DNA of 64,000 nucleotides from assembly GCF_014842995.1 (NCBI RefSeq), contig NZ_JACYXL010000010.1, positions 62,001-126,000 on the forward strand, written 5' to 3'. The notes below the pieces were generated by a model. The model saw nothing but the letters and a program-made list of their open reading frames with translations. It did not search any database and was not told the origin of the DNA. A program made the position numbers and the translations under genes. This document shows positions 1 to 64,000 of this stretch, piece by piece; within the stretch, counting starts at the first letter, position 1; each line of letters opens with the position of its first letter. The DNA is from Rhodanobacter sp. 7MK24. Lineage in GTDB: Bacteria; Pseudomonadota; Gammaproteobacteria; Xanthomonadales; Rhodanobacteraceae.

Positions 1-642
1 AACAACAGCACTGGCCAGCTGGGCTTCTGGCAGGCGAGCTGCGGCGGGTTCTACATCCTTGGTCATAAGCATGCCTTTTGTGGCAGGACCATCGATCCGA
101 CGATCGATGCGGCGCCTGGTTATACGCCACGCTTGGCGGACCTTAACGGCGATGGTTACATCGATATCGTGTGGACCGGCCCGAACAACGACATCTACTA
201 CTGGATCAACGACGGCCAGGGCAACTTCACGAAGACCTATGGCGGCACCTATGCCGCCGGTTGGGAGCTGGAAGGTGCAGGCCAAATCGCGGGAAGCGGC
301 AAGACGGATCTGATTTGGTTCAACCCGTCGACGAGCCAGTTGGGCTGGTGGGTCATGAATGGCGTACAGGTGCAGGATCGCGAGACGCGCAACGTAACGA
401 ACGGTTACACGATTGCGTCGATCGAGGATTTCGACGGAGACGGCCTGGCGGACATCCTGTGGACCAACGGCCAGGGTGATGCCTATGTATGGCAGGGTAC
501 GGGAGGCGCGTTTGTGCCGCAGCACCTGGCGGACGGCCTTGGCAATGTGTACACGGTCCCGGCGGGCTATGTCGTGCAGAAGAGCCGACTGCAGGGTGTG
601 AAGGCAATGCCGGCGCAAACGACGGGTCCAACCATTCTGTAA
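1..642 (+). CDS. FG-GAP/VCBS-repeat secreted protein, 3' part only
   Basis: The reading frame is open from base 1 and stops at 642, so only the last 213 residues are present. Two clear calcium-binding blade motifs are visible, DLNGDGYIDIVW and DFDGDGLADILW, about 100 residues apart, with further WWVMNG and VWQG blade strands between and after them. This pattern is typical of FG-GAP/VCBS beta-propeller repeats in extracellular proteins. An internal TTG (133) could be mistaken for a start, but the upstream sequence in the same frame is equally repeat-like, so I treat the gene as 5'-truncated by the window edge. Its proximity to a type II secretion operon makes secretion by that route plausible, but that is inference. 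The function of the whole protein cannot be told. Confidence 0.8.
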   Translation, partial: NNSTGQLGFWQASCGGFYILGHKHAFCGRTIDPTIDAAPGYTPRLADLNGDGYIDIVWTGPNNDIYYWINDGQGNFTKTYGGTYAAGWELEGAGQIAGSGKTDLIWFNPSTSQLGWWVMNGVQVQDRETRNVTNGYTIASIEDFDGDGLADILWTNGQGDAYVWQGTGGAFVPQHLADGLGNVYTVPAGYVVQKSRLQGVKAMPAQTTGPTIL

Positions 643-1280
643 GTTCGGGAACAGGGAAAGGCCAGGGACGGCCGCTTGGTTTCGATGGATGCAAATGAAG
701 CCGGGCGTTACTAGTCAAAGATCCCCTCGAGGAACCCGGTATTGTCGAGCGCATTGATGTCCTTTGTAGGAAGGATGCCAATCGCAGCAAGCTATTTCGC
801 GGCGAAGTCGGCAGATACCCTTGGGTCGATCTGGTTCCTCTCGCCGCCCGGCGACCGGATGGCGACCCCGTCCCCATGGCTGGTCATGAGGACAGGTTCA
901 TGCATTGGCCGTTCCGCTCGAATCAAGAGGGCGCCTGCGCCGGGCCGATCGCCCCCTTTCCGCGGTGCAACTGCGCCACGTCTATTGCCCGCTCCTGTCC
1001 GGTATGGACAGGAGTAGGCGCTCCATCGACAGCAGGAGGATCCCTCGTCTTGCTGAAAACGACTGGCAACGCGGCTTGTCCGTGTTCAGCCGCGAGCGCA
1101 TATCGATGATTTGGCTGGAGCGATGAACATAGATCTTGCCGGCTTGTCCATGGCATGTCTGCAGTGGCCGTGCCGACCATTCATCCTTCGTGACCGCAAG
1201 ACAGCCGGGCATTGAACTCCGGTCCAGCGACATCGCCAGTGCGTCGCACTTGGCGTCCACGCCCCGGTCACGGGATTTCC
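643..1280. other. gap with decayed coding sequence, no intact gene
   Basis: This 640-base stretch lies between the repeat-protein stop and the tatD stop. No open frame here has a plausible start, ribosome site and protein-like composition together. Minus-strand frames contain short protein-like runs interrupted by stops and frame changes (see the pseudogene at 711-960). I see no tRNA, no strong terminator hairpin and no obvious mobile-element ends. Confidence 0.4.
711..960 (-). pseudogene. possible decayed gene fragment
   Basis: Read on the minus strand in one frame, this gives a protein-like run (RAERPMHEPVLMTSHGDG, then ERNQIDPRVSADFAAK), an in-frame TAG at 792-794, then LAAIGILPTKDINALDNTG and a TAG stop at 711-713. 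Composition on both sides of the internal stop looks coding, which suggests a real C-terminal region with one nonsense mutation and a lost 5' end. I do not recognise the family. It could also be chance openness in a high-GC sequence. Confidence 0.3.
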
Positions 1281-2069
1281 CTAGTCCAGCCCGAAGAACG
1301 CCATTGCCGTCGCCGTGCTGCACGCTGCGGTGGCCTCAACTGCCTCGCCACGGTCGTGGGCGATTTCCTTGCAGATGTGCATCAGGTACATCGGCTCGTT
1401 GCGGCGGTGGCTGGGCTGCGGGCGCACGGTGCGCGGCAGCAGGTAGGGTGCGTCGGTTTCTATCATCAGGCGGTCGGCGGGAATCTCGCGCACCAGTTCG
1501 CGCAGATGGGTGCCGCGCCGCTCGTCGCAGATCCATCCGGTGATGCCGATGTGGCAGTCCAACGCAAGGTAGTCGTGCAATGCCTCGCGGCCGTCGGTGA
1601 AGCAGTGCACCACGGCGGCCGGCACGCGGTCGCGCCAGCGCCTGAGCAGGACGATGAAATCCTCGTGCGCATCGCGCTGGTGCAGGAACAAGGGCTTGCC
1701 CAGCTCCGCCGCGATCGCCAGCTGGCGTTCGAACACGTGCAGTTGCACGCCGCGCGGCGAGTAGTTGCGGTTGTAGTCCAGGCCGGTCTCGCCCACCGCG
1801 CGCACCGCAGGATCCTGCGCCAGTTCGCGCAGGCGCGCATCGGTGGCGTCGTCGTAGTCGATCGCGTGGTGCGGGTGCACGCCGGCCGTGGCCCACAGCC
1901 GGCCGGGATGCGCGTGCGCCAGTGCCAAAGCGTGCTCGCTACCTTCGCGCGAAGCGCCGGTGACGATCATCCTTTCCACGCCATGTTCTTGCGCACGCTG
2001 CAGCACGGCATCGAAGTCGTGATGGAAGGATTCGTGGCCGAGATTGGCGCCGATGTCGACGAGCTGCAT
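1281..2069 (-). CDS. tatD: TatD family metal-dependent DNase
   Basis: This encodes a TIM-barrel metal-dependent hydrolase of the TatD family (3'-5' DNase activity, cytosolic, linked to DNA repair and DNA degradation). Visible motifs include VDIGANL at the N terminus, GVHPHH (metal-binding His pair), GETGLDYNRN, the LFLHQRDAHEDF strand, VVHCFTDG and the C-terminal ETDAPYLLPR. These are the family's metal ligands in order. I choose the ATG at 2069 because the protein then starts MQLVDIGANL, matching the family's usual first strand. In-frame starts at 2093 (ATG) and 2099 (GTG) would add 8-10 residues, and no start has a strong ribosome site. The length of about 262 residues is normal. It is divergent from the type II secretion operon and probably functionally separate. 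Confidence 0.9.
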   Translation of the reverse strand: MQLVDIGANLGHESFHHDFDAVLQRAQEHGVERMIVTGASREGSEHALALAHAHPGRLWATAGVHPHHAIDYDDATDARLRELAQDPAVRAVGETGLDYNRNYSPRGVQLHVFERQLAIAAELGKPLFLHQRDAHEDFIVLLRRWRDRVPAAVVHCFTDGREALHDYLALDCHIGITGWICDERRGTHLRELVREIPADRLMIETDAPYLLPRTVRPQPSHRRNEPMYLMHICKEIAHDRGEAVEATAACSTATAMAFFGLD

Positions 2070-2268
2070 GGGGAACCCGGTGAAAAGCGCCATTGTCACA
2101 GACTGGCGCGGGGCGGCAAGAGCAGCGGATCGGCGCGGACTTGTGGCGCCGCGCTCGCCAGTCGCTCCGTCGATGTGTTACCTATGTGCGTTCGCCGTGC
2201 GGCTTCGGGGGAGGGGCACGGTCGAAAGGCATTTACTTGGCAGTCGCGATTCGCGGGCGGGGTGACGT

Positions 2269-4002
2269 ATGTCGGCAGTAGTGCAGCCGGCGCGGGATGA
2301 GGAAGCGGCAACGGTGGACGGGCGCGAGGCGGCGGTGTGTGCGCTGCTGGTGGCGCGCGGCCGCCTGAAGGACGGCGATCTGGTGCGGGCCCGACGGCTG
2401 CACGAGGAGGCCACCGAAGGCACGCTCACCGCATTGCTGGCGCGTCTGGGTCTGGTCAACGAGCGCGAGCTGGCCGAAGCATGGAGCGAATTGCTCGCCG
2501 TGCCGCTCTTGTCCGCCCGTGATGCGCCCGAGCTGGCACCGCCCGATCTCGAACTCTCGTTGCGCTTCCTCAAGCAGCAGCACGTGGTGCCGGTGAGCGA
2601 CGGCGAGCACGGGCTGGCGCTGGTGATGGCCGATCCCGCCGACCCGTATCCGCTGCAGGCGGTACGGCTGGCGGCGGCCAGGCCGGTGGCGCTGCGCATC
2701 GGTCTGCGTTCGGAGATCGACGACCTGATCGAGCGTTATTACGGCAGCGGCCGTTCGGCGATGGGCACCATCGTGGAGAACATCGACGGCGGCACGTCGG
2801 AAGTGGACGACGTAGAGCACCTGCGCGACCTCGCCAGCGAAGCGCCGGTGATCCGCCTGGTCAACCTGATCCTGCAACGCGCCGTTGAACAACGTGCCTC
2901 CGACGTGCACATCGAGCCGTTCGAGAATCGACTCAAGGTGCGTTACCGCATCGACGGCGTGTTGCACGAGGTGGAGGCGCCGCCGTCCAGCTCGACCGCG
3001 GCAGTGATTTCGCGCGTGAAGATCATGGCCAAGCTCAACATCGCCGAGCGCCGCCTGCCGCAGGATGGCCGCATCCAGTTGCGGGTGCAGGGCAAGGAGC
3101 TGGACCTGCGCGTATCCACCGTACCGACCAGCTTCGGCGAGTCGGTGGTGATGCGCATCCTCGACCGCGAGTCGGTGGTGTTCGACTTCTCAACATTGGG
3201 CTTCACCGACAGCTTCCAGTCGCGCTTCGTCGAGGTGCTCGAGCGCCCGCACGGCATCCTGCTGGTCACCGGCCCCACCGGCTCGGGCAAGACCACCACG
3301 CTGTACACCGCGCTGTCGAAGATCAACACGCCGGACGTGAAGATCATCACCGTCGAGGATCCGGTCGAATACCAGATCGAGGGCATCAACCAGATCCAGG
3401 CCAAGCCGCAGATCGGGCTGGATTTCGCCGCGGCGCTGCGCTCCATCGTGCGCCAGGATCCGGACGTCATCATGATCGGCGAGATGCGCGACCTGGAAAC
3501 CTGCCGCATCGCGATCCAGTCGGCGCTCACCGGCCATCTCGTGCTCTCCACTTTGCACACCAACAGCGCGTCCGGCGGCATCACGCGCCTGCTGGACATG
3601 GGCGTCGAGGATTACCTGCTCGGTTCCACCGTCAACGGCATCCTCGCCCAGCGCCTGGTGCGCAGGCTCGACCCGGAAACGGCGATTCCCTACGAGCCTT
3701 CGCCCGAGGTGATCCGCCAGTTCGAGCTGGAGAAATACGCTGGCGGCAAGCCGATCCGCCTGTGGCGGGCCGGCTCCAGTGCGGCCAATCCCAGCGGCTA
3801 TCGCGGCCGGCAGGCGATCATGGAATTCCTGGTGATGAGCGAGCCGCTGCGTCGCCTGGTAATGCAGAAGGCCGACGCCGGCGAGATCGAGAAGCAGGCG
3901 CGCGCCGAAGGCATGCGCACCATGTACGAGGACGGCATCGCCAAATCCCTCGCCGGTGTCACCACGCTGGAGGAGGTGCTGCGTGTCACGCAGGAGGGCT
4001 GA
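2269..4002 (+). CDS. gspE: type II secretion ATPase GspE
   Basis: This 577-residue cytoplasmic secretion ATPase powers pseudopilus assembly and is the first gene of the operon. An N-terminal T2SSE_N-like region (about residues 40-150) precedes the ATPase core. The Walker A motif GPTGSGKTTT is at about residue 335, followed by the Asp-box region (ITVEDPVEYQ) and the Walker B stretch DVIMIGEMRD near 400-408; the His box STLHTNSA is also present. The usual C-terminal zinc-binding four-cysteine motif is missing: the stretch before GYRGRQAIMEF reads RAGSSAANPS, with Ser and Ala where the second CxxC normally sits, and no CxxC precedes it. The start at 2269 follows a G-rich stretch (GGGGTGA). Confidence 0.96.
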   Translation: MSAVVQPARDEEAATVDGREAAVCALLVARGRLKDGDLVRARRLHEEATEGTLTALLARLGLVNERELAEAWSELLAVPLLSARDAPELAPPDLELSLRFLKQQHVVPVSDGEHGLALVMADPADPYPLQAVRLAAARPVALRIGLRSEIDDLIERYYGSGRSAMGTIVENIDGGTSEVDDVEHLRDLASEAPVIRLVNLILQRAVEQRASDVHIEPFENRLKVRYRIDGVLHEVEAPPSSSTAAVISRVKIMAKLNIAERRLPQDGRIQLRVQGKELDLRVSTVPTSFGESVVMRILDRESVVFDFSTLGFTDSFQSRFVEVLERPHGILLVTGPTGSGKTTTLYTALSKINTPDVKIITVEDPVEYQIEGINQIQAKPQIGLDFAAALRSIVRQDPDVIMIGEMRDLETCRIAIQSALTGHLVLSTLHTNSASGGITRLLDMGVEDYLLGSTVNGILAQRLVRRLDPETAIPYEPSPEVIRQFELEKYAGGKPIRLWRAGSSAANPSGYRGRQAIMEFLVMSEPLRRLVMQKADAGEIEKQARAEGMRTMYEDGIAKSLAGVTTLEEVLRVTQEG

Positions 4003-4040
4003 TGCGCTTGCTCCCTTGTCACGGGGGATGACTCCTTCCC

Positions 4041-4160
4041 TCCTCTGGAGAGAGGGCTGGGGTGAGGGGCGGGTGCTTGCCATGAAGCAAGTCCAGGGCG
4101 TGCTTCGAAGCAGGCGTGCCGCAAGATTGGCCCCTCACCCCAACCCTCTCCCCCGAGGGG
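4041..4160. repeat. inverted repeat (REP-like hairpin) between gspE and gspF
   Basis: The left arm (4041-4070) and right arm (4131-4160) are near-complementary over about 30 bases; the core of the right arm reads CCCCTCACCCCAACCCTCTC. The two arms are separated by about 60 bases. Family knowledge: this CCTCACCCC-AACCCTCTCCC motif is a common dispersed intergenic repeat in Xanthomonadales and Burkholderiales genomes. It lies within the operon, so in RNA it would form a large stem between gspE and gspF and could affect mRNA stability or relative expression. Confidence 0.75.
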
Positions 4161-4230
4161 AAAGGGTGCAAACGTGCCGTGCGGGTTCGCTGCCGTTCGA
4201 GCGTGCCGGTGCTGGGGAGCGGCGGACTCC

Positions 4231-5448
4231 ATGAGCCAGTTCCAGTACAAGGCCATCAGCGAAGCCGGCGAATTGCTGCAAGGGCAGATGGAGGCCGGCA
4301 GCGTCGACGAAGTGGTGGCGCGGTTGCAGGACCAGGGCCATACACCGCTGGAGGCACAGGCGGCCGATGCGATGGGTGGCGGGTCCGGTCTTGCGGCGCT
4401 GTTCAAGCGCGGCCCGTTCAACGGCGACCAGCTCGCGCAGTTCACGCACCAGCTGGCGACCTTGCTTGGCGCGGGCCAGCCGCTGGATCGCGCACTGGGC
4501 ATCCTGCTCGACCTGCCCGAGGGCGAGCGCGCGCAGAAGCTGATCGAACGGGTGCGCGACCGCGTGCGCGGCGGCATGCCGCTGTCGCAGGCGCTGGACG
4601 AGGAACACGGCGTGTTCCCCAAGCTCTACATCGCGCTGGTGCGCGCAGGCGAGGCAGGCGGCTCGCTGGAAGATACGCTGCGTCGGCTGGCCGACTATCT
4701 CGAGCGCTCGCAGGCCCTGCGCGGCAGCATCATCAATTCGTTGATCTACCCGGCCTTCCTGCTGGTGGGCGTGCTGGGCTCGTTGGTGTTGCTGCTGGCC
4801 TACGTGGTGCCGCAGTTCGTGCCGATCTTCGAAGACATGCAGGTGCCGCTGCCGTGGATCACCAAGGCGGTACTGGCGTTGGGGCAGACCTTGCAGTCGT
4901 GGTGGTGGCTGATCGCCCTGCTGCTGGCCGGCGGCGTGTCCTACCTGCGCGTACGCCTGCGCGACCCGGCCGCGCGACTGGCCTGGGATGCGCGCCTGCT
5001 GCGCATGCGTGTGGCCGGCCCGCTGCTGCTGAAGGTGCAGACCGCGCGCATCGCACGCACGCTGGGCACGCTGCTGAAGAACGGCGTGCCGATGCTGGGC
5101 GCGCTCGCCATAGCGCGGCAGGTCGCCGCCAACCGCGCGCTGGACGCGGCGCTCGCACAAGCACACGAGCAGGTGAAGGAAGGCTCAGGCCTGGGTTTCG
5201 CGCTGGGGCAGGCCAAGGTATTCCCGCGGCTCGCCCTGCAGATGGTGCAGGTGGGCGAGGAAGCCGGCGAACTCGACACCATGCTGCTCAAGGTGGCCGA
5301 TACCTTCGAGCTGGAAAGCCGCCGCTCCATCGACCGCCTGCTCGCCGCGCTGGTGCCCGCGCTCACCGTGGTGATGACCGTATTGGTGGGCCTGATCATG
5401 GCGGCGATCCTGCTGCCGCTGCTCAGCCTCACCAGCAATATCCAATAG
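4231..5448 (+). CDS. gspF: type II secretion inner-membrane protein GspF
   Basis: This 405-residue polytopic inner-membrane platform protein contacts GspE and the pseudopilus. It begins MSQFQYKAISEAGELLQG, the standard GspF start, and has the two tandem T2SSF domains. The conserved FTHQLATLLGAGQPLDRAL and RAGEAGGSLEDTL segments are in the first domain, with TARIARTLGTLLKNGVPML and QVGEEAGELDTML in the second. Hydrophobic segments lie near residues 172-195, 225-240 and 370-400. The frame is open 57 bases further upstream, but that extension would begin inside the inverted repeat and does not resemble the family, so I take the ATG at 4231. It follows gspE after a repeat-filled 228-base gap. Confidence 0.96.
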   Translation: MSQFQYKAISEAGELLQGQMEAGSVDEVVARLQDQGHTPLEAQAADAMGGGSGLAALFKRGPFNGDQLAQFTHQLATLLGAGQPLDRALGILLDLPEGERAQKLIERVRDRVRGGMPLSQALDEEHGVFPKLYIALVRAGEAGGSLEDTLRRLADYLERSQALRGSIINSLIYPAFLLVGVLGSLVLLLAYVVPQFVPIFEDMQVPLPWITKAVLALGQTLQSWWWLIALLLAGGVSYLRVRLRDPAARLAWDARLLRMRVAGPLLLKVQTARIARTLGTLLKNGVPMLGALAIARQVAANRALDAALAQAHEQVKEGSGLGFALGQAKVFPRLALQMVQVGEEAGELDTMLLKVADTFELESRRSIDRLLAALVPALTVVMTVLVGLIMAAILLPLLSLTSNIQ

Positions 5449-5475
5449 CCATCGCACATCGTTCCGGAGTTCGAC

Positions 5476-5916
5476 ATGACGAGGTCTTGCATGCAGTACA
5501 AACGCATCCGCTCCATCCGCCGCGCCGCCGGCTTCACCCTGCTCGAAATGCTCGCGGTGATCGTGCTGATCGGCGTGGTCGGTGCCGTGGTGGTGACCCA
5601 GGTCGGCAAGAACATGGACAAGGGCAAGTACGGTGCGGGCAAGGCGCAACTGGTGACGCTCGGCCAGAAGGTCGAAAACTACGCGCTGGACAACGGCGCA
5701 CCGCCGCAGCAACTGGAAGACCTGGTCGCCAAGCCCGCGAATGCGCCGAACTGGCAAGGTCCCTATGCGAAAGAATCCGAACTGAAGGATCCGTGGGGCC
5801 ACGCCTTCGGCTACAAGGCGCCCGGCGAACACGGCAACTTCGACCTGATCTTCTACGGCCGCGACGGCAAGCCCGGCGGCGACGGCTACGACAAGGACGT
5901 GGGCAACTGGCAGTAG
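5476..5916 (+). CDS. gspG: type II secretion major pseudopilin GspG
   Basis: This 146-residue major pseudopilin polymerises into the periplasmic pseudopilus. The prepilin peptidase site is intact, with cleavage after Gly19 of AAGFTLLEMLAVIVLI and Glu at position +5 of the mature protein, followed by the hydrophobic assembly helix. The C-terminal GKPGGDGYDKDVGNW loop is the conserved calcium-binding region of GspG proteins. The ATG at 5476 has a GGAG ribosome site at a good distance; a second ATG at 5491 is possible. Both give the same mature protein. It is probably the most highly expressed gene of the operon, as in other systems (inference). Confidence 0.96.
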   Translation: MTRSCMQYKRIRSIRRAAGFTLLEMLAVIVLIGVVGAVVVTQVGKNMDKGKYGAGKAQLVTLGQKVENYALDNGAPPQQLEDLVAKPANAPNWQGPYAKESELKDPWGHAFGYKAPGEHGNFDLIFYGRDGKPGGDGYDKDVGNWQ

Positions 5917-5925
5917 GCCCGTCGC

Positions 5926-6438
5926 ATGCGTCGCGCAGTGCGTCACGATCCGTCGTCCGTCTCCCTGCATCCCGGGAGAAGGGCGCGTCGTGGCCAGTAC
6001 GGCTTCACCCTGCTGGAAATGCTGGTGGTGATCCTGCTGATCGGCATCGCGGCGGCGGCGGTGTCGGTGTCGGTGACGCAGGGGCTGGCCAGCGCACGCA
6101 TCAATGCAGCCAGCGGCGAGATCGCCGCCGCGCTGCGCGCCACCCGTGCGCAGGCCATCGTGCAGGGCAAGCAGCAGTATTTCGACGTGGACCTTCGCAA
6201 CGACACATACAGCGATGCGAAGCGCAAGGACGTGCGCCTGCCAGCGGGCCTCAAGCTCTCCATCACCAGCGCACTGGAAGATCGCCCGAACGACTACACC
6301 GGACGCATCCGTTTCTTCCCCGACGGCAGTTCCACCGGCGGCCACATCATCCTGACCAGCGGTCGTCGACAGTGGCGCATCAACGTGTCGTGGCTCACCG
6401 GGCAGGTTGCGGTGGTGGACCAGGTGGCGCAACGGTGA
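5926..6438 (+). CDS. gspH: type II secretion minor pseudopilin GspH
   Basis: This 170-residue minor pseudopilin has cleavage motif YG/FTLLEML (Gly26/Phe27) with Glu at mature +5, then a hydrophobic helix VVILLIGIAAAAVSV. The downstream region (ATRAQAIVQGKQQYFDVDL, GRIRFFPDGSSTGGHI) is typical of the GspH/FimT soluble domain, which caps the pseudopilus. It starts 10 bases after the gspG stop and ends overlapping gspI, consistent with translational coupling. The long, Arg-rich pre-peptide of 26 residues could mean that a later start is used, but no in-frame ATG lies between 5926 and the cleavage site. Confidence 0.93.
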   Translation: MRRAVRHDPSSVSLHPGRRARRGQYGFTLLEMLVVILLIGIAAAAVSVSVTQGLASARINAASGEIAAALRATRAQAIVQGKQQYFDVDLRNDTYSDAKRKDVRLPAGLKLSITSALEDRPNDYTGRIRFFPDGSSTGGHIILTSGRRQWRINVSWLTGQVAVVDQVAQR

Positions 6439-6848
6439 AACACATGTCCCGCCAGCGCGGCTTCAGCCTGCTCGAAGTCATCGCCGCGATGCTGCTGCTG
6501 GCGATTACCTTCGCGGCGCTGATGAAGGTGGCGGGAGGCGCGATCCGGCTTTCACACAACGCGGCTGCGCATGACGAAGCGGCGCTGCATGCGCGCAGCC
6601 TGCTCGATAGCGCCTTCGTCACCGAGCCGCTGGCGCCGGGCAGCAGCAACGGCAGTTTCGACGACCACTATCGATGGACGCTGGACGTGACGCCGTGGCA
6701 GGCGCCTGGCGCGTCGCCCGGAGGCAGCCTGCAGCTGTATCGGCTGGACCTGACGGTGCAATGGGGCAGTACCGCGCATCCGCAGGTCGCGCATTTCGCC
6801 ACCTTGCGCCTCGGCAGGCCGCAGGCGCCGTCGGGTGGCGGCCCATGA
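6435..6848 (+). CDS. gspI: type II secretion minor pseudopilin GspI
   Basis: This minor pseudopilin of about 137 residues has the peptidase motif RG/FSLLEVIAAMLLLAI with the +5 Glu present. Together with GspJ and GspK it forms the tip complex of the pseudopilus. A GTG at 6435 overlaps the gspH stop (GTGA arrangement); the ATG at 6444 is the alternative and would shorten the short pre-peptide from 9 to 6 residues. It ends in an ATGA overlap with gspJ. The open frame extends far upstream across gspF-gspH, but that part is a shadow of those genes. Confidence 0.92.
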   Translation: MKHMSRQRGFSLLEVIAAMLLLAITFAALMKVAGGAIRLSHNAAAHDEAALHARSLLDSAFVTEPLAPGSSNGSFDDHYRWTLDVTPWQAPGASPGGSLQLYRLDLTVQWGSTAHPQVAHFATLRLGRPQAPSGGGP

Positions 6849-7513
6849 AACGGCAGCGCGGCTTTACCCTGCTGGAGGTGCTGGGTGCGTTGGCCCTGCT
6901 GGCCTTGCTGCTGGTGGCGGTGTACGGCGGTGTGCGCAGTGCGGTCCATGCCGTGCATTCCGGCGGCGCGGCGATCGGCCGCGTCGACGAGATCGGTTCG
7001 GCGCAGCGCTTCCTGCGCAGCGAACTGTCGCAGGCGCTGGCGCAACCCATAGCCCACACCGACAGCGGCCGGCCGATCTATTTCAGCGGCAGCGAACACG
7101 AGATGCGTTACGTCGCGCCGTTGCCCGGCTACCTGGGCAAGCTGGGGCCGCAGTTGCAGGTGTTGCGGCTGGTGGATGGCAGCAAGGGCGAACAACGGCT
7201 GGAGCTGCAACTGTCGTTGCTGCCGCCGGACGGCCAGCCGCCCAAGCCGCTGGGCGAACCGCAGGTGCTGCTCGACCACATCGTGAAAGGCGGCTTCGAT
7301 TACCGCGGGCGCGACGTACAGAACCAGCTGATGCCGTGGGGCAGCGACTGGGCCGACGGTACGCGCATGCCGCAACTGGTGCGCATCCGCCTGCAGACGT
7401 GGGGCGGCTATGACTGGCCCGAGTTGAGCGTGCCGCTGCGTGTGGATGCCGCTGCCGCAGGCGGCCACGTCGGCTTGCTGCCGGGCAGCATCCCCTTCGG
7501 AGGCGCGCGATGA
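6845..7513 (+). CDS. gspJ: type II secretion minor pseudopilin GspJ
   Basis: This 222-residue minor pseudopilin begins MKRQRGFTLLEVLGALALLA, with cleavage expected after Gly6 and Glu at mature +5. The soluble domain contains GSAQRFLRSELSQALAQPI and YVAPLPGYLGKLG, typical of GspJ, which is the larger tip-complex pseudopilin next to GspI. The ATG overlaps the gspI stop and its own stop overlaps the gspK start, so the three tip subunits are translationally coupled. Confidence 0.93.
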   Translation: MKRQRGFTLLEVLGALALLALLLVAVYGGVRSAVHAVHSGGAAIGRVDEIGSAQRFLRSELSQALAQPIAHTDSGRPIYFSGSEHEMRYVAPLPGYLGKLGPQLQVLRLVDGSKGEQRLELQLSLLPPDGQPPKPLGEPQVLLDHIVKGGFDYRGRDVQNQLMPWGSDWADGTRMPQLVRIRLQTWGGYDWPELSVPLRVDAAAAGGHVGLLPGSIPFGGAR

Positions 7514-8370
7514 AGCAGCCGGCCGGTCAACGCGGCGTGGCCCTGCTGCTGGTGCTGTGGGCCTGCACCCTGCTGGCGATCCTGCTGGGTGGCTATGCCG
7601 TGCTCGCACACACCGAGGCGTTGCAGACGCGCTACCAGTTTGCGGAGGCGCGCGCGCACTATGCCGCCGAGGCAGGGGTGATGCGCGCGCTGGTCGCCTT
7701 GCAGGACCCCGATCTCAAGCGGCGCTGGGTGGCCGATGGTCGCGCCTATCCGTTTCCGTTCGATGACGCCACGGTGCAGGTGTCGATGATCGACGAAGGC
7801 GGCAAGGTCGATCTCAATGCCGCCTCGCCCGAGGTGCTGCAGGGGCTGTTCCGCGCCGCCGGTCTGGATGCGGCGGCTGCCGGCAAGCTCGCCGCCAACG
7901 TGGTGGACTGGCGCAGTTTCGTCGCCGAGGCGGGTCAGGCGGACAGCGCGCGTGCCGCCTATGCCGCCGCCGGGCGCGACTATGGTCCGCGCCACGGTCC
8001 GTTCGCCACGCTGCAGGAATTGCAGCTGGTGCTGGGCATGACGCCGGAGCTCTACCAGCACCTGGAACCGGCGATCACGATCTGGTCCGGACGCGCCATC
8101 CCCGATCCGACCACCGCGCCTCCCCTGGTGCTGGCCGCGATTCCCGGGGTGGATCCGCAGCAGGTGCAGGCCCTGTTGGCCGCACGGCAGCAAAACGGCG
8201 GTAGCGGCACCTCGCCCATCGGCGGCGGGATCACGCATAGTATTCGTTCGCAGGCCGAGCTGGCCGACGGCACGCGCGCGGTGATCCGCGCCACGATCCG
8301 TCTGCAGCAGAGCAGGATGGGATCGCAGCCGTATACGGTGCTGCGCTGGCAGGAGGGTGACGGGGAATGA
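7510..8370 (+). CDS. gspK: type II secretion tip pseudopilin GspK
   Basis: At 286 residues this is the large pseudopilin at the tip of the pseudopilus. It begins MKQPAGQRGVALLLVLWACT; as is usual in GspK the mature +5 position is not Glu (Leu here). The segment AEAGVMRALVAL and the helix-hairpin-helix-like alpha domain (DLNAASPEVLQGLF, then AIPGVDPQQVQALLAAR) are characteristic. The start overlaps the gspJ stop. The missing +5 Glu fits the model in which GspK caps the filament because it cannot pair with a preceding subunit. Confidence 0.93.
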   Translation: MKQPAGQRGVALLLVLWACTLLAILLGGYAVLAHTEALQTRYQFAEARAHYAAEAGVMRALVALQDPDLKRRWVADGRAYPFPFDDATVQVSMIDEGGKVDLNAASPEVLQGLFRAAGLDAAAAGKLAANVVDWRSFVAEAGQADSARAAYAAAGRDYGPRHGPFATLQELQLVLGMTPELYQHLEPAITIWSGRAIPDPTTAPPLVLAAIPGVDPQQVQALLAARQQNGGSGTSPIGGGITHSIRSQAELADGTRAVIRATIRLQQSRMGSQPYTVLRWQEGDGE

Positions 8371-8419
8371 ATACTGCAACGACATCGCTGCGGTTATGGG
8401 AGCCATGAGAAGGTTCCCT

Positions 8420-9568
8420 ATGGAGCGCTTGCGCCATGGCTGGCGCGCTTCGCCCTTGCCGGGCTTTTTCGCGTGGTGGGGCGGCGAGCTCGTCCCGTTG
8501 CTGCCGGCGCGCTGGCGCGACGCGCTGGCCGGTGGCACCGGTTGGCACCTGCTGCAACAGGCCGATGGCGACTGGCGCTTGCGCCGGGCCGGCCACGCCG
8601 AGCCGTTGGCGCGCTGGAGCGACGCCCTCGATGCCACCGCGCAACAGGCCGCCTTGGCCGACGCATGGCGAGGCACCGACCCCGAGGATCGCCGGCTTGC
8701 CCTGCTGCTGCCTGCCGACGCGGTGCTGCGCCGTGTGCTGCAACTGCCGCTGGCCGCGCGCGGCAAGCTGCACCAAGTCGCCGGTTACGAAATGGACCGG
8801 CAGACACCGTTCCACGCGACGCAGGTGTATTACGCGGTGCGTGAGCTCGCGCAGCCTGCCGCCGCCGGTCGTTGCGCGGTGGAGCTGCTGGTGATCCGCC
8901 GCGATACGCTCGATCCGCTGCTGGCCCGGCTCAAGACGCTGGGCATCGCCGTGGATGCGGTGGATCTGCCCCAGGGCGCCGGCCGCCTGGGCATCGATTT
9001 GCTGCCGCCGGAGCATGCTTCGCACCGCACCCGTCCGCGCCTGCGCCTGAACATCGCGCTGGCCGCCGCCGCCGTCGTGCTGTTGCTGCTGGCGATGGGC
9101 AGTTGGCTGCACAACCGCGAGGATGCGTTGGCACAGATGCAGGCGCAGGTCGATACGTTGCGCGGCGGCGCGCAGCAGGTGGCCGCGCTGCGCAAGCAAC
9201 TGCAGGATGACGCCGGCGCGGCGGGCTTCCTGGCGCAGCGCAAGGCGCAGCGCCCCACCGTGCTCGGCGTGCTGCTCGACCTCACCAACCGCCTGCCGTC
9301 TACCGCATGGATGGAGCGCTTCAGCCTCGACGACAGCGGGCAGATGGGCTTCCAGGGCCAGAGCCCGCAGGCGGCGAAGCTGCTCGACGCGCTCAAGGGC
9401 TCGACCCTGCTCGACAACGCGAATTTCCAAGGCAGCATCCAATCCGATCCCGCCACCGGCAAGGAGCGTTTCTACATGGTGGCGCAGCTGCACAAGCCCA
9501 CGCCGGAGCGGGCTGCTGGCGGGAAGGGCGATGCCTCCCAGCCGGCCGACAGCGGGAGCACGCCATGA
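8420..9568 (+). CDS. gspL: type II secretion protein GspL (PilN-like)
   Basis: This is an inner-membrane platform protein with a cytoplasmic actin-like N-terminal region that recruits GspE, one transmembrane helix and a periplasmic coiled-coil domain. Here the cytoplasmic part covers about residues 1-205, the helix is NIALAAAAVVLLLLAMGSWL (about 212-231), and a PilN-like periplasmic part follows. I choose ATG 8420 because AGAAGG sits about 7 bases upstream; in-frame ATGs at 8357, 8396 and 8405 would add up to 21 residues and overlap gspK. It ends in an ATGA overlap with gspM. Confidence 0.87.
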   Translation: MERLRHGWRASPLPGFFAWWGGELVPLLPARWRDALAGGTGWHLLQQADGDWRLRRAGHAEPLARWSDALDATAQQAALADAWRGTDPEDRRLALLLPADAVLRRVLQLPLAARGKLHQVAGYEMDRQTPFHATQVYYAVRELAQPAAAGRCAVELLVIRRDTLDPLLARLKTLGIAVDAVDLPQGAGRLGIDLLPPEHASHRTRPRLRLNIALAAAAVVLLLLAMGSWLHNREDALAQMQAQVDTLRGGAQQVAALRKQLQDDAGAAGFLAQRKAQRPTVLGVLLDLTNRLPSTAWMERFSLDDSGQMGFQGQSPQAAKLLDALKGSTLLDNANFQGSIQSDPATGKERFYMVAQLHKPTPERAAGGKGDASQPADSGSTP

Positions 9569-10212
9569 AGGCGCTGAAGCTCACTCCGCGCGACAGCCGC
9601 ATCGCAGCCGTCGGCCTGCTGCTGCTGGCCTTGTTGCTGGCTTACTTCCTGCTGCTGCACTGGTGGTTCGTGGCACCGTTGCGCGACATCGATGCACAGA
9701 TGGACGACCTGCGCGACACGCAGAGCCGCTACGCCGCCGCCATCGCCGAAAAACCGTTGCTGGAAAAAAGCCTGGCCGCGCTGGGCGCGGGCCAGGCTGC
9801 CAGCGACGCCTATCTGCCCGACGACGATCCGAACACCGCCGCCGCCGATCTGATGCAGCGCGTGGTGGATGCCGTGGCCGGGCATACCGAAGGCGGCAGC
9901 TGCAAGGTGACGCAGAAGATGCCGGTGACCAATCCGCAGTCCGCGCCGGATGAGCCGTACCGCAAGGCCGCGGCCAGCATCAACCTGAGTTGCGACATCC
10001 AGCCCCTGGTGGCCGTGCTGCAATCGCTGGAGCAGGGCACACCCTACCTGTTCGTGGACAACCTCAACATCTACCGCAACCCGATTGCCGTGCAAGGCAA
10101 CGGGTTGCCGCTGGAAGTGCAGTTCACCGTCTCCGGCTACGTGCGTCCTGGCAACGGCGGTGCGACCGCGCCGTCGTCGCCCGCGGCAGGGCAGCCTGGA
10201 GAGTCGCCATGA
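9565..10212 (+). CDS. gspM: type II secretion protein GspM
   Basis: This 215-residue bitopic inner-membrane protein partners GspL. An N-terminal cytoplasmic stub (KALKLTPRDSR) is followed by a transmembrane helix (IAAVGLLLLALLLAYFLLLH) and a periplasmic coiled-coil then ferredoxin-like domain, including FVDNLNIYRNPI and the closing beta strand LEVQFTVSGYV. The ATG overlaps the gspL stop and the end overlaps gspN. Sequence identity across GspM families is low, so the call leans on operon position, topology and the terminal strand. Confidence 0.9.
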   Translation: MKALKLTPRDSRIAAVGLLLLALLLAYFLLLHWWFVAPLRDIDAQMDDLRDTQSRYAAAIAEKPLLEKSLAALGAGQAASDAYLPDDDPNTAAADLMQRVVDAVAGHTEGGSCKVTQKMPVTNPQSAPDEPYRKAAASINLSCDIQPLVAVLQSLEQGTPYLFVDNLNIYRNPIAVQGNGLPLEVQFTVSGYVRPGNGGATAPSSPAAGQPGESP

Positions 10213-10898
10213 ATGCTGCCAGCCAACGCCGGCTGACGGCCGTACTCGCGACGCTCGTGCTGTTGCTGGGCGTGCTGTGGTTGACGCTGCTGTTCGGCTT
10301 CGGTCGCGGCGTGCGCTGGGACGCACCGCGCGCCGCGCCTCCTCCTTCCGCGGCCGGCCCGCACACCGGCCTGCCGGCACCGGTGCCGCTGGCGGTGTTT
10401 GCGCCGGTGTGGCAGCAGTCGCTGTTCAGCCCGGATCGCAAGCCTGAAGTGCATGCCGCCAGCGGCGGCAGCAGCCTGGGTGACCTCCAGCTCACCGGCA
10501 TCATCCTCACTCCGCAGCTGCGCATGGCGCTGCTGCACGACAACAACGGCAACCGGGAGCTGCGCCTGCGCGAAGGGCAGTCGCTGCCCGACGGCAGCGT
10601 CAGCGTGATCGAGGTGAAGCAGCGCTCGGTGATCCTCGATTCCCCGCAAGGCCGCACCGAACTGAAGCTGCCGCCGGGCGCGACGATCGATGTCGCGAAG
10701 CCGGTCGCCGGCGCTCCGCCACCACCACCGCCCTCGCCACCGCCGGGTGTCGAGATGATGACGCCGGTGCCGCATCTGCCCGGCCAGATGCCGCCCCAAG
10801 CCAACCCGCAACAGCTCGAACGCCTGCGCCAGCTCAGGGCTGCCGTACTCCAGCACCGCGCGGCCAATCAGGCCGCGAATCCCGAAGGAGCTCACTGA
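10209..10898 (+). CDS. gspN: type II secretion protein N (XpsN-type, GspC-like HR domain)
   Basis: This 229-residue protein has one N-terminal transmembrane helix (LTAVLATLVLLLGVLWLTLLF) and a periplasmic region. The part containing SLFSPDRKPEV, LGDLQLTGIILTPQLRMALL and LREGQSLPDGSVSVIEVKQRSVIL resembles the homology region of GspC, which links the inner-membrane platform to the secretin. A proline-rich tail (about residues 173-182, then Gln-rich) follows. In Xanthomonas the XpsN protein has this position before the secretin and stands in for GspC. There is no separate gspC in the operon. The start overlaps the gspM stop; the stop overlaps the gspD start (TGATG). Confidence 0.85.
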   Translation: MNAASQRRLTAVLATLVLLLGVLWLTLLFGFGRGVRWDAPRAAPPPSAAGPHTGLPAPVPLAVFAPVWQQSLFSPDRKPEVHAASGGSSLGDLQLTGIILTPQLRMALLHDNNGNRELRLREGQSLPDGSVSVIEVKQRSVILDSPQGRTELKLPPGATIDVAKPVAGAPPPPPPSPPPGVEMMTPVPHLPGQMPPQANPQQLERLRQLRAAVLQHRAANQAANPEGAH

Positions 10899-13339
10899 TG
10901 TACCGCCAGTCCACTTCCATGCGTTTGCGGCAGCGCCTCCGGATCAACATGTCGCATGTCGCCGTGCTGGCCGTGTTCGCAGCGCTGTCCGGTTGCGCCA
11001 GCCAGCCGCCCAAGCTCGACGACTCTTCGCTGCAACGCGAGGCGATGGCCGGCACGCATGCGCCGGTGCCAGCGCCGCTGCCGCTCGACAACGACCAGGA
11101 CACCACCACGAACTCCACGGCGCTGCCGCAGATCAGTCGCGGCAGCGGCCAGTTCGTGCATGCCACGGGGCTGGCTACGCCGCGCCCGTCGCCTGCCGGC
11201 CCGAACGGCGTCACCTTCAACTTCGAAAACCAGCCGGTGCAGGCGGTGGTGAAGGCGATCCTGGGCGACCTGCTCAAGAAGAACTACACCATCGTGCCCG
11301 GCGTGCAGGGCAACATCTCCTTCTCCACTTCCGAACCGGTGGACGCCAACCAGGCGCTGCCGATCCTGGAGACCCTGCTGTCGTGGACGAACAACGCACT
11401 GGTCGAGCGCGGTGGCAGCTACGTAGTGTTGCCGGAGAAGGACGCGGTGGGCGGCAACCTGGTGCCCAGCCTCGGCGCAACGGCACCGGCCGGCGGCTTG
11501 CAGGCGCGTCTGTTTCCGCTGCACTACATCGCCGCCGGCGAGATGGAGAAGCTGATCAAGCCGTTCGCGCGGCCCGACGCGGTGCTGCTGGTCGATTCCG
11601 CGCGCAACGTGATCGTGATGTCGGGCACGCCGGATGACCTGGCCAATTACCAGCGCACCGTGAGCACCTTCGACGTGGACTGGCTGCGCGGCATGTCGGT
11701 GGGCGTGTTCAACCTGCAGAACGCCGACGTGGATCAACTGATGCCCAAGCTGGACGAGATGTTCGGTTCCAAGGGCGACACGCCGCTGGCCGGCATGGTG
11801 CGTTTCATCCCGATCAAGCGCACCAACGCGCTGGTGGTGATCAGCACGCAGCCGACCTACGTGGACGAGGTGGGCGATTGGATCGCGCGCATCGACCAGG
11901 GCGGCGGCAACCAGCCGCAGCTCTTCGTGTACAACGTGCGCAACATGAAAGCTTCGGACCTGGCCAAGTATCTGGGGCAGCTCTACGGCAGCAGTTCGGG
12001 TGGCGGTTCCGGTGGCGGCGAAGTCGGACCTGGCCTCACCTCCGGTACCTTGGGCAGCAGCGACAACGCACGCGGCTCGGCCAGCGGCATGGGGAGCACC
12101 GCAGGCAGCTTCGGCAGCAGCAATACCGCGATGGGCGGCCAGAGTGGACTGAACAGCGGCGGTCTCGGCAACACCGGTGGCGGTTTCGGCAGCACGGGCA
12201 GCGCAGGCGGTTTCGGCGGCAGCGGCGCCGGCAACGGCATGACTGGCGGCGCCGCATCCTCCGGCAGCTTCGGCACCGCCAACGCCGGCAACCAGGACCA
12301 GCAGTACACCTCGCAGGACGGCAGCATCCACATCGGTTCGGTGGATTCCAACAATCAGCTGCTGGTGCGCGCGCGGCCCTCGCAGTGGAGCGAGATCGAG
12401 ACCGCGATCAAGCGGCTGGACAACGTGCCGCTGCAGGTGCAGATCGAGACCAGGATCCTCGAGGTCGACCTCACCGGCCAGTTCCAGTTCGGCGTGCAGT
12501 GGTACCTGCAGGGTCTGGCCAACAGCACGCCCACCGGCACCGGCTTCAACGACAACGGTGCCACCAGCATCTATCCGGGTGCGCATCGCCAGATCGCCCT
12601 GGGCCAGGGCACCAATGCGTACGGTGGCCAGCCGTTCTTCTATTCCTTCCTCAGCAGCAACGGCAAGTTCCAGGTGGCGCTCAGCGCGCTGGAGCAGAGC
12701 GGTAACACCAAGACGCTGTCGGCACCGTCGCTGGTGGTACTCAACAACCAGGTGGCGCACATCCAGGTGGGCAACCAGATTCCGGTCAACCAGACCTCCA
12801 TCGTCGCGGGCCTGACCACCGGCACGGGCAGCACCACCACCGCCAGCAACGTCACCTACCTGCCCACCGGCGTGATCCTCAACGTGCAACCGCGGGTCAA
12901 TCCGGGCGGACTCGTCTACCTCAACATCGACCAGCAGGTCAGCTCCACCCAGGGCGCCGCGAACTCGCAGGGCAACTACACCATCGCGCAGCGCGAGATC
13001 GGTACCCAGGTGGCCGTGCAGAGCGGCCAGACCGTGCTGCTCGGCGGCCTGATCCAGGACGAGCAGGACAACACCGACACCGGCATCCCGGGGCTCAACC
13101 GCATCCCGGTGCTGGGGCGCCTGTTCGGCAGCACCAGTCACACCCGCAACCGCACTGAACTGATCGTGCTGATCACCCCGCGGGTGATCCGCGACAGCGA
13201 GGAGGCGCGCCAAATCACCGACGACTACCAGCAAGGCTTCGAATCGTTGAGGCCGCTGTATGCCACGCCGGCAACGAGGGCGGCGACGACTCCGCCGGGA
13301 CCGGCGGCTTCAACGCAGACGGTGCCGTTGCAGCATTGA
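10898..13339 (+). CDS. gspD: type II secretion secretin GspD
   Basis: This 813-residue outer-membrane secretin channel has a lipoprotein-type signal, VLAVFAALSGCAS, predicting acylation at the Cys near residue 34. N0-N3 domains run to about residue 530, and the C-terminal secretin domain contains VPLQVQIETRILEVDL, HIQVGNQIPVNQ, LLGGLIQDEQDN and IPVLGRLFGS, then the closing strand RTELIVLITPRVI. About 100 residues near positions 365-465 are an almost pure Gly/Ser/Ala/Asn linker inserted in a periplasmic domain. The gene is last in the operon and overlaps gspN by two bases. The acylated N terminus suggests the protein either pilots itself or is recognised by the Lol pathway. Confidence 0.96.
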   Translation: MYRQSTSMRLRQRLRINMSHVAVLAVFAALSGCASQPPKLDDSSLQREAMAGTHAPVPAPLPLDNDQDTTTNSTALPQISRGSGQFVHATGLATPRPSPAGPNGVTFNFENQPVQAVVKAILGDLLKKNYTIVPGVQGNISFSTSEPVDANQALPILETLLSWTNNALVERGGSYVVLPEKDAVGGNLVPSLGATAPAGGLQARLFPLHYIAAGEMEKLIKPFARPDAVLLVDSARNVIVMSGTPDDLANYQRTVSTFDVDWLRGMSVGVFNLQNADVDQLMPKLDEMFGSKGDTPLAGMVRFIPIKRTNALVVISTQPTYVDEVGDWIARIDQGGGNQPQLFVYNVRNMKASDLAKYLGQLYGSSSGGGSGGGEVGPGLTSGTLGSSDNARGSASGMGSTAGSFGSSNTAMGGQSGLNSGGLGNTGGGFGSTGSAGGFGGSGAGNGMTGGAASSGSFGTANAGNQDQQYTSQDGSIHIGSVDSNNQLLVRARPSQWSEIETAIKRLDNVPLQVQIETRILEVDLTGQFQFGVQWYLQGLANSTPTGTGFNDNGATSIYPGAHRQIALGQGTNAYGGQPFFYSFLSSNGKFQVALSALEQSGNTKTLSAPSLVVLNNQVAHIQVGNQIPVNQTSIVAGLTTGTGSTTTASNVTYLPTGVILNVQPRVNPGGLVYLNIDQQVSSTQGAANSQGNYTIAQREIGTQVAVQSGQTVLLGGLIQDEQDNTDTGIPGLNRIPVLGRLFGSTSHTRNRTELIVLITPRVIRDSEEARQITDDYQQGFESLRPLYATPATRAATTPPGPAASTQTVPLQH

Positions 13340-13363
13340 TGCGGCACCTTCAAGGAGACGATC

Positions 13364-13465
13364 GTGATGTGCACCTGCCGCTTGTCGTTGTTATCTGTCG
13401 TCTCCCTGTCGATTGCGGCACGTTTACAATCTGTTGACTCATTTAACAGGAGGGAGAGTGCGTAA
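13364..13465 (+). pseudogene. signal-peptide-like stub after gspD
   Basis: A GTG/ATG pair (13364/13367) lies behind AAGGAG and opens a 33-codon frame that starts VMCTCRLSLLSVVSLSIAAR, which looks like the beginning of an exported protein. The frame then enters the ribosome site of the next gene and stops at 13463-13465. The base composition changes at about 13,420 from GC-rich to AT-rich. I read this as the remaining 5' end of a gene formerly downstream of gspD, cut by acquisition of the lipoprotein gene. Confidence 0.4.
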
Positions 13466-13952
13466 ATTACTTATAGTTTGCAGTTTGCTTGCTATGAATG
13501 GATGTGCCTCTATTTTGCAAAGACCAGCAACCGGCCCGTTATATTCGGATGCTGTTCATACGCTTGGGCCAGCGGGCACGGCGTGGATCACTTTTCTTCG
13601 GCCTGTACCCGGCATTGTCTATGCGGGAGAGCCGGCTCAAATTGAAGTAGACGGGACGTCTAAGGGATCGGTAGCGTATCTAGGATTTATGAACCTGGAT
13701 GTGGCCGGCGGAAAACACGAGCTTACGGTTGCTTTCAATGGCAGTTGCAAGGTTGATGTTGAGCTGAAAGAGGGGCAGCACTACTACTTTGAAATCGATG
13801 TTCGTTCCTCAGCAGCGTCTGCCACCTTGGTGGGAGGCTATATCGGTTCCGCATTGGAATCAGCCGGAAAACCATGTGGTGGTGCGTTTAGCGTCAACCC
13901 AGTTCCGGAAGCCGTCGCACTCAGCAAACTATCAAATTTGAGGCAGTCGTAA
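13458..13952 (+). CDS. putative lipoprotein of unknown function (low GC)
   Basis: The frame starting at the GTG at 13458 sits behind AGGAGGG and gives about 164 residues. The N terminus RKLLIVCSLLAMNGCAS is a clear lipoprotein signal with a Leu-x-x-Cys-like lipobox (MNGC). The rest is a compact beta-rich domain (IEVDGTSKGSVAYLGFMNLDVAGGKHELTV) of the kind seen in DUF2846-like surface lipoproteins that carry PEGA-like strands. A small hydrophobic glycine-rich segment (ATLVGGYIGSALES) is near the C terminus. The gene is noticeably more AT-rich than its neighbours, suggesting transfer. The frame extends upstream to 13413, but the ribosome site favours 13458. Function is unknown. Confidence 0.75.
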   Translation: MRKLLIVCSLLAMNGCASILQRPATGPLYSDAVHTLGPAGTAWITFLRPVPGIVYAGEPAQIEVDGTSKGSVAYLGFMNLDVAGGKHELTVAFNGSCKVDVELKEGQHYYFEIDVRSSAASATLVGGYIGSALESAGKPCGGAFSVNPVPEAVALSKLSNLRQS

Positions 13953-14013
13953 CCGTCGCGTAGATTTTGGTAAGGGCCACGAGCACTGATGCAAGCCGAT
14001 ATTATCGCCTTGC

Positions 14014-16524
14014 ATGAATTCGACCCCATCCAGCTTCCCTATCACGCCACTGCTCTCAGACATCCGCGCGTCGCTTGCCGCGACGCCGCGGCTGGTACTG
14101 GAAGCGCCGCCAGGCGCGGGCAAGACCACCCAGGTACCGCTGGCACTGCTTGACGCGCCGTGGCTGGACGGCCGGAAGATCGTGATGCTGGAGCCCCGCC
14201 GCATCGCCGCGCGCGCCGCCGCGCAGTTCATGGCGCGGCAGTTGAACGAGGAGGTGGGGCAGACCGTCGGCTATCGCATCCGCTTCGAGTCGAAGACCAG
14301 TGCGGCCACGCGCATCGAGGTCGTCACCGAAGGCATTCTCACGCGGCTGATCCAGGATGATCCCGAGCTTGCGGGTATTGCAGCGATCCTGTTCGACGAA
14401 TTCCACGAACGCCATCTCGCGGGCGACCTGGGCGCTGCCTTGGCGTTGGACGTGCAGGCCACGCTGAGGCCCGACCTCCGGCTGGTGGTGATGTCCGCCA
14501 CGCTGGACGGCGAGCGTATCGCGCGCTGGCTGGAGGCGCCGCGACTCAGCAGTCCCGGTCGCAGTTTTCCGGTGCGCATCGAGCATCCCCCGGCGCGCAC
14601 GCAGGAAAGCCTGGAACATCACCTCGCGCGCGTGGCGAAGCAGGCGTTGTCGGAGAACGACGGCGACGTGCTGGCCTTTTTGCCGGGGCGGCGCGAAATC
14701 GCCCGGGTGCAGGCGTTGCTGGAAGAAACTCTTTCCCGTCGGGAGGGGGAAGAAAACCTCGAAGTCGTGCCGCTGCACGGCGAGTTGTCGCTGGCCGAGC
14801 AGCAGTGGGCGCTGTCGCCCGCCGAAGCGGGCATGCGGCGCGTCGTGCTGGCCACCAACGTGGCCGAGTCCAGCGTCACCTTGCCCGGTATTCGCGCGGT
14901 GATCGACAGTGGCCTTGCGCGCGAGCCGCGCTTCGATCCGAATTCCGGCTTCACGCGGCTGGAGACGGTGGGCATTTCGCAGGCTTCCGCCGACCAGCGC
15001 GCAGGTCGCGCAGGGCGTGTCGCGGAAGGCGCCGCCTATCGTCTGTGGCCGCAAAGCAAACGGCTGGATCCCGCGCGCACGGCGGAGATCGCGCAAGCGG
15101 AACTCTCCGGCCTTGCGCTGGAACTCGCCGCATGGGGCAGCACCGCATTGCCATGGCTGGATGCGCCGCCCGTCGGCGCGTTGGCGCAGGCGCGCGAATT
15201 GCTGGCGGATCTTGGTGCGCTGGATGACGACGGCCGCATCGCCGCGCTGGGTCGGCGCATGCTGACACTGGGTGCCACCCCGCGTCTGGGCGCGGCCGCG
15301 CTGCGCGCGCCGGACACGTTGCGTGCACTGGTCGCCGACCTGCTTGCGCTGATGGAGGCGCGTTCGCCGCTGCGCGGCGAACAGGCGCGCAGCGACGACT
15401 TCCGCCTGCGCGTGGCTGCACTGCATGCGTGGCGCGACCGTCGTGGCCATGGCGCGGACGCCGGCGCGCTGGCTGCCATCGAACAGGCTGCCAAGGGCTG
15501 GCGCAGGCGTCTGGACGTACGTACGCCTGCCAGCGGCACGCCCGACAGCCATGCCGTGGGCGACCTGCTGCTGCATGCTTTCCCCGACCGCATCGCGCGC
15601 CGCGACGAGGCCAATCCGTTGCGCTACACCTTGTCCAACGGCCGTGGCGCACGCCTGCATGACAACACCGCCTTGCTGGGCGAGCCGTGGCTGGTGGCGC
15701 TCGACCTGCGCTTCGATGCGCGCGACAGCCTGATCCTCGCTGCCGCGCCGTTCGATCCGCGCGTGCTGGAGCGCGACTATCCGCAGCGCTTCGTGCGCGA
15801 ACGCACGCTGCGCTGGAACGAGACCCGTGGTGCGGCGGAAGCGTTCGAGGAATACCGCTACGCCGCCATCGTGCTGGAACGCCGCAGCGTACCAGTGCAG
15901 CCGGAAGACGCCTTGCCCGCCATGCTTGCCGCGATCCGCGGCAAGGGACTGGACGCGCTGCCGTGGAGCGAACACGCACGACGCCTGCGACTGCGCGTGC
16001 AGGCCTTGCGCGAATGGATGCCGGAGCTGGGCCTGCCCGACGTTTCCGACAAGTGGCTGCTCGCAACGCTGGACGACTGGCTGGCACCGTATCTCGGTGG
16101 CAAGCGCAGGCTGGATGCGCTGGAGGCGGAGGAGCTTTCGCAGGCGCTGTCGTCCCTGCTCGACCATGCGCAACGGCAGGCGCTGGATGCCCACGCACCC
16201 GATGCGCTGCTGGTGCCCAGCGGCCAGACGCGCCGACTGGAATACGCGCCCGATGCGCCGCCGGTGCTGGCGGTGAAGCTGCAGGAGCTGTTCGGCCTCG
16301 CCGACACCCCGCGTGTGGGCGGTGGCCGCGTGGCCGTGACGCTGCACCTACAGTCTCCCGCCGGCCGACCGATACAGGTCACGCAAGATTTGCGCAGCTT
16401 CTGGGAGCGCACCTACCCGGAGGTAAGGAAGGAGCTGAAGGGTCGTTACCCGAGGCATCCGTGGCCGGACGATCCCTGGACGGCAACGCCGACGCATCGG
16501 GCCAAACCGCGCGAGCGGAACTAG
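14014..16524 (+). CDS. hrpB: ATP-dependent helicase HrpB
   Basis: This 836-residue DEAH-family helicase is of the HrpB type, a bacterial relative of DHX-type RNA helicases. Motif I is APPGAGKTTQVP (about residue 31-42), motif Ia LEPRRIAARA, motif II DEFHER, motif III MSATLD, and motif VI ASADQRAGRAGR; an OB-fold-like HrpB_C region forms the end (WERTYPEVRKELKGRYPRHP). The Cys-free DEFH box, rather than DEAH, is typical for HrpB. The cellular substrate of HrpB is not well established. It is a stand-alone gene here; spacing to the next gene is short but that gene is unrelated. Confidence 0.94.
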   Translation: MNSTPSSFPITPLLSDIRASLAATPRLVLEAPPGAGKTTQVPLALLDAPWLDGRKIVMLEPRRIAARAAAQFMARQLNEEVGQTVGYRIRFESKTSAATRIEVVTEGILTRLIQDDPELAGIAAILFDEFHERHLAGDLGAALALDVQATLRPDLRLVVMSATLDGERIARWLEAPRLSSPGRSFPVRIEHPPARTQESLEHHLARVAKQALSENDGDVLAFLPGRREIARVQALLEETLSRREGEENLEVVPLHGELSLAEQQWALSPAEAGMRRVVLATNVAESSVTLPGIRAVIDSGLAREPRFDPNSGFTRLETVGISQASADQRAGRAGRVAEGAAYRLWPQSKRLDPARTAEIAQAELSGLALELAAWGSTALPWLDAPPVGALAQARELLADLGALDDDGRIAALGRRMLTLGATPRLGAAALRAPDTLRALVADLLALMEARSPLRGEQARSDDFRLRVAALHAWRDRRGHGADAGALAAIEQAAKGWRRRLDVRTPASGTPDSHAVGDLLLHAFPDRIARRDEANPLRYTLSNGRGARLHDNTALLGEPWLVALDLRFDARDSLILAAAPFDPRVLERDYPQRFVRERTLRWNETRGAAEAFEEYRYAAIVLERRSVPVQPEDALPAMLAAIRGKGLDALPWSEHARRLRLRVQALREWMPELGLPDVSDKWLLATLDDWLAPYLGGKRRLDALEAEELSQALSSLLDHAQRQALDAHAPDALLVPSGQTRRLEYAPDAPPVLAVKLQELFGLADTPRVGGGRVAVTLHLQSPAGRPIQVTQDLRSFWERTYPEVRKELKGRYPRHPWPDDPWTATPTHRAKPRERN

Positions 16525-16557
16525 CGACCCGCGGCATGGCGCAAGGCCAGGACGGCC

Positions 16558-19296
16558 ATGCATGTCCCGCCGTTTTCAACACGGCGGTGCAGTGGCGCAG
16601 GCATCGGCAGGAAAACGGATTTGTCCACGCAGGGGAAACGCGACAACGCGGACGCGATGCTTGCTGACAAAGCCGGCAACGCCGGACCGGAGCGGCGGCC
16701 TTCGCCGCACTGGCGAACCCCGGCACGCCTGTGGAGCCTGCTGGCCTTGCTGCTGGGTCTGGCGCTTTCGCTGCTGGTGCAGAACCAGCAATGGCGGCGC
16801 GAGCAGGCGGAGCAGTGGTCGGTGCGCACCGAGCTCGCCAATAAAGTCTATTCGGGCATGCAGGGCCAGTTGCAGTTGCTGGAAACCCTGATGCGCGCCA
16901 CGCAGTCGCTGTACCTTGCTTCCGATTTGGTGACACCCGACGAGTTTGCGGATTTCTACTTCAACATGCGTCCGGGCGAACGTTTCCCGGCCCTGCTGGC
17001 ATTGGCCTATGCACCACGCACGCAGCGGGCGGACGGTGCGCACTACATCATCCAGCTGACCGAGCCGAAGAAAGGCAATGCGATCCTGATCGGACTGGAC
17101 GAAGCCGGCCAGAAGGAAAACCTCGCCGGCTTGCTGCAGGCGCGCGACAGCGATCAAGTGACCATGTCGGCACCGTTCCGCCTGGTGCAACCGGGCAAAG
17201 GGACCGGCAGCGACATGGGCGTCACCCTGAGCCTGCCGGTATTCAGTCCCGGCGCCATGCCACGGACCATCGAAGAACGGCGCGCGCGCGAACAGGGCAC
17301 GGTGTCGGCTTCGTTTCGCCTGAGCACCCTGATCGAAGGCACTCTGCCCGAAGGCCTGACCGGCGTACTGCGCCTGCGGGTAAGTGATGTCACCCGGTCG
17401 ACCCCGCAGCTGGTGTACGACTCTGCACCAGGCAGCGCGACACCCGATGCCGCCGGCCCTCGCTACGGGCGCACGCTGGTGCATGGCGGTCGCAAATGGG
17501 ACGTGGCGATGTACCCGTTGGCGGCCCGCGTCGACGCCTGGCACTGGGCCACCCTGCAGGCCGGCACGTTGGCCAGCCTGCTGTTGGCCATGCTGGTGTA
17601 CGCCATCGTGGGCACGCGCCATCGCGCGCTGGAACTGGGCTGGCGCATGAGTCGCCGCTACCGCGAAAGCGAAGAACGTTTCCGCGCGCTCAACGAACGG
17701 CTGCCCGCGCTGGTGCTGCTGGCGAGCAGCGACGACGGTCGCATCGTCTACGCCAACCAGGCCGCACGTTCCCGGTTCGGCGCGGGCGTCACCGGGCATC
17801 GGCTTGCCGAATTGTTCAAGGACGCGCAACCGGAGGCGCTGGCCGGCGGCGGCGCTGCCGGCGAGCAGGTGGAGGCCGGGCTGATCGACGAAACCGGTGC
17901 GCCGTTCTGGGCCAACGTGGCGATCACGCACGTTGCCACTAACGGCAGCGACAAGTTGCTGATGGTGGCCGGCGACATCAGCGAGCAGCGGCGGCTCACC
18001 GAGCGGTTGAGCTACCAGGCCAGCCATGACGCGCTGACCGAGCTGTACAACCGCCACGAATTCGAGCACCGCCTGCGCGCCGCGCTGGCCGCTGCCGGGC
18101 CGGACATGCAGGCGGTGCTGCTGTACGTAGATCTGGACCAGTTCAAGCTCATCAACGACACCTCCGGCCATCTCGCCGGCGACCAGCTGCTGGTGCAGCT
18201 GTCCGCGGTGATGCGTCGCCAGCTGCGCGACAACGACGTGCTGGCGCGCCTGGGTGGCGACGAGTTCGGCATTCTCGCCTTCGGCATGGTCAACCAGTCG
18301 ACCGCCGAGCAGATGGCGGAGCGTTTGCGACGCAGCATCGACGGGTATGTGTTCACATGGGAGCAACGCAGCTACCTGGTCAGCGCCAGTATCGGTGGCG
18401 TGCTGGTCGACTGCCCCAAGGTGCAGGTCAAGGATCTGCTCTCGCAGGCCGATGCCGCCTGTTATCTCGCCAAGGAACGTGGCCGCAACCGCGTGCATTT
18501 TCATTCGGAAGGCGATGGCGAGGCGCAGCGCCGGCGGGGCGAAATGGAATGGGCGCAACGCCTGCAATGGGCGGTGGATGAGGGTCTGCTGCTGCTCGCC
18601 TACCAGGAGATCAAGCCGGCGAAGCCATCGGCGGACGACGGCGTTTGCGTGGAGTTGCTGCTGCGCTACCGCGACGAAAACGGCGCGCTGCTGCCGCCCG
18701 GGGTGTTCCTGCCCGCGGCCGAGCGCTACGGCTTGATGCCGACCATCGACCGCTGGGTGGTGCAGGTCGCGCTGGCCAATTTCGGCCGCCTGCATCCGAT
18801 CGGTGCGGAGCTGCGCATGGTCTCGATCAATCTCTCCGGCGCCAGCATCGAGGATGCCGCGCTGGCCGATCAGATCGTCGACTGGCTGGGCTTCTACCAA
18901 GTGGACCCGAAACGGGTGTGCTTCGAGATCACCGAGACCGTAGCGGTGCGCAATCTCGCCGCGGTGGTGCGCTGCATGGGGCGCCTGCGCGCCGTGGGCT
19001 GTCGCATCGCACTGGACGATTTCGGTGCGGGCATGTCCTCCTTCACGTATCTGAAGAACCTGCCTGCCGATGCGATCAAGATCGACGGCAGTTTCGTGCG
19101 CGATATGCTCACCGACCCGGTGAGCCGCCTGATGGTGCGCGCCGTCACCGATATCGCCCACCAGCTCGGCCTCACCGTGGTGGCCGAATGGGTCACCGAC
19201 GAGGCCACCGTGCAGGCGCTGGCGGAGCTGGGCATCAATGCGTTGCAGGGGTATGCCGTGCATCGGCCCGAGTTGACGCTGTTTCACCGTGCTTGA
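16558..19296 (+). CDS. CHASE-PAS-GGDEF-EAL cyclic-di-GMP protein
   Basis: This inner-membrane sensor protein is predicted to make and/or degrade cyclic di-GMP. In order: a transmembrane helix (LWSLLALLLGLALSLLV, near residue 55), a periplasmic CHASE domain (about 80-315), a second helix (LASLLLAMLVYAIVG, about 340), a PAS-like region (375-480), a GGDEF domain with intact GGDEF (RLGGDEFGIL, near 565), and an EAL domain (about 660-905). The EAL motif itself reads VELLLRY, so the catalytic Glu is kept but Ala is Leu; ITETVAV, LDDFGAGMSS and IKIDGSFV metal and catalytic residues are present, so activity is plausible. Start choice is uncertain: ATG 16558 has a weak site, TTG 16621 follows AGGA, and ATG 16657 is also possible. 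Confidence 0.9.
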   Translation: MHVPPFSTRRCSGAGIGRKTDLSTQGKRDNADAMLADKAGNAGPERRPSPHWRTPARLWSLLALLLGLALSLLVQNQQWRREQAEQWSVRTELANKVYSGMQGQLQLLETLMRATQSLYLASDLVTPDEFADFYFNMRPGERFPALLALAYAPRTQRADGAHYIIQLTEPKKGNAILIGLDEAGQKENLAGLLQARDSDQVTMSAPFRLVQPGKGTGSDMGVTLSLPVFSPGAMPRTIEERRAREQGTVSASFRLSTLIEGTLPEGLTGVLRLRVSDVTRSTPQLVYDSAPGSATPDAAGPRYGRTLVHGGRKWDVAMYPLAARVDAWHWATLQAGTLASLLLAMLVYAIVGTRHRALELGWRMSRRYRESEERFRALNERLPALVLLASSDDGRIVYANQAARSRFGAGVTGHRLAELFKDAQPEALAGGGAAGEQVEAGLIDETGAPFWANVAITHVATNGSDKLLMVAGDISEQRRLTERLSYQASHDALTELYNRHEFEHRLRAALAAAGPDMQAVLLYVDLDQFKLINDTSGHLAGDQLLVQLSAVMRRQLRDNDVLARLGGDEFGILAFGMVNQSTAEQMAERLRRSIDGYVFTWEQRSYLVSASIGGVLVDCPKVQVKDLLSQADAACYLAKERGRNRVHFHSEGDGEAQRRRGEMEWAQRLQWAVDEGLLLLAYQEIKPAKPSADDGVCVELLLRYRDENGALLPPGVFLPAAERYGLMPTIDRWVVQVALANFGRLHPIGAELRMVSINLSGASIEDAALADQIVDWLGFYQVDPKRVCFEITETVAVRNLAAVVRCMGRLRAVGCRIALDDFGAGMSSFTYLKNLPADAIKIDGSFVRDMLTDPVSRLMVRAVTDIAHQLGLTVVAEWVTDEATVQALAELGINALQGYAVHRPELTLFHRA

Positions 19297-19410
19297 TGGC
19301 GGATTGCACGCGGCGCAATCGCCGCGCCGTTTCGGGCATGGATCACCCGCTGGCCGCGCACGTCGCGCGGCGGCATGGATACCGCCGCGTGCCGTGTCGT
19401 CTACCCTCGA

Positions 19411-20343
19411 TCACTGCTTGCGCTTGAACAGCTTGCGGATCGCGGCGGCCACGGCGGCGACGCCGACGATGACGAACTTCTTCAGCGCCAGCAGCATGAT
19501 GCCGAGCTTGGCGAACAGACCGGCCTTGGCGGCGATGCCGCCGGCGATCAGCGCGGCGATGCCGTAGGCGGCGAGCTTGTCGGTTTTGGCGTCGTAGTCG
19601 GCGTAGCGCTGACCCTCGTTGAAATCGGCCATGGCCAGCACGGCCGGCATGTCGGCGCGCACCTTGTCGAGTTCGTCGATGGGAGCCACCGCATTGAGCG
19701 ACAGGTAGCCGCGCCGACCCAGCACGCGGATTGCGTAGTTCAGCGTATGGCCGTCCGAACTGCCGTCGGGATTCCTGATTGCCAGGTCGCGCGCCCAGTA
19801 CAGCTTGTGGCTGGCGGCGTCGTAATGCGGCGGCTCGGCCCAGCCGACCAGCTCGATCGAGGGATAGCCTTGCTTCACGCGCGCCTCGTTCTCATCCTGC
19901 GTGGCCTTCTGCATGCTCTTGAGCAGGTCGTCGTAGTCGATCTTGCTGGCATCCTGGTCGGACACGTAGCCGTCGTCGACATAGGTGACCACCACGGCCC
20001 AGGCGCGGCCGTCCACCACGGTGGCAGGATCGGTGGAGGGCAGGATCATGCCCAGCACCTTTTCGTCCGGCGGGTTGTTCCACAGCTTGGTGAGCACACG
20101 TTGGGCGTCGGCGGCTTGCAGGTAGCCGTAGCCCGGCTTCAGCTGCAAGGTGGCCTGCGCCTCGGGAATGGCAACCTCGCCGGACACCGGGTGCAGGCTT
20201 TGCAGGAACGCCTCGACCTTGGCATGGGCATCGGCGGCGCCAGGCGCAGAAGTGGATGAGGACGCGGATGGCGCGTCGGTGGCGCATGCAGGTTCAAGGC
20301 ATACGAACGCGGCCAGCAGGACCAGCAGCAGTTTGCATTTCAT
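19411..20343 (-). CDS. DUF2167 family membrane protein
   Basis: This 310-residue protein of the DUF2167 family is likely anchored in the inner membrane. The start at 20343 (MKCKLLLVLLAAFVCLEPACA) gives a good signal peptide; 42 more in-frame residues upstream look non-coding. The central domain contains ATLQLKPGYGYLQAADAQRV, WAVVVTYVDDGYVSDQDA and the conserved VGWAEPPHYDAASHKLYWAR segment, which is diagnostic. Two C-terminal hydrophobic segments (AYGIAALIAGGIAAKAGLFA and FVIVGVAAVAAAI) and a basic tail KLFKRKQ suggest that the signal plus tail hold the domain in the periplasm. Biochemical function is unknown for the family. Confidence 0.88.
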   Translation of the reverse strand: MKCKLLLVLLAAFVCLEPACATDAPSASSSTSAPGAADAHAKVEAFLQSLHPVSGEVAIPEAQATLQLKPGYGYLQAADAQRVLTKLWNNPPDEKVLGMILPSTDPATVVDGRAWAVVVTYVDDGYVSDQDASKIDYDDLLKSMQKATQDENEARVKQGYPSIELVGWAEPPHYDAASHKLYWARDLAIRNPDGSSDGHTLNYAIRVLGRRGYLSLNAVAPIDELDKVRADMPAVLAMADFNEGQRYADYDAKTDKLAAYGIAALIAGGIAAKAGLFAKLGIMLLALKKFVIVGVAAVAAAIRKLFKRKQ

Positions 20344-20924
20344 CGCGATGTTTTCCCCTGTGTCGTCCATGGAGGCGCAGCCGTCCGGCTGTGCCGTGGC
20401 GCCCTCGTACGAGGCGCCTCGCGACTTTTTACAAGATGGGGCGGAGCCGTGCCAGCGTGGTGCGGACACCGATGCGCCGGAGCGCGCGACCGTCGCAAAT
20501 CGATAACCGATTCGGGGTTCGTCATGAGAGTGGCGGGATAAGCAGGCCGCTTAAAACGCTTGGATCGAGATAAATCTTTGGCCCGATATTCAGGTGCGTC
20601 TAATTTCAAGAACTTTCGTAAAGCGAAATATATTGCTTGGCGCGATTGGCCATTTCATTTTGATTCGCTACATGGGAAAGCGTGATTGTGGCGTGATTTC
20701 GGCGCGGTTACGCGTCTTTCAAGCGGCACGCGGATGCCGTGGGCTTTCCATGGAGTCGTATGTAATTGCGTGATACCGGTGTCGTCTTATAGAGCAAATC
20801 ACTCAAAATGAAATGCGTATGAACAATTAATGTGCTGCAGGTGTGGATTCGCGGTTCCTGATATTGACGGGTGCAAATTTGGTTGCGTAGTTTCGACGAG
20901 TTCGCTGCGGGGAGCGCGGCGAAT
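20344..20924. other. long intergenic region, partly AT-rich
   Basis: This region lies between two divergently transcribed genes (DUF2167 protein and sedolisin). I see no gene-like frame with a start and ribosome site. Two weak sigma70-like candidates point rightward: TTGCGT (20766) with TATAGA (20788) at 16 bases, and TTGACG (20864) with TAGTTT (20888) at 18 bases. Either would give a long 5' leader to the peptidase gene. Confidence 0.35.
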
Positions 20925-21090
20925 GGTTCCGAACGGTAATCGCGGGGGCGATTACCGTCAGGCAAAGCCTAGGGTCGGCCGCGAGAGGGATTCTCTACAG
21001 GGGAACGGCCACCGCAAAAGGGCGCCTGGGGAACCGTCTGGCAAGCAATCCGGAGTCGCACGAGTGCGACATGTTCTTTGCCACGGGGCA
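20925..21090 (+). promoter_or_regulatory. structured 5' leader of the sedolisin gene, possible riboswitch
   Basis: Successive stems are visible. An 11-bp perfect hairpin (ACGGTAATCGC / GCGATTACCGT) is followed at once by GGCAAAGCCTAGGGTCGGCC. GGT(C)GGCCG then pairs with CGGCCACC around an inner GAGA/TCTC hairpin. Last, GTCGCA-CGAG-TGCGAC sits inside GGCAA/TTGCC (21041-21081). The string GCAAAGCC-NN-GGGTC resembles the conserved core of cyclic-di-GMP-I (GEMM) aptamers, but the upstream part of that consensus is not evident. The structure is visible; the ligand idea is inference. Confidence 0.35.
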
Positions 21091-21139
21091 CATGCGGCCG
21101 CGTAAGGCCCGCTTGTCCCGAAATCTTGGGGAGTCATCC

Positions 21140-23527
21140 ATGCATCACGTTCGTTTGAAAGCACTTGCTGCCGCCATCGCCTTGGCAGCGGCTTCTTCTT
21201 CCGTCTGCGCCACGGGTGCGGTCAGCACAGCGCAGTTTGCTTCCATTCGCCACGCCACCACCCTGCAAGCGGGTGACAAGGTCGTCGGCGCGCTGGACGT
21301 CGCGCACCCGATGCGCGTCGCGGTATCGCTGAAACTACGCAACAAGGCGCAGCTGGATGCGTTCGTTGCCAACCCGCACCACCCCAACCTCACGCCTGCG
21401 CAGTTCAATGCGATGTACGCGCCGACGCAGGAGCAGGCGCAGCAGGTTGCCGACTACCTGCGCCAGTCCGGCTTCCGCAACATCACCATCGAGCCGAACC
21501 GCCAGCTGGTGACCGCCGAGGGTCGTGCTGACACCGCCGCCTCTGCGTTCCGCACCTCGCTGGTGAGCGTGCACACGCACGATGGGCGCAATGCCTACGG
21601 CACCGCCAGCGACGTGCAGATCCCGGCCTCGCTGCAAGGGATCGTGAACGAAGTGCTGGGCCTGCAGACCGTGCATACCTTCCACGTGCTGACTCCCGTG
21701 CATCCGAACGCGACCGGCGGCACGGCCAGCGCGCATGCGCCGACCGACTTCGCGACGATCTACAACGCTGGCAGCACGGCGACCGGCTCGACGATCAACG
21801 TCGGCGTGATCACCTCCGGCAGCATGACCAACATCAAGACCGACTTCAGCTCCTTCCTCAGCCAGCACCCCAGCCTCGGCAGCATCCCGCTGAACGTGGT
21901 CACGGTGGACGGCGGCGGCACCAGCACCAGCGGCGACGGCGAGTGGGATCTGGATACCCAGGACATCGCCGGCATGTCCGGTGGCGTGAAAGCTTTCTAC
22001 CTCTACGACACCTCCAGCCTCGACACCCAGCCGCTGGTGGATGACTTCAACGCGGCGGTCACCGCCAACGTGGTGCGCATCATCAACGTCTCGATCGGCG
22101 GTTGCGAAACCGGCATGGAGACCAATGGTGCAGCCACCGGCGACAGCATCTTCGAACAGGCCGACGCTCAGGGTCAGACCTTCTCGATCTCCTCCGGCGA
22201 CAGCGGCGCAGACGAGTGCGGCAACGGCGGCATCGTGCCGAGCTGGCCGGCGGATTCGGAATACGTGGTGGCCGTGGGCGGCACCGAGCTCTACACCTCA
22301 GGCACCACCTGGACCAACGAAACAGTGTGGAACAACCTCAGCGAGAACGAAGGCGCGACCGGCGGCAGCCCCAGCACCTTCGAACCGCAGCCGAGCTGGC
22401 AGAGCGGCGTGGGCCAGAACGCGGGCAGCAAGTACCGCGGCCTGCCCGACGTGGCCTTCGACGCCAGCCCGGACAGCGGCGCCAACGTGATCGTGGACGG
22501 ATCCACCGAGCAGATTGGTGGCACCAGCCTCGCCTCGCCGCTGTTCGTGGGTACCTGGGCGCGCGTGCTGGCGACCAAGTCCTCGCTGGGCTTCGCTGCG
22601 CCGCTGATCTATGCCGACGCCGCGTCCCACTACTCGACCGACTTCCACGATGTGACTTCCGGCAACAACAGCGGCGAAACCGCCGCCGTGGGCTGGGACT
22701 ACACCACCGGCTTCGGCTCGATCAACATCGCCAACTTCGTGGCCAATGTGGCCGGTAGCGGCGGCGGTACCACCGGTGGTACGCCGGTGGCCAGCTTCAC
22801 CGACACCACGAGCGGCCTGACGGCGACGTTCACCAACACGTCCACCGACACCGGCGGCACGATCAGCACCTACTCGTGGACCTTCGGCGACGGCGGCACC
22901 TCGACCGCGGCCAGCCCGAGCCACACCTATACCGCAGCAGGCACCTACACGGTCAGCCTGACGGTGACCGACAACACCGGTGCCACCAGCACCAAGTCGG
23001 GTTCGGTGACGGTCACGTCGAGTGGCGGCGGCACGCCGACCCAGGTGCTCGGCAACACCGGCTTCGAAACCGGCACGGCTTCGCCGTGGACGATGAGCTC
23101 GGGCACGCTGTGCACCACCACCACCTCGTCGTCCAGCTACTGCGGTAGCGGCGAGAGCGCACATGCCGGTTCGTGGTTCGCCTGGCTGGATGGCTACGGC
23201 ACCTCGCATACCGACACGGTGTCGCAGAAGGTGGCCATTCCCAGCGGCCACACCACGGCCACGCTGCAGTACTACCTGCACATCGACACCACCAAGAGCT
23301 CGGCGGTCGATACCTTCACGGTGCAGGTGCTGAACAGCTCGGGCTCGGTGCTGGCAACGGTGGGTTCGTTCACCAACGCCAACAAGAACACCGGCTATGC
23401 GCTGGAATCCGCCAACCTGTCCGCCTACATCGGCCAGACGGTGACCATCAAGTTCACCGGCAAGGAGACCTCGTCTTCCGGCAACACCGACTTCACGCTC
23501 GACGATGTCACGTTGAACGTGCAGTAA
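21140..23527 (+). CDS. secreted S53 family (sedolisin/kumamolisin-like) peptidase with PKD domain
   Basis: This 795-residue exported acid-type serine-carboxyl peptidase begins with a Sec signal (MHHVRLKALAAAIALAAASS), after a GGGGAG ribosome site. A pro-kumamolisin activation domain spans about residues 40-190. The catalytic domain has the Glu/Asp pair in GEWDLDTQD (near 268), the oxyanion Asp in SSGDSGADE (near 353) and the Ser in GGTSLASP (near 460), with a C-terminal calcium site around DFHDVTSGNN. A PKD domain (about 547-627; WTFGDGGTSTAASPSHTY) and a C-terminal jelly-roll-like module follow. It is a likely type II secretion substrate. Upstream frame sequence to 21071 is probably untranslated leader. 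Confidence 0.94.
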   Translation: MHHVRLKALAAAIALAAASSSVCATGAVSTAQFASIRHATTLQAGDKVVGALDVAHPMRVAVSLKLRNKAQLDAFVANPHHPNLTPAQFNAMYAPTQEQAQQVADYLRQSGFRNITIEPNRQLVTAEGRADTAASAFRTSLVSVHTHDGRNAYGTASDVQIPASLQGIVNEVLGLQTVHTFHVLTPVHPNATGGTASAHAPTDFATIYNAGSTATGSTINVGVITSGSMTNIKTDFSSFLSQHPSLGSIPLNVVTVDGGGTSTSGDGEWDLDTQDIAGMSGGVKAFYLYDTSSLDTQPLVDDFNAAVTANVVRIINVSIGGCETGMETNGAATGDSIFEQADAQGQTFSISSGDSGADECGNGGIVPSWPADSEYVVAVGGTELYTSGTTWTNETVWNNLSENEGATGGSPSTFEPQPSWQSGVGQNAGSKYRGLPDVAFDASPDSGANVIVDGSTEQIGGTSLASPLFVGTWARVLATKSSLGFAAPLIYADAASHYSTDFHDVTSGNNSGETAAVGWDYTTGFGSINIANFVANVAGSGGGTTGGTPVASFTDTTSGLTATFTNTSTDTGGTISTYSWTFGDGGTSTAASPSHTYTAAGTYTVSLTVTDNTGATSTKSGSVTVTSSGGGTPTQVLGNTGFETGTASPWTMSSGTLCTTTTSSSSYCGSGESAHAGSWFAWLDGYGTSHTDTVSQKVAIPSGHTTATLQYYLHIDTTKSSAVDTFTVQVLNSSGSVLATVGSFTNANKNTGYALESANLSAYIGQTVTIKFTGKETSSSGNTDFTLDDVTLNVQ

Positions 23528-23540
23528 GCAAGTAAGGATG

Positions 23541-23571
23541 CCGTGCGGCCGCCTTTAAGGCGGCCGCACGG
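23541..23571 (+). terminator. strong hairpin after the sedolisin gene
   Basis: A perfect 13-bp stem with a 5-base loop (CCGTGCGGCCGCC / GGCGGCCGCACGG) starts 14 bases after the peptidase stop codon. There is no T-run after it, so it may act as an mRNA 3' stabiliser or a bidirectional weak terminator, not a classical intrinsic terminator. Confidence 0.6.
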
Positions 23572-23720
23572 ATGATCCCGTGGGGAGGCGGGATCGGGGG
23601 AATGGACTCGCAGCAAGCGTTTTTGTTGTTCGCTGGTGCATTTGCAGTCGGTAGTGCCTCGACTCCTGGATCGTCCAGGGGCGATATCCATTGTTCATTG
23701 CAGCTATGGGGAGACATTCG

Positions 23721-24770
23721 ATGCAAACAACGTTGAAACTTGCATTTCTGGCCGGCCTGGTGAGCGCGGCATGCGTTCCCGCGGCCTTCGCGTCGTCGTT
23801 CGGCAATCTTTCCGCGCAGGGTTCGAGCGCGCAGGTGGGGCCGATCGAGGCGGTGGCGCGCGCTGCCTGGCGCGAAAGCATGACGCAGATCGCCACGCCG
23901 TCGGTAGGTTGCTTCCACGCCCAATATCCAAGCATCGTGTGGAAGCAGGAGTCGTGCGGAGCGGTCCGGGCCGATGTGCACCCCATGCCGCACTACTACC
24001 TTTTCGGCGCACCGGAGACTGCAGGCAACGGCAACGACTACACCCTGCAAACCTCCAGCCTGATCAAGAGCGCCGTCGGCACCTTCCCGACGGTGACCGG
24101 CGTGACCTCCGAGAAGAGCGTGGGCGTGGCGGCCTACGGCGGTGGCGGCATCCTGGGCGCCAACGAATATTCGGTGCAGCTCAACACGCAGTTCACCTCG
24201 ACCACCTCGGCATGCAAGAGCCACTCCGGATGCACCGTGTGGCAGCAGTGGGTGTACGCCACCGATTACGCGGAGAACGGCGAGGGTGCGATCTTCATGC
24301 AGAACTGGCTGATCGGCTACGGCAGCAGCCGTTGCCCGAGCGGCTTCTCCAGCGACGGCGAGGGCGACTGCTACGGCAACAGCGCAGCGGCCCTGCCGCC
24401 GGATATCCCGCCCACCGCCCTGGCCAGCCTGAAGCTGACGGCCACGGCGACCTCGGGCGGCAACGATACGGCCGTCGTCACCTATGACGGCGACGCCTAC
24501 AGCACCACCCAGAAGGACAGCACCCTGTATATCTCGAAGGTGTGGAACACCGGCGAGTTCAACATAGTGGGCAACGCCGGCGGCTCCGAGGCGGAGTTCA
24601 ACAGCGGCAGCTCCATCACGGTGAATCTCGCGGTGAGCGACGGTTCCACCAGTGCGCCGTCCTGCGTGGCGGATTCGGGTACGACCGGCGAGAGCAACAA
24701 CCTGAACCTGGGCAGCTGCACCGCCTCGGGTGGCTCGACGCCGTCCATCAAGTTCACCGAATCGAACTGA
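23721..24770 (+). CDS. secreted protein of unknown function
   Basis: This 349-residue protein starts MQTTLKLAFLAGLVSAACVP, a Sec signal behind a GGGGAG ribosome site. The mature part has several paired cysteines (SVGCFHAQYPSIVWKQESCG; SACKSHSGCTVWQQWVY; SRCPSGFSSDGEGDC; PSCVADSG), consistent with disulfides formed in the periplasm before secretion. The VGVAAYGGGGILGANEYSVQ and FMQNWLIGYG segments suggest a beta-rich carbohydrate- or protease-like fold, but I do not recognise a catalytic motif. It lies directly behind the sedolisin gene on the same strand with a terminator of its own, so the two may be co-regulated cargo of the type II system. The real start is 23721; 10 more codons upstream are not supported. 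Confidence 0.8.
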   Translation: MQTTLKLAFLAGLVSAACVPAAFASSFGNLSAQGSSAQVGPIEAVARAAWRESMTQIATPSVGCFHAQYPSIVWKQESCGAVRADVHPMPHYYLFGAPETAGNGNDYTLQTSSLIKSAVGTFPTVTGVTSEKSVGVAAYGGGGILGANEYSVQLNTQFTSTTSACKSHSGCTVWQQWVYATDYAENGEGAIFMQNWLIGYGSSRCPSGFSSDGEGDCYGNSAAALPPDIPPTALASLKLTATATSGGNDTAVVTYDGDAYSTTQKDSTLYISKVWNTGEFNIVGNAGGSEAEFNSGSSITVNLAVSDGSTSAPSCVADSGTTGESNNLNLGSCTASGGSTPSIKFTESN

Positions 24771-24795
24771 TACCGCTTCGATCAGTGCGTGACGC

Positions 24796-24829
24796 AAACG
24801 CCGGAGGGAGCGATCCCTCCGGCGTTTTT
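24796..24829 (+). terminator. intrinsic terminator
   Basis: A 14-bp perfect stem (AAACGCCGGAGGGA / TCCCTCCGGCGTTT) with a GCGA loop runs into TTTTT. It sits 26 bases after the stop of the secreted protein and has the form of a rho-independent terminator. Confidence 0.88.
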
Positions 24830-24961
24830 CTTGCACGCGAAAGCCGGGTTTGCGAGAGGCGGCTTACCGGGTTGCTCCATGTCGGCAGGCAGCGGAAAGA
24901 TGCAGGACGAAGGCGGTCGCGTGTCGGTCGCCCGAGCGCCCGAACATGCGACCATGCGCGC

Positions 24962-26224
24962 ATGACGCAAGACCTCTTTCCTCGACTGGCCATCATCGGC
25001 GGCGGTCCCGCTGGCCTGATGGCGGCGGAAGCCGCGAGCGCAGCCGGCATCAAGATCGACGTGTACGACGCCATGGGTTCGGTGGGAAGGAAATTCCTGC
25101 TCGCCGGCAAGGGCGGTCTCAACCTCACCCATGGCGAACCATTCGTGCGTTTCGTCGAACGCTATGGCGAGCGTAGCGAGGAGATCGCGCGCTGGCTGCG
25201 CGCGTTCGATGCGAATGCGCTGCGCGACTGGGCGCGCGGGCTCGGCGTGGAAACCTTCGTCGGCAGCTCGGGGCGGGTGTTTCCCGCCGACATGAAGGCG
25301 GCGCCGCTGCTGCGCCGCTGGCTGCACCGCCTGCGCGTGTCGGGTGTGAGCTTCCATATGCACCACCGTTGGCTGGGGTGGTGCGCAGACGGCGCGTTGC
25401 GCTTCGCCACGCCGGAGGGCGAACGCATCGTCATGGCCGATGCCGCGGTGCTGGCGCTGGGTGGTGCGAGCTGGCCCAGGCTGGGGTCCGATGGCGCGTG
25501 GGTGGCACCGCTGTGCGATGCCGGTGTCGATATCGCGCCGCTGCAAAGCGCCAACTGCGGCTTCGAGATCGCTTGGAGCGAGCATCTCCGCACGCGCTTC
25601 GCCGGGTCGCCGTTGAAGTCGGTGGCGGCGCGCTGGGTGGATCGTCATGGCGTGGCGCAATCCCGGCAAGGCGAATGCGTGCTCAGCGAATACGGCATCG
25701 AAGGCAGCCTGGTCTATGCCATCGGCGCGGAACTGCGCGAGCGCATCAGGCGCGACGGCGAAGCAGTGCTGCATCTCGATCTCGCCCCTGGCATCGCGCA
25801 GGCTGCCCTGGCCGAGCGACTCGCGACACCGCGCGGCAAGCACAGCCTGGGCGACTGGTTGCGCCGTCGCGCGCATCTGGATGCGGCGAAATGCGGCCTG
25901 GTGTTCGAGTCGGCCGACAAGTCCGTGCTCGCCGATCCGGCTGCGCTTGCCGCACTCGTCAAGGCGTTGCCGCTGACGCTGCGGGCGCCGCGTCCATTGG
26001 CGGAGGCGATCAGCACGGCCGGCGGCATTCGCCTTGAAGCACTCGACGAATCGCTGATGCTGCGCATCCGCCCAGGTATCTTCTGCGCGGGCGAAATGCT
26101 GGATTGGGAGGCGCCTACCGGTGGCTACCTGCTCACTGCGTGCTTTGCCAGCGGTGCATGGGCGGGACGCGCTGTCGCGCATTGGCTGGCTGATGTCCGG
26201 CCACCACCCCACGCACGGGATTGA
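24962..26224 (+). CDS. FAD-dependent oxidoreductase, TIGR03862/HI0933-like flavoprotein
   Basis: This 420-residue protein belongs to the BaiN/HI0933-like flavoprotein group, predicted to be a soluble FAD-dependent reductase of unknown substrate. The N-terminal Rossmann motif LAIIGGGPAGLMAAEAAS binds the ADP part of FAD; MGSVGRKFLLAGKGGLNLTH is the signature segment following it. VLALGGASWPRLGSDG and the C-terminal IFCAGEMLDWEAPTGGYLL complete the FAD-binding fold and are typical of the TIGR03862 branch. The ATG at 24962 gives the expected N terminus; the larger open frame from 24542 is a shadow over the preceding gene. Confidence 0.9.
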   Translation: MTQDLFPRLAIIGGGPAGLMAAEAASAAGIKIDVYDAMGSVGRKFLLAGKGGLNLTHGEPFVRFVERYGERSEEIARWLRAFDANALRDWARGLGVETFVGSSGRVFPADMKAAPLLRRWLHRLRVSGVSFHMHHRWLGWCADGALRFATPEGERIVMADAAVLALGGASWPRLGSDGAWVAPLCDAGVDIAPLQSANCGFEIAWSEHLRTRFAGSPLKSVAARWVDRHGVAQSRQGECVLSEYGIEGSLVYAIGAELRERIRRDGEAVLHLDLAPGIAQAALAERLATPRGKHSLGDWLRRRAHLDAAKCGLVFESADKSVLADPAALAALVKALPLTLRAPRPLAEAISTAGGIRLEALDESLMLRIRPGIFCAGEMLDWEAPTGGYLLTACFASGAWAGRAVAHWLADVRPPPHARD

Positions 26225-26247
26225 GGCGGCTGGCTTGTCGCCGCCGG

Positions 26248-28056
26248 TTAGCGGTAATCCCGCACGATATCCAGCAGAGGCTTGAGGTGCGTCTCGAAAT
26301 GCTTCCAGCGGGCCACTGACGATCGATAGATCGGCTTGCGCACCTGGGCGATGCTGGCGGTTCGCACCACGCGTTGGTTGCGGTGGAAATCGAGGCAGCG
26401 TTCGTCCCAGGGCAGGCCGAGGTAGTCGAGCAGGCGCCGTGCGTGGCCCGCGGTATCGGCCACCATGTCCTCGTAGCGCAAATCCAGCACGGTTCCCGCT
26501 GGCAGCACGCGATGCCAGTGGCGCATCAGTTCGATGTAGCGCACGTAATAGCGGCCCAGGCTGCCGAGGTCGTAGCTGAAATCGAGGTTGCCTTCCTCGA
26601 ACAGGCGCGCGTAGCAGGAGAAGCACGAGTCCATAGGATCGCGCATGGCATGGATGATCTTCGCGTGCGGCAGCATCCGGTGGATCATGCCCACGTGCAG
26701 AAAGTTGGCCGGCAGCTTGTCCGTGATGTGCGTCGCCTGCGGGGCATGCCGCCACGCGCGTTCCTCGTAGGCTGCGCCCAGTTGCTGCAAGGCTTCGACG
26801 GAGAGCGTGACGGCGATTTCCGGATACGCGGCGACGGACGCGTTGCTGGCCGTGTCCAGCGAGTGCACCACGTCGTGCAGGTCGGTCAGCTCGCCGGCTC
26901 CATGAATGCCCGGATGGCTGGCCAGGATCTGCTCGATCAAGGTCGTGCCCGAACGCGGCATGCCGACGATGAAGACCGGTGTCCTGCCGGTGCAGCGCGA
27001 CGGCGGCCGATGCTCGAAAAGGCCGGCGTGGAAGACGGACTTCAACTGCGCGACCAGTGCCGCTTCGCGCGCCTCGTCGTGCGGAAACCGCATGCGCTGC
27101 AGGCGATTGCCTTCCGCGTAGGCCGCGAAGGCGTCGTCATGGCGGCCGGCGTCCTCGCGCATCTTGCCGAGGGCGAACCAGTAATTGACGCGTCCCGCCT
27201 GCGGCAGGGAGGGCAGTTGGTGCTGCTGGTCCTCGAGCGCACGCAGCTGCGGGTCATCCGCGGCGTACGTCCTGAACGGCGCGAGGTTGCAGAGGGACTG
27301 CAGGAAATCCGGCTTGATCGCGACCGCGGCTTCGAAGCTCGCGCAGGCCTCTTCCACGCGCCCCTGCTTCTTCAGGCACAGGCCCAGGTTGTTGAGCGCC
27401 ATCAGGTAGTCGGGCCTGATCGCCAGTGCGCAGCGGTAGCTTTGCTCCGCCTCGGGCAGCCGCTGCTGGTCGCGCAGGATGTTGCCGAGATTGAAGTGCG
27501 GCTCGGCGAAGCGGTCGTTGATGGCGAGCGCCTGCCGGTAGCTGGACTCCGCCTCGCCGCGTCGGCCCTGGTCGCGCAGGACGTTGCCCAGGTTGTTGTG
27601 CGCTTCGGCGTAGTCCGGCTTGATCGACAATGCGCAGCGATAGCAGGTTTCGGCGTCAGCCAGGCGCGCCAGCTCCCGGTACACGATGCCGAGGCTGTTG
27701 TGCGTGTTCGCATCGTCCGGACGCGCCGCCAGCACCTGCAGGAAGTGCGCTTCGGCTTCGCCTGGTTGATGGATCGCCATCAGGGTATGGCCGAGCCGGG
27801 CGCGCGCCTCGATGAAATCCGGCTTGATCGCCAGCGCCTGCCTGAAGCCGTCCGCGGCCTCGGCCAGCCGCCCCTGGGCGCCGAGCACGTTGCCCAGCAG
27901 GTAATGCGCTTCAAGATGGTCTGGCTTGAGTGCGATGGCTTGCCGACAGCTGTGCGCAGCGTCGGCCAGGGAGCCCGACCTCATCTGCGATTTGCCCGAG
28001 GCGACCTGGGCGTCGGCATCATGCAGCGGCAGCGGCGTCTTCGTGTCGTGGGGCAT
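26248..28056 (-). CDS. TPR-repeat sulfotransferase
   Basis: This 602-residue fusion has about seven tetratricopeptide repeats (residues 15-270, recurring NLGNVLRDQGRRGEAESSYR-like units), then a sulfotransferase domain. The PAPS-binding loop is FIVGMPRSGTTLIEQILASH (near residue 360-380); the 3'-phosphate-binding RDPMDSCFS segment lies near 475. Tandem TPR plus sulfotransferase proteins of this layout are common in Proteobacteria, and the acceptor is usually unknown; the TPR part likely recruits a protein or glycan target. The stop is 24 bases from the flavoprotein stop (convergent), and its start is close to the dbpA stop, so it may be co-transcribed with dbpA. Confidence 0.9.
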   Translation of the reverse strand: MPHDTKTPLPLHDADAQVASGKSQMRSGSLADAAHSCRQAIALKPDHLEAHYLLGNVLGAQGRLAEAADGFRQALAIKPDFIEARARLGHTLMAIHQPGEAEAHFLQVLAARPDDANTHNSLGIVYRELARLADAETCYRCALSIKPDYAEAHNNLGNVLRDQGRRGEAESSYRQALAINDRFAEPHFNLGNILRDQQRLPEAEQSYRCALAIRPDYLMALNNLGLCLKKQGRVEEACASFEAAVAIKPDFLQSLCNLAPFRTYAADDPQLRALEDQQHQLPSLPQAGRVNYWFALGKMREDAGRHDDAFAAYAEGNRLQRMRFPHDEAREAALVAQLKSVFHAGLFEHRPPSRCTGRTPVFIVGMPRSGTTLIEQILASHPGIHGAGELTDLHDVVHSLDTASNASVAAYPEIAVTLSVEALQQLGAAYEERAWRHAPQATHITDKLPANFLHVGMIHRMLPHAKIIHAMRDPMDSCFSCYARLFEEGNLDFSYDLGSLGRYYVRYIELMRHWHRVLPAGTVLDLRYEDMVADTAGHARRLLDYLGLPWDERCLDFHRNQRVVRTASIAQVRKPIYRSSVARWKHFETHLKPLLDIVRDYR

Positions 28057-28083
28057 GATGGCTGCACGAGTCCAGTCGCGGGC

Positions 28084-29475
28084 TCAATGGAGCGGGCGCA
28101 CGCGGAAGTTGCGCCCCTTGATGCGCCCGGCGCGCAGCCTTTCCAGTGCCTTGTTCGCCAGTGCGCGGCCGATCGCCACGTAGGCACGGGTGGCAAACAC
28201 GTCGATCTTGCCGATGTCTTTGCCGTCGAGTCCGGCGTCGCCGGTGAGTGCGCCGAGGATGTCGCCCGGGCGGAGCTTGTCCTGCCGCCCGGCGTCGATC
28301 ACCAGGGTCTTCATTGGCGCCAGATTGAGCTGCTTGCCGCGCGGCGGCGACACGCGCAGCGGATGCCACGGTAGCGGGCGACCGAGCTGCTCCTCGATGT
28401 TCGTCGCCTTGGGCCGTTCGCGCGGCGCGACCAGGGTAATGGCAAGGCCATTCTCGCCCGCGCGCCCGGTACGGCCGACGCGGTGCGTGTGCGTGTCGGG
28501 GTCGTGCGCGATGTCGTAGCTGACCACCAGTGGCAGCGCCGCGATGTCCAGGCCGCGCGCCGCCACGTCGGTGGCGACCAGGACGCAGCAGCTGCGGTTG
28601 GCGAACTGCACCAACACTTCATCGCGGTCGCGCTGCTCCATGTCGCCGTGCAGGGCGAGTGCGGAGAAGCCGCGGCGATCCAGTTCCTGCGCCACGGCAT
28701 CCACGTCCTTGCGCATGTTGCAGAACACCAGCGCGTGCTGTGCCTGCTCCGTGCTGAGTGTGCCCTTGGCCAGCAACTGCGCCAGCGCATCCAGTTTCTG
28801 CGCCGGATCCACTTCGTGGAAACGCTGCTCGATGGTGGTTTCCTCGTGCGGAGCTTCCACCGTCACTTCCACCGGATTGTTCTGCACACGTCCGCTCACG
28901 GCGCGGATTTCGTCGGCATAAGTGGCCGAGAACAGCAGGGTCTGATGGTGCTTTGCGATGCGTCCCACGATATCGTCGATGGCTTCGCTGAAACCCATGT
29001 CCAGCATGCGGTCGGCTTCGTCCAGCACCAGCACCTGGATGCCGCCGCCATGCAGGCTGCCGCGCTTCAGGTGTTCCTGCACGCGGCCGGGCGTGCCGAC
29101 CACGATGTGCGGATCGTGCGCGAGCGAAGCGAGCTGCGGTCCCAGCGGCATGCCGCCGCACAGGGTCAGCAGCTTCACGTTGGGAATGTTGGCGGCGAGC
29201 TTGCGGATCGCCTTGCTGACCTGGTCGGCGAGTTCGCGCGTGGGACACAGCACCAGTGCCTGCAGGCGGACGGTTTCCACCTGCAGGGCCTGCAGCAGGG
29301 CCAGCCCGAACGCCGCGGTCTTGCCGCTGCCGGTCCGCGCCTGAGCGATCACGTCGCGGCCATCCAGCATGGGCGGCAAGCTCTGTGCCTGCACCGGCGT
29401 CATGGTGGCGTAGCCCAGCGTTTCGAGGCTGGCGAGCAGGGCGGGTTTGAGCGGCAGCGTGGAGAAGGCGGTCAT
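28084..29475 (-). CDS. dbpA: ATP-dependent RNA helicase DbpA
   Basis: This 463-residue DEAD-box RNA helicase acts on 23S rRNA hairpin 92 during large-subunit assembly. In order: Q motif region GYATMTPVQAQSLPPML, motif I ARTGSGKTAAF (about 43), PTRELADQ, DEADRMLDMGF, SAT, and motif VI HRVGRTGRAG (about 325). The C-terminal DbpA/CsdA RNA-binding domain (from VIDAGRQDKLRPGDILGALT to KGRNFRVRPLH, about 385-463) separates it from RhlE or RhlB. I take the ATG at 29475; five upstream residues in the open frame are not needed. Confidence 0.95.
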   Translation of the reverse strand: MTAFSTLPLKPALLASLETLGYATMTPVQAQSLPPMLDGRDVIAQARTGSGKTAAFGLALLQALQVETVRLQALVLCPTRELADQVSKAIRKLAANIPNVKLLTLCGGMPLGPQLASLAHDPHIVVGTPGRVQEHLKRGSLHGGGIQVLVLDEADRMLDMGFSEAIDDIVGRIAKHHQTLLFSATYADEIRAVSGRVQNNPVEVTVEAPHEETTIEQRFHEVDPAQKLDALAQLLAKGTLSTEQAQHALVFCNMRKDVDAVAQELDRRGFSALALHGDMEQRDRDEVLVQFANRSCCVLVATDVAARGLDIAALPLVVSYDIAHDPDTHTHRVGRTGRAGENGLAITLVAPRERPKATNIEEQLGRPLPWHPLRVSPPRGKQLNLAPMKTLVIDAGRQDKLRPGDILGALTGDAGLDGKDIGKIDVFATRAYVAIGRALANKALERLRAGRIKGRNFRVRPLH

Positions 29476-29510
29476 GCGCCATGATCGCATGCCGTTGCCG
29501 CTACGCGTCT

Positions 29511-29921
29511 TTATTCCAGCGTGGAGTCAATGAAGATCTCGCCGCTCAGCACTTTGTGAATGGGACAGGCGTTGGCGATCTGCAGCAGGCGTTCGCGTTG
29601 TTCTTCGCTCAATTCGCCATGCAGGGTGATGCGGCGGCCGATGCGGTTGCTGCCGGGTGGCGGTGTGCCGTCGGGGTTGAAATCCAGCGCCACATCGACG
29701 CCTTCCAGCGGCCAGCCCTTGCGTTCGGCATACATCTTCAGCGTGATCGAGGTGCAGGCGCCGAGGCTGGAAAGCAGTAGGCGGTGCGGATCGGGGCCGG
29801 TGTCGCCGCCGTGCTGGTTGGCCGGTTCGTCGGCCAGCCAGGTGTGGCCGCGGTCGTCGCCGAGGCGCACGGCGTAGGGCGTGGCGGCGATGGTGGCGGT
29901 GACGGCGGGGGGTGTGTTCAT
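29511..29921 (-). CDS. OsmC/Ohr-like peroxidase family protein
   Basis: This 136-residue OsmC superfamily thiol protein is expected to reduce organic hydroperoxides in the cytoplasm. The two redox cysteines are visible in the family context: the first in LLSSLGACTSITLKMYAERK (near residue 56) and the second in IANACPIHKVLSG (near 116). The start at 29921 follows a GGAG on the minus strand; the longer frame up to 30185 covers the folB start on the opposite strand and is not used. It is divergent from folB with a 117-base gap holding both promoters. Confidence 0.9.
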   Translation of the reverse strand: MNTPPAVTATIAATPYAVRLGDDRGHTWLADEPANQHGGDTGPDPHRLLLSSLGACTSITLKMYAERKGWPLEGVDVALDFNPDGTPPPGSNRIGRRITLHGELSEEQRERLLQIANACPIHKVLSGEIFIDSTLE

Positions 29922-30038
29922 CGGCAGGCTCCGTTTCGGTGGATGGTGGTGTATCACGGTTGCCCGCAACCGGCACGACTTGCATCCGCGCGCGTGGTCG
30001 CGGATCGTGTACGGCCCAGGTTCCAGCCACGCATTCCC

Positions 30039-30398
30039 ATGGACATCGTTTTCATCGAAGACCTGCGCATCGACGCCGTGATCGGCATCTACGACTGGGA
30101 ACGCCGCGTGCGCCAGACGCTGGCGTTCGACATCGAGATGGCGTTCGACAATACCGTGCCCGCCGCCAGCGACGACATCGTGCACACGCTGAACTACAAG
30201 GACGTGTCCAAGCGGCTGGTCGACTACGTGGGCGCATCGAGCTTCGGTCTGGTGGAAACGCTGGCCGAGCGCTGCGCGGAGATCATCCGCGAGGAGTTCG
30301 GCGTGCGCTGGGTAAGGCTGAAACTCTCCAAGCCAGGTGCGGTACGTGGCGCGAAGGCGGTTGGCGTGCGCATCGAGCGCGGCACGAAGCCGGATTGA
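30039..30398 (+). CDS. folB: dihydroneopterin aldolase FolB
   Basis: This 119-residue enzyme of folate biosynthesis cleaves 7,8-dihydroneopterin to 6-hydroxymethyl-dihydropterin and glycolaldehyde. The N terminus DIVFIEDLRIDAVIGIYDWE and the LNYKDVSKRLVDYVG segment match the family; the Glu in LVETLAERCAEII and the Lys in LKLSKPGAVRGA correspond to conserved active-site positions. folK begins 3 bases after the stop, so the two consecutive pathway steps are encoded together. The larger frame starting at 29784 overlaps the OsmC gene and is a shadow. Confidence 0.93.
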   Translation: MDIVFIEDLRIDAVIGIYDWERRVRQTLAFDIEMAFDNTVPAASDDIVHTLNYKDVSKRLVDYVGASSFGLVETLAERCAEIIREEFGVRWVRLKLSKPGAVRGAKAVGVRIERGTKPD

Positions 30399-30400
30399 GC

Positions 30401-30883
30401 ATGGAGCGCGTTTATCTCAGCCTGGGTTCCAACCTCGAACCGCGGCGCTACCTCAACGCTGCCCTGGACGAATTGCGCACGCGCTTCGGCGCCATCGCCG
30501 TGTCGCCGGCCTATCGCAACAAGTCGGTGGGCTTTGACGGGGCGGACTTCGTGAACCTCGCGGTAGGTCTGGACACCGATCTCGAACCCGAGGCGCTGAA
30601 CGACTGGCTGCACGCGCTGGAGGACAGGCACGGCCGCCGGCGCGACGTGCCGCGCTATTCCGACCGCACGCTGGATGTCGATATCGTGCTGTACGGCGAG
30701 CGCGTGATCGACGGTGCCGGCCACTTGCAGGTGCCGCGCAAGGAACTCAGGCACGCCTTCGTACTGAAGCCGCTGGTCGACATCGCGCCGCAGGTGCGGC
30801 ATCCGGTGAATGGGCAGGCGCTGGCCGAACTGTGGGCGGCGTTTCCGCAGGAACGCGAGCCGCTTTCGCTGGAACCGCTCTGA
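30401..30883 (+). CDS. folK: HPPK, 6-hydroxymethyl-7,8-dihydropterin pyrophosphokinase FolK
   Basis: This 160-residue enzyme transfers pyrophosphate from ATP to 6-hydroxymethyl-dihydropterin, the product of FolB. The N terminus VYLSLGSNLEPR and the signature RRRDVPRYSDRTLDVDIVLYG, which holds the two Mg-binding aspartates, are intact, as is PRKELRHAFVLKPLVDIAP. It is tightly coupled to folB (start 3 bases after its stop). It is the last intact core-like gene before the integrated island. Confidence 0.94.
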   Translation: MERVYLSLGSNLEPRRYLNAALDELRTRFGAIAVSPAYRNKSVGFDGADFVNLAVGLDTDLEPEALNDWLHALEDRHGRRRDVPRYSDRTLDVDIVLYGERVIDGAGHLQVPRKELRHAFVLKPLVDIAPQVRHPVNGQALAELWAAFPQEREPLSLEPL

Positions 30884-30969
30884 CCCGGGTGCCGATCGGG
30901 TCCCTTGCACTGTCGCCGCAATGGGCGAGGTGCTAGAACATCGCCACCACAGGCATGGGGGATAGGGGC

Positions 30970-31419
30970 ATGGCCGGCAAGTTCGCGCGCAGTTGGGCGT
31001 TGATGAAGGCGAGTGCGGGAGTGTTGCGCTCGGACAAATCGTTGTTGCTGTTCCCGCTGCTGTCGGGGCTGTGCAGCATCGTCGTGGCGGCGAGCTTCCT
31101 GGTTCCGGTGATGCTGGCGCTGGTCGGCCACCATGGCGGCGACCTCGATGGCCGCCGTTTCGCGCCGGGCTACTACGTAATGCTGTTCGCGTTCTATCTG
31201 GCGCAGTACTTCGTGTTTATGCATGGCCTCAGAAGTATATCGCGACAGATTCGTCAGATTTTTATATTTGCTAGGCTCGCCAAAACTACATGGCTAGTCT
31301 TTTATGAGTTATCTGGTAATGACGCCAGATCGCAGCCTGCTGACTCGTGCAGGCTACGGGGCCGTAGCCCACATCCCGTTCTTGATGTGCGTCGACGGTT
31401 CTTATCCGGCGCTGGCTAA
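30970..31419 (+). pseudogene. DUF6159-type membrane protein, cut by island insertion
   Basis: The first about 82 residues (MAGKFARSWALMKASAGVLRSDK..., AGGGG ribosome site) are a clean N-terminal half of a DUF6159-like polytopic membrane protein, with helices FPLLSGLCSIVVAASFLVPV and YYVMLFAFYLAQYFV. After QYFV, at about 31,216, composition changes to AT-rich and the frame reads into non-membrane sequence, ending at 31419 inside the ginA gene. The family normally continues with more helices. The missing 3' half is not in the window. The gene marks the left junction of the island. Confidence 0.8.
31216..31303. other. left end of the integrated island (GInt-type)
   Basis: The DUF6159 gene is interrupted here and a short AT-rich stretch leads straight into the first tyrosine recombinase, 88 bases later. 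Short repeats near the edge (CTAGGCTCGCC, then ATGGCTAG) could be recombinase binding sites. The exact junction is inferred from where protein similarity breaks off, not from a sequenced empty site. Confidence 0.55.
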
Positions 31420-32650
31420 TAGGTATGTGCGCGCACGTGCCCTGTGTGAGTGGTGGCTTCGGCTGGGAACGAGTGGTGAGAAGGTTGCGCCAACGCGCAA
31501 GTTTCAGACGGCCAAAAGTTGCATCTCGTTGGTGCGCCGCCTTAAGGCTTTTTTAGAATGGGTGGAGAGCAGTGGTCAGAACCTCGCCGTCATCGAGTAC
31601 GACCAGCTTTTGACATGGCAGACTGGTTTGCTCGATGGCTCGCTGAGCGCGAGCGGGGCGCCGTTGAGTCACTCCACTATCAATTTGTATGTCAGCGAAG
31701 CGTGCTACTACCTCACTTGGCTCTCGCTTGTGCCACGCGATGCTGCGGGAAGGCCGGTTCGTGGTCCTTTCGACATCGTCACGCGAGATGTCAACGTGCG
31801 AACCCATCATGGTCGCAGCACACGGTCTCAGACGGAGCGCATCGAAATCCGCTTGGGGAACCTTCAGCCGATTCCCCCACATTCTATCGATCTGCCGTCT
31901 TCACCAGACGTAGCACGATGGATGCGCGCATTTCGCGCACGCGCTCCTGTGAAGGCGTTGATGGCTGAGGCCATCTTGGACTCGGGTCTCCGGATCTCCG
32001 AAGTCAACCACATGGAGGTGGGGACGCTCCCAGCACGCACTGAGTGGAAGCCGGTCGACGGTCGCGTATTCTTCTTCATAAATAAGGGCGTCAAAGGACG
32101 CAAAGTGACCCCAGACTCGCCCATCGCGGTGCGGGGTCGTTATGTCAGTCTGAGTCTACAGGTAGCGCAAAAGATCGATGACTACCGCCACTTCACTCGC
32201 GAAACGCAGTTACGTCGTTGGATACGTAGCGGCGCTGACAAAGCCGAGCGGGCTCGACGTGCGGGTGCCAGGCCTGTGCGCCTATGGCTAAGTGAGCATT
32301 CGCACCAACCGTTCGCCAACCAGCAGTTGTTCCACGCGTGGACGACGCTCGCCGCATGTCCCAAGGGGTGGCATCCTCACTCCGGCCGGGCGTGGTACGC
32401 GGTGGAGGCGCTCGTGGCCTATGCCCGTCTGGCGCAGGCCTCGCGGCAGGGCCAAGCGACAGATTTAACGTGGCTGGAAGGAGTGATGCGCAATCAGGTC
32501 GATCTCTTGATTCGGCCAACGCTCGGTCATCTGAGTGTGGATACCACGCATCGCTATATCCGGGCCGCGCTGTTCCGCCTAACAGAATTGATAGGAGCGC
32601 CGACGTTGCGTTGGCAGGACCTGATGGACGGGGATGACGAGGAGGTGTGA
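31304..32650 (+). CDS. ginA: tyrosine recombinase GinA-like
   Basis: This 448-residue tyrosine-type site-specific recombinase has an N-terminal SAM-like core-binding region (about 60-160) and a catalytic domain with all key residues: Arg in ILDSGLRISEVNHMEVG (about 228), the HxxR box as WHPHSGRAW (about 357), LGH (about 405) and the nucleophile Tyr in TTHRYIRAALF (about 419). It is the first of four co-directional genes at the island edge (32650 TGA then TTG), which matches the ginABCD operon of GInt islands, where all four genes are needed for recombination. The ATG at 31304 or 31319 may be used. Confidence 0.88.
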   Translation: MSYLVMTPDRSLLTRAGYGAVAHIPFLMCVDGSYPALANRYVRARALCEWWLRLGTSGEKVAPTRKFQTAKSCISLVRRLKAFLEWVESSGQNLAVIEYDQLLTWQTGLLDGSLSASGAPLSHSTINLYVSEACYYLTWLSLVPRDAAGRPVRGPFDIVTRDVNVRTHHGRSTRSQTERIEIRLGNLQPIPPHSIDLPSSPDVARWMRAFRARAPVKALMAEAILDSGLRISEVNHMEVGTLPARTEWKPVDGRVFFFINKGVKGRKVTPDSPIAVRGRYVSLSLQVAQKIDDYRHFTRETQLRRWIRSGADKAERARRAGARPVRLWLSEHSHQPFANQQLFHAWTTLAACPKGWHPHSGRAWYAVEALVAYARLAQASRQGQATDLTWLEGVMRNQVDLLIRPTLGHLSVDTTHRYIRAALFRLTELIGAPTLRWQDLMDGDDEEV

Positions 32651-34702
32651 TTGGAAAAAAAGGCGCCAGTCGTCATGCGGCCGATGACGCGCATGGTGGC
32701 CCCCAAGCAAGGCCAGCCCGTCGATTTCTCTGAATTGTGGGTGGGGGCATCAGCGCAACGGACTGGTCGTGGCGGGCAGTTCTGGAACGGCGGCTTTGCC
32801 GGTCGGCCCGTGCTCGCGGATCAACTATGGCCGGCTATCAAACTGGGAGCTGTGAGTCGGGGTTATAGCGCGCTCCACATATGTCTTGGTGGATTGCGCG
32901 AGTTCTGGCGATTTCTAGACGGCTACGAGCAGCGCTTTGGCGCCGTGCAGAGCCTTGCCGATATCGATGAGGTTAAGGGATTGCTGTGGCTACATCCGCC
33001 GGACGATGGCGATTGGAAAGCACCCACGTTGAGCTACTACTCACAATGTCGATTCATTCTGCAACAGGCCCTTGCGTTGACTTCAGGCAAGGACCGGCTT
33101 TTTGTGTGGCCGCCTTATCCTGATCGAAACTACACCGTAGGTAAGGATGTACCCGATCAGGCTCAGTCGCGCGCCGCGCTTACCTTACTCAAGCGCGAGG
33201 CTCAGGCGATCTACGCGCGGTGGCGTCGCGCGGATGCTCTTGCCGCAGAGGGACGTAACTTGATGCAGTTGCCGCGGAAGCGCCGCAACAGTTTCGGTAC
33301 GGTCACGGAAGCAGACGTGCACGCTACGTATCGTGCGGTGATCGTGCAAACCGGTGATCCTCTCCCTACGATCAGCGGCATACGCGTGGCGCTGGGTCTT
33401 CGGCCACATCACAATCTTCCTTTTTTTTGGGCGTGTTTGGGACTCACACTGATGGATATCCAGTTGGGGCTTTACCCTTCGATGGATGATCTGCAGTGCC
33501 TCAGCCAGTTGTTCATGGCACGCAGTGGCTGGAACCCGTCGACCGTTGCGGCTTTGAACATCAGTAACCCTAATTGGGCTGTTTCCCACGGGGATCCGGC
33601 GCATGACCTGTGGATGATCGAGAGCTGGAAGGAGCGCTCACGGGATTGGCAGCAGACAATCTGCCGCGGGCGCATGACCACAGCACCGCTGCAGATTGTC
33701 CGCGCCCTGCTGGGGCGCACCGAGGCGTTACGATCCCTGCTGTCGATCGACGCTTCCCGCGCGAAGGATTGCACAAATGTCGAGCGTGCCTTGTGCTCGC
33801 CCTGGCTTGCGGCCGGGCAGAAGAACTGTACGGGGCTGGTCGTGGCACTCGGTACGGACGAGACACGGCCGTCGGTGTATTGGCGTCGTTGCGTGCGACA
33901 GCATAACGAGGAAGCGCGCGCGATGAATGCAGCAATAGATCGCGACAACGCGATCATCGCGGCCAATAACGCAACGAGACCGGAAGCGTCGCCTCGGACA
34001 TTACTGGTGCGCCGCACGCTCATTCCCGAGTCAATGACACCGTCGGACTGGCGCGACATCTACGCGAACTTCGTATTCGTCGAATCCCGCTATTCATGGG
34101 TCATGGTGCAGTGGGCGCTTGGACATAAACACCTGACGTCGACCCGTCACTACCTTCGCAGCAAGCTGTGGCGTCGATTCTCCGAAAAAAAATTGCTGGA
34201 CGTGCAAGTCACGATGTTCGACGAACTGCGTCATGGTCGCTTGGATCTTGTGGTGGTGCGCGCTCGGGTGGAACTGGGCGTGGATCCCAGTGACGATGAT
34301 CGTGCTCGGCTCGATGCGCACCGCCAAGTGATCCATGCGCGTGAATTGACTTCCTCCGGTTATCAATGTCAGCGCCCGTTTCATCCGCCGCAAGAGATCG
34401 ATCCAGGGAACCCAAGCGATGGCACGATGCGGTGCCGACGCGGCGAGCGCTGCCCGGGCTGCCCACAGGCTTATGCGGTCGATAGCTTCGCGATGGTCAA
34501 ACGCTTAGTTGAACTGGAGCGGATTCGTTGTCAAGTGAGCATGGTGATCTGGATCGAATCACAACTGGCCGGGGATCTGGATATGCTCCAGCACGATCTG
34601 CGTCAGTGGCCCGAGGAAGAGGTGGCGCGGCATCGACGGTATTGGGAAGCGGAATTTGAGAGTGGGCGCCGCGTACTCGATCCTTGGTCAGGGCACAACT
34701 AG
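32651..34702 (+). CDS. ginB: tyrosine recombinase GinB-like
   Basis: At 683 residues, this is a large, divergent tyrosine recombinase. The start is a TTG at 32651 right after AGGAGGT that overlaps the end of ginA. Recombinase features are a catalytic-Arg segment MARSGWNPSTVAALNIS (about 290), and VMVQWALGHKHLTSTRHYLR (about 484-503), in which LGH and the Tyr are spaced as in integrases. A C-terminal cysteine cluster, CRRGERCPGCPQA (about 596), suggests a zinc knuckle. Size and gene order fit GinB. An ATG at 32675 is an alternative start. Confidence 0.85.
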   Translation: MEKKAPVVMRPMTRMVAPKQGQPVDFSELWVGASAQRTGRGGQFWNGGFAGRPVLADQLWPAIKLGAVSRGYSALHICLGGLREFWRFLDGYEQRFGAVQSLADIDEVKGLLWLHPPDDGDWKAPTLSYYSQCRFILQQALALTSGKDRLFVWPPYPDRNYTVGKDVPDQAQSRAALTLLKREAQAIYARWRRADALAAEGRNLMQLPRKRRNSFGTVTEADVHATYRAVIVQTGDPLPTISGIRVALGLRPHHNLPFFWACLGLTLMDIQLGLYPSMDDLQCLSQLFMARSGWNPSTVAALNISNPNWAVSHGDPAHDLWMIESWKERSRDWQQTICRGRMTTAPLQIVRALLGRTEALRSLLSIDASRAKDCTNVERALCSPWLAAGQKNCTGLVVALGTDETRPSVYWRRCVRQHNEEARAMNAAIDRDNAIIAANNATRPEASPRTLLVRRTLIPESMTPSDWRDIYANFVFVESRYSWVMVQWALGHKHLTSTRHYLRSKLWRRFSEKKLLDVQVTMFDELRHGRLDLVVVRARVELGVDPSDDDRARLDAHRQVIHARELTSSGYQCQRPFHPPQEIDPGNPSDGTMRCRRGERCPGCPQAYAVDSFAMVKRLVELERIRCQVSMVIWIESQLAGDLDMLQHDLRQWPEEEVARHRRYWEAEFESGRRVLDPWSGHN

Positions 34703-34711
34703 GAAGGTGTC

Positions 34712-36799
34712 ATGGTAAGGAAAGTCGCTCAATTGCCCGCTCCCCAGGTAGCAAATCGTCAGCGCGTGTTGCTCTCGCTGGATATTCGGGAGATTCAGTC
34801 CATGGAGCGGGGCGACTTACTGGCTTTCCAGGCGGCACTGGGCTTCGGCGCGACGTGGGGCGTGTGGGAAGCGCCCAAGGCGTGGTGCGCGCCGGGTCAG
34901 GATGCTCAGCGGTGGATACGATGCCGGACCCTGGATGCTCCTGCAGGGGACCGCATTTGGACGGAGGTGTTGCGACTATGCCTGCTGCTCGCGCTGACAC
35001 GCAGTGTGCGGGTCTACTGCCTCCCGGCGAGCATCTGTCACTTGGGTCGCGTTGCCCTCGCAATCAGTAACCTGCTCGCCACGAAGCCAGGTCCGGCCAC
35101 GCGCTGGTGGAGTCGCGCCACGACGGAAGAGCTGCGTGCCCCCAGCGCGGCACACCGTCAGGTGTGCGCCATCCTCGCGACATTTTATCGGCGAGGCCTC
35201 CTCCCGGATGAACCAGCGCCTCCGTGTCAGGACGATGGTGCTTTGGAGCGCGATCGGCATGAAGTAGAAATGGCCGAGGTCACCCCGGATAGCAGCAAAC
35301 AATGGCAGCCTCTCCCGGACGCATTCACTGCCGCATGTGGTCAGCGCGCGCTCTGGCTGGTCCAGCATCTTGGAGCGTCGTTGCTCGACTGTCTGGATGC
35401 TTGCCTCGACACTACTCTGTCGCCGCCGAGTGCGTGGAACGCGCGCCTGCAGACCGCGGGACATCGCACGCCTAAAAGTGAAGCCGCTCTGCTTCTAGAG
35501 ATGCGCGCTACCCTGATCCGTGGTTGGGTTTGGCGTACCCCGGAGGGCCACGTCGTGACCGATCTGCCGTTCCCACTGCATTTCAAGCGACGGGTGGCGG
35601 CACCTCAAGGCAAACATCCGGCACAACCGCAGACCGAACCATTCGCTTGGCCTCCTCATACATGGGGTGATCTGTGGAATCTTATCCAAACCTTGCAATC
35701 AAGCCACGCTTGGCTTCTGTTTCTGGCCTCGGGCCCTCGTCAGTCCACAGTGCTTAGTTACACCATCCAATGCCTAGCGCCCTCGCCCCATGGGTTTCGT
35801 CTGGATGGCACGCTCTTTAAGACACCCATGACGCGAGGTGGGCGTCCGAGGGATTGGCCGCTGCCTCCCCTACTCGTGCGGGCGGTCCAGCAGCAGATAC
35901 GACTCGCAAGCTTGGTGAAACGGTTGGCTCGTCCTTACGATCCCGGGAGCTTGGGCGAGCACCTATGGGTGCTCACGCGTGGTCGCTTGCAAGGCGTGGG
36001 CCTTGGGGGAGCGATCGTCAATATGAACCCACCGCTGCAGCGTTTGGTCGAAGTGCTTGGCCTAGAGCATCTGTTGGCACCTGACAATCCTACTCTGCAC
36101 ACCCATCGTTTCCGCAAGACGTTGGCGCGCATCTTGGCCTTGGCCCTGACGAGCGCCCAGATGGTGCTGATGGACTGCTTCGGTCACGAGGATCCAGATA
36201 TGACCTTCGGCTACATGGTGAGCGACAAATCAATCGTTGCCGACGCTCTACGTGTGCAGCGAGAGTTAGTCATTCTCTTGGCCAGGGAGGCAATCCAGCA
36301 GGCGGATGCGTTAGGTGGTCCGATGGGCAAGGTGGTGTGCGATGCCAAACATCGATTTTTACGCCTGAAAAACCGTGGCGTACTCACGCCCGAAGATGAG
36401 TTCGAACTCGCTGATCAGCTCACTCTCGGGGGGCGGGATTGGGTATACGTGATGGAAGGTGTGATTTGTACGCTATCTGCTTTTGATGCAGGGCCCTGCG
36501 GTGCGCATAAGGGCGTTCGGCGCGATCCGCTTCACTGTCAGGCGGGGTGTCCCCATCAACTGATCTTGGCCCATCACAAGAACCACGCCAACGACATGAT
36601 TGCGTATCTCCTCCCACAGTTGCAGCGCGCTGAGGATGAGGAGGCTGAAAGTCTAGTCGCACAGCTGGTTGCGCAATTGAATAACCATCTGTACCGGTGG
36701 TCGGATGTCTTTCAGCGATGGGCTACACATCCGTTGGTGGTGCGTTATGGGAAGCGTGGGTCGTCGCCATGGTGGGCTGAAGAGGTTCAGCCCGTATGA
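34712..36799 (+). CDS. ginC: tyrosine recombinase GinC-like
   Basis: This 695-residue third recombinase of the set starts at an ATG behind AGGAAGGTGTC. Catalytic signatures are GPRQSTVLSYTIQ (Arg, about 342), THRFRKTLARIL (HxxR, about 465) and FGHEDPDMTFGYMVSD (Tyr, about 500). Like GinB it ends in a Cys/His-rich segment, GPCGAHKGVRRDPLHCQAGC (about 596-615), that may bind zinc. Overall similarity to classical integrases is low and the catalytic domain begins only about half-way through. The stop overlaps the ginD start. Confidence 0.85.
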   Translation: MVRKVAQLPAPQVANRQRVLLSLDIREIQSMERGDLLAFQAALGFGATWGVWEAPKAWCAPGQDAQRWIRCRTLDAPAGDRIWTEVLRLCLLLALTRSVRVYCLPASICHLGRVALAISNLLATKPGPATRWWSRATTEELRAPSAAHRQVCAILATFYRRGLLPDEPAPPCQDDGALERDRHEVEMAEVTPDSSKQWQPLPDAFTAACGQRALWLVQHLGASLLDCLDACLDTTLSPPSAWNARLQTAGHRTPKSEAALLLEMRATLIRGWVWRTPEGHVVTDLPFPLHFKRRVAAPQGKHPAQPQTEPFAWPPHTWGDLWNLIQTLQSSHAWLLFLASGPRQSTVLSYTIQCLAPSPHGFRLDGTLFKTPMTRGGRPRDWPLPPLLVRAVQQQIRLASLVKRLARPYDPGSLGEHLWVLTRGRLQGVGLGGAIVNMNPPLQRLVEVLGLEHLLAPDNPTLHTHRFRKTLARILALALTSAQMVLMDCFGHEDPDMTFGYMVSDKSIVADALRVQRELVILLAREAIQQADALGGPMGKVVCDAKHRFLRLKNRGVLTPEDEFELADQLTLGGRDWVYVMEGVICTLSAFDAGPCGAHKGVRRDPLHCQAGCPHQLILAHHKNHANDMIAYLLPQLQRAEDEEAESLVAQLVAQLNNHLYRWSDVFQRWATHPLVVRYGKRGSSPWWAEEVQPV

Positions 36800-37299
36800 A
36801 AGCGAAGACGCCGAGCGAGGCTCTGACGGCCCACGCAAAAGGCCGCACTCAGGCGGTAGTGGCGAAGCTGCAGGCGGCGATGAAGGAGATCAAGATCGAG
36901 ATCGAGAGCCAGGACGGTATCTATCCACTCAATAGTGGGAGATTGAGTCGTGCGGAAGTGTGCCGCCGAGCGGGCGTCGCGAGCGCGGTACTAGAAGGCA
37001 AGGCGCATAAGACCACGACGTTGGTCAATTTGAATCGTTGGCTGACTGAGGTGCGGCAGTGCCTTATTGTTGGGCATAAGGCCGTGCGGCAGACGGTGAC
37101 ACGTCGCGCGGAGGAGGGGAGGACACGCGCGAAGCAGTTTGCAACCCAAACCCACCTGTATCACTTGCAGATGGTATCGCTTGAGCATCGATTGCAGGAG
37201 GCACAGGCACGCATCGCGTTGCTTGAGTCGGAAAACGAACAACTGCGCATCGAGGCGAGTGGTGCGCGAGTGGTGCTCTTGGGCGCGAAACGACGTTAG
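36796..37299 (+). CDS. ginD: small HTH/coiled-coil protein GinD-like
   Basis: This 167-residue protein is the last gene of the recombinase operon, overlapping ginC by 4 bases (ATGA). It contains a helix-turn-helix-like segment, GRLSRAEVCRRAGVASAVLE (about 51-70), and a C-terminal coiled coil (MVSLEHRLQEAQARIALLES, about 121-155). GInt islands encode such a small protein as the fourth essential gene; Tn554-like elements have a comparable small TnpC. It probably assists assembly or orientation of the recombinase complex (inference). Confidence 0.82.
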   Translation: MKAKTPSEALTAHAKGRTQAVVAKLQAAMKEIKIEIESQDGIYPLNSGRLSRAEVCRRAGVASAVLEGKAHKTTTLVNLNRWLTEVRQCLIVGHKAVRQTVTRRAEEGRTRAKQFATQTHLYHLQMVSLEHRLQEAQARIALLESENEQLRIEASGARVVLLGAKRR

Positions 37300-38012
37300 A
37301 AGTGAGCGGCGGGGGCCGTATCCATCGGCAATGATGATCCTGCGCACACACCGATAAAGTTCATCACTCGAACCAAGTGATGGTGTGAGCCGCAATACTT
37401 CCCCTGCTTCTCCCCACCCATAGGGCTACTTTACCGCGAGGCCCGACGGGATCGGACTGAAGGGCTGGCCGTCAGGAGTGGCGCGCAGCCATCTCCTGCA
37501 GCGATCCCGAGGCGACCGCGTGGGCGTGAGCCGCTGGCACGCATCTTGGCCTTGGGCGCCAGGAGATCATCCGTGACCAGGACTTTGAGGGTGATGGCAC
37601 ATCGGTCCAGGCCGCCCTCGGCGTGCGCGCGTTCCCCGGCATCAACGGCCTCGCTTACGCCGGCTTCTGCTGCCAGCGGACCTTGTTCGGTGGCCTGCCG
37701 GTCTACCCCAACCTGGCTTTCCGGCTTCAAGGTGGCCCGATCGCGCATCAGGCGCGGCCCCCGCGAGCCACATCTCAGTAGATCCCTCAACCCTGGAGTC
37801 CCCAGGGAGTCCGGCACGGCCGGTTCACTGAACGACCGCGCTCCGCTCCGCGAGATCTCGCCGTTCGCATGCCCCCAGGCGCCGCTGCGCACGTGCCGGC
37901 GCAATACACCTGCCGCCCGCACCGCGACGGGCAAAGAGTTCGTCACCGTGACCTAACAATCGGCCCTTTCCGCCGCAGTACGCTTCGCCCACTTCACTGA
38001 GGGGGAGTGAAC
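37300..38012. other. intergenic region with a coding remnant
   Basis: No complete gene is seen. On the plus strand, one frame from about 37527 to 37781 reads like protein (GINGLAYAGFCCQRTLF, then VYPNLAFRLQGGPIAHQ) with good third-position GC and ends at a TAG, but has no start codon with a ribosome site. I regard it as the 3' remnant of an unrecognised gene. The rest shows scattered frames without support and no clear terminator after ginD. Confidence 0.4.
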
Positions 38013-39347
38013 ATGAAGGCCTTGTGCGCTTTGCTCTTGCTCGCCGGACTTCTCACGGGACGTGCCGCGGTCGCTGACGACCAGGCCTGCAAGATCGATC
38101 CCGCAATGAAGAACCTCATCGAGTCGGACTCCATCCAGAACTTCGGATCGGCCTACCAGTCATTCCTCAACACGGGTGATGGTAGGAAATGGGCATCCAG
38201 TGACGACGCCAAACTAGGCATCGGCATTCCCATCGATGACATCCCCGTCCAACTCAGCGGCGGAAGTTCGGGGAAGAATTCTGGCTCTTGGACGCACAGC
38301 CTCAGCCAGAGTGAACAGGTGAATGTCCAGCAGTCCATCGTTTCCCGCATAAGGAAATCCGTCGCATCGAGTGAGCTCTGGATGGCGTACATGCATTGTT
38401 TGGACGACAACGCCCTTGCGAGCATCAGCCTTGTACTGACGCCGGCCGGGGAAGATGTGGCAGAACTCGACCTCAAATTTACGACGCAGGCACCCGGAAC
38501 GATTCCTATACCCATCATCTTGAACGTCGAAGTCACCGGCGGGCGATTGACCCAGACGAACTGGGTCGGCCAGCCTCTGTCATATGGCTTCGTACAGCAA
38601 ATCATTCGAGACAAGGGCGAGGAGCTTGTGGTGACCGTAGAAACGTCGCTGCAGTCCAAATCAGCAACGCTCGATGCCATTCCGGTCTACGACTTCGCTG
38701 CCATATTGCTTCCGGAGTGTGACCCATGTCCGCCGGCACCGGTGCCGCCGTGGTCCATACCGTTTTCCCCGGGCGGGCCCGCTCCCGTACTGATCCCCCT
38801 CCGCGGGTCCGCTGTTACCGGCAACAGCCCTTGGGACGGGAGCACCTGCCAGGGCCGTTTCTACGAAGGGTGGAAATTTCGGCTGGCGCTGGAACACCTG
38901 AGCCCTGACGACCGAACCGGCGGTCCGTTGGACGTACGCAACCAGTATCTCCGGTACCGGTGCGCGGCGCTCTACCAGAAGGCCCGCCAATTCGCTCCCC
39001 CTGTGTCGTTTGCAGGCGAGTCAGCGGGGCTATTTTTGCAACAGCAGGCTAACTACCAGGCCGACATCACGGCCAACCTCAGTCGAATCAAGACGCAGAT
39101 GACCGCGTTGCTCAACGAGGCTAAGGTGGACAAGGACACGGCCATGCTCTCCGACCAGCCGGAGCTGATTTCGCCGCTGCAGTTCTATTGCAAGAATCCG
39201 CAAATGGCATACCAACCTGCATACGGCCAACCTTTCTCTCCCTCTCAAATGCCCAGCGGACCGAACTGCGCCAGTGTTTCCACGTGGCCCCCGCAAGGCG
39301 TCGACGTCGTGACCGAAAGTCAGACCCTGGATGACGCATCACCCTGA
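38013..39347 (+). CDS. exported protein of unknown function
   Basis: This 444-residue protein starts MKALCALLLLAGLLTGRAAV behind a strong GAGGGGGA ribosome site, and a signal peptide ending near AVADDQ is clear. The mature part has scattered Cys (ECDPCPP; DGSTCQGRFYEGW; YRCAALYQ; FYCKNPQ), a proline-rich stretch (CDPCPPAPVPPWSIPFSPGG, about 244-263) and a Gln/Asn-rich helical C-terminal part. No family is recognised. It sits directly inside the island behind the recombinase module and could be cargo of a past exchange. An upstream GTG at 38007 is in frame but is less well spaced. Confidence 0.7.
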   Translation: MKALCALLLLAGLLTGRAAVADDQACKIDPAMKNLIESDSIQNFGSAYQSFLNTGDGRKWASSDDAKLGIGIPIDDIPVQLSGGSSGKNSGSWTHSLSQSEQVNVQQSIVSRIRKSVASSELWMAYMHCLDDNALASISLVLTPAGEDVAELDLKFTTQAPGTIPIPIILNVEVTGGRLTQTNWVGQPLSYGFVQQIIRDKGEELVVTVETSLQSKSATLDAIPVYDFAAILLPECDPCPPAPVPPWSIPFSPGGPAPVLIPLRGSAVTGNSPWDGSTCQGRFYEGWKFRLALEHLSPDDRTGGPLDVRNQYLRYRCAALYQKARQFAPPVSFAGESAGLFLQQQANYQADITANLSRIKTQMTALLNEAKVDKDTAMLSDQPELISPLQFYCKNPQMAYQPAYGQPFSPSQMPSGPNCASVSTWPPQGVDVVTESQTLDDASP

Positions 39348-39984
39348 TTCGATGGTGCGGAGGGATCGAGAGGTGGGGAGTACAGGCCTGTCGAACCGAC
39401 GGACCTAATGTCCTAAACGCGGGCGCGTGACGGCCAGGCCGCAGCAACTGGCGCGCCGGCGGACATGCCCGTGCCTGCCAGCTCGGCGGGAGGCGCGTCA
39501 ACGGCGCCGGCGTGGCGCAGGCCGAGGCCACGGCCCGGCGGCCGCCGCCATCGCTGGCGACCCTGTAAGGGTGCACACCGCCACCGCGACTGGGCCCCGT
39601 CCAGCTGGACGGCTTCCAGAGCACTGACCTAGCCCAAGGTAACCAGGACACGGGTAGCATTTCGCCAGGCCGAGGACTTAAGGACGCACGCGTGGCGCAA
39701 CTCATTGCTTAGCCGTGGTACCACGGCACCTTCACAATGCCCCCGGAGGGTGAGCAGTGGTATAGGGCTGCAGGGAGTTTCCTGGTCGCTAGGGCCTGGC
39801 CGAGCGACCAAGCGGTGCAACCTCGCCTTTCGAGCCCAGCGCCTGTTTTTCGCGGAACTTTGGCAGGCGTACGCGCGCGACATCATCCGGACATCACTCA
39901 CCGGGATTCGCCATGATGCCATCTGCCTCGCACCGTGCTGACACCGCAGCTATCGCCAAGGACACCCCCCATCTCGTCGAACTG
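39348..39984. other. non-coding or decayed region
   Basis: This 640-base stretch is very GC-rich (39.4-39.6 kb) and then mixed. Open frames on both strands are low-complexity Arg/Ala/Pro shadows. I see no RNA gene or mobile-element end. It separates the exported protein from a broken LysR gene, so it is probably debris from rearrangement. Confidence 0.4.
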
Positions 39985-40291
39985 GAGACGGGCCCACGGA
40001 GGGTTGCACACGTGGGAATTCGAGAAGGACGATCACGCGCTCAACATGCGCGTGGAGGGGCGACTGACTTTCAACAGCATCGAACGCATCCGCGTCGCTG
40101 TACTCGCAGGATTCGGCGCCGCTTACCTTCCGGAAGACATGGTCAGCCAGCACATTGCCGCGGGACGATTGCAGCAGGTGCCGGACGACTGGTGCCCGCT
40201 CTTTCCCGGCTACCACTTGTACTACCCGAGCAGGCGGCAGCCATCTCCCGCCTTTGCGTTGCTCGTCGAGGCGCTTCGCTACAGGAAATGA
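39985..40291 (+). pseudogene. LysR-family regulator, C-terminal fragment
   Basis: From about 39985 the frame gives LHTWEFEKDDHALNMRVEG, then AVLAGFGAAYLPEDMVSQHI, then DDWCPLFPGYHLYYPSRRQ and PAFALLVEALRYR, which is the effector-binding domain end of a LysR-type regulator (the half-site with the PGYHLYYPSRRQ signature). The upstream sequence in the same frame (from ATG 39935) does not continue the family, and no helix-turn-helix is present. About two thirds of the gene, including the DNA-binding part, is missing. Confidence 0.8.
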
Positions 40292-40501
40292 ATCTGCGAA
40301 TTGATGGCGAATGTCTGCCCCGGAACCCGCCCTTTCACGACGCCGATGGAAGCTCCTAGCTGCGGGGATTGGCTGCACTGTGCCAGTACCAGCGGAGGGT
40401 TCAGCGCTCGCCGGAATCGGTGTTCAGTCTGACCAGTATCCGCAGCATATCGCGCGCAACACCGGCAACGGCTGTCGCAGCGCCGTGCCGCGTTCCGTGG
40501 C

Positions 40502-40840
40502 CTACTTCTTTCGTCGTCCCGCATTGAACTCCTCAACATGGCCTTCAATGAACGCTGCCATGTCACCTCTATATCGAAGCGCTTCAAGCGGAAGAGGTAC
40601 CCCAAGCGTCCGAGCGATGTCCGTGGCGTAAACGATCTGCGCTTGGGTCGGTGGCTTCAGATCTGGATCTAAGCACTCGACCAGGCACGCCGCAAAGGAC
40701 TCAGCAAGACGATGTGAGAGATCGAATGTCCGCCCTGCGTTGGAGGCACGAACATGCTGCACTCCCCACGCCTCGTGGATGTAGTCGCTGGTTGGTATGA
40801 GAATAGTCCACTCATCATCAAGCAGCAGTTGAAGTGACAT
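40502..40840 (-). CDS. hypothetical protein divergent from XRE repressor
   Basis: This protein is about 112 residues from ATG 40840 (AGGGTCAGTC upstream) or 129 from ATG 40891. It begins MSLQLLLDDEWTILIPTSDY and ends EEFNAGRRKK. No known motif is evident; the composition is acidic and soluble. It is transcribed away from the XRE gene, and its upstream edge carries the same palindromic operators, so it is probably repressed by that regulator. The shorter start leaves room for a promoter between gene and operator. Confidence 0.55.
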   Translation of the reverse strand: MSLQLLLDDEWTILIPTSDYIHEAWGVQHVRASNAGRTFDLSHRLAESFAACLVECLDPDLKPPTQAQIVYATDIARTLGVPLPLEALRYRGDMAAFIEGHVEEFNAGRRKK

Positions 40841-40894
40841 GACTGACCCTACATAGACGAGCGACTGCCCAAGAGGATTTCGCTTGATCAAATG

Positions 40895-40955
40895 CTACGA
40901 AATTCGTAGTATCGAAGGCAAGGCAAAGTTACGAATCTCGTAGCGTCAACGCTAC
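40895..40955. promoter_or_regulatory. cluster of palindromic operators
   Basis: Three inverted repeats lie in the divergent intergenic region: CTACGAAATTCGTAG (40895-40909, perfect), TTACGAATCTCGTAG (40929-40943, near-perfect, same consensus TACGA-N-TCGTA), and GTAGCG-TCAA-CGCTAC (40940-40955, perfect) ending at the XRE start region. Two operators of one consensus 34 bases apart fit a dimeric or tetrameric lambda-like repressor that controls both genes. Confidence 0.75.
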
Positions 40956-40967
40956 TTGGTTCACCCA

Positions 40968-41288
40968 ATGCCCCCGAGAGCAGATCAAAAGGCTGTCTTC
41001 TGCGCACGCCTGAAGCAGGCAAGAGAAGCCGCAGGACTATCACAGAAGGAACTAGGCATTCTTGCCGGGGTTGACCAGTTTGTGGCCAGCACACGCATCA
41101 ATCGGTATGAAAAAGGGGTTCACGAAGCCGACGTCCAAACGGCTTCACGACTAGCAGACTCCTTGAAAATTCCGCTGGCGTATCTGTATGCCAAAGATGA
41201 CAGACTGGCACGAATGATTCTTGGCTTCTCGCACCTTACTCGTGACGAGCAGGATGCTTTACTGAAGAAGATCGAGGGACGTCGATAA
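40968..41288 (+). CDS. XRE-family transcriptional repressor
   Basis: This 106-residue DNA-binding protein has a lambda-type HTH (LKQAREAAGLSQKELGILAG, about residues 14-33; TRINRYEKGVHEADVQTASR follows) and a short C-terminal extension (DEQDALLKKIEGRR). I use the ATG at 40968; the TTG at 40956 sits directly on an operator hairpin and is less likely. No ribosome site is evident, which can occur with leaderless repressor transcripts. It probably autoregulates through the palindromes upstream. Confidence 0.85.
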   Translation: MPPRADQKAVFCARLKQAREAAGLSQKELGILAGVDQFVASTRINRYEKGVHEADVQTASRLADSLKIPLAYLYAKDDRLARMILGFSHLTRDEQDALLKKIEGRR

Positions 41289-41333
41289 TTGAAATGGCGC
41301 AGAACGCCTGCTTGTTGACGGAAGACGCTTGCT

Positions 41334-41552
41334 ATGGTCGAGCAACTTTGTTCCTATTCCGACTGGCGCACTATCGCTCCAGCGCATCATTGCCCACGAT
41401 GTGGGGGAACGCAGCTACGATCACGAGACTCTCCGATGGGCCAGGAAGTCGAGTGCGCCGGCGGTTGTGGCTATCGGGTTGTGCTTACCGATTTCACCCA
41501 CGAAGACTTTGATCAGTGGATGCGGCGCGTGCGCTCGCAGCGACGTACGTAA
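41334..41552 (+). CDS. small zinc-ribbon-like protein
   Basis: A 72-residue frame starts MVEQLCSYSDWRTIAPAHHC. Two cysteine pairs, HCPRCGG and VECAGGCGY, about 20 residues apart form a plausible zinc ribbon, followed by an acidic segment THEDFDQWMRR. Such small zinc-ribbon proteins are frequent in phages and islands. No good ribosome site is visible, and other frames are open in the same place, so I am only moderately sure it is translated. Confidence 0.45.
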   Translation: MVEQLCSYSDWRTIAPAHHCPRCGGTQLRSRDSPMGQEVECAGGCGYRVVLTDFTHEDFDQWMRRVRSQRRT

Positions 41553-41694
41553 TGCTCAAGGATTCCGTCCGCACTCATTCCATAAACGTACACCTATGTC
41601 GCTGCGTGATCTGATAGATTAACGACATGATGTGCCATCTCTTTCACCACGAGCGAATATCGACGCGCATGCTGAAGCATGCTCGCGAGTGTTC

Positions 41695-41793
41695 GCCCCC
41701 GTGGCCGAGAGGTTAGGCATCCGGCTTATACCCGGACAAAGGCAGTGGCCAGATAAGCCACCCACGCAGGTTCAAGTCCTGCCGGGGGCACCA
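41695..41793 (+). tRNA. class II tRNA with anticodon UAU and a long variable arm
   Basis: The acceptor stem pairs GCCCCCG (41695-41701) with CGGGGGC (41783-41789), and CCA is encoded (41791-41793) after discriminator A. The D arm GCCGAGAGGTTAGGC, the anticodon stem TCCGG/CCGGA with loop CTTATAC (anticodon TAT, 41727-41729), and the T arm GCAGG-TTCAAGT-CCTGC are all well formed. The variable region is 29 bases, with its own stem GTGGC/GCCAC, so this is a class II (Ser/Leu/Tyr-type) body. By anticodon it would read the Ile codon AUA, which is normally read by class I tRNA. The body resembles tRNA-Ser, but the discriminator is A, not G. Charging identity is unclear. Confidence 0.85.
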
Positions 41794-41808
41794 TCCTAGG
41801 GTGCCCAT

Positions 41809-42198
41809 ATGAACTCTGAAAATTCCGAGCGATTACAGTCGAGCTTCCCTCCGTTGTATCGATTGCGAAAGTTTGATCCGCTTCGCCACGAAACCCACAC
41901 GGTATTCGCAATTTGGGGATTTGAGTGCGGCGATGGCTGGATGGACTTGATCTATCGTCTTAGCCAAGCCATCACCGCACACATCGAATCCACCGGGTTG
42001 GATGTCGTTGCGACGCAGGTGAAAGAGAAGTTCGGCACGCTGCGGTTCTATGTCGATGGTGGGGACGAGGAGGTTTTTCGGCTCATCGATGCCGCCGAAC
42101 ACGAGTCGGCAACAATCTGTGAGCTTTGCGGCGCACCTGGCATCCTTGTCACGAAGGGGTGGCACTCGACGCGCTGTGACTCCTGCGACGCACGATGA
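41809..42198 (+). CDS. hypothetical protein, phage/island-type family
   Basis: This 129-residue soluble protein starts right after the tRNA. The pattern FECGDGWMDLIYRLSQAI, then VVATQVKEKFGTLRFYVDGG, then a Cys pair ICELCGAPG and CDSCDAR matches a widespread family of hypothetical proteins found mostly in phages and genomic islands; the terminal cysteines suggest a zinc site. No function is known. It is 88 bases from the end of the minus-strand defence operon, convergent with it. Confidence 0.7.
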   Translation: MNSENSERLQSSFPPLYRLRKFDPLRHETHTVFAIWGFECGDGWMDLIYRLSQAITAHIESTGLDVVATQVKEKFGTLRFYVDGGDEEVFRLIDAAEHESATICELCGAPGILVTKGWHSTRCDSCDAR

Positions 42199-42285
42199 GC
42201 GCTTCATCGCATTGCTCGATGAGCATTTCCGCGATGACAGGAGGCGCGCGCGGAGCTCGACGCCCTCTTACACTCTATCTGGGCA

Positions 42286-44271
42286 TCATTCAAAACCAGA
42301 AAGCAGGGGTTGCAGCTCCCGCCGGAAAAGCAGCTTCTCTTCGATACTTGGTTCCAGCTCAAGCACCACACTTCGCTCCCCTTGGAGCGCTGGCGGAGGC
42401 GCAGAGGTCGTCGTGACGATGAACTGGAACGGCACTCGGCCGTCCTTACCAAGCTGCTCAGCAGCCTCGGCTGCGGCAAGGAAGAACTCCCGGTACAAGA
42501 GTTCGCTCATGTCCGCTTCTCGCGGACAGTCATGAACCAGAAAGCCCGGATGGTTGCTGGCGTCCGACATCGCGGAGTCGAGCAGGCAGGCAATGTCTCC
42601 GAGGAGCACCTCCAGCACCTGGTACGCCTCGCCGCCGCGCGCAACTTCGAAGGGGCGAACCTCGTGTTCAGGGACGAAGCGCGCGTATCCTGTGGCCCCT
42701 AGTATTCTGGTCGACACAGCTGCCGTCAAAGCTTTGAGGGCATCGACTCTCGACGACTGCTGCGATCTTCGCCTGACCTCGGTCGTCCGAAGTGAACACA
42801 GCGCCGTTTCGTGCTCCTGCAGTTGATTTCGGGCCTCGACTAGTTCGGTCGTGTCGTCGCCCTGTGCCCTTCGTGTGTGCTGCTCCTGAAGTTCGTCCCA
42901 GGACTTTTTCAAGAACGTCCGTGCGCTCTCGCTGGTGGCGATGCTGACACGCAGACGGCGAAGCGCAGCCTTCTGTTCGGTGATGGCCTTCTCTTGGGCC
43001 AATACCGCTGTTGCAAGCTTCTCGAAATCGAGCTTCCGATCCTCGTAGCGTCTGTTCAGTTCAGGGTTGCTCGCCTTGGCGTGTCTACCGTCCTGGAACC
43101 AGGTGATGCTGACCGCGCTCTTGCGTTCTTGGATGTAATGACAAGCATTGAACTCGATATCGCCAAGATCGCATCTGCCCCCTTCAAGCCCCTGTAGCCT
43201 TTCCCGAAGCTTGGTGAGGCGTTCATAGTCTGCATGATTCGTATCCACCAGGGACTTCGCGATACCGACCTCGAGGTCGGCCCGGTCGCGGGCCTTGATC
43301 AACTCAAGCAGACGCACCTGTTCTTCTGCCAAAACATCCTCCGCCCGCGCCACCTCCTGCTCCCATCGGTTCTCGTCCCGCTCAGCAGCCTGCAGGGCGG
43401 CTTGAACACGTGACTCGACGGATTCGCCAACCGTGGTCGTGAACACGGGCTCGTCTTCTCCGGCTCGTACCCGCAGGCGAAGCTGACGGTCGGCATGAGC
43501 CAACGCAAAGGCCGGCGCTCTTTCGAGCTCTGGGATGCGCTCCTTATGCTGTTCGACCTGCTTCTGTTCGGCCTCGATGTCACGCAGAAGCCGATCCAAC
43601 TCCTGGTCCACCAGACCCAGCACTGAGCCGACCAGCAGCGGCGGATCTCGCCGTGGCCTCTTGAAGCCCAGACCTTCGCCTTCACGCCAGTGGTAGAAGC
43701 CGTCGAATCTGGTTCGCTGCTCCCTAATGCACCAGGCCAGTAGATGGCGCCACTCGAGCGGCTGATTTGTTCCAGGCAGGGAGCGGGCTGCAAGCCGGCC
43801 AATCGAGAACTGCTCCAGAGCGCGACCGTAGCCGTCGAAGTCGTTCGTCGCGGTACCGTTGAGCAACGGGTCCAGCTCATCGCATTGAGAGGCCATGGAG
43901 TGGCTGTACAAGCCGTACGGTCGGAAAACCAGCCAAACGGCACCATCTACGTGGACTTTCGCCGCGACACCACCTTTGGGAAAGCTGCCAGCAGCCTTGC
44001 TTCGCAGACTGGTGATAGCCGGCGCATCGTCACCTAGCACATACCTCAGCAGCAGGCAGAGCGAGGTCTTACCGACGCCATGACCTGCGCTCGCCAATCC
44101 CGTGGCGTCGTTCGAGGCAGACTCTTTGGCCCAGACGATATTCAGCCCAGTATGCAGATCAATGGTACGCGTGAGCACCAGCGGTTCACGGGATTCAACC
44201 AGCCATATCGTTTCAACCCAAAGCCTGGGTTGCGCGCGAACCGGATTACTCACCTTGAGCCAGGTTGACAT
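42286..44271 (-). CDS. SMC/RecN-like ATPase of the defence operon
   Basis: This 661-residue P-loop ATPase has an SMC/Rad50-like layout. Walker A is SAGHGVGKTSLCLLLRYVLG (about residues 60-79). A long charged coiled-coil stretch (about 215-480; ELERAPAFALAHADRQLRLR, then KLRERLQGLEGG) separates it from the second half, where a Walker B-like GFLVHDCPREADMSELLYRE (about 575) lies. This resembles DUF2326-type ATPases that accompany other defence genes, where a DNA-end sensing or translocation role is likely. The start lies 10 bases after the methyltransferase stop, so it is the last gene of the four-enzyme operon. Confidence 0.8.
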   Translation of the reverse strand: MSTWLKVSNPVRAQPRLWVETIWLVESREPLVLTRTIDLHTGLNIVWAKESASNDATGLASAGHGVGKTSLCLLLRYVLGDDAPAITSLRSKAAGSFPKGGVAAKVHVDGAVWLVFRPYGLYSHSMASQCDELDPLLNGTATNDFDGYGRALEQFSIGRLAARSLPGTNQPLEWRHLLAWCIREQRTRFDGFYHWREGEGLGFKRPRRDPPLLVGSVLGLVDQELDRLLRDIEAEQKQVEQHKERIPELERAPAFALAHADRQLRLRVRAGEDEPVFTTTVGESVESRVQAALQAAERDENRWEQEVARAEDVLAEEQVRLLELIKARDRADLEVGIAKSLVDTNHADYERLTKLRERLQGLEGGRCDLGDIEFNACHYIQERKSAVSITWFQDGRHAKASNPELNRRYEDRKLDFEKLATAVLAQEKAITEQKAALRRLRVSIATSESARTFLKKSWDELQEQHTRRAQGDDTTELVEARNQLQEHETALCSLRTTEVRRRSQQSSRVDALKALTAAVSTRILGATGYARFVPEHEVRPFEVARGGEAYQVLEVLLGDIACLLDSAMSDASNHPGFLVHDCPREADMSELLYREFFLAAAEAAEQLGKDGRVPFQFIVTTTSAPPPALQGERSVVLELEPSIEEKLLFRRELQPLLSGFE

Positions 44272-44280
44272 CGCGTCCTC

Positions 44281-47200
44281 TTACTGTGTGCCGGTAGCCT
44301 TGGGATTTGTGGGCACTGCGCCGCTCTTCTCGGCCTCCAACGCCTTGCGCCGACTCTCGGCCAGCCACAGAAGCCGAGCAGCGTCGGGCTGTTCTGGTAG
44401 CTGGATGACATCGGCAGGCGGCGCGCCAACGCCTCGCGCGAAGAAGGCCTCGCTACCCTGTGTTGAACGCACAAGCACATCTGCGCTGACTAGGCGTTGC
44501 ACAATGGGCAGGATTCGGCTCAGGAGGGGCGTTACGTCTGCAATCCCGAGTGAACCTCGCAGGGCGTCGAAGCGCGGGCCGTCAACGGAATCAAAGTAGT
44601 GCGCTGCCGCTGCCAACGCAGCTACTGCTGACTGGATGTCCACCAGCGAACTGCGCTCCGTTCGCTCGGCGACCAATGCCGTCACCAGACCAGCCAGCCT
44701 GCCTTCTTCGGCGTTACGGATCATTCCGTGCTCGGAGTATGAAACAGGGGCCGGTTGTGCAGCAGACGACATGCTGGCCTGCTGGTCCCATGCCTCCAAT
44801 ACCAACCTGCGCGTCCGGTATTCACCGTAGGCCCGGATCTCACCCTCCTTCAGCACCCGGAAGGTCTCGCTGGGGTACTCGGCACCCATCACGTCCTTGG
44901 GATCGAGGATGTAACGCAGCTCGTCGCGGGTGAGGCCGTATAGGCGGGCATAGTAGGCGTCGAGCTCGGCGCGCAGTTGAGCGCGGCGCTCAGGGTTCCA
45001 CGCGAAGGGCTGGCCCTGTTCGGCAGCGGGGCGCGGGTCGTAGGCGGCGAGGTCCTCACCCCAAGCTTGCAGGTCGTGCGCGGTGTAGGTGAGTTCGAGG
45101 ACACGAGGTGCGATGAAAGAGAGGTCGGTGGCGCTGTAGCGGTCAGGAGCTAGCACAGGGAGCTGCTTGAAGATGAAGTAGTTCAAGTGCGTACCGCCGA
45201 CCTTGTGCCTAGCCACGAAGTCGCAAACCATCGAGCACAGGTTGCCCAGCAATGCCGCGAACGGACCGCTAGCTGCGCCTGCCCGGAAGAGCATCAAGGG
45301 AAGGCTATTTCCCACCCCTACTCGTGGCACCACCGACGCAATCACCGTACGCTCGTTGGTCGCGTTCGTAATGTCCCGCCAGCCCATCAAATACCGTGGG
45401 CTACGGCGGTCCATCCAGAGGTCCAGCAACGTGCGCAGCGCTTCCGCCAACGTACTAGTACGCAGGGCCTCAGCCAAGGGCGCCAGCTCGTCGTCTGTCA
45501 ATCGCGCGCCCATGTTCTGGGCGGCCCACTTCGGAAATTCGGCGAGAGCCTTCTTGGTCGTCTGTCCCTGGCCGCGCAGCACGTCGTTCAGACGCAGGAA
45601 TCCAGCTTTTAGCTGCACCTCTGCAGGCGCGATGTGCGGCTGGGCCTGGCTCGGTGTCCAGCTGTCGGCGGCAGGGGCCGCACCTGCCGCGCGATGAAAC
45701 AGTTCGCCGGCCACCCACTGGGCCAATGCCAGCAGTAGGTCCGCCAGTGCGGCGTCCTGAGCGGTCGCATCCTCTGCCTCTCGCGTGGCATGCATTGCCA
45801 ACCAAGCTCGCGCTACGCGGGTAGGTACTCGGGCGATGCGGGCCAGTACCTCACGCTCGTCCACCCAGTAGCGTGGGCGCACGGTGAAGGCGGGGGCACA
45901 CTTTTGCGTATCGCTGACATCGGCCGTTGCCACCTGGCCTGCCGCGCCACTGCCGGCGTCCACGTAAGTGGCCCAGCGGTGGTCGAACTGGTGAATCAAC
46001 TTTGCTTCGTACAGCGGGAGGCGCAGAGGCTGCCCCACCGAGGCAGGGGCATCTGCGAACAGGCCGCTATCGTTGGACATGTGAAACATCGCCTGGAAGC
46101 GGATGCCCCACGGGTTCACCTCGGGTCGCAGCAGCTCGCCATCTTCATCGGCCTGGACCTCGGCGATGAGCACGGGCGCGGCGCGATAGAGCTTCTTGGT
46201 CAGCTCGGCGTCGCGCTCGCTGCGGAACACTGGGCAGGTGCGGGTGTTCGGGTTGATGAGCTGGAACTCTTCGGGCCGTAAGCTGAACCTGCGTCGTTGG
46301 TCATACAGGTAGTCAACCTGACGCGCGAAATTGACAAGTTGCGCTGGTACGTCGACTCCATGCGTGCCAGCGGTAGTCAGCAAGGCGAACTTCATCGCGT
46401 GGTGAACAGCCGGGAACACGAACTCCTCGTTTTCGAATGAGTAGAGTGCAATCAACCGGCGATGCTGAGACACGGCCTCGAAGTAAGCCTTGGTGGATTC
46501 GTCCGTAGCGATACCAGTGGGCACGATGAAGCCAGCCCGACCGCTGGGTGCCGTGGCCTGCAGGAAGGTCTCGGCAAACAGCGCGTAGGTGTTGACATCT
46601 CCCACGCCGGTGAGCGAGTAGCGTCGGCTGTCGTGCGCATAGAGGCTGGCGGCCTCGGCGCCGCGGCGCGCGGCAATGAAGCCGGCATACAGCGCCATCT
46701 CGGCCCTATTTGGTGAAGTGAAACCTTCGCTGCGTTCCAAGTCGGGGTTTACGCGGTGAAGCAGCACGCCCTCACTTAGCCATTCGATGCGCTGGGCGCG
46801 CTCGGCCTTGTTCTTGGCCATGGCCACCAGCGGGCTGCGGGTAGCAAAGAACTCTTCCTCCTGCAGCTTGATGCGCTCCCATGGCGGGTTGCCCAGCATC
46901 ACGCTGAAGCCACCGGCCGCAGCCACCTGCGGGAAGGCCAGCCACCAGTGGAAGGCGCTGTGCTGCCGGCAAAGGGCCTGCACTGCTTCCTCCACCTCGG
47001 CCTTGGGCGCCTGACCGCTTAGCACACCCCACAGGTAGCCTGAAAGCGGTATGGTCGCGCCAGCCCCGGCCAGCTTGGGTGCCAGGAAGGCGGCCAGGTA
47101 GGTGTCGGCCAGACGAGCGAAACTGCTGCGCTGCGCCTGGGCCTGCGCCATGGTCCAAGCTTGCCGCTTGGCGGCGAGGTGTTCCGGCGTGTCGTCGTTC

Positions 47201-49266
47201 AGGGTCTCAACGCTGATGGCCTGCGTCGCCAAGCCTGGCTGCGTCAACAGGTCACCGCCAGCAATCTGGCGCCAGCTCTTCAGATCAGCCTTGTTCTGCT
47301 TCTTCAGCGCACTGGCCACGGCCTTGTCGTCACCCGAAAGCGCGGTGTAGGCCTCGTCGGGGATGCCGTCGTCCAGCACTTTGGGGTCCAACACGCCTAG
47401 CAGCGCGTCGCCCACGCGCAGGTGGTGGTCCACGAAGCTCAGCGGCCGATCAGGTGAATAGGCCTCCAGCCACAACGCCGTCTTCGCCAGCTGAATGGCC
47501 ATCGGGTTCTTGTCGACACCGAAGATGCAGCGGCCCACCACGTCGCGCAGCGCGTGACGGTAGTCGGCTGGTGTCGGGGCTCCACCCTCTCGCTCGGCCG
47601 CGGCGCGGTGCAACGCTACCTCGTCGGCCAGGCGTCGGGCGGCCGAGAGCAGGAAGTGGCCGCTGCCGCATGCGGGGTCGCACACGGTCAGTGCTAGCAG
47701 CGCCTGCACCGGCTGCTCCGGGTTGGCCTTCACCGCCTGCGCGATAACCGGCTCAAGCGCACTCTTGATGAGTTCCTGCACCAGGCTGTCAGGCGTGTAG
47801 TAGCTGCCCGTCAGCTTGCGCGTATTGCCCTTGGTGCTGGCATCGCTCTCGTCATCGCCGACGAAGGCCAGCCGCGCCGTGGCGGGCGACGCCAGGCCCT
47901 GCAGGTCCGGTACCAGCTCCAGCAGGCTCTCATACACGCTGCCCAGCTCTTCGGGGCCCATGTCGCGGTAGTTGACGCGAGAGAGGCCGCCGTCGGCACG
48001 GAACCAGCCGAGCTGGAACACGGCGGCTAGCAGGTGGCGATTGTCGAGTTGGGCGGTGTCGAGGCACGGGCACTGGTCAGCATCAAACAGACCACCCAGC
48101 GCGGGCAGACCCAAAGAGGGTTCACCGACACCCAAGGCACCGAATGTGATGGTCAGCGCTTGCCACAGGTCGGCATGGCGATCGTGCTGGCTGCGGCGCA
48201 CGGCGCGCTCGCGCAGCCACGTGAGCGAGTAGCCAAACAGGTAGCGGGCCTTGGCCTCGTCGCTGGCGTCTGGGGCGAAGACCAGGCGTTCGCCCGTGCC
48301 CCGGTCGAGGCGGTCTTCCACCGTGGCCAGGAAGATGAGGCGATAAACCAAGCGCAGCAGCTCTTCGAAGAAGGCCTGGCGATCGTAGCCGTCCTGGGCA
48401 CTCTGCAGTGCGGCGCGCAGGGCGCCGTTGGCCGGGTGCGAGAGGAAGCCCGTGCCCAGTGCTCGCAGCGCCTCGGCCACCTGATAGCGCAGCTTGCCAC
48501 GCACCGTGACGCCGGCCTGCTGCCCTGCAGCGCGCCAACGCTCCCAGGGGCAGTCGTTGGGTGGCGCGTCGGCGGCGCCGAAGCGAGAGGTATGGGCCAA
48601 CAACCAGAAGGCGCTGAAGTCGGCCAGCAGCTCTTCGGTGAACAGCACCTCGAGGTCGATCTCGATATAGGCCGGACGCGTGAGGCTGGCGTTGTCGCGC
48701 AGAATGCGCAGCGTCAAGCCATTGCTGACGATGGCCCAGAGCGACGCGTCGATGGCGTTCAGCACCTCCTGCGCCAGCATGAAGGGACTGCGGCGGCGGG
48801 TTTTGCCGGTATCGGGGTTAGTCTCGCCGAAGCGCTCCATGGCGCTGTCTAAGGGCTGGTCGAAGCCGGCGAAGACCAGCGGCACGCGGCCGCCGCTGCC
48901 GGCATGGCCTACAGCATAGTGGTGCCCGGCGCGTTCAATGGCTGGACAGGGCGCGGCGTCATGGAAGTGGAGCACATCGCGCAGCAGTGGCAGCAGCCAT
49001 TCGCGCACTGTGACCTCGTGCGCACGCACGTCTTGCCGCTGACGGAGGGCTTGGAAGTCCTTCCAGAGATTCAGGGCAATTTTGAAGTCTCGGGCAATTT
49101 CGTCGCGCAGCTTCAGGCCCTTGGCAATGCGGTACTGGGCTTCGGTCTGCTCGGTGGCCTTCGGATCGGCCAGCAGGGTCAGGCGCGTCAGTTCTTCGGC
49201 GGGGAGCAGGCCGCCTTCGATACGGATGGCGCGGTAGACGAGCTGGTGGAGAGGCTTTTTGGCCAT
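44281..49266 (-). CDS. giant Eco57I/PglX-type DNA methyltransferase
   Basis: This 1,661-residue protein is predicted to be a SAM-dependent N6-adenine DNA methyltransferase. Motif I is VCDPACGSGHFLLSAARRL (about 529), and the catalytic motif IV is LGNPPWERIKLQEEEFF (about 790). A long N-terminal region (1-450) with no visible nuclease motif precedes the core and a target-recognition-like region follows. The arrangement resembles the BREX/DISARM methylases (PglX, DrmMI), but it is longer. I take ATG 49266 (MAKKPLHQLVYRAIRIEGG), 4 bases after the preceding stop; 18 upstream residues overlap the helicase. It probably marks host DNA for the system. Confidence 0.87.
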   Translation of the reverse strand: MAKKPLHQLVYRAIRIEGGLLPAEELTRLTLLADPKATEQTEAQYRIAKGLKLRDEIARDFKIALNLWKDFQALRQRQDVRAHEVTVREWLLPLLRDVLHFHDAAPCPAIERAGHHYAVGHAGSGGRVPLVFAGFDQPLDSAMERFGETNPDTGKTRRRSPFMLAQEVLNAIDASLWAIVSNGLTLRILRDNASLTRPAYIEIDLEVLFTEELLADFSAFWLLAHTSRFGAADAPPNDCPWERWRAAGQQAGVTVRGKLRYQVAEALRALGTGFLSHPANGALRAALQSAQDGYDRQAFFEELLRLVYRLIFLATVEDRLDRGTGERLVFAPDASDEAKARYLFGYSLTWLRERAVRRSQHDRHADLWQALTITFGALGVGEPSLGLPALGGLFDADQCPCLDTAQLDNRHLLAAVFQLGWFRADGGLSRVNYRDMGPEELGSVYESLLELVPDLQGLASPATARLAFVGDDESDASTKGNTRKLTGSYYTPDSLVQELIKSALEPVIAQAVKANPEQPVQALLALTVCDPACGSGHFLLSAARRLADEVALHRAAAEREGGAPTPADYRHALRDVVGRCIFGVDKNPMAIQLAKTALWLEAYSPDRPLSFVDHHLRVGDALLGVLDPKVLDDGIPDEAYTALSGDDKAVASALKKQNKADLKSWRQIAGGDLLTQPGLATQAISVETLNDDTPEHLAAKRQAWTMAQAQAQRSSFARLADTYLAAFLAPKLAGAGATIPLSGYLWGVLSGQAPKAEVEEAVQALCRQHSAFHWWLAFPQVAAAGGFSVMLGNPPWERIKLQEEEFFATRSPLVAMAKNKAERAQRIEWLSEGVLLHRVNPDLERSEGFTSPNRAEMALYAGFIAARRGAEAASLYAHDSRRYSLTGVGDVNTYALFAETFLQATAPSGRAGFIVPTGIATDESTKAYFEAVSQHRRLIALYSFENEEFVFPAVHHAMKFALLTTAGTHGVDVPAQLVNFARQVDYLYDQRRRFSLRPEEFQLINPNTRTCPVFRSERDAELTKKLYRAAPVLIAEVQADEDGELLRPEVNPWGIRFQAMFHMSNDSGLFADAPASVGQPLRLPLYEAKLIHQFDHRWATYVDAGSGAAGQVATADVSDTQKCAPAFTVRPRYWVDEREVLARIARVPTRVARAWLAMHATREAEDATAQDAALADLLLALAQWVAGELFHRAAGAAPAADSWTPSQAQPHIAPAEVQLKAGFLRLNDVLRGQGQTTKKALAEFPKWAAQNMGARLTDDELAPLAEALRTSTLAEALRTLLDLWMDRRSPRYLMGWRDITNATNERTVIASVVPRVGVGNSLPLMLFRAGAASGPFAALLGNLCSMVCDFVARHKVGGTHLNYFIFKQLPVLAPDRYSATDLSFIAPRVLELTYTAHDLQAWGEDLAAYDPRPAAEQGQPFAWNPERRAQLRAELDAYYARLYGLTRDELRYILDPKDVMGAEYPSETFRVLKEGEIRAYGEYRTRRLVLEAWDQQASMSSAAQPAPVSYSEHGMIRNAEEGRLAGLVTALVAERTERSSLVDIQSAVAALAAAAHYFDSVDGPRFDALRGSLGIADVTPLLSRILPIVQRLVSADVLVRSTQGSEAFFARGVGAPPADVIQLPEQPDAARLLWLAESRRKALEAEKSGAVPTNPKATGTQ

Positions 49267-49270
49267 GGTG

Positions 49271-52120
49271 TCAGACTCCCACGGCGGTAGAGGCAGCGCC
49301 GCTATCCGGCAACAGCACATACAGGCCCATTACATCGACAGGCAGGCTGGCCGTGACCTGGTAGCTGCCTCGGCCTTCGGCAGCTTCACGCACGCGGCGG
49401 TGGTCGGCCAGCAGCACCTGGGCGCGGGCCTTGGCCATGGCCTCCAGCTGAGGTTGCCAGCCGGGCAAGGCTTCGAGGGCCGTCTGCAACTGACGATCAC
49501 GCAGTGACGCGGGCATGTTGCGGGTGGCTTCGGCGCCCAACAATTGGCGGGTCATGTCGGGGGCGAGCTCGGCAAAGGGTTCAGAGCCACTGGCTGCCAC
49601 GGCAACAGCTTCCTCGCACATCAGCAGACGCGTCTGGCTGCCATGGGTGGCGGTGAGCTGGTGGCGGATGCGCAGCAGCAGCACGGTGGTCTTAAGCGAC
49701 ACCTCCTGCACGAATGCGGCGCCGGCACGGGCGACGACCGCATCGTCAGCCGCAAGCGCGCCATCGTCGAGCGCTTGCTCCAGCAGCGTGTCGGCCAGCA
49801 CCGACACCAGGGGGTGCGTGCGGTGGATAAAGGTGGCACCCTGCGCCGCGGGTTGGTGAAAGTCGATGCGCAAGGTGTGGGCCAGGCCTTCGGCCGCAAG
49901 GCGCTCACGCACGGCAGGAGGCAGGTGCTCAGTCAACAGCTTGAAGTGCTGCTTGATGGGTTGCAGCGGCGCCCCGAGCTGGGCTGTGGCACGGCTGACG
50001 AAGCGCTCGACTTCGGCGTCGTCACCGAGCACTGCGGCGGACTTGCGCCATTCCGGGAGCACATCTTCGGGCTTGAGGCGCCGCTGGGCAAATATGCTGC
50101 GGTTCTGCTTCGCCTTCTCCCTGGCACTCTGCCAAGCAAGGTCGATTTCCTTCGCTGGCTCGCCGAAAAGGTCCAGCTGTGACTGAGCATTGAGCGCACC
50201 CTTGCGCAGCAGCACGGCGTTCATCAGCGCCTGGGTGAGCTTGCCCTCATTGTCGGGCATGGGCACCAGCACGCCCAGCTCCTTGCGAATACTCTCGGCT
50301 TTGCGCAGGATGACCTGCAGGACGGCACCATCAACGGGGTTGTCCTCGCCGTACAGCATGGTGCTACGCACCTCGCGGGCTTTCTGCCCGAAACGGTCCA
50401 CGCGTCCTTCGCGCTGCTCGTGACGGGTCGGGTTCCAACTGAGGTCGTAATGAACAACGGCGGTGAACAGACTCTGCAGGTTAATACCCTCGGACAGACA
50501 GTCCGTGGCTACCAAGACGCGGGACTCGCTCTCGCCCAACTGGTCGACCGCCGCCTCTCTTTCGTCGGGTGTCAGCTCGCCGGTCACGGCCCTGACGGTG
50601 ACGGACTTGAACTTTTCCTGTAGGGCCGCTGCCAGGTAATGCGCCGTTGCGATGTAGCGGCAGAAGACGACGGGCTGGAAGCCTTCCTTCAGAAGCAGGG
50701 CCACGTGTTCCTGCAGCTTGGCGAGCTTGGGGTCTTTCTGTTGGCCGGCGAGTGCGGCAGCGCTGGCCATCAGGGCGTCCAGGCGCTGGCTGTCTTCGGT
50801 CTTGGCGCCCGGCTCGAGGTCGTCAGTGGACAGCGCATCGTCGGTGCCATCCAGCACGCGGTCGGTAGCCTGGGACTCGAATTCTTCGAGCGAGGTAACT
50901 TCAGTCTGGCCCGCTTCGTCCAGAGCGCCTTGCAGTCGGGTGCGCAGCGCGTTCACCGCAGCGGCCGGGGACGACGAGATACAGCGCAGCAGCGCCAGGG
51001 CCGCCCACCAGTTCATGCGCTGCTCGCGCAGCGCTCGCCCTTCGAAGCGCTCGACCAACTCACGGGCATACGCCAGCACGTCGTTGAACAGCTGGCCCCA
51101 CGCGCCGGTGAGCTTGTAAGTGATTTCGGCCGAGCGCCGCTCGGGGAACATTGAGGTGTCCTGCCATTCTGCGATGTCAGCCCGGCGTCGCTGGACGAAG
51201 TGCCGGGACAGGTCTTCGCGCAGGTCACTGCGCTGGCCCGCGGGAAGGTCCTTCAACTGGGTGAAGTCAGCCCGTAGCAGGCCCAGCAGGTTGAAGAAGG
51301 CCTCATCGTCCCCGCTGTGAGGTGTCGCGGTGAGCAGCACCAGGTGACGCGCCGCGCCGGCTGCCAGGCCCTTGAGCAGTTGATAGCGCTGCTGGCGGCC
51401 CTGGCCAGCCTGGGTGCAGGTGTGTGCCTCGTCGACGATGACGAACTCGGGACAGAAGCGCTGGAAGGCTTCACGCCGGCGCTCCGACTTGATGTAGTCC
51501 AGGCTCACCACCGTGTAGGGGTGAGCATGGAACACCGAGGTGCCGGGCGGCAGGTCGCGCTCCAGACGGTCAGCGGTATTCGAGCGAACGACGACAGCCT
51601 GGATGTGGAAGCGCTCCGCCAGCTCGCGCTGCCACTGCTCGCAGAGATGCGGTGGGCACAGCACAGCCAGGCGCTGGATTTCACCGCGGTCGAGCAGCTC
51701 TCGGGCGATGAGCGCGCCTTCAATCGTCTTGCCGATGCCGACGTCGTCGGCAATAAGGAGTCGCACCGTCGGCTGCTTGAGCGCCATGAGCAGCGGCACG
51801 AGCTGATAGGCGCGCGGCTCGACGGCGATGTTGCCGAAGCTGCGGAACGGGCCTGCACCGCTTCGGAGCTTTAGTTGTAGGGCATCGAGCAGCAGTTGGC
51901 TGGCCGAATGGTTGCGCGCTTGGGCGGCCGAGGGCCAAGGGAACGTGGCCGGCCGGACCGGCTGGCGTTCCAAGGGTAGGTAAATGAGCGTCTCATCGCG
52001 CTCACCTCCGCCTAGGGGGCGCAAGCGCAGGGTTTCCGCGTCGGACTCAGGCAGGACTATCCATTCTCGGCCACGGGCAGAAATCAAGCTGCCTGGCACA
52101 AAGTTAATGCTCGTCATCAA
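49271..52120 (-). CDS. SNF2-family helicase, DrmD-like
   Basis: This 949-residue superfamily 2 helicase of SNF2/RapA type resembles DISARM DrmD. Motif I is LIADDVGIGKTIEGALIARE (about 125), motif II FVIVDEAHTCTQ (about 228), motif III LLTATPHSGDDEAFF, and the helicase C motif VI WNPTRHEQREGRVDRFGQ (about 563). The N terminus FVPGSLISARGREWIVLPES is typical of DrmD-like proteins. The ATG overlaps the stop of the upstream helicase by four bases (ATGA), so the two helicases are translationally coupled. It is predicted to translocate on double-stranded DNA. Confidence 0.88.
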   Translation of the reverse strand: MMTSINFVPGSLISARGREWIVLPESDAETLRLRPLGGGERDETLIYLPLERQPVRPATFPWPSAAQARNHSASQLLLDALQLKLRSGAGPFRSFGNIAVEPRAYQLVPLLMALKQPTVRLLIADDVGIGKTIEGALIARELLDRGEIQRLAVLCPPHLCEQWQRELAERFHIQAVVVRSNTADRLERDLPPGTSVFHAHPYTVVSLDYIKSERRREAFQRFCPEFVIVDEAHTCTQAGQGRQQRYQLLKGLAAGAARHLVLLTATPHSGDDEAFFNLLGLLRADFTQLKDLPAGQRSDLREDLSRHFVQRRRADIAEWQDTSMFPERRSAEITYKLTGAWGQLFNDVLAYARELVERFEGRALREQRMNWWAALALLRCISSSPAAAVNALRTRLQGALDEAGQTEVTSLEEFESQATDRVLDGTDDALSTDDLEPGAKTEDSQRLDALMASAAALAGQQKDPKLAKLQEHVALLLKEGFQPVVFCRYIATAHYLAAALQEKFKSVTVRAVTGELTPDEREAAVDQLGESESRVLVATDCLSEGINLQSLFTAVVHYDLSWNPTRHEQREGRVDRFGQKAREVRSTMLYGEDNPVDGAVLQVILRKAESIRKELGVLVPMPDNEGKLTQALMNAVLLRKGALNAQSQLDLFGEPAKEIDLAWQSAREKAKQNRSIFAQRRLKPEDVLPEWRKSAAVLGDDAEVERFVSRATAQLGAPLQPIKQHFKLLTEHLPPAVRERLAAEGLAHTLRIDFHQPAAQGATFIHRTHPLVSVLADTLLEQALDDGALAADDAVVARAGAAFVQEVSLKTTVLLLRIRHQLTATHGSQTRLLMCEEAVAVAASGSEPFAELAPDMTRQLLGAEATRNMPASLRDRQLQTALEALPGWQPQLEAMAKARAQVLLADHRRVREAAEGRGSYQVTASLPVDVMGLYVLLPDSGAASTAVGV

Positions 52121-55100
52121 TGCAGCTTCTCTTTCAGCAGCTGAGTAAGCTGCTTGACTATGTAGTGACTAGGACTGCTCGGCTTCGCGATTGAACTGTG
52201 GCCTTCGCCGGGCACCGTGAAGGTCTCACCGGGGCTCGCTGCGGCGTCTGTCAACGGGACCACATCGTCATCAGTACCAATGAAGTTGCAGATGTAGCAG
52301 CCGCTCTTCGTGGCGCACCACTTCTTCCAGGCCTCATTGGTCTGGAGGAGTGCACCGGAGCTCTTGCTGAGCACCTGCACCTGCGGATGCGCCGAGAGCG
52401 CCGGCAAGTGCTTGGCTAGACCGGCGAGAGACGAGCCTGTAGTTGGAGAAGCAAGCAATGCCACACAACGTGTTCTGTCACCGAGCTCGGCAGGAAGGAG
52501 ACCTAACCCGCATACCTCACTTAGCATCTTCCTGACGAGAATCCCTCCAAGGCTATGTGCCACGAACGCAACCGACGCATATCCCTTCAGCAATACCTCG
52601 CTACCCAAGTGTTTCGCCAGTGAGAACAGGTCGGTCCCACCGAAAAAGTGTGATTCATAGATGTATTTCGTGCACTTCGCGGGAACCGCTTCCTTGAGAT
52701 ATTCAGGAAGCTGTCCAAAGGTGGCATCGCCACCTCCTAGTCCGTGGACGAACACGACCAGCGTGTCATTCCTCACCTGAGCCAAAGCCTCTTGAACATC
52801 GTGCAATCCAAACGAGCATTGCACTGCTGCTCCGTACAATGGATTGGTCGTGGTACCTGCATCTGGTTTCGCGGCCTCGATAGCCCGGCGCAGGTTGAAT
52901 GCATGGAGTAGCTTCATCATCAGATTCGCCAAGATACTTCCCTGGCGAATCTCCCCCACAAACTCAATGTCTTCTGGAAGACAGCCCGCGGCCTCGCATA
53001 CCACTTTTGTGACCGTTCGCCTCGCTGCATCTGGATCTTCGCCATAAGGCACATTAAGGCGTAGGCTCACTTCGACAACGTCGTCGAGCTGTCGCGACGA
53101 GGTCGCAACTTGGAGCGGCCGGCCGAACAAATCGCTATTCCCGGCAAAGATGTTTGGCCACGTTGCGACGTCTGAGGAGAACCGCACAACTAAGTAGCCG
53201 AGTTCGTCAAGGGCCTGGTTGATGCCCTTGTCGTGAGCTTGCCGCGATTTCGTTTCGTGATGTGGCCCGTCAATGAAGACTGCGAGATTCAGGTCGTCAT
53301 AAAAGAAGTCGGCGGTGGCCTTGATACCTGGAACTGCGTACTGACCGCGGTCTGGCTTGCGGTACCCGTGCTTGGCCACGAATTCAAGCCAGTCGTGCTC
53401 CAAAGAGCTCCCGGCTGTTCGCGATAACTCGGCATCGTGCTGATCAGGGTCACGCCCTTGTGTTCCCCGGCGAGCGAGCGCGTTGGTCAGACGACAGAGG
53501 ATGTCTAGCAACAGGCCGCCGGCGTCTTTGTCCTTGCGGTCGATGAGCTTGTGGTCGGGCTGGTTGTAGTACGACAGCAGGCAGCGGTAACAACCGGCCT
53601 CGCACAGCGGGTTGCCTTTGTGGTCCAGCTCTTCGGTCAGCTCTTTCCGGGTCCATGGCTGACCAGCAGGCGGCGTCACGAAATGCATGACCTCAAGCGC
53701 CTTAGCAGCAACGGCGGACATGGCTTCAGGTTCAGTGGCTAAGCGTGTCAGCACGCCGGCACCACCTTCGGCGGCCTCGAACAGCAGGATGGACTGGCGG
53801 TTGTCGCGGGTGGGCAGCGGCTCGGCCATCAGCTCGCTTTCTTCGAGCTGATATATCGCCTCGATGCCGCGCTTGAGCGCATATTGCAAGGTCGTCAGCG
53901 TCTCGGTTTCGAGCTCGCCCAAGCCGTGATGCGGCCGCACGATGAGGATGTTCCGGCGATCCTCCACATAAGGCACGATGCGCTGTGGAGGTGTCTTGTC
54001 CGGCGGCGCCTCGCCCTCGGTCTCGGACGCTCCATTGCCGTCGTCGACACCGCCGACCCAGTGGCCGGTCACGGGGTTCATCATGAAACCCTGGATGGAC
54101 TTTTCCTTGCGACGGCGCCAGCCGAAGTTCATGCGCCAGACAGTGGCCGCCGGACCGTATTGCATCTCCAGCAATGGACCTTGCTCGTCCTCGATCACTG
54201 TGGTGACCATCTGCAGCTTTCCATCGGCTTCGGCGAATTGCAGCGTGGTCTGCATCTCATAGCCTTGGCGCACGCGCTCTTCTTCATTCGCTGTGATGCG
54301 TTCGGCACGCTTCGTCGAGACGTTCTCGATGCGGTAGAGGTTCTTGACCTCGGGCGCGCCGGACAGCGAGGCGCCGCAGGATACGCAGCGGTCTGCATCA
54401 CGCTGGGACCTGAAGTGGCCATAGCCGCAGGTCGGGCACAAGCGTGCGACTTCGGTCGGCAGCTTGGCGCCTTCGGTCACCTGGCCCTGGCCGGTGATGG
54501 TCAGCAGGGCTTTAGTGACGCGGTACTGACTGCCCTCATGATAGATAAGGCTGTAAGGGCCGAACTCGCTCAATGCCAGGAAGCGCGGACGCGACAAGAA
54601 ACTCTCACGCCCTATCGAGCCCCGCCGCGCAGGCAAGTAGGCCAGCAGCGGCAGACGTGGGAAGTTATAGCCTGGAAGGAAGCCCTGGGAGGCTAGGTAG
54701 CGGTAGGTGTAGAAATCCGAGTTGAAGGCGCTGTCGCCAGCCAGCAGCAGGTCACGCTGCTTGCGAGCCTCGTTGTGGCGCTGCTGGGCTTCGCGGCGCT
54801 CGCGTTCCGAGGCGGTAGGGTTATTCTCGATCTTAAAGTTAAGCTCGATAGCTTGTGCCGTCGCGCGATACAGATCGCGCCAGCGTTGCAGCGCGCTGTC
54901 GAACTCGCGGTACGCCCGTTGGAAGACCGAATCGGCCCATTGCTCGCTGTACCAAGGCGCATTCTGCGCCGTGAGCTCGTTGGCCAGCATGCCCAGGACC
55001 TTAAGGCCGCGCTGGTGGGCGCGCCTCTTCGCGTCAGGCCTGTCGAGGTCGGCGACCACGTCTTCGGCAACCGGCAGCCCTTCAGGCTCGTTCATATCGA

Positions 55101-58100
55101 GCAGGTCGCGGACGCTATTACCTAGGCGCTTGCTGGTCTCGGCTAGCCAAATGGCGTGCATGTGGCTCTTGACCAGTTCCAGGTTGGCCAGATCCAGTGT
55201 CGGTGCATTGACCTGCCCGTGCACCATGCGCACCGGGTCGCGGAAGTAGTACTGGTCATGCGGGCTCTGCGATGCGCAATAGGTGATGACTAAGGCGGGC
55301 TGGCCGGCGCGTCCTGCACGGCCGCTGCGCTGCGCGTAGTTGGCCGGCGTAGGCGGCGCGTTGCGCATGTAGACCGTGTTCAGCGACGAGATGTCAACGC
55401 CCAGCTCCATGGTCGGCGAGCAGAACAACACCGGCAGCCATTCGAGCTCGGCGCCGTTCTTCTTGCGCCAGTCATCGCGGTCTTTATTGGTGTAGCGAAA
55501 GCGGGCTTCTCGCTCGAGTCGGTCGTCCTGCTCAACCTGGGCCGTATGCTCGCGGGCCTCGAAGTCGAAGAGCTGGTGTACTGGACTGGCCAGCAACCCC
55601 GCTATGTTGCGGTACAGGGCTCGGAAGAACTTGTTGTCCTCCGCCTGGCGCTGACTCTGGCCTGAGCCAGCCTCCCACAGCAACGCCGTGCCATTGAGCT
55701 GCCAGCCTGTGAGGCCGACATCGGTCTCTTCCCGCTTGACCAAGCCGTAGGACTCGGCAGCCTTGAGCAGCGCGGAGACGACGTCCGGGTATGTCTGGTC
55801 GTTGATGTCCTTGTAGTAGGGGTTACCGCCGCCCCAAGTGCTGCTTTTGCGAAGTTCGCGGCCAAACCGTGAACGGCTAGAGCCGATGAACAAAAAATCC
55901 TCGATCTGCACACGGCGACCGCGGCGGTCGGATTCTTCGCGTGGACGTGAGATAACGAACCATCGAGCCGGCACGGGCCGCTCGTCTTCGGTAAATCCCC
56001 AGGGCTCGCGTAGGTTGGCGTAGCTCTGGGTGCGCAGCTGCTCAAGTTCGGAGCGGTCGAGATAGCGTGTGGCGATGCAGAGCCCTTGGCGCATGAAATC
56101 GAACAACTCGCGTAGGACCTTGGCCCTCTCGTCCGGAGTGGCAGCCCGCAAGACCAGGGGGGCATCAGCCCACTCGGCAGCATCAGCAGCGAGGTCGTCG
56201 ATGTCCTGATAGCCGATGCGAATCAGGCCAAGCTGTTCAAGGTTGGGATTGTTGTAGCGCCAACCGCGCCTCAGGTCAAAGTAGGTGCGGTAACCCAGGA
56301 TGCCGCGCATAGCCTCCTGTACTTGCCGCCGTGTGTTGCCCTTGACCTCGGGCTGCTGCATGTACTCGGCTCGGACCGCTGGATCGTCGCGGTGGAAGCC
56401 CAGGGCTTCGAAGACTGCATTGGCGACCTCGCGCTCGGAAAGCGCTTGGTCATTGCCCTTCTGCAAGGCAGACAGCAGCGCCGCGCGAGTCAATAGAACT
56501 TGCAGGAAGTCGTTGAAGTGGCCAGCCTGCAGCGCGGCATCCTGCCGGTTGTCGGAGAAACCTAGAACCTTCTTGGCCTCGGCCGACAGCTGCTGATCCT
56601 GCTCGTATAGGTAGCGCAGCGCCGACAAAGTGAGCACCGTCGTGGCTGAGCTTCGGCCTTCGCCCGACAGCGAGGTAAGACGCAAGGCATCCTTACCTGA
56701 GGAGGTGTGGCTGACACCGCAGGCCAGGCAGAAGCGGAACGCCCCGGGAATAAACCAAGCCTGCAGACCCTTGTCGTCGGTGACGCCGCCGTCCGGACGC
56801 ACCTTTACCGCCTGCGGCACGAACTTGCGCTGAGCCGATTTGATACGCCATTCGCCGTCGGCACGCTCCTCCAGCCAAGTTTCAGGGTAGCGCTCCAGAG
56901 CCTCCGGCTCCCAAATGCCGCGACCGTCCGGCATCAGGAAGCCGAACTTCACCTGTTCGTCGTCGTGTTGCCGCTCGTCGATGTTGCGCACATCGAAGCC
57001 TCGGCCCTCGGGGCCGTCGGTGTCCCAGACCGGGATGTACTCCTGGCCGCAGTCGCGGCAGAAGTGCACGTGGTAGTAGCGCCGCTGCCGGTCGTCGTCG
57101 CCTGAAACGAACTGCTGCCCATCCAGCGTGATGGCTCGATGGTTGGGCACTTCGAGCGTCGTGTAGACCTTGCCGCCGCCAGCGATGAACTGGTGCAGCT
57201 TGAAGGCGAATAAGCTTTTACCAGCGCCGTCAGTAACAGCGTACGCGCGAAGCATGAACTTCTGCAGGTAAGTCTGGCAGTTCGCGACGGATTCGCCGGA
57301 GGCCTCGTGCAACAGCTGTGATGCATCTGCGAGTGTGCGCGGGCGTGCACGACGCAGCTTGTCGTCTTCGTAGGTCAAGCCTAAGGTGAGTTCCACCCAG
57401 ACGGACATTGGATGCGCAGCCATGGCCTCGAAGCCGAGATCCATAGGCACGCCGGCACGGATGGCCGCGCCGAGCTCGCTCCGTACGGTTTCGAGCGTCT
57501 GGTTCTCAGGCGTCGTTCGGCGCAGGGTTTCGGTGATGACGTTGCGGTCCGCAATGGATGTGCCAAACAGACGCCGCGCCACCTTCGCCACCACGGCGTT
57601 GCGCTCCATTTGCGTGCCTTCGGACGCCATCGTGGCTGAGGTGCCGATGCAGATGAGTTCGTCAGATAGAGCTTCGCGCACGCGACGCACTAGTAGCGCC
57701 ACGTCGGCGCCTTGGCGACCGCGATACGTGTGTAATTCGTCGAGGACCAGGAAACGCAGACCTTTGGCGTTGCGCATCACCGCCTTGTCAATGTCGTTCT
57801 GCCGGGTCATCAGCAGCTCGAGCATCATGAAGTTGGTCAGGAGGATGTCCGGCGGCGTGGCGGCCATAGCCTGACGCTCTTCATCGGACTCCTGCCCTGT
57901 GTAGCGCCCGAAGGTCACGGCCTGGGCGGCAGAGTCTGAACCCAGGAACTTCTTCAACTCCTCAAGTTGCGAGTTAGCTAGCGCGTTCATCGGATAGATG
58001 ACGATTGCGCGTGTGCGAGGTGCCGGGTCGGCCTTCTTAGCCTTGAGGCATGCATCGACAACCGGAATGAAATAGCTGAGAGACTTGCCCGAGCCCGTTC

Positions 58101-58509
58101 CAGTAGTCAGCACGTAACTCTCGCCGGCCAATGCCAAGTTAATGGCCTCGGCCTGGTGCTTGTACAACGGCAGCGTAACGCCAGCCGAGCTAGCCGATTT
58201 CCCAAGCCGAAAGATTCCAGAGCACTCTGGGGCCAGCTGACCAGCCTGGACCAGCTCGTCGACCGTGCCGCCCGATTGGTAGTTCGGGTTGATTTGGATG
58301 AGCGGCTCAGGCCAATAACGCTGGCTGTCGTACTCGCTGTCGACAAAGGCCTTGATATCGCCGGACCGGATGCGCGTGAAGCTGCGCGTGAACTGCTCGT
58401 ACTCGCCGACGAGGTGTTCTCGAAAATCGAAGACGTCCACCACTTCCCCCTGTGTTGGCCGCTTAGCGGCTTTTCGACTGTCTTTGCTGGACTTGGATAC
58501 CCTGTTCAT
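52117..58509 (-). CDS. DEAD helicase-DUF1998-nuclease-alpha/beta hydrolase fusion (DruE/DrmA-B-like)
   Basis: This 2,130-residue multidomain protein is the centre of the operon. A superfamily 2 helicase core has motif I LTTGTGSGKSLSYFIP (about 134), motif II DELH (about 255) and motif VI QRSGRAGRAGQ (about 1058), with CRDCGQEY inserted. A zinc finger follows (CPTCGYG and CVSCGASL), then a DUF1998 region with CEAGCYRCLLSYYNQP (about 1540-1660). A DUF559/Vsr-like nuclease segment is at 1700-1785 (EHDWLEFVAKHGYRKP, FIDGPHHE). A C-terminal hydrolase (1910-2130) has FVHGLGGGD, nucleophile AHSLGG (about 1983), Asp in GTDDDVVP (about 2077) and His in GEGHSS (about 2100). The 47-base overlap with the RHH gene suggests the GTG at 58440 (behind AGGGGGA) may be the true start. 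Confidence 0.88.
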   Translation of the reverse strand: MNRVSKSSKDSRKAAKRPTQGEVVDVFDFREHLVGEYEQFTRSFTRIRSGDIKAFVDSEYDSQRYWPEPLIQINPNYQSGGTVDELVQAGQLAPECSGIFRLGKSASSAGVTLPLYKHQAEAINLALAGESYVLTTGTGSGKSLSYFIPVVDACLKAKKADPAPRTRAIVIYPMNALANSQLEELKKFLGSDSAAQAVTFGRYTGQESDEERQAMAATPPDILLTNFMMLELLMTRQNDIDKAVMRNAKGLRFLVLDELHTYRGRQGADVALLVRRVREALSDELICIGTSATMASEGTQMERNAVVAKVARRLFGTSIADRNVITETLRRTTPENQTLETVRSELGAAIRAGVPMDLGFEAMAAHPMSVWVELTLGLTYEDDKLRRARPRTLADASQLLHEASGESVANCQTYLQKFMLRAYAVTDGAGKSLFAFKLHQFIAGGGKVYTTLEVPNHRAITLDGQQFVSGDDDRQRRYYHVHFCRDCGQEYIPVWDTDGPEGRGFDVRNIDERQHDDEQVKFGFLMPDGRGIWEPEALERYPETWLEERADGEWRIKSAQRKFVPQAVKVRPDGGVTDDKGLQAWFIPGAFRFCLACGVSHTSSGKDALRLTSLSGEGRSSATTVLTLSALRYLYEQDQQLSAEAKKVLGFSDNRQDAALQAGHFNDFLQVLLTRAALLSALQKGNDQALSEREVANAVFEALGFHRDDPAVRAEYMQQPEVKGNTRRQVQEAMRGILGYRTYFDLRRGWRYNNPNLEQLGLIRIGYQDIDDLAADAAEWADAPLVLRAATPDERAKVLRELFDFMRQGLCIATRYLDRSELEQLRTQSYANLREPWGFTEDERPVPARWFVISRPREESDRRGRRVQIEDFLFIGSSRSRFGRELRKSSTWGGGNPYYKDINDQTYPDVVSALLKAAESYGLVKREETDVGLTGWQLNGTALLWEAGSGQSQRQAEDNKFFRALYRNIAGLLASPVHQLFDFEAREHTAQVEQDDRLEREARFRYTNKDRDDWRKKNGAELEWLPVLFCSPTMELGVDISSLNTVYMRNAPPTPANYAQRSGRAGRAGQPALVITYCASQSPHDQYYFRDPVRMVHGQVNAPTLDLANLELVKSHMHAIWLAETSKRLGNSVRDLLDMNEPEGLPVAEDVVADLDRPDAKRRAHQRGLKVLGMLANELTAQNAPWYSEQWADSVFQRAYREFDSALQRWRDLYRATAQAIELNFKIENNPTASERERREAQQRHNEARKQRDLLLAGDSAFNSDFYTYRYLASQGFLPGYNFPRLPLLAYLPARRGSIGRESFLSRPRFLALSEFGPYSLIYHEGSQYRVTKALLTITGQGQVTEGAKLPTEVARLCPTCGYGHFRSQRDADRCVSCGASLSGAPEVKNLYRIENVSTKRAERITANEEERVRQGYEMQTTLQFAEADGKLQMVTTVIEDEQGPLLEMQYGPAATVWRMNFGWRRRKEKSIQGFMMNPVTGHWVGGVDDGNGASETEGEAPPDKTPPQRIVPYVEDRRNILIVRPHHGLGELETETLTTLQYALKRGIEAIYQLEESELMAEPLPTRDNRQSILLFEAAEGGAGVLTRLATEPEAMSAVAAKALEVMHFVTPPAGQPWTRKELTEELDHKGNPLCEAGCYRCLLSYYNQPDHKLIDRKDKDAGGLLLDILCRLTNALARRGTQGRDPDQHDAELSRTAGSSLEHDWLEFVAKHGYRKPDRGQYAVPGIKATADFFYDDLNLAVFIDGPHHETKSRQAHDKGINQALDELGYLVVRFSSDVATWPNIFAGNSDLFGRPLQVATSSRQLDDVVEVSLRLNVPYGEDPDAARRTVTKVVCEAAGCLPEDIEFVGEIRQGSILANLMMKLLHAFNLRRAIEAAKPDAGTTTNPLYGAAVQCSFGLHDVQEALAQVRNDTLVVFVHGLGGGDATFGQLPEYLKEAVPAKCTKYIYESHFFGGTDLFSLAKHLGSEVLLKGYASVAFVAHSLGGILVRKMLSEVCGLGLLPAELGDRTRCVALLASPTTGSSLAGLAKHLPALSAHPQVQVLSKSSGALLQTNEAWKKWCATKSGCYICNFIGTDDDVVPLTDAAASPGETFTVPGEGHSSIAKPSSPSHYIVKQLTQLLKEKLH

Positions 58510-58639
58510 CGCAATGCTGACGGACCAGCACTTCTACAAGGTTGGCTAGTGTTCTGTGCTCTCGGTACGCTGCCAGGCGGATCAGCTCCTTCAATTCGGG
58601 CGAGACCCGAAGGTTGAGGGTTTCTGTCTTGCGTTCCAT
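58463..58639 (-). CDS. ribbon-helix-helix DNA-binding protein
   Basis: This 58-residue protein starts MERKTETLNLRVSPELKELI and has the classic RHH pattern: a first beta strand ETLNLRVSP, then two helices (KELIRLAAYREHR and LANLVEVLVRQHC). It is predicted to be a dimeric repressor, as in antitoxin and CopG/Arc families. It overlaps the helicase frame by up to 47 bases and is the first gene of the operon, so it may control expression of the whole defence locus. The longer frame to 58870 is not supported. Confidence 0.75.
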   Translation of the reverse strand: MERKTETLNLRVSPELKELIRLAAYREHRTLANLVEVLVRQHCDEQGIQVQQRQSKSR

Positions 58640-59044
58640 GGCTACATCCGCGCGGTTTAGTAGCGCAAATGTAACGCATATGTACGCCGGCGTCCCACAA
58701 TTCGAGTAGCGCGGCGATTGCGGGGGCTGATCGGGGCTACCATGGCTGGGAACGGGTGTTCCGTGCCGAGGCCGGCGCGAAAGCGGACACTGCACATGCA
58801 TTGCTGTTGACGCGCGCCGGGATTTGACCTGATAACCGAAAATTGATTGACCATGGTCAGCGTCGTCCAACCTTGGCGCGCGGTGAGAGTCCGCTGTCAG
58901 TAGAGGTGGTCAGTCGAAAGCGAGCACGATGGTCAATCCGTCTCGAGCACCAACAATCTGGGGTTGCTCTCTGTGGGGCTATTTTGTCCAGAGGGCTCCA
59001 GTTATGCCAGGATCTAGATTGCGGGTAGTCGACAACTGGACTTC
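58640..59044. other. intergenic region, promoter side of the defence operon
   Basis: This 405-base region lies between the RHH gene and the GNAT-like gene, transcribed in opposite directions, so promoters of both must lie here. I see no strong sigma70 consensus; on the minus strand TTGTGG with a TACATA about 16 bases on is the best match near 58,690. A plus-strand stretch (GTTCCGTGC, GTTGACGCGC) shows nothing convincing. No gene is visible. Confidence 0.35.
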
Positions 59045-59569
59045 ATGCTATGGGGTACGCTGATAGCTATGCCGACATATTCAATAGTAGGGCCGATGCG
59101 GCGCTTAAATTCAAATGATCCGCCGCCACCCGCCTTCCGATCCGAAATTTTTGAAGTAAGCAGTACATACCTACATGAGCGTCGTTCACCAGATGACTCA
59201 AACGCCCGCTGTTATCATCTAGTTGAACATTCAAAGTCACGTCGCACCATCGGATATGTGTCGCTAAATCTCCACCGGGAAGCGTTAGGTGGGAGTGGCT
59301 CTATTGGATGGATTGAGGTTCGGCAAATTTATATTAAGGAATCACTTAGAGGCCGGGGGCTAAGTCACTATCTCTTGAATGAGGTGATTATTCGCAGCAA
59401 AGCTTGGATAAAGATACAGCTCGACGATTTAAGCGGTAAAAAAATATTAGAAGTGCGATTAGTAGCAAACATTGCAACGGAAGATGGTCAACGATTTCTC
59501 GAGAAGGTCGATGCCGCTATAAAGCAATATTGTAAAAGCAGAGTTCGCTACTCATCTTGCTACGATTGA
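59045..59569 (+). CDS. GNAT-like acetyltransferase, low GC
   Basis: This is a frame of 174 residues (or 166 from the ATG at 59069, MPTYSIVGPMRRL). The middle part GWIEVRQIYIKESLRGRGLS has the GNAT beta4-alpha3 acetyl-CoA-binding pattern (Arg/Gly-rich RGRG), followed by HYLLNEVIIR. The C-terminal half (VRLVANIATEDGQRFLEKVD) is also protein-like. The gene is markedly AT-rich compared with its surroundings, so it was probably acquired recently. The substrate is unknown; some such proteins in islands are toxins or modifiers, but no antitoxin is visible beside it. Confidence 0.65.
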   Translation: MLWGTLIAMPTYSIVGPMRRLNSNDPPPPAFRSEIFEVSSTYLHERRSPDDSNARCYHLVEHSKSRRTIGYVSLNLHREALGGSGSIGWIEVRQIYIKESLRGRGLSHYLLNEVIIRSKAWIKIQLDDLSGKKILEVRLVANIATEDGQRFLEKVDAAIKQYCKSRVRYSSCYD

Positions 59570-59641
59570 TTGTCGACGTCTCCCCGCTTTTGAGTAGCGC
59601 GGCCGTTTGGAGTCCAATCCCCCAACCGAAGGAGATTGGAC

Positions 59642-59905
59642 GTGAAGAAGCGCTTTTCCGAAGAACAGATCATCGGCTTCCTGCGTGAGGCGGACGCCGG
59701 TCTGCCGATCAAGGAGCTGTGTCGCAAGCACGGCTTCAGCGAGGCCTCTTACTACCTGTGGCGCAGCAATTTCGGCGGGATAAGCGTGCCGGATGCCAAG
59801 CGCCTGAAGGAGCTGGAGACGGAGAACGCGCGGCTGAAGAAGCTGCTGGCCGAGCAGATGCGTGAGAACGAGGTGATCCGGGACGTCCTGCGAAAAAAAC
59901 CGTAG
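59642..59905 (+). CDS. IS3 orfA (transposase HTH subunit)
   Basis: This 87-residue protein starts at a GTG (59642) behind AGGAGATTGG. It contains the helix-turn-helix of IS3 OrfA (KKRFSEEQIIGFLREADAGL, ELCRKHGFSEASYYLWRSNF) and a leucine-zipper-like tail (LKELETENARLKKLLAEQMR). The end has CGAAAAAAACCG, a typical programmed -1 frameshift site for making the OrfAB fusion. It is part of the IS at 59571-60713. Confidence 0.85.
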   Translation: MKKRFSEEQIIGFLREADAGLPIKELCRKHGFSEASYYLWRSNFGGISVPDAKRLKELETENARLKKLLAEQMRENEVIRDVLRKKP

Positions 59906-60667
59906 GCGCACCGGCCCGACGCTCGTTGGTCCGCCAGATGATCGACCAGGGGCTGAGCGAGCGGCGTTCGTTGCGTATCGTGGACCTTCGGCAACGCATC
60001 GTGGCGCTAGCACAGCGGCATAAGCGCTACGGCGTGGGCATGATCCATCTGAAGCTTCGGCAGGAAGGCGCACCCGTGAATTACAAGCGCGTGGGACGGC
60101 TGTATCAGGAAGGGCGGCTGCAGGTGCGTCGACGCAAGCGCAAGAAGGTGCAGGTAAGCGAGCGGCAACCGTTGTTGCGTCCGTCGACTGCCAACGAAGT
60201 GTGGTCGATGGATTTCGTATTCGACCGCACCGCCGACGCTCGGGTGCTCAAGTGCCTGACTATCGTCGATGGCGCCACGCATGAATCGGTGGGCATCGAA
60301 GTCGAACGAGCGATCTCCGGCACGGGCATGACGTGCGTGCTGGACCGCCTGGCGCACAGTCGCGGCTTGCCCAAGACGACCCACGCCGACAACGGCAAGG
60401 AGTTTTGCGGCAAGGCTAATGGTCGCCTGGGCGCACGAACGCGGCGTGCAGTTACGCCTGATCGAACCGGGCAATCCGAACCAGAACGCTTACATCGAAT
60501 CATTCAACGGGCGTCTGCGCGACGAGTGCCTCAACGAACATTGGTTCCCGAGCCTGCCGCACGCCCGCACCGAGATCGAACGCTGGCGACGCGAATACAA
60601 CGAGGAGCGACCGAAGAAGGCGTTGGGCGGCCTGACACCCGCCGCCTACGCCAAGCAGTTAAAGTAA
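59890..60667 (+). pseudogene. IS3 orfB transposase, broken by a frameshift
   Basis: From the slip site the frame reads RRSLVRQMIDQGLSERRSLR, then KRYGVGMIHLKLRQEG, then NEVWSMDFVFDRTADARVLK (first catalytic Asp) and [11 protein letters not shown] (second Asp). After the sequence GGCTAATGG (about 60,413) one extra A moves the reading to another frame; the correct end ([35 protein letters not shown] with the catalytic Glu) follows from 60419 to the stop at 60667. A read error at this base would restore the gene. Confidence 0.85.
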
Positions 60668-60713
60668 TACCGGACTCCAAACGGACCCGCTACTCAAGGC
60701 GGGGGCGTCGGAG

Positions 60714-61008
60714 AATACGCGCAGCAAAATGCAACAACTTTGAATGGAGGCCAGAGAGTTGTGCTCCAACCCATGGCGCTATTTTAAGAGCGGGGGAACG
60801 TCGGGGAATCAGGAATATGGACATTGACTGACCATGCTGAATCATGATATAAACGCAGCCTGCCGCTACACAAGCTGTTGCCTCAACTGTGTTGAGTCGA
60901 ACGAATCGGTGCGCGGATGTTGTTGGTGAAGGGCTTTGATGTAAGGGTTGCATCTGATATTCACGTGTCACCGTGAAAATATTTTAGCCATCAGGGAGAT
61001 TCTGTATC
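60714..61008 (+). promoter_or_regulatory. leader of the Cys-rich peptide gene with candidate promoter
   Basis: This region is more AT-rich than the IS beside it. A sigma70-like promoter is visible: TTGACT at 60824-60829 and TATAAA at 60848-60853, with 18 bases between. It would give a leader of about 150 bases before the peptide gene. No gene-like frame is present here; the 93-codon minus-strand frame is a shadow. Confidence 0.5.
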
Positions 61009-61224
61009 ATGTTGAAGTTGATCACGAGAAGTGTCGCGGTCCTAACTGACGCACAAACCACACTGATCAGTGGTGGCGCAGCCAAACTTCAAGTTGCCCA
61101 CCCTGCAAATAGTCCAACTGACAGTTGTGACTGCACCATCAATAGTTGTGGCTGTACCATTGATACTTGTGATTCTTGCGATGGATGCCAATCCATGGAT
61201 TGCACTCTGCAGCAGTGCACTTAG
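61009..61224 (+). CDS. Cys-rich peptide with double-glycine leader, RiPP-precursor-like
   Basis: This 71-residue peptide has an ATG behind GGGAG (10-base spacing). A leader (MLKLITRSVAVLTDAQTTLI) is followed by SGGA, a double-glycine-type cleavage motif like that of peptides exported by C39-peptidase ABC transporters or processed RiPPs. The last 37 residues hold nine Cys in a repetitive frame (SCDCTINSCGCTIDTCDSCD, then GCQSMDCTLQQC), rich in Asp and Thr/Ser. That would suit disulfides, metal binding or thioether bridges. No modifying enzyme is recognised in the window. The call as RiPP is inference from leader and core layout. Confidence 0.6.
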   Translation: MLKLITRSVAVLTDAQTTLISGGAAKLQVAHPANSPTDSCDCTINSCGCTIDTCDSCDGCQSMDCTLQQCT

Positions 61225-61275
61225 TCCAGTTGATATATCGCAACGATGCAGCTCACTACATGGAGAACATTTTGA

Positions 61276-61407
61276 ATGAATGCCAAGGATCGCGTGGGAA
61301 GCCAAGGCAGTGAGCGGGCCAGCCAGCTTGATCAAATTTTTGCGTCCTGTCTCGACAGCATGCCACCTCCTGAGCAATGCAATCACCAGGCATATCCAAA
61401 GGGGTAG
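61276..61407 (+). CDS. small hypothetical protein downstream of the Cys-rich peptide
   Basis: A 43-residue frame starts MNAKDRVGSQGSERASQLDQ behind GGAGA (10-base spacing) and stops at 61405-61407, 54 bases before the end of an IS remnant. It contains two Cys and is soluble-looking. It might be a partner or immunity peptide of the Cys-rich gene, or only chance openness. A T-rich run (TAGCTTTTTTT) follows the stop. Confidence 0.35.
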   Translation: MNAKDRVGSQGSERASQLDQIFASCLDSMPPPEQCNHQAYPKG

Positions 61408-61460
61408 CTTTTTTTGCGTTGTTTCTTAAGGATGGTCTGATCTGACCGATCTTGGAATGA

Positions 61461-62007
61461 GTTGACACCTTTCCCTCAAGAGAAGGTTTCCTCATGAATC
61501 CAAGGATCAAACGCACACAGAGCGATTACATGCTGCCTTTCAAGCTGTCGGTGGTCGAGCAGGTGGAAAAGGCGAGCTGACCTACAAGCAGGCCCGGGCA
61601 TGCTACGGCATCCAGGGCTGATCGACCGTGCTGGTGTGCAAGGCGCTACAGATGGCCTTGCGACAGCGCCGCTACTCATCCACCACTCCGATCGTGGCAT
61701 CCAGTACTGTGCCGAGTCCTAATCAGCAACTGCATCGACAGCACGGTCTGCGCTGCTCAATGATCGATGGCTACGACTGCTACCAGAATGCCTGGGCTGA
61801 GCGCGTCAACGGCATCTTGAAAGGAGAGCTGCTTCTACATCGGCCCAATGACCTGCAACAGGCACGTCGAATGGTCAAAGAGTCCGTGGCCATCTACAAC
61901 CACGAGCGACCTCGCTTGTCCCTAAAATGCAGAACGCCCCGAGGAGGTCCATCGGGCGTTCTTCTAGCAGCAGCCTCTACCGCTTTACCGGCCCTACAGG
62001 TGTCAAC
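61461..62007 (+). mobile_element. IS3-family remnant with internal deletion
   Basis: Both ends remain as inverted repeats (GTTGACACCT at 61461-61470 and AGGTGTCAAC at 61998-62007), but only 547 bases lie between them. An orfA start (MNPRIKRTQSDYMLPFKLSV, from 61494) runs into a premature TGA, and pieces of orfB (SMIDGYDCYQNAWAERVNG, then SVAIYNHERPRLSLK) follow out of frame. The element could still be moved by a full-length relative but makes no transposase. Confidence 0.8.
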
Positions 62008-62041
62008 CTAAATCAGGACGGGTCATGCCAGGTGCTTGGCG

Positions 62042-62458
62042 CTACTTCTTGACGGCTTTCTTTGCCGAGGCTTTTTTTGAGGCCTTCGCAGCCGCCTTCT
62101 TTACTGGCGCTGCCTTAGCAGAGGCGTCTGAGATCAAGAGGCTTTCTACAGTCATCCCCCTCTTCTTCAGAGCTTCGTTGAACCACAAAGGGCGCTTACC
62201 GCGCCCGGACCACGTTTGGGACGAGTCATCCGGGTTGCGGTACTTTGGCGCCGCGGCCGCCCTCGGGCCCTTGGCGACCTTGCCACCACGCGTCGGGTAG
62301 ACGTCCGCCAAGGCCAGCCCGGCGCTTGCCAAAACTGCATCAATCTTGGCGCGCACCTCTCTGACATGGTTCTTGCGCGCGTATTCCATTTGCGCTTCGG
62401 CACTCTTGATAAGCGCTTGGAGTTCGGTGGGGGAGAGCGAGTCGAGATTAATGGCCAT
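62042..62458 (-). CDS. H-NS family nucleoid protein with Lys/Ala tail
   Basis: This 138-residue DNA-binding protein has an N-terminal coiled-coil dimerisation part (SPTELQALIKSAEAQMEYAR) and the H-NS C-terminal DNA-binding motif (KYRNPDDSSQTWSGRGKRPLW, WFNEALKKRG). After that comes a histone-H1-like Lys/Ala tail (about 20 residues, AAPVKKAAAKASKKASAKK) as in some Burkholderia and Xanthomonas relatives. It is the sort of protein that silences AT-rich acquired DNA and is often carried on islands. The upstream region on the minus strand has GAAAGGATAAAA before the ATG. Confidence 0.9.
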   Translation of the reverse strand: MAINLDSLSPTELQALIKSAEAQMEYARKNHVREVRAKIDAVLASAGLALADVYPTRGGKVAKGPRAAAAPKYRNPDDSSQTWSGRGKRPLWFNEALKKRGMTVESLLISDASAKAAPVKKAAAKASKKASAKKAVKK

Positions 62459-62575
62459 TTTTATCCTTTCGGTTGGGACGCGGCATTAGTCTACGGGAAA
62501 TGGGGCACGGACAACTGGACTGCCCCGGAGATGACGGCACTTCCAGCCTATGATTTGAGCATAGGAGGAAGCCCC

Positions 62576-62860
62576 ATGAGCAGTCAGCGGTTTACCCCGG
62601 AATTCAAAGAAGAGGCGGTTCGACAAGTGGTCAGCCGTGGCCACTCGGTGGCCGAAGTGGCGGCCCTTCTCGGCGTGCCGACCCACAGCCTGTATTAATG
62701 GGTCAAAGCGGTGAAGCCCGACAAGACCGAGCAGCAGGCTACTGAGCTCAATGACGCAAAGAGCGAGATCCTTCGTCTGCGGGCCCAACTGCGTCGTGTC
62801 GAAAAGGAGCGCGACATTTTAAAAAAGGCCGCAAGGTACTTCGCCAAAGAACCCGAGTGA
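62576..62860 (+). pseudogene. IS3 orfA with nonsense mutation
   Basis: The frame starts MSSQRFTPEFKEEAVRQVVS behind AGGAGG, has the HTH segment GHSVAEVAALLGVPTHSLY, then a TAA where relatives have a Lys codon (AAA or AAG), and then continues normally (WVKAVKPDKTEQQATELND, KERDILKKAARYFAKEP) to a TGA at 62858. It overlaps the orfB start in the usual manner. A single T-for-A change accounts for the break. Confidence 0.85.
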
Positions 62861-63702
62861 AGTACCGCTTTATCAACGACCACCGCCATGTGTTTCGCGT
62901 GGCCCCGATGTGTCGGATGCTGGAGGTGACACGCGGCGGCTTCTATCAGTGGCTGGACAAGCCCGAGTCCGATCGCGACATTGAGGACCGGCGTCTGCTA
63001 GGACTGATTCGCGATTCGTACGATGCCGGCGGTGGTGTACGACGTGTGCTTGGCGATTTGCGCGAGGCTGGCGAAGTGTGTGGCAAGCATCGCGTGGAGA
63101 AAATCATGCATGCCCAGAAGATCAAGGCGATTCGCGGCTACAAGGCGCCTCGCCGTATCGTCGGACGTCCGTCACTCGTCGCCCCCAAACGCCTACAACG
63201 GCAGTTCACGGTCAACACGCCGGACCGGGTCAGGGTCACCGACATCACTTACTTGCGCACGTGGCAGGGTTGGCTTTATCTAGCAGTCGTTATCAACCTG
63301 CATTCACGCAAGGTCATCGGTTGGTCGATGAAACCGACGCTGGCCCGCGAAGGGGTGCTGGACGCGTTACTGATGGCGATCTGGCAACGCAAACCCACGA
63401 AACCCGTGATTGTACATTCCGACCAAGGCTCACAGTACGGCAGTGATGACTGGCAGCGATTCTGCCGTGCCCACGGTCTGCAACCGAGCATGAGTCGGCG
63501 CGGCAACTGTTGGGATAACGCGGTAGCAGAATCGTTCTTCAGCAGCCTGAAGAAGGAACGTATCCGCAAACGCGTGTACAAAACCCGCGACTTGGCCCGC
63601 GCCAATGTCTTCGACTACATCAAGGTCTTCTACAATCGAACCCGTCGCCACAGCCATCTCGGTGGCGTTAGCCCCGAGGCCTTTGAGAAGGCCTCATTGT
63701 GA
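62857..63702 (+). CDS. IS3 orfB transposase (rve integrase domain)
   Basis: This intact transposase catalytic subunit is 281 residues. The HTH_21-like region (KYRFINDHRHVFRVAPMCRM) precedes an rve domain with the DDE triad: Asp in RVTDITYLRT (about 128), Asp in VIVHSDQGSQYG (about 188), Glu in NAVAESFFSSL (about 224). GTG start 62857 overlaps the orfA stop. Because orfA is broken, no full OrfAB can be made by this copy, unless the stop is read through. Confidence 0.9.
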   Translation: MKYRFINDHRHVFRVAPMCRMLEVTRGGFYQWLDKPESDRDIEDRRLLGLIRDSYDAGGGVRRVLGDLREAGEVCGKHRVEKIMHAQKIKAIRGYKAPRRIVGRPSLVAPKRLQRQFTVNTPDRVRVTDITYLRTWQGWLYLAVVINLHSRKVIGWSMKPTLAREGVLDALLMAIWQRKPTKPVIVHSDQGSQYGSDDWQRFCRAHGLQPSMSRRGNCWDNAVAESFFSSLKKERIRKRVYKTRDLARANVFDYIKVFYNRTRRHSHLGGVSPEAFEKASL

Positions 63703-63798
63703 GGCTGGCTAGTGTCGTAAATCCTAGGGCAGTCCAGTCCAATCAACTATACAGCAAAGGTGAAGCATCCTCTTAAGGCGTTGGCTACCTTAGATTCT

Positions 63799-64000
63799 AT
63801 GAGCGCCGTCAAGAGAGTCGATTTTATTGGAACAATATGCTATATAAATCCTATGACCAGGAATAATTTGATGCAAGGACACTTTGTCGACTCATTCATA
63901 GAAACTGGTGAGTACGATTTAATTGCCAAGATCGCGTCTTCGACGTATCAAGGTGTCGGGCGCTTGGTAGATGCAGGTTGCTTTGCAGGAACAAGCACCA
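63799..64000 (+). CDS. unidentified gene, 5' part only
   Basis: An open frame from ATG 63799 (MSAVKRVDFIGTICYINPMT) runs to the window end, giving 67 residues so far (later RNNLMQGHFVDSFIETGEYD). It is AT-rich, like the GNAT gene, and starts 60 bases after the IS end. No ribosome site of strength is seen and the family is not recognised. It is part of the island and continues beyond the window. Confidence 0.55.
   Translation, partial: MSAVKRVDFIGTICYINPMTRNNLMQGHFVDSFIETGEYDLIAKIASSTYQGVGRLVDAGCFAGTST

Follow-up and report, generated by a model that had tools for sequence, protein, structure and literature searches.

A predicted ARMADA Type I defence operon in Rhodanobacter with an LmuB-like ATPase and an alpha/beta-hydrolase domain fused to its helicase

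A stretch of 64,000 nucleotides of Rhodanobacter sp. 7MK24 (hereafter the window) contains five minus-strand genes between positions 42286 and 58639, all with open frames and confirmed as real (Table 1). Neighbouring frames overlap or are separated by a 9-base gap, and the helicase stop codon and the ATG of the SNF2 gene share the bases TGATG; the methylase is likely to start near 49266, later than the annotated frame start. An earlier note on this DNA had described a single operon of overlapping or nearly touching genes for an RHH protein, a DruE-like helicase, a DrmD-like SNF2 helicase, a PglX/DrmMI-like methylase and an SMC-like ATPase. The frames and coordinates bear out this layout, and Pfam and PADLOC agree with the gene assignments, the LmuB match of the ATPase being weak (28 bits). 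Chance is excluded as an explanation of the family matches and gene order, since full-length matches to several families stand in one order that recurs in other genomes.

Table 1 Features of the operon and of its fused domains (window positions)
Feature	Position	Strand	Evidence
RHH protein, 58 aa, probable regulator	58463..58639	-	Pfam TacA1 21.0 bits
YprA/DruE-like helicase with fused nuclease and hydrolase, ArmC-like, 2130 aa	52117..58509	-	PADLOC DruE 309 bits; Pfam DEAD, Helicase_C, MZB
Vsr/DUF559-like PD-(D/E)XK nuclease domain, residues 1661-1796	53122..53529	-	DUF559 25.0 bits
Helicase C-terminal tail, window only, residues 1797-2130	52120..53121	-	Alignment of relatives, locus searches
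Alpha/beta-hydrolase domain, residues 1914-2107	52189..52770	-	Pfam Abhydrolase_6 35.1 bits, DUF676 25.4 bits
SNF2/RapA-type helicase, BrxHII/DrmD/ArmA-like, 949 residues	49271..52117	-	PADLOC DpdE, DrmD
PglX/DrmMI-like N6 adenine methylase, ArmB-like, 1679 aa	44281..49320	-	PADLOC DrmMI 207 bits; Pfam Eco57I 58.7 bits
LmuB-like SMC/Rad50-type ATPase, 661 aa	42286..44271	-	PADLOC LmuB 1.7e-7; fold search

Elsewhere in the window, three long plus-strand frames at 31304-37299 read like tyrosine recombinases and are accompanied by a 167-residue frame. Pfam Phage_integrase matches the third of the three weakly (E 0.0035, under the cut-off) and neither of the others, and GC content drops from ~0.67 to 0.60 over this interval. 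Beside the operon start lies an IS3-like element whose frame is broken (59636-60831, recognised by reading only), an rve-type transposase frame occupies 62857-63702, and the contig ends 964 bases beyond the window.

The helicase carries the motifs GTGSGKS (residue 137), DELH (257) and QRSGRAGR (1060). Its DUF559/Vsr-like domain exceeds the cut-off of 20.6 bits when that piece is scanned alone and falls slightly under it, at 19.9 bits, in the whole-protein scan; the motifs ADFFYD and FIDG-HE are preserved in most of 16 aligned close relatives. The SNF2 helicase is matched over residues 6-945 by the PADLOC DpdE model PDLC02853 (694 bits) and less strongly by DrmD (294 bits in PADLOC; 338 bits in NCBIfam, below the cut-off of 610), and contains the Pfam domain SNF2-rel_dom. 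The methylase combines Eco57I with N6_Mtase and has the motifs DPACGSG (548) and NPPW (811). For the RHH protein, the TacA1 score equals the cut-off of 21, with RHH_5 and HicB under theirs. Among close relatives, 3 of 20 loci have a homologue upstream of the helicase, as against none of 15 phylum-sample loci and none of 8 plasmid loci; the RHH gene was therefore dropped as a candidate core component. The Vsr motif is part of the basis on which we take the nuclease domain to be of the Vsr type.

The operon thus consists, behind its RHH gene, of a YprA-like helicase with a DUF1998/MZB region and a C-terminal nuclease, putatively of the Vsr type, followed by BrxHII-like, PglX-like and ATPase genes. 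According to the available part of a preprint (Bell et al. 2025, PMC12458937), ARMADA Type I joins a Druantia-like YprA helicase to two helicase/methylase genes common to DISARM class 1, in the order YprA helicase, BrxHII-like, PglX-like, and the ARMADA helicase has a C-terminal Vsr-type nuclease, a description that the typing of our domain also follows. By the features compared (gene content, gene order and nuclease), the operon is a member of ARMADA Type I. What the earlier note took for mixed ancestry is the combination of this described class. In contrast, Type II runs ArmA, ArmB, ArmC, whereas the window operon starts with the helicase, and the GajB-like helicase fused to RelE that is described for Type II has no counterpart in it. 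Compared with the main-text description of Type I, as far as it is available, the window operon differs in the LmuB-like ATPase after the methylase, in the alpha/beta-hydrolase fused behind the nuclease and in the RHH gene before the helicase. That text names no hydrolase, lipase, SMC, Lamassu or esterase, and mentions HNH and ATPase nowhere but in the references; a literature search of limited reach recognised no related description. The ATPase, which is common to many relatives, and the hydrolase fusion, a single case, go beyond the main-text description of ARMADA so far available. A new subtype, as suggested in the earlier note, holds in this narrower sense and not as a new mixture of genes. 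The note had also seen no separate restriction gene, which is correct for the operon but overlooks the nuclease fused to the helicase; neither this domain nor the hydrolase was mentioned in it.

The hydrolase lies in a tail of 334 residues, or 332 counted past LFG in the alignment. Its Abhydrolase_6 match stands above the cut-off of 26.3 bits, as the DUF676 match does above its own, and candidate catalytic residues are S1986, D2080-2082 and H2104, the triad being assigned by position alone. A PDB sequence search with the hydrolase returned two lipase/esterase matches of marginal significance (E 0.036 and 0.09), and a model of the tail from one sequence reached a pLDDT of 39, too low to be of use. 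All 16 aligned close relatives lack the tail and end 3-8 residues past the LFG at the close of the Vsr-like domain. Likewise, it is missing from 20 of 20 helicases from 19 genomes, where the match ends at residue 1797-1803, and no hydrolase domain was found in the 79 ATPase loci (the best 79 of 258 relatives). At E<=1e-8 the tail was found in its own genome alone among 398 genomes of the order. At E<=1e-5, three further matches were seen in 369 genomes of the class, each of ~100 residues with 30-32% identity; the one that was domain-scanned has a NACHT domain. A tail profile search of 127 loci is able to find relatives, as it recovered a Nitrosospira hydrolase and hydrolases of ABC-3C systems in addition to the tail's own loci. 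The hydrolase fusion is a single occurrence so far, unseen in the relatives examined.

The closest tail relative seen is a stand-alone Nitrosospira plasmid protein, 34% identical over the hydrolase. It adjoins genes annotated as EH signature, SNF2-related and GIY-YIG (L011:1709-8642), a setting that we take to be Zorya-like. Similar hydrolases also occur in annotated ABC-three-component systems; in such defence-like settings they are stand-alone or fused, and none was found fused to a helicase. In viral contigs, 106 pattern stretches yielded no confirmed relative with patterns that reach close relatives only, and none was found in phage records. Third-position GC is lower in the tail (0.617) than in any stretch of equal size from the helicase core (0.728-0.808); the Vsr part, at 0.669, and the ATPase, at 0.674, also fall short of the core. 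The low value in the tail fits recent arrival. Together with the single occurrence, and with a Vsr domain and downstream genes that are intact without the tail, it would also suit an inert passenger, acquired by in-frame fusion of a neighbouring gene, on a plain ARMADA I operon with an extra ATPase. We regard this as possible but doubtful, since all 334 codons are open, the TGATG coupling to the next gene is kept, candidate serine, aspartate and histidine residues are present, and similar hydrolases stand near the Zorya-like SNF2/EH pair with GIY-YIG and in ABC-three-component systems.

No Pfam family matches the window ATPase, for which LmuB was the sole family found by PADLOC. An alignment of 59 sequences was made from the window protein and those of 58 of the 79 loci, leaving out 21 loci; Pfam finds DUF2326 in 5 of the 59. 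Walker A (GHGVGKT), the cysteines C367 and C377 and the motif HD[C/S]PREAD are present in all 59, and the Walker B aspartate is followed by C in 39 of them and by S in the other 20. We infer that this residue occupies the position of the catalytic glutamate. The AlphaFold2 model has a mean pLDDT of 85.7, with values below 50 for the hook that holds the two cysteines. Foldseek ranked a YydD model first and Lamassu LmuB complexes second to eighth (E 3.6e-13 to 9.9e-11, TM 0.37-0.47). A PDB sequence search with the single protein found nothing, and with the ATPase profile found coiled-coil matches only. The likeness to LmuB is weak by sequence and clear by the fold search with the predicted model.

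LmuB proteins have ~650 residues, in many cases a zinc hook, and an E-to-Q change in Walker B, and alpha/beta-hydrolases are among the effectors of the LmuB family, according to the available part of a review (PMC10586767). The window ATPase resembles the LmuB of Lamassu/ABC-3C in its length (~660 aa), SMC/Rad50-like fold, hook cysteine pair and Walker B without catalytic glutamate, although its family has Cys/Ser where LmuB has Gln. Hydrolase and nuclease effectors both occur in the Lamassu family, whereas here the hydrolase sits on the helicase and the PADLOC matches listed for the five operon proteins include neither LmuA nor LmuC. Membership in Lamassu is accordingly limited to the LmuB-like ATPase.

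Linkage of the ATPase to the other genes was assessed by a genome-contig scan, which yielded 258 relatives, the best 79 loci of which were fetched. Helicase, SNF2, methylase and ATPase genes follow in the same order in 51 of these 79, so the linkage whose absence the earlier note had named as a possible refutation is conserved. The remaining loci comprise 6 with DrmA-like genes and 22 other cases, among which 11 have an upstream methylase match and several are truncated at the end of a contig. Among plasmids, 8 records match the ATPase (E<=1e-5), 7 of them carrying all four large genes in order, and 68 match the helicase core at a different threshold (E<=1e-60), many being near copies (for example, 16 from Deinococcus). 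As the 79 loci had been found through the ATPase, the helicase was used in turn as the query against 398 genomes of the phylum, and 14 of these contain it, the own genome included. Downstream regions were fetched for 14 of the 15 helicase places in the 13 other genomes. Nine extend beyond the methylase, four are too short and one contains a partial helicase. The ATPase is present in 6 of these 9 and absent in 3, and operons on Roseomonas and Acidithiobacillus plasmids are without it. Thus, the ATPase is not universal in such operons.

A position of the ATPase directly behind the large methylase recurs across diverse loci. ATPase and SNF2 distances correlate across 52 loci (r 0.79, with none of 2000 permutations as high, host kinship being ignored). 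In one locus (L038) the ATPase, at 32%, has diverged much further than the adjacent genes (68-71%), and in another (L062) it adjoins a type IIG-like methylase. A planctomycete has the same ATPase family directly after type I restriction and specificity genes (L078:3096-11941). On an Acinetobacter plasmid, an HNH gene is preceded by genes annotated as AAA family ATPase and DUF3696 in place of the LmuB-like ATPase (L149:28125-30782), so this place in the operon may be exchangeable.

The ATPase also occurs in five DISARM class 1 loci (L068, L085, L090, L091 and L092), at ~9.4-12 kb and between the drmMI- and drmA-like genes, the order being drmD-like, drmMI-like, ATPase, drmA-like, drmB-like, with an extra frame between ATPase and drmA in some. 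L092 was assigned by PADLOC (DrmMI 1299, DrmA 942, DrmB 264 bits) and the other four by tblastn with the L092 proteins. A sixth case, L077, has drmA and drmB downstream, and its contig starts 1.5 kb before the ATPase. These DISARM neighbours, the type IIG-like methylase, the type I restriction genes and the ARMADA operons that lack the ATPase could mean that it is an independent Lamassu-like module merely travelling with ARMADA and DISARM. We consider this unlikely: no LmuA- or LmuC-like gene is found among the operon proteins, the place directly behind a large methylase recurs across diverse loci, and ATPase distances correlate with SNF2 distances.

In many relatives an HNH gene follows on the same strand. 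Of the 51 ordered loci, 35 have it, 15 of them at a distance within 1 kb, and it is also present in 5 of 7 plasmid loci; where ~10 kb of downstream sequence is at hand, 28 of 36 ordered loci have it and 8 do not. None lies downstream of the ATPase in the window, and none was found in the own genome by a search without a positive control. Loss of HNH and a stray fusion might indicate a decaying operon that has become inactive. However, 8 of 36 relatives' loci are likewise without HNH, and its lack in this operon may be of no significance; with five open frames, intact motifs wherever checked and tightly packed genes, decay is improbable. The idea that HNH replaces Vsr, which arose from rhizobial loci, was dropped because HNH genes also stand behind Vsr-bearing helicases.

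PADLOC names single genes as DruE, DrmD and DrmMI, which might point to other known systems. The operon shares DrmD-like and DrmMI-like genes with DISARM class 1, in five loci of which the same ATPase family occurs; its helicase is most similar to DruE models, as in Druantia; and like Hma it brings together an SNF2 helicase, a methylase and an ATPase. In contrast to DISARM, however, one DruE-like protein stands in place of separate DrmA and DrmB genes, and the PADLOC matches listed for the five operon proteins include no DrmB or DrmC. DruH and other Dru genes are absent from the same matches, the operon includes a methylase, and the PLD domain of Druantia type III contrasts with the Vsr-like domain here. 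The earlier note had rightly seen neither DrmC nor DruH. Membership in DISARM or Druantia is rejected, as required partner genes are missing from the operon proteins. The Hma class that the note had mentioned does not fit either, since the Hma methylase is described as m5C (PMC8565338), whereas that of the window is of the N6 type, its ATPase matched LmuB and not HmaC, and a YprA helicase is added. That the operon represents Hma, or a new subtype of DISARM or Druantia, is hardly credible given a helicase and DUF1998 in one protein, the missing DrmB and DrmC, the Vsr and not PLD domain and the N6 and not m5C methylase, all of which ARMADA I explains.

The interpretation that we prefer, with a probability of roughly 70%, is an ARMADA I-type restriction system with an LmuB-like sensor and a recently fused effector of the lipase/esterase type. 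Its basis, methylation-guided restriction of the ARMADA I type, is highly probable from the gene content, and the modification-based anti-phage role proposed in the earlier note is well supported at the level of predicted proteins. The methylase would mark host DNA, and the SNF2 translocase and YprA helicase would act on unmarked incoming or replicating phage DNA. The helicase probably does so at exposed single-strand stretches, as shown for the related DruE, which engages ssDNA-containing intermediates (available part of PMC13192584), and its Vsr-like domain would cut the phage DNA, as the domains and the tested ARMADA II and DruE systems suggest. For ARMADA Type II, anti-phage activity was tested, as the available part of the preprint describes (PMC12458937).

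By analogy with Lamassu, the LmuB-like ATPase may sense DNA structure, probably closing on DNA like a slow switch and not as a motor, because its Walker B motif lacks the usual catalytic glutamate. In relatives an HNH nuclease is often its nearest conserved downstream partner, and here a hydrolase is joined in frame to the helicase. This hydrolase could be an effector that damages the cell, through membrane lipids or another ester, upon an infection signal from restriction or from the ATPase, which would turn restriction into restriction plus abortive infection. A functional link between ATPase and hydrolase, drawn from this analogy, is tentative and less likely than not. It is equally speculative that ARMADA I is an expandable platform in which an LmuB-like sensor, common with DISARM class 1, forms a regular fourth component that recruits interchangeable effectors; here the effector role may have moved to the helicase-fused lipase/esterase, so that one protein would cut phage DNA and attack the cell.

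Three families that are usually kept apart, ARMADA, DISARM and Lamassu, are linked by this locus. Should the LmuB-like ATPase act together with large defence methylases, a sensor of abortive infection would also be part of restriction systems, and the question of what activates helicase-nuclease systems would become testable. The hydrolase fusion offers a natural one-protein case in which restriction is joined to a possible cell-killing effector.

In relatives, the interval between ATPase and HNH points to a recurring site of defence-gene accumulation. By profile search, 9 of the 51 loci have DRT1-like genes there, 7 have GmrSD-like genes, one of which is a short piece, 3 have DUF7380 and 1 has a kinase-helicase resembling Mokosh MkoA. 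MkoA is matched a second time in a locus whose available sequence shows no HNH gene, and none of the four has a match in the window. Five DRT1-like reverse transcriptase genes between ATPase and HNH (L024:12052-16023, L027:12113-15970, L028:12193-16011, L034:11979-15839 and L047:12012-16007) score 1327-1421 bits against PADLOC Drt1a.
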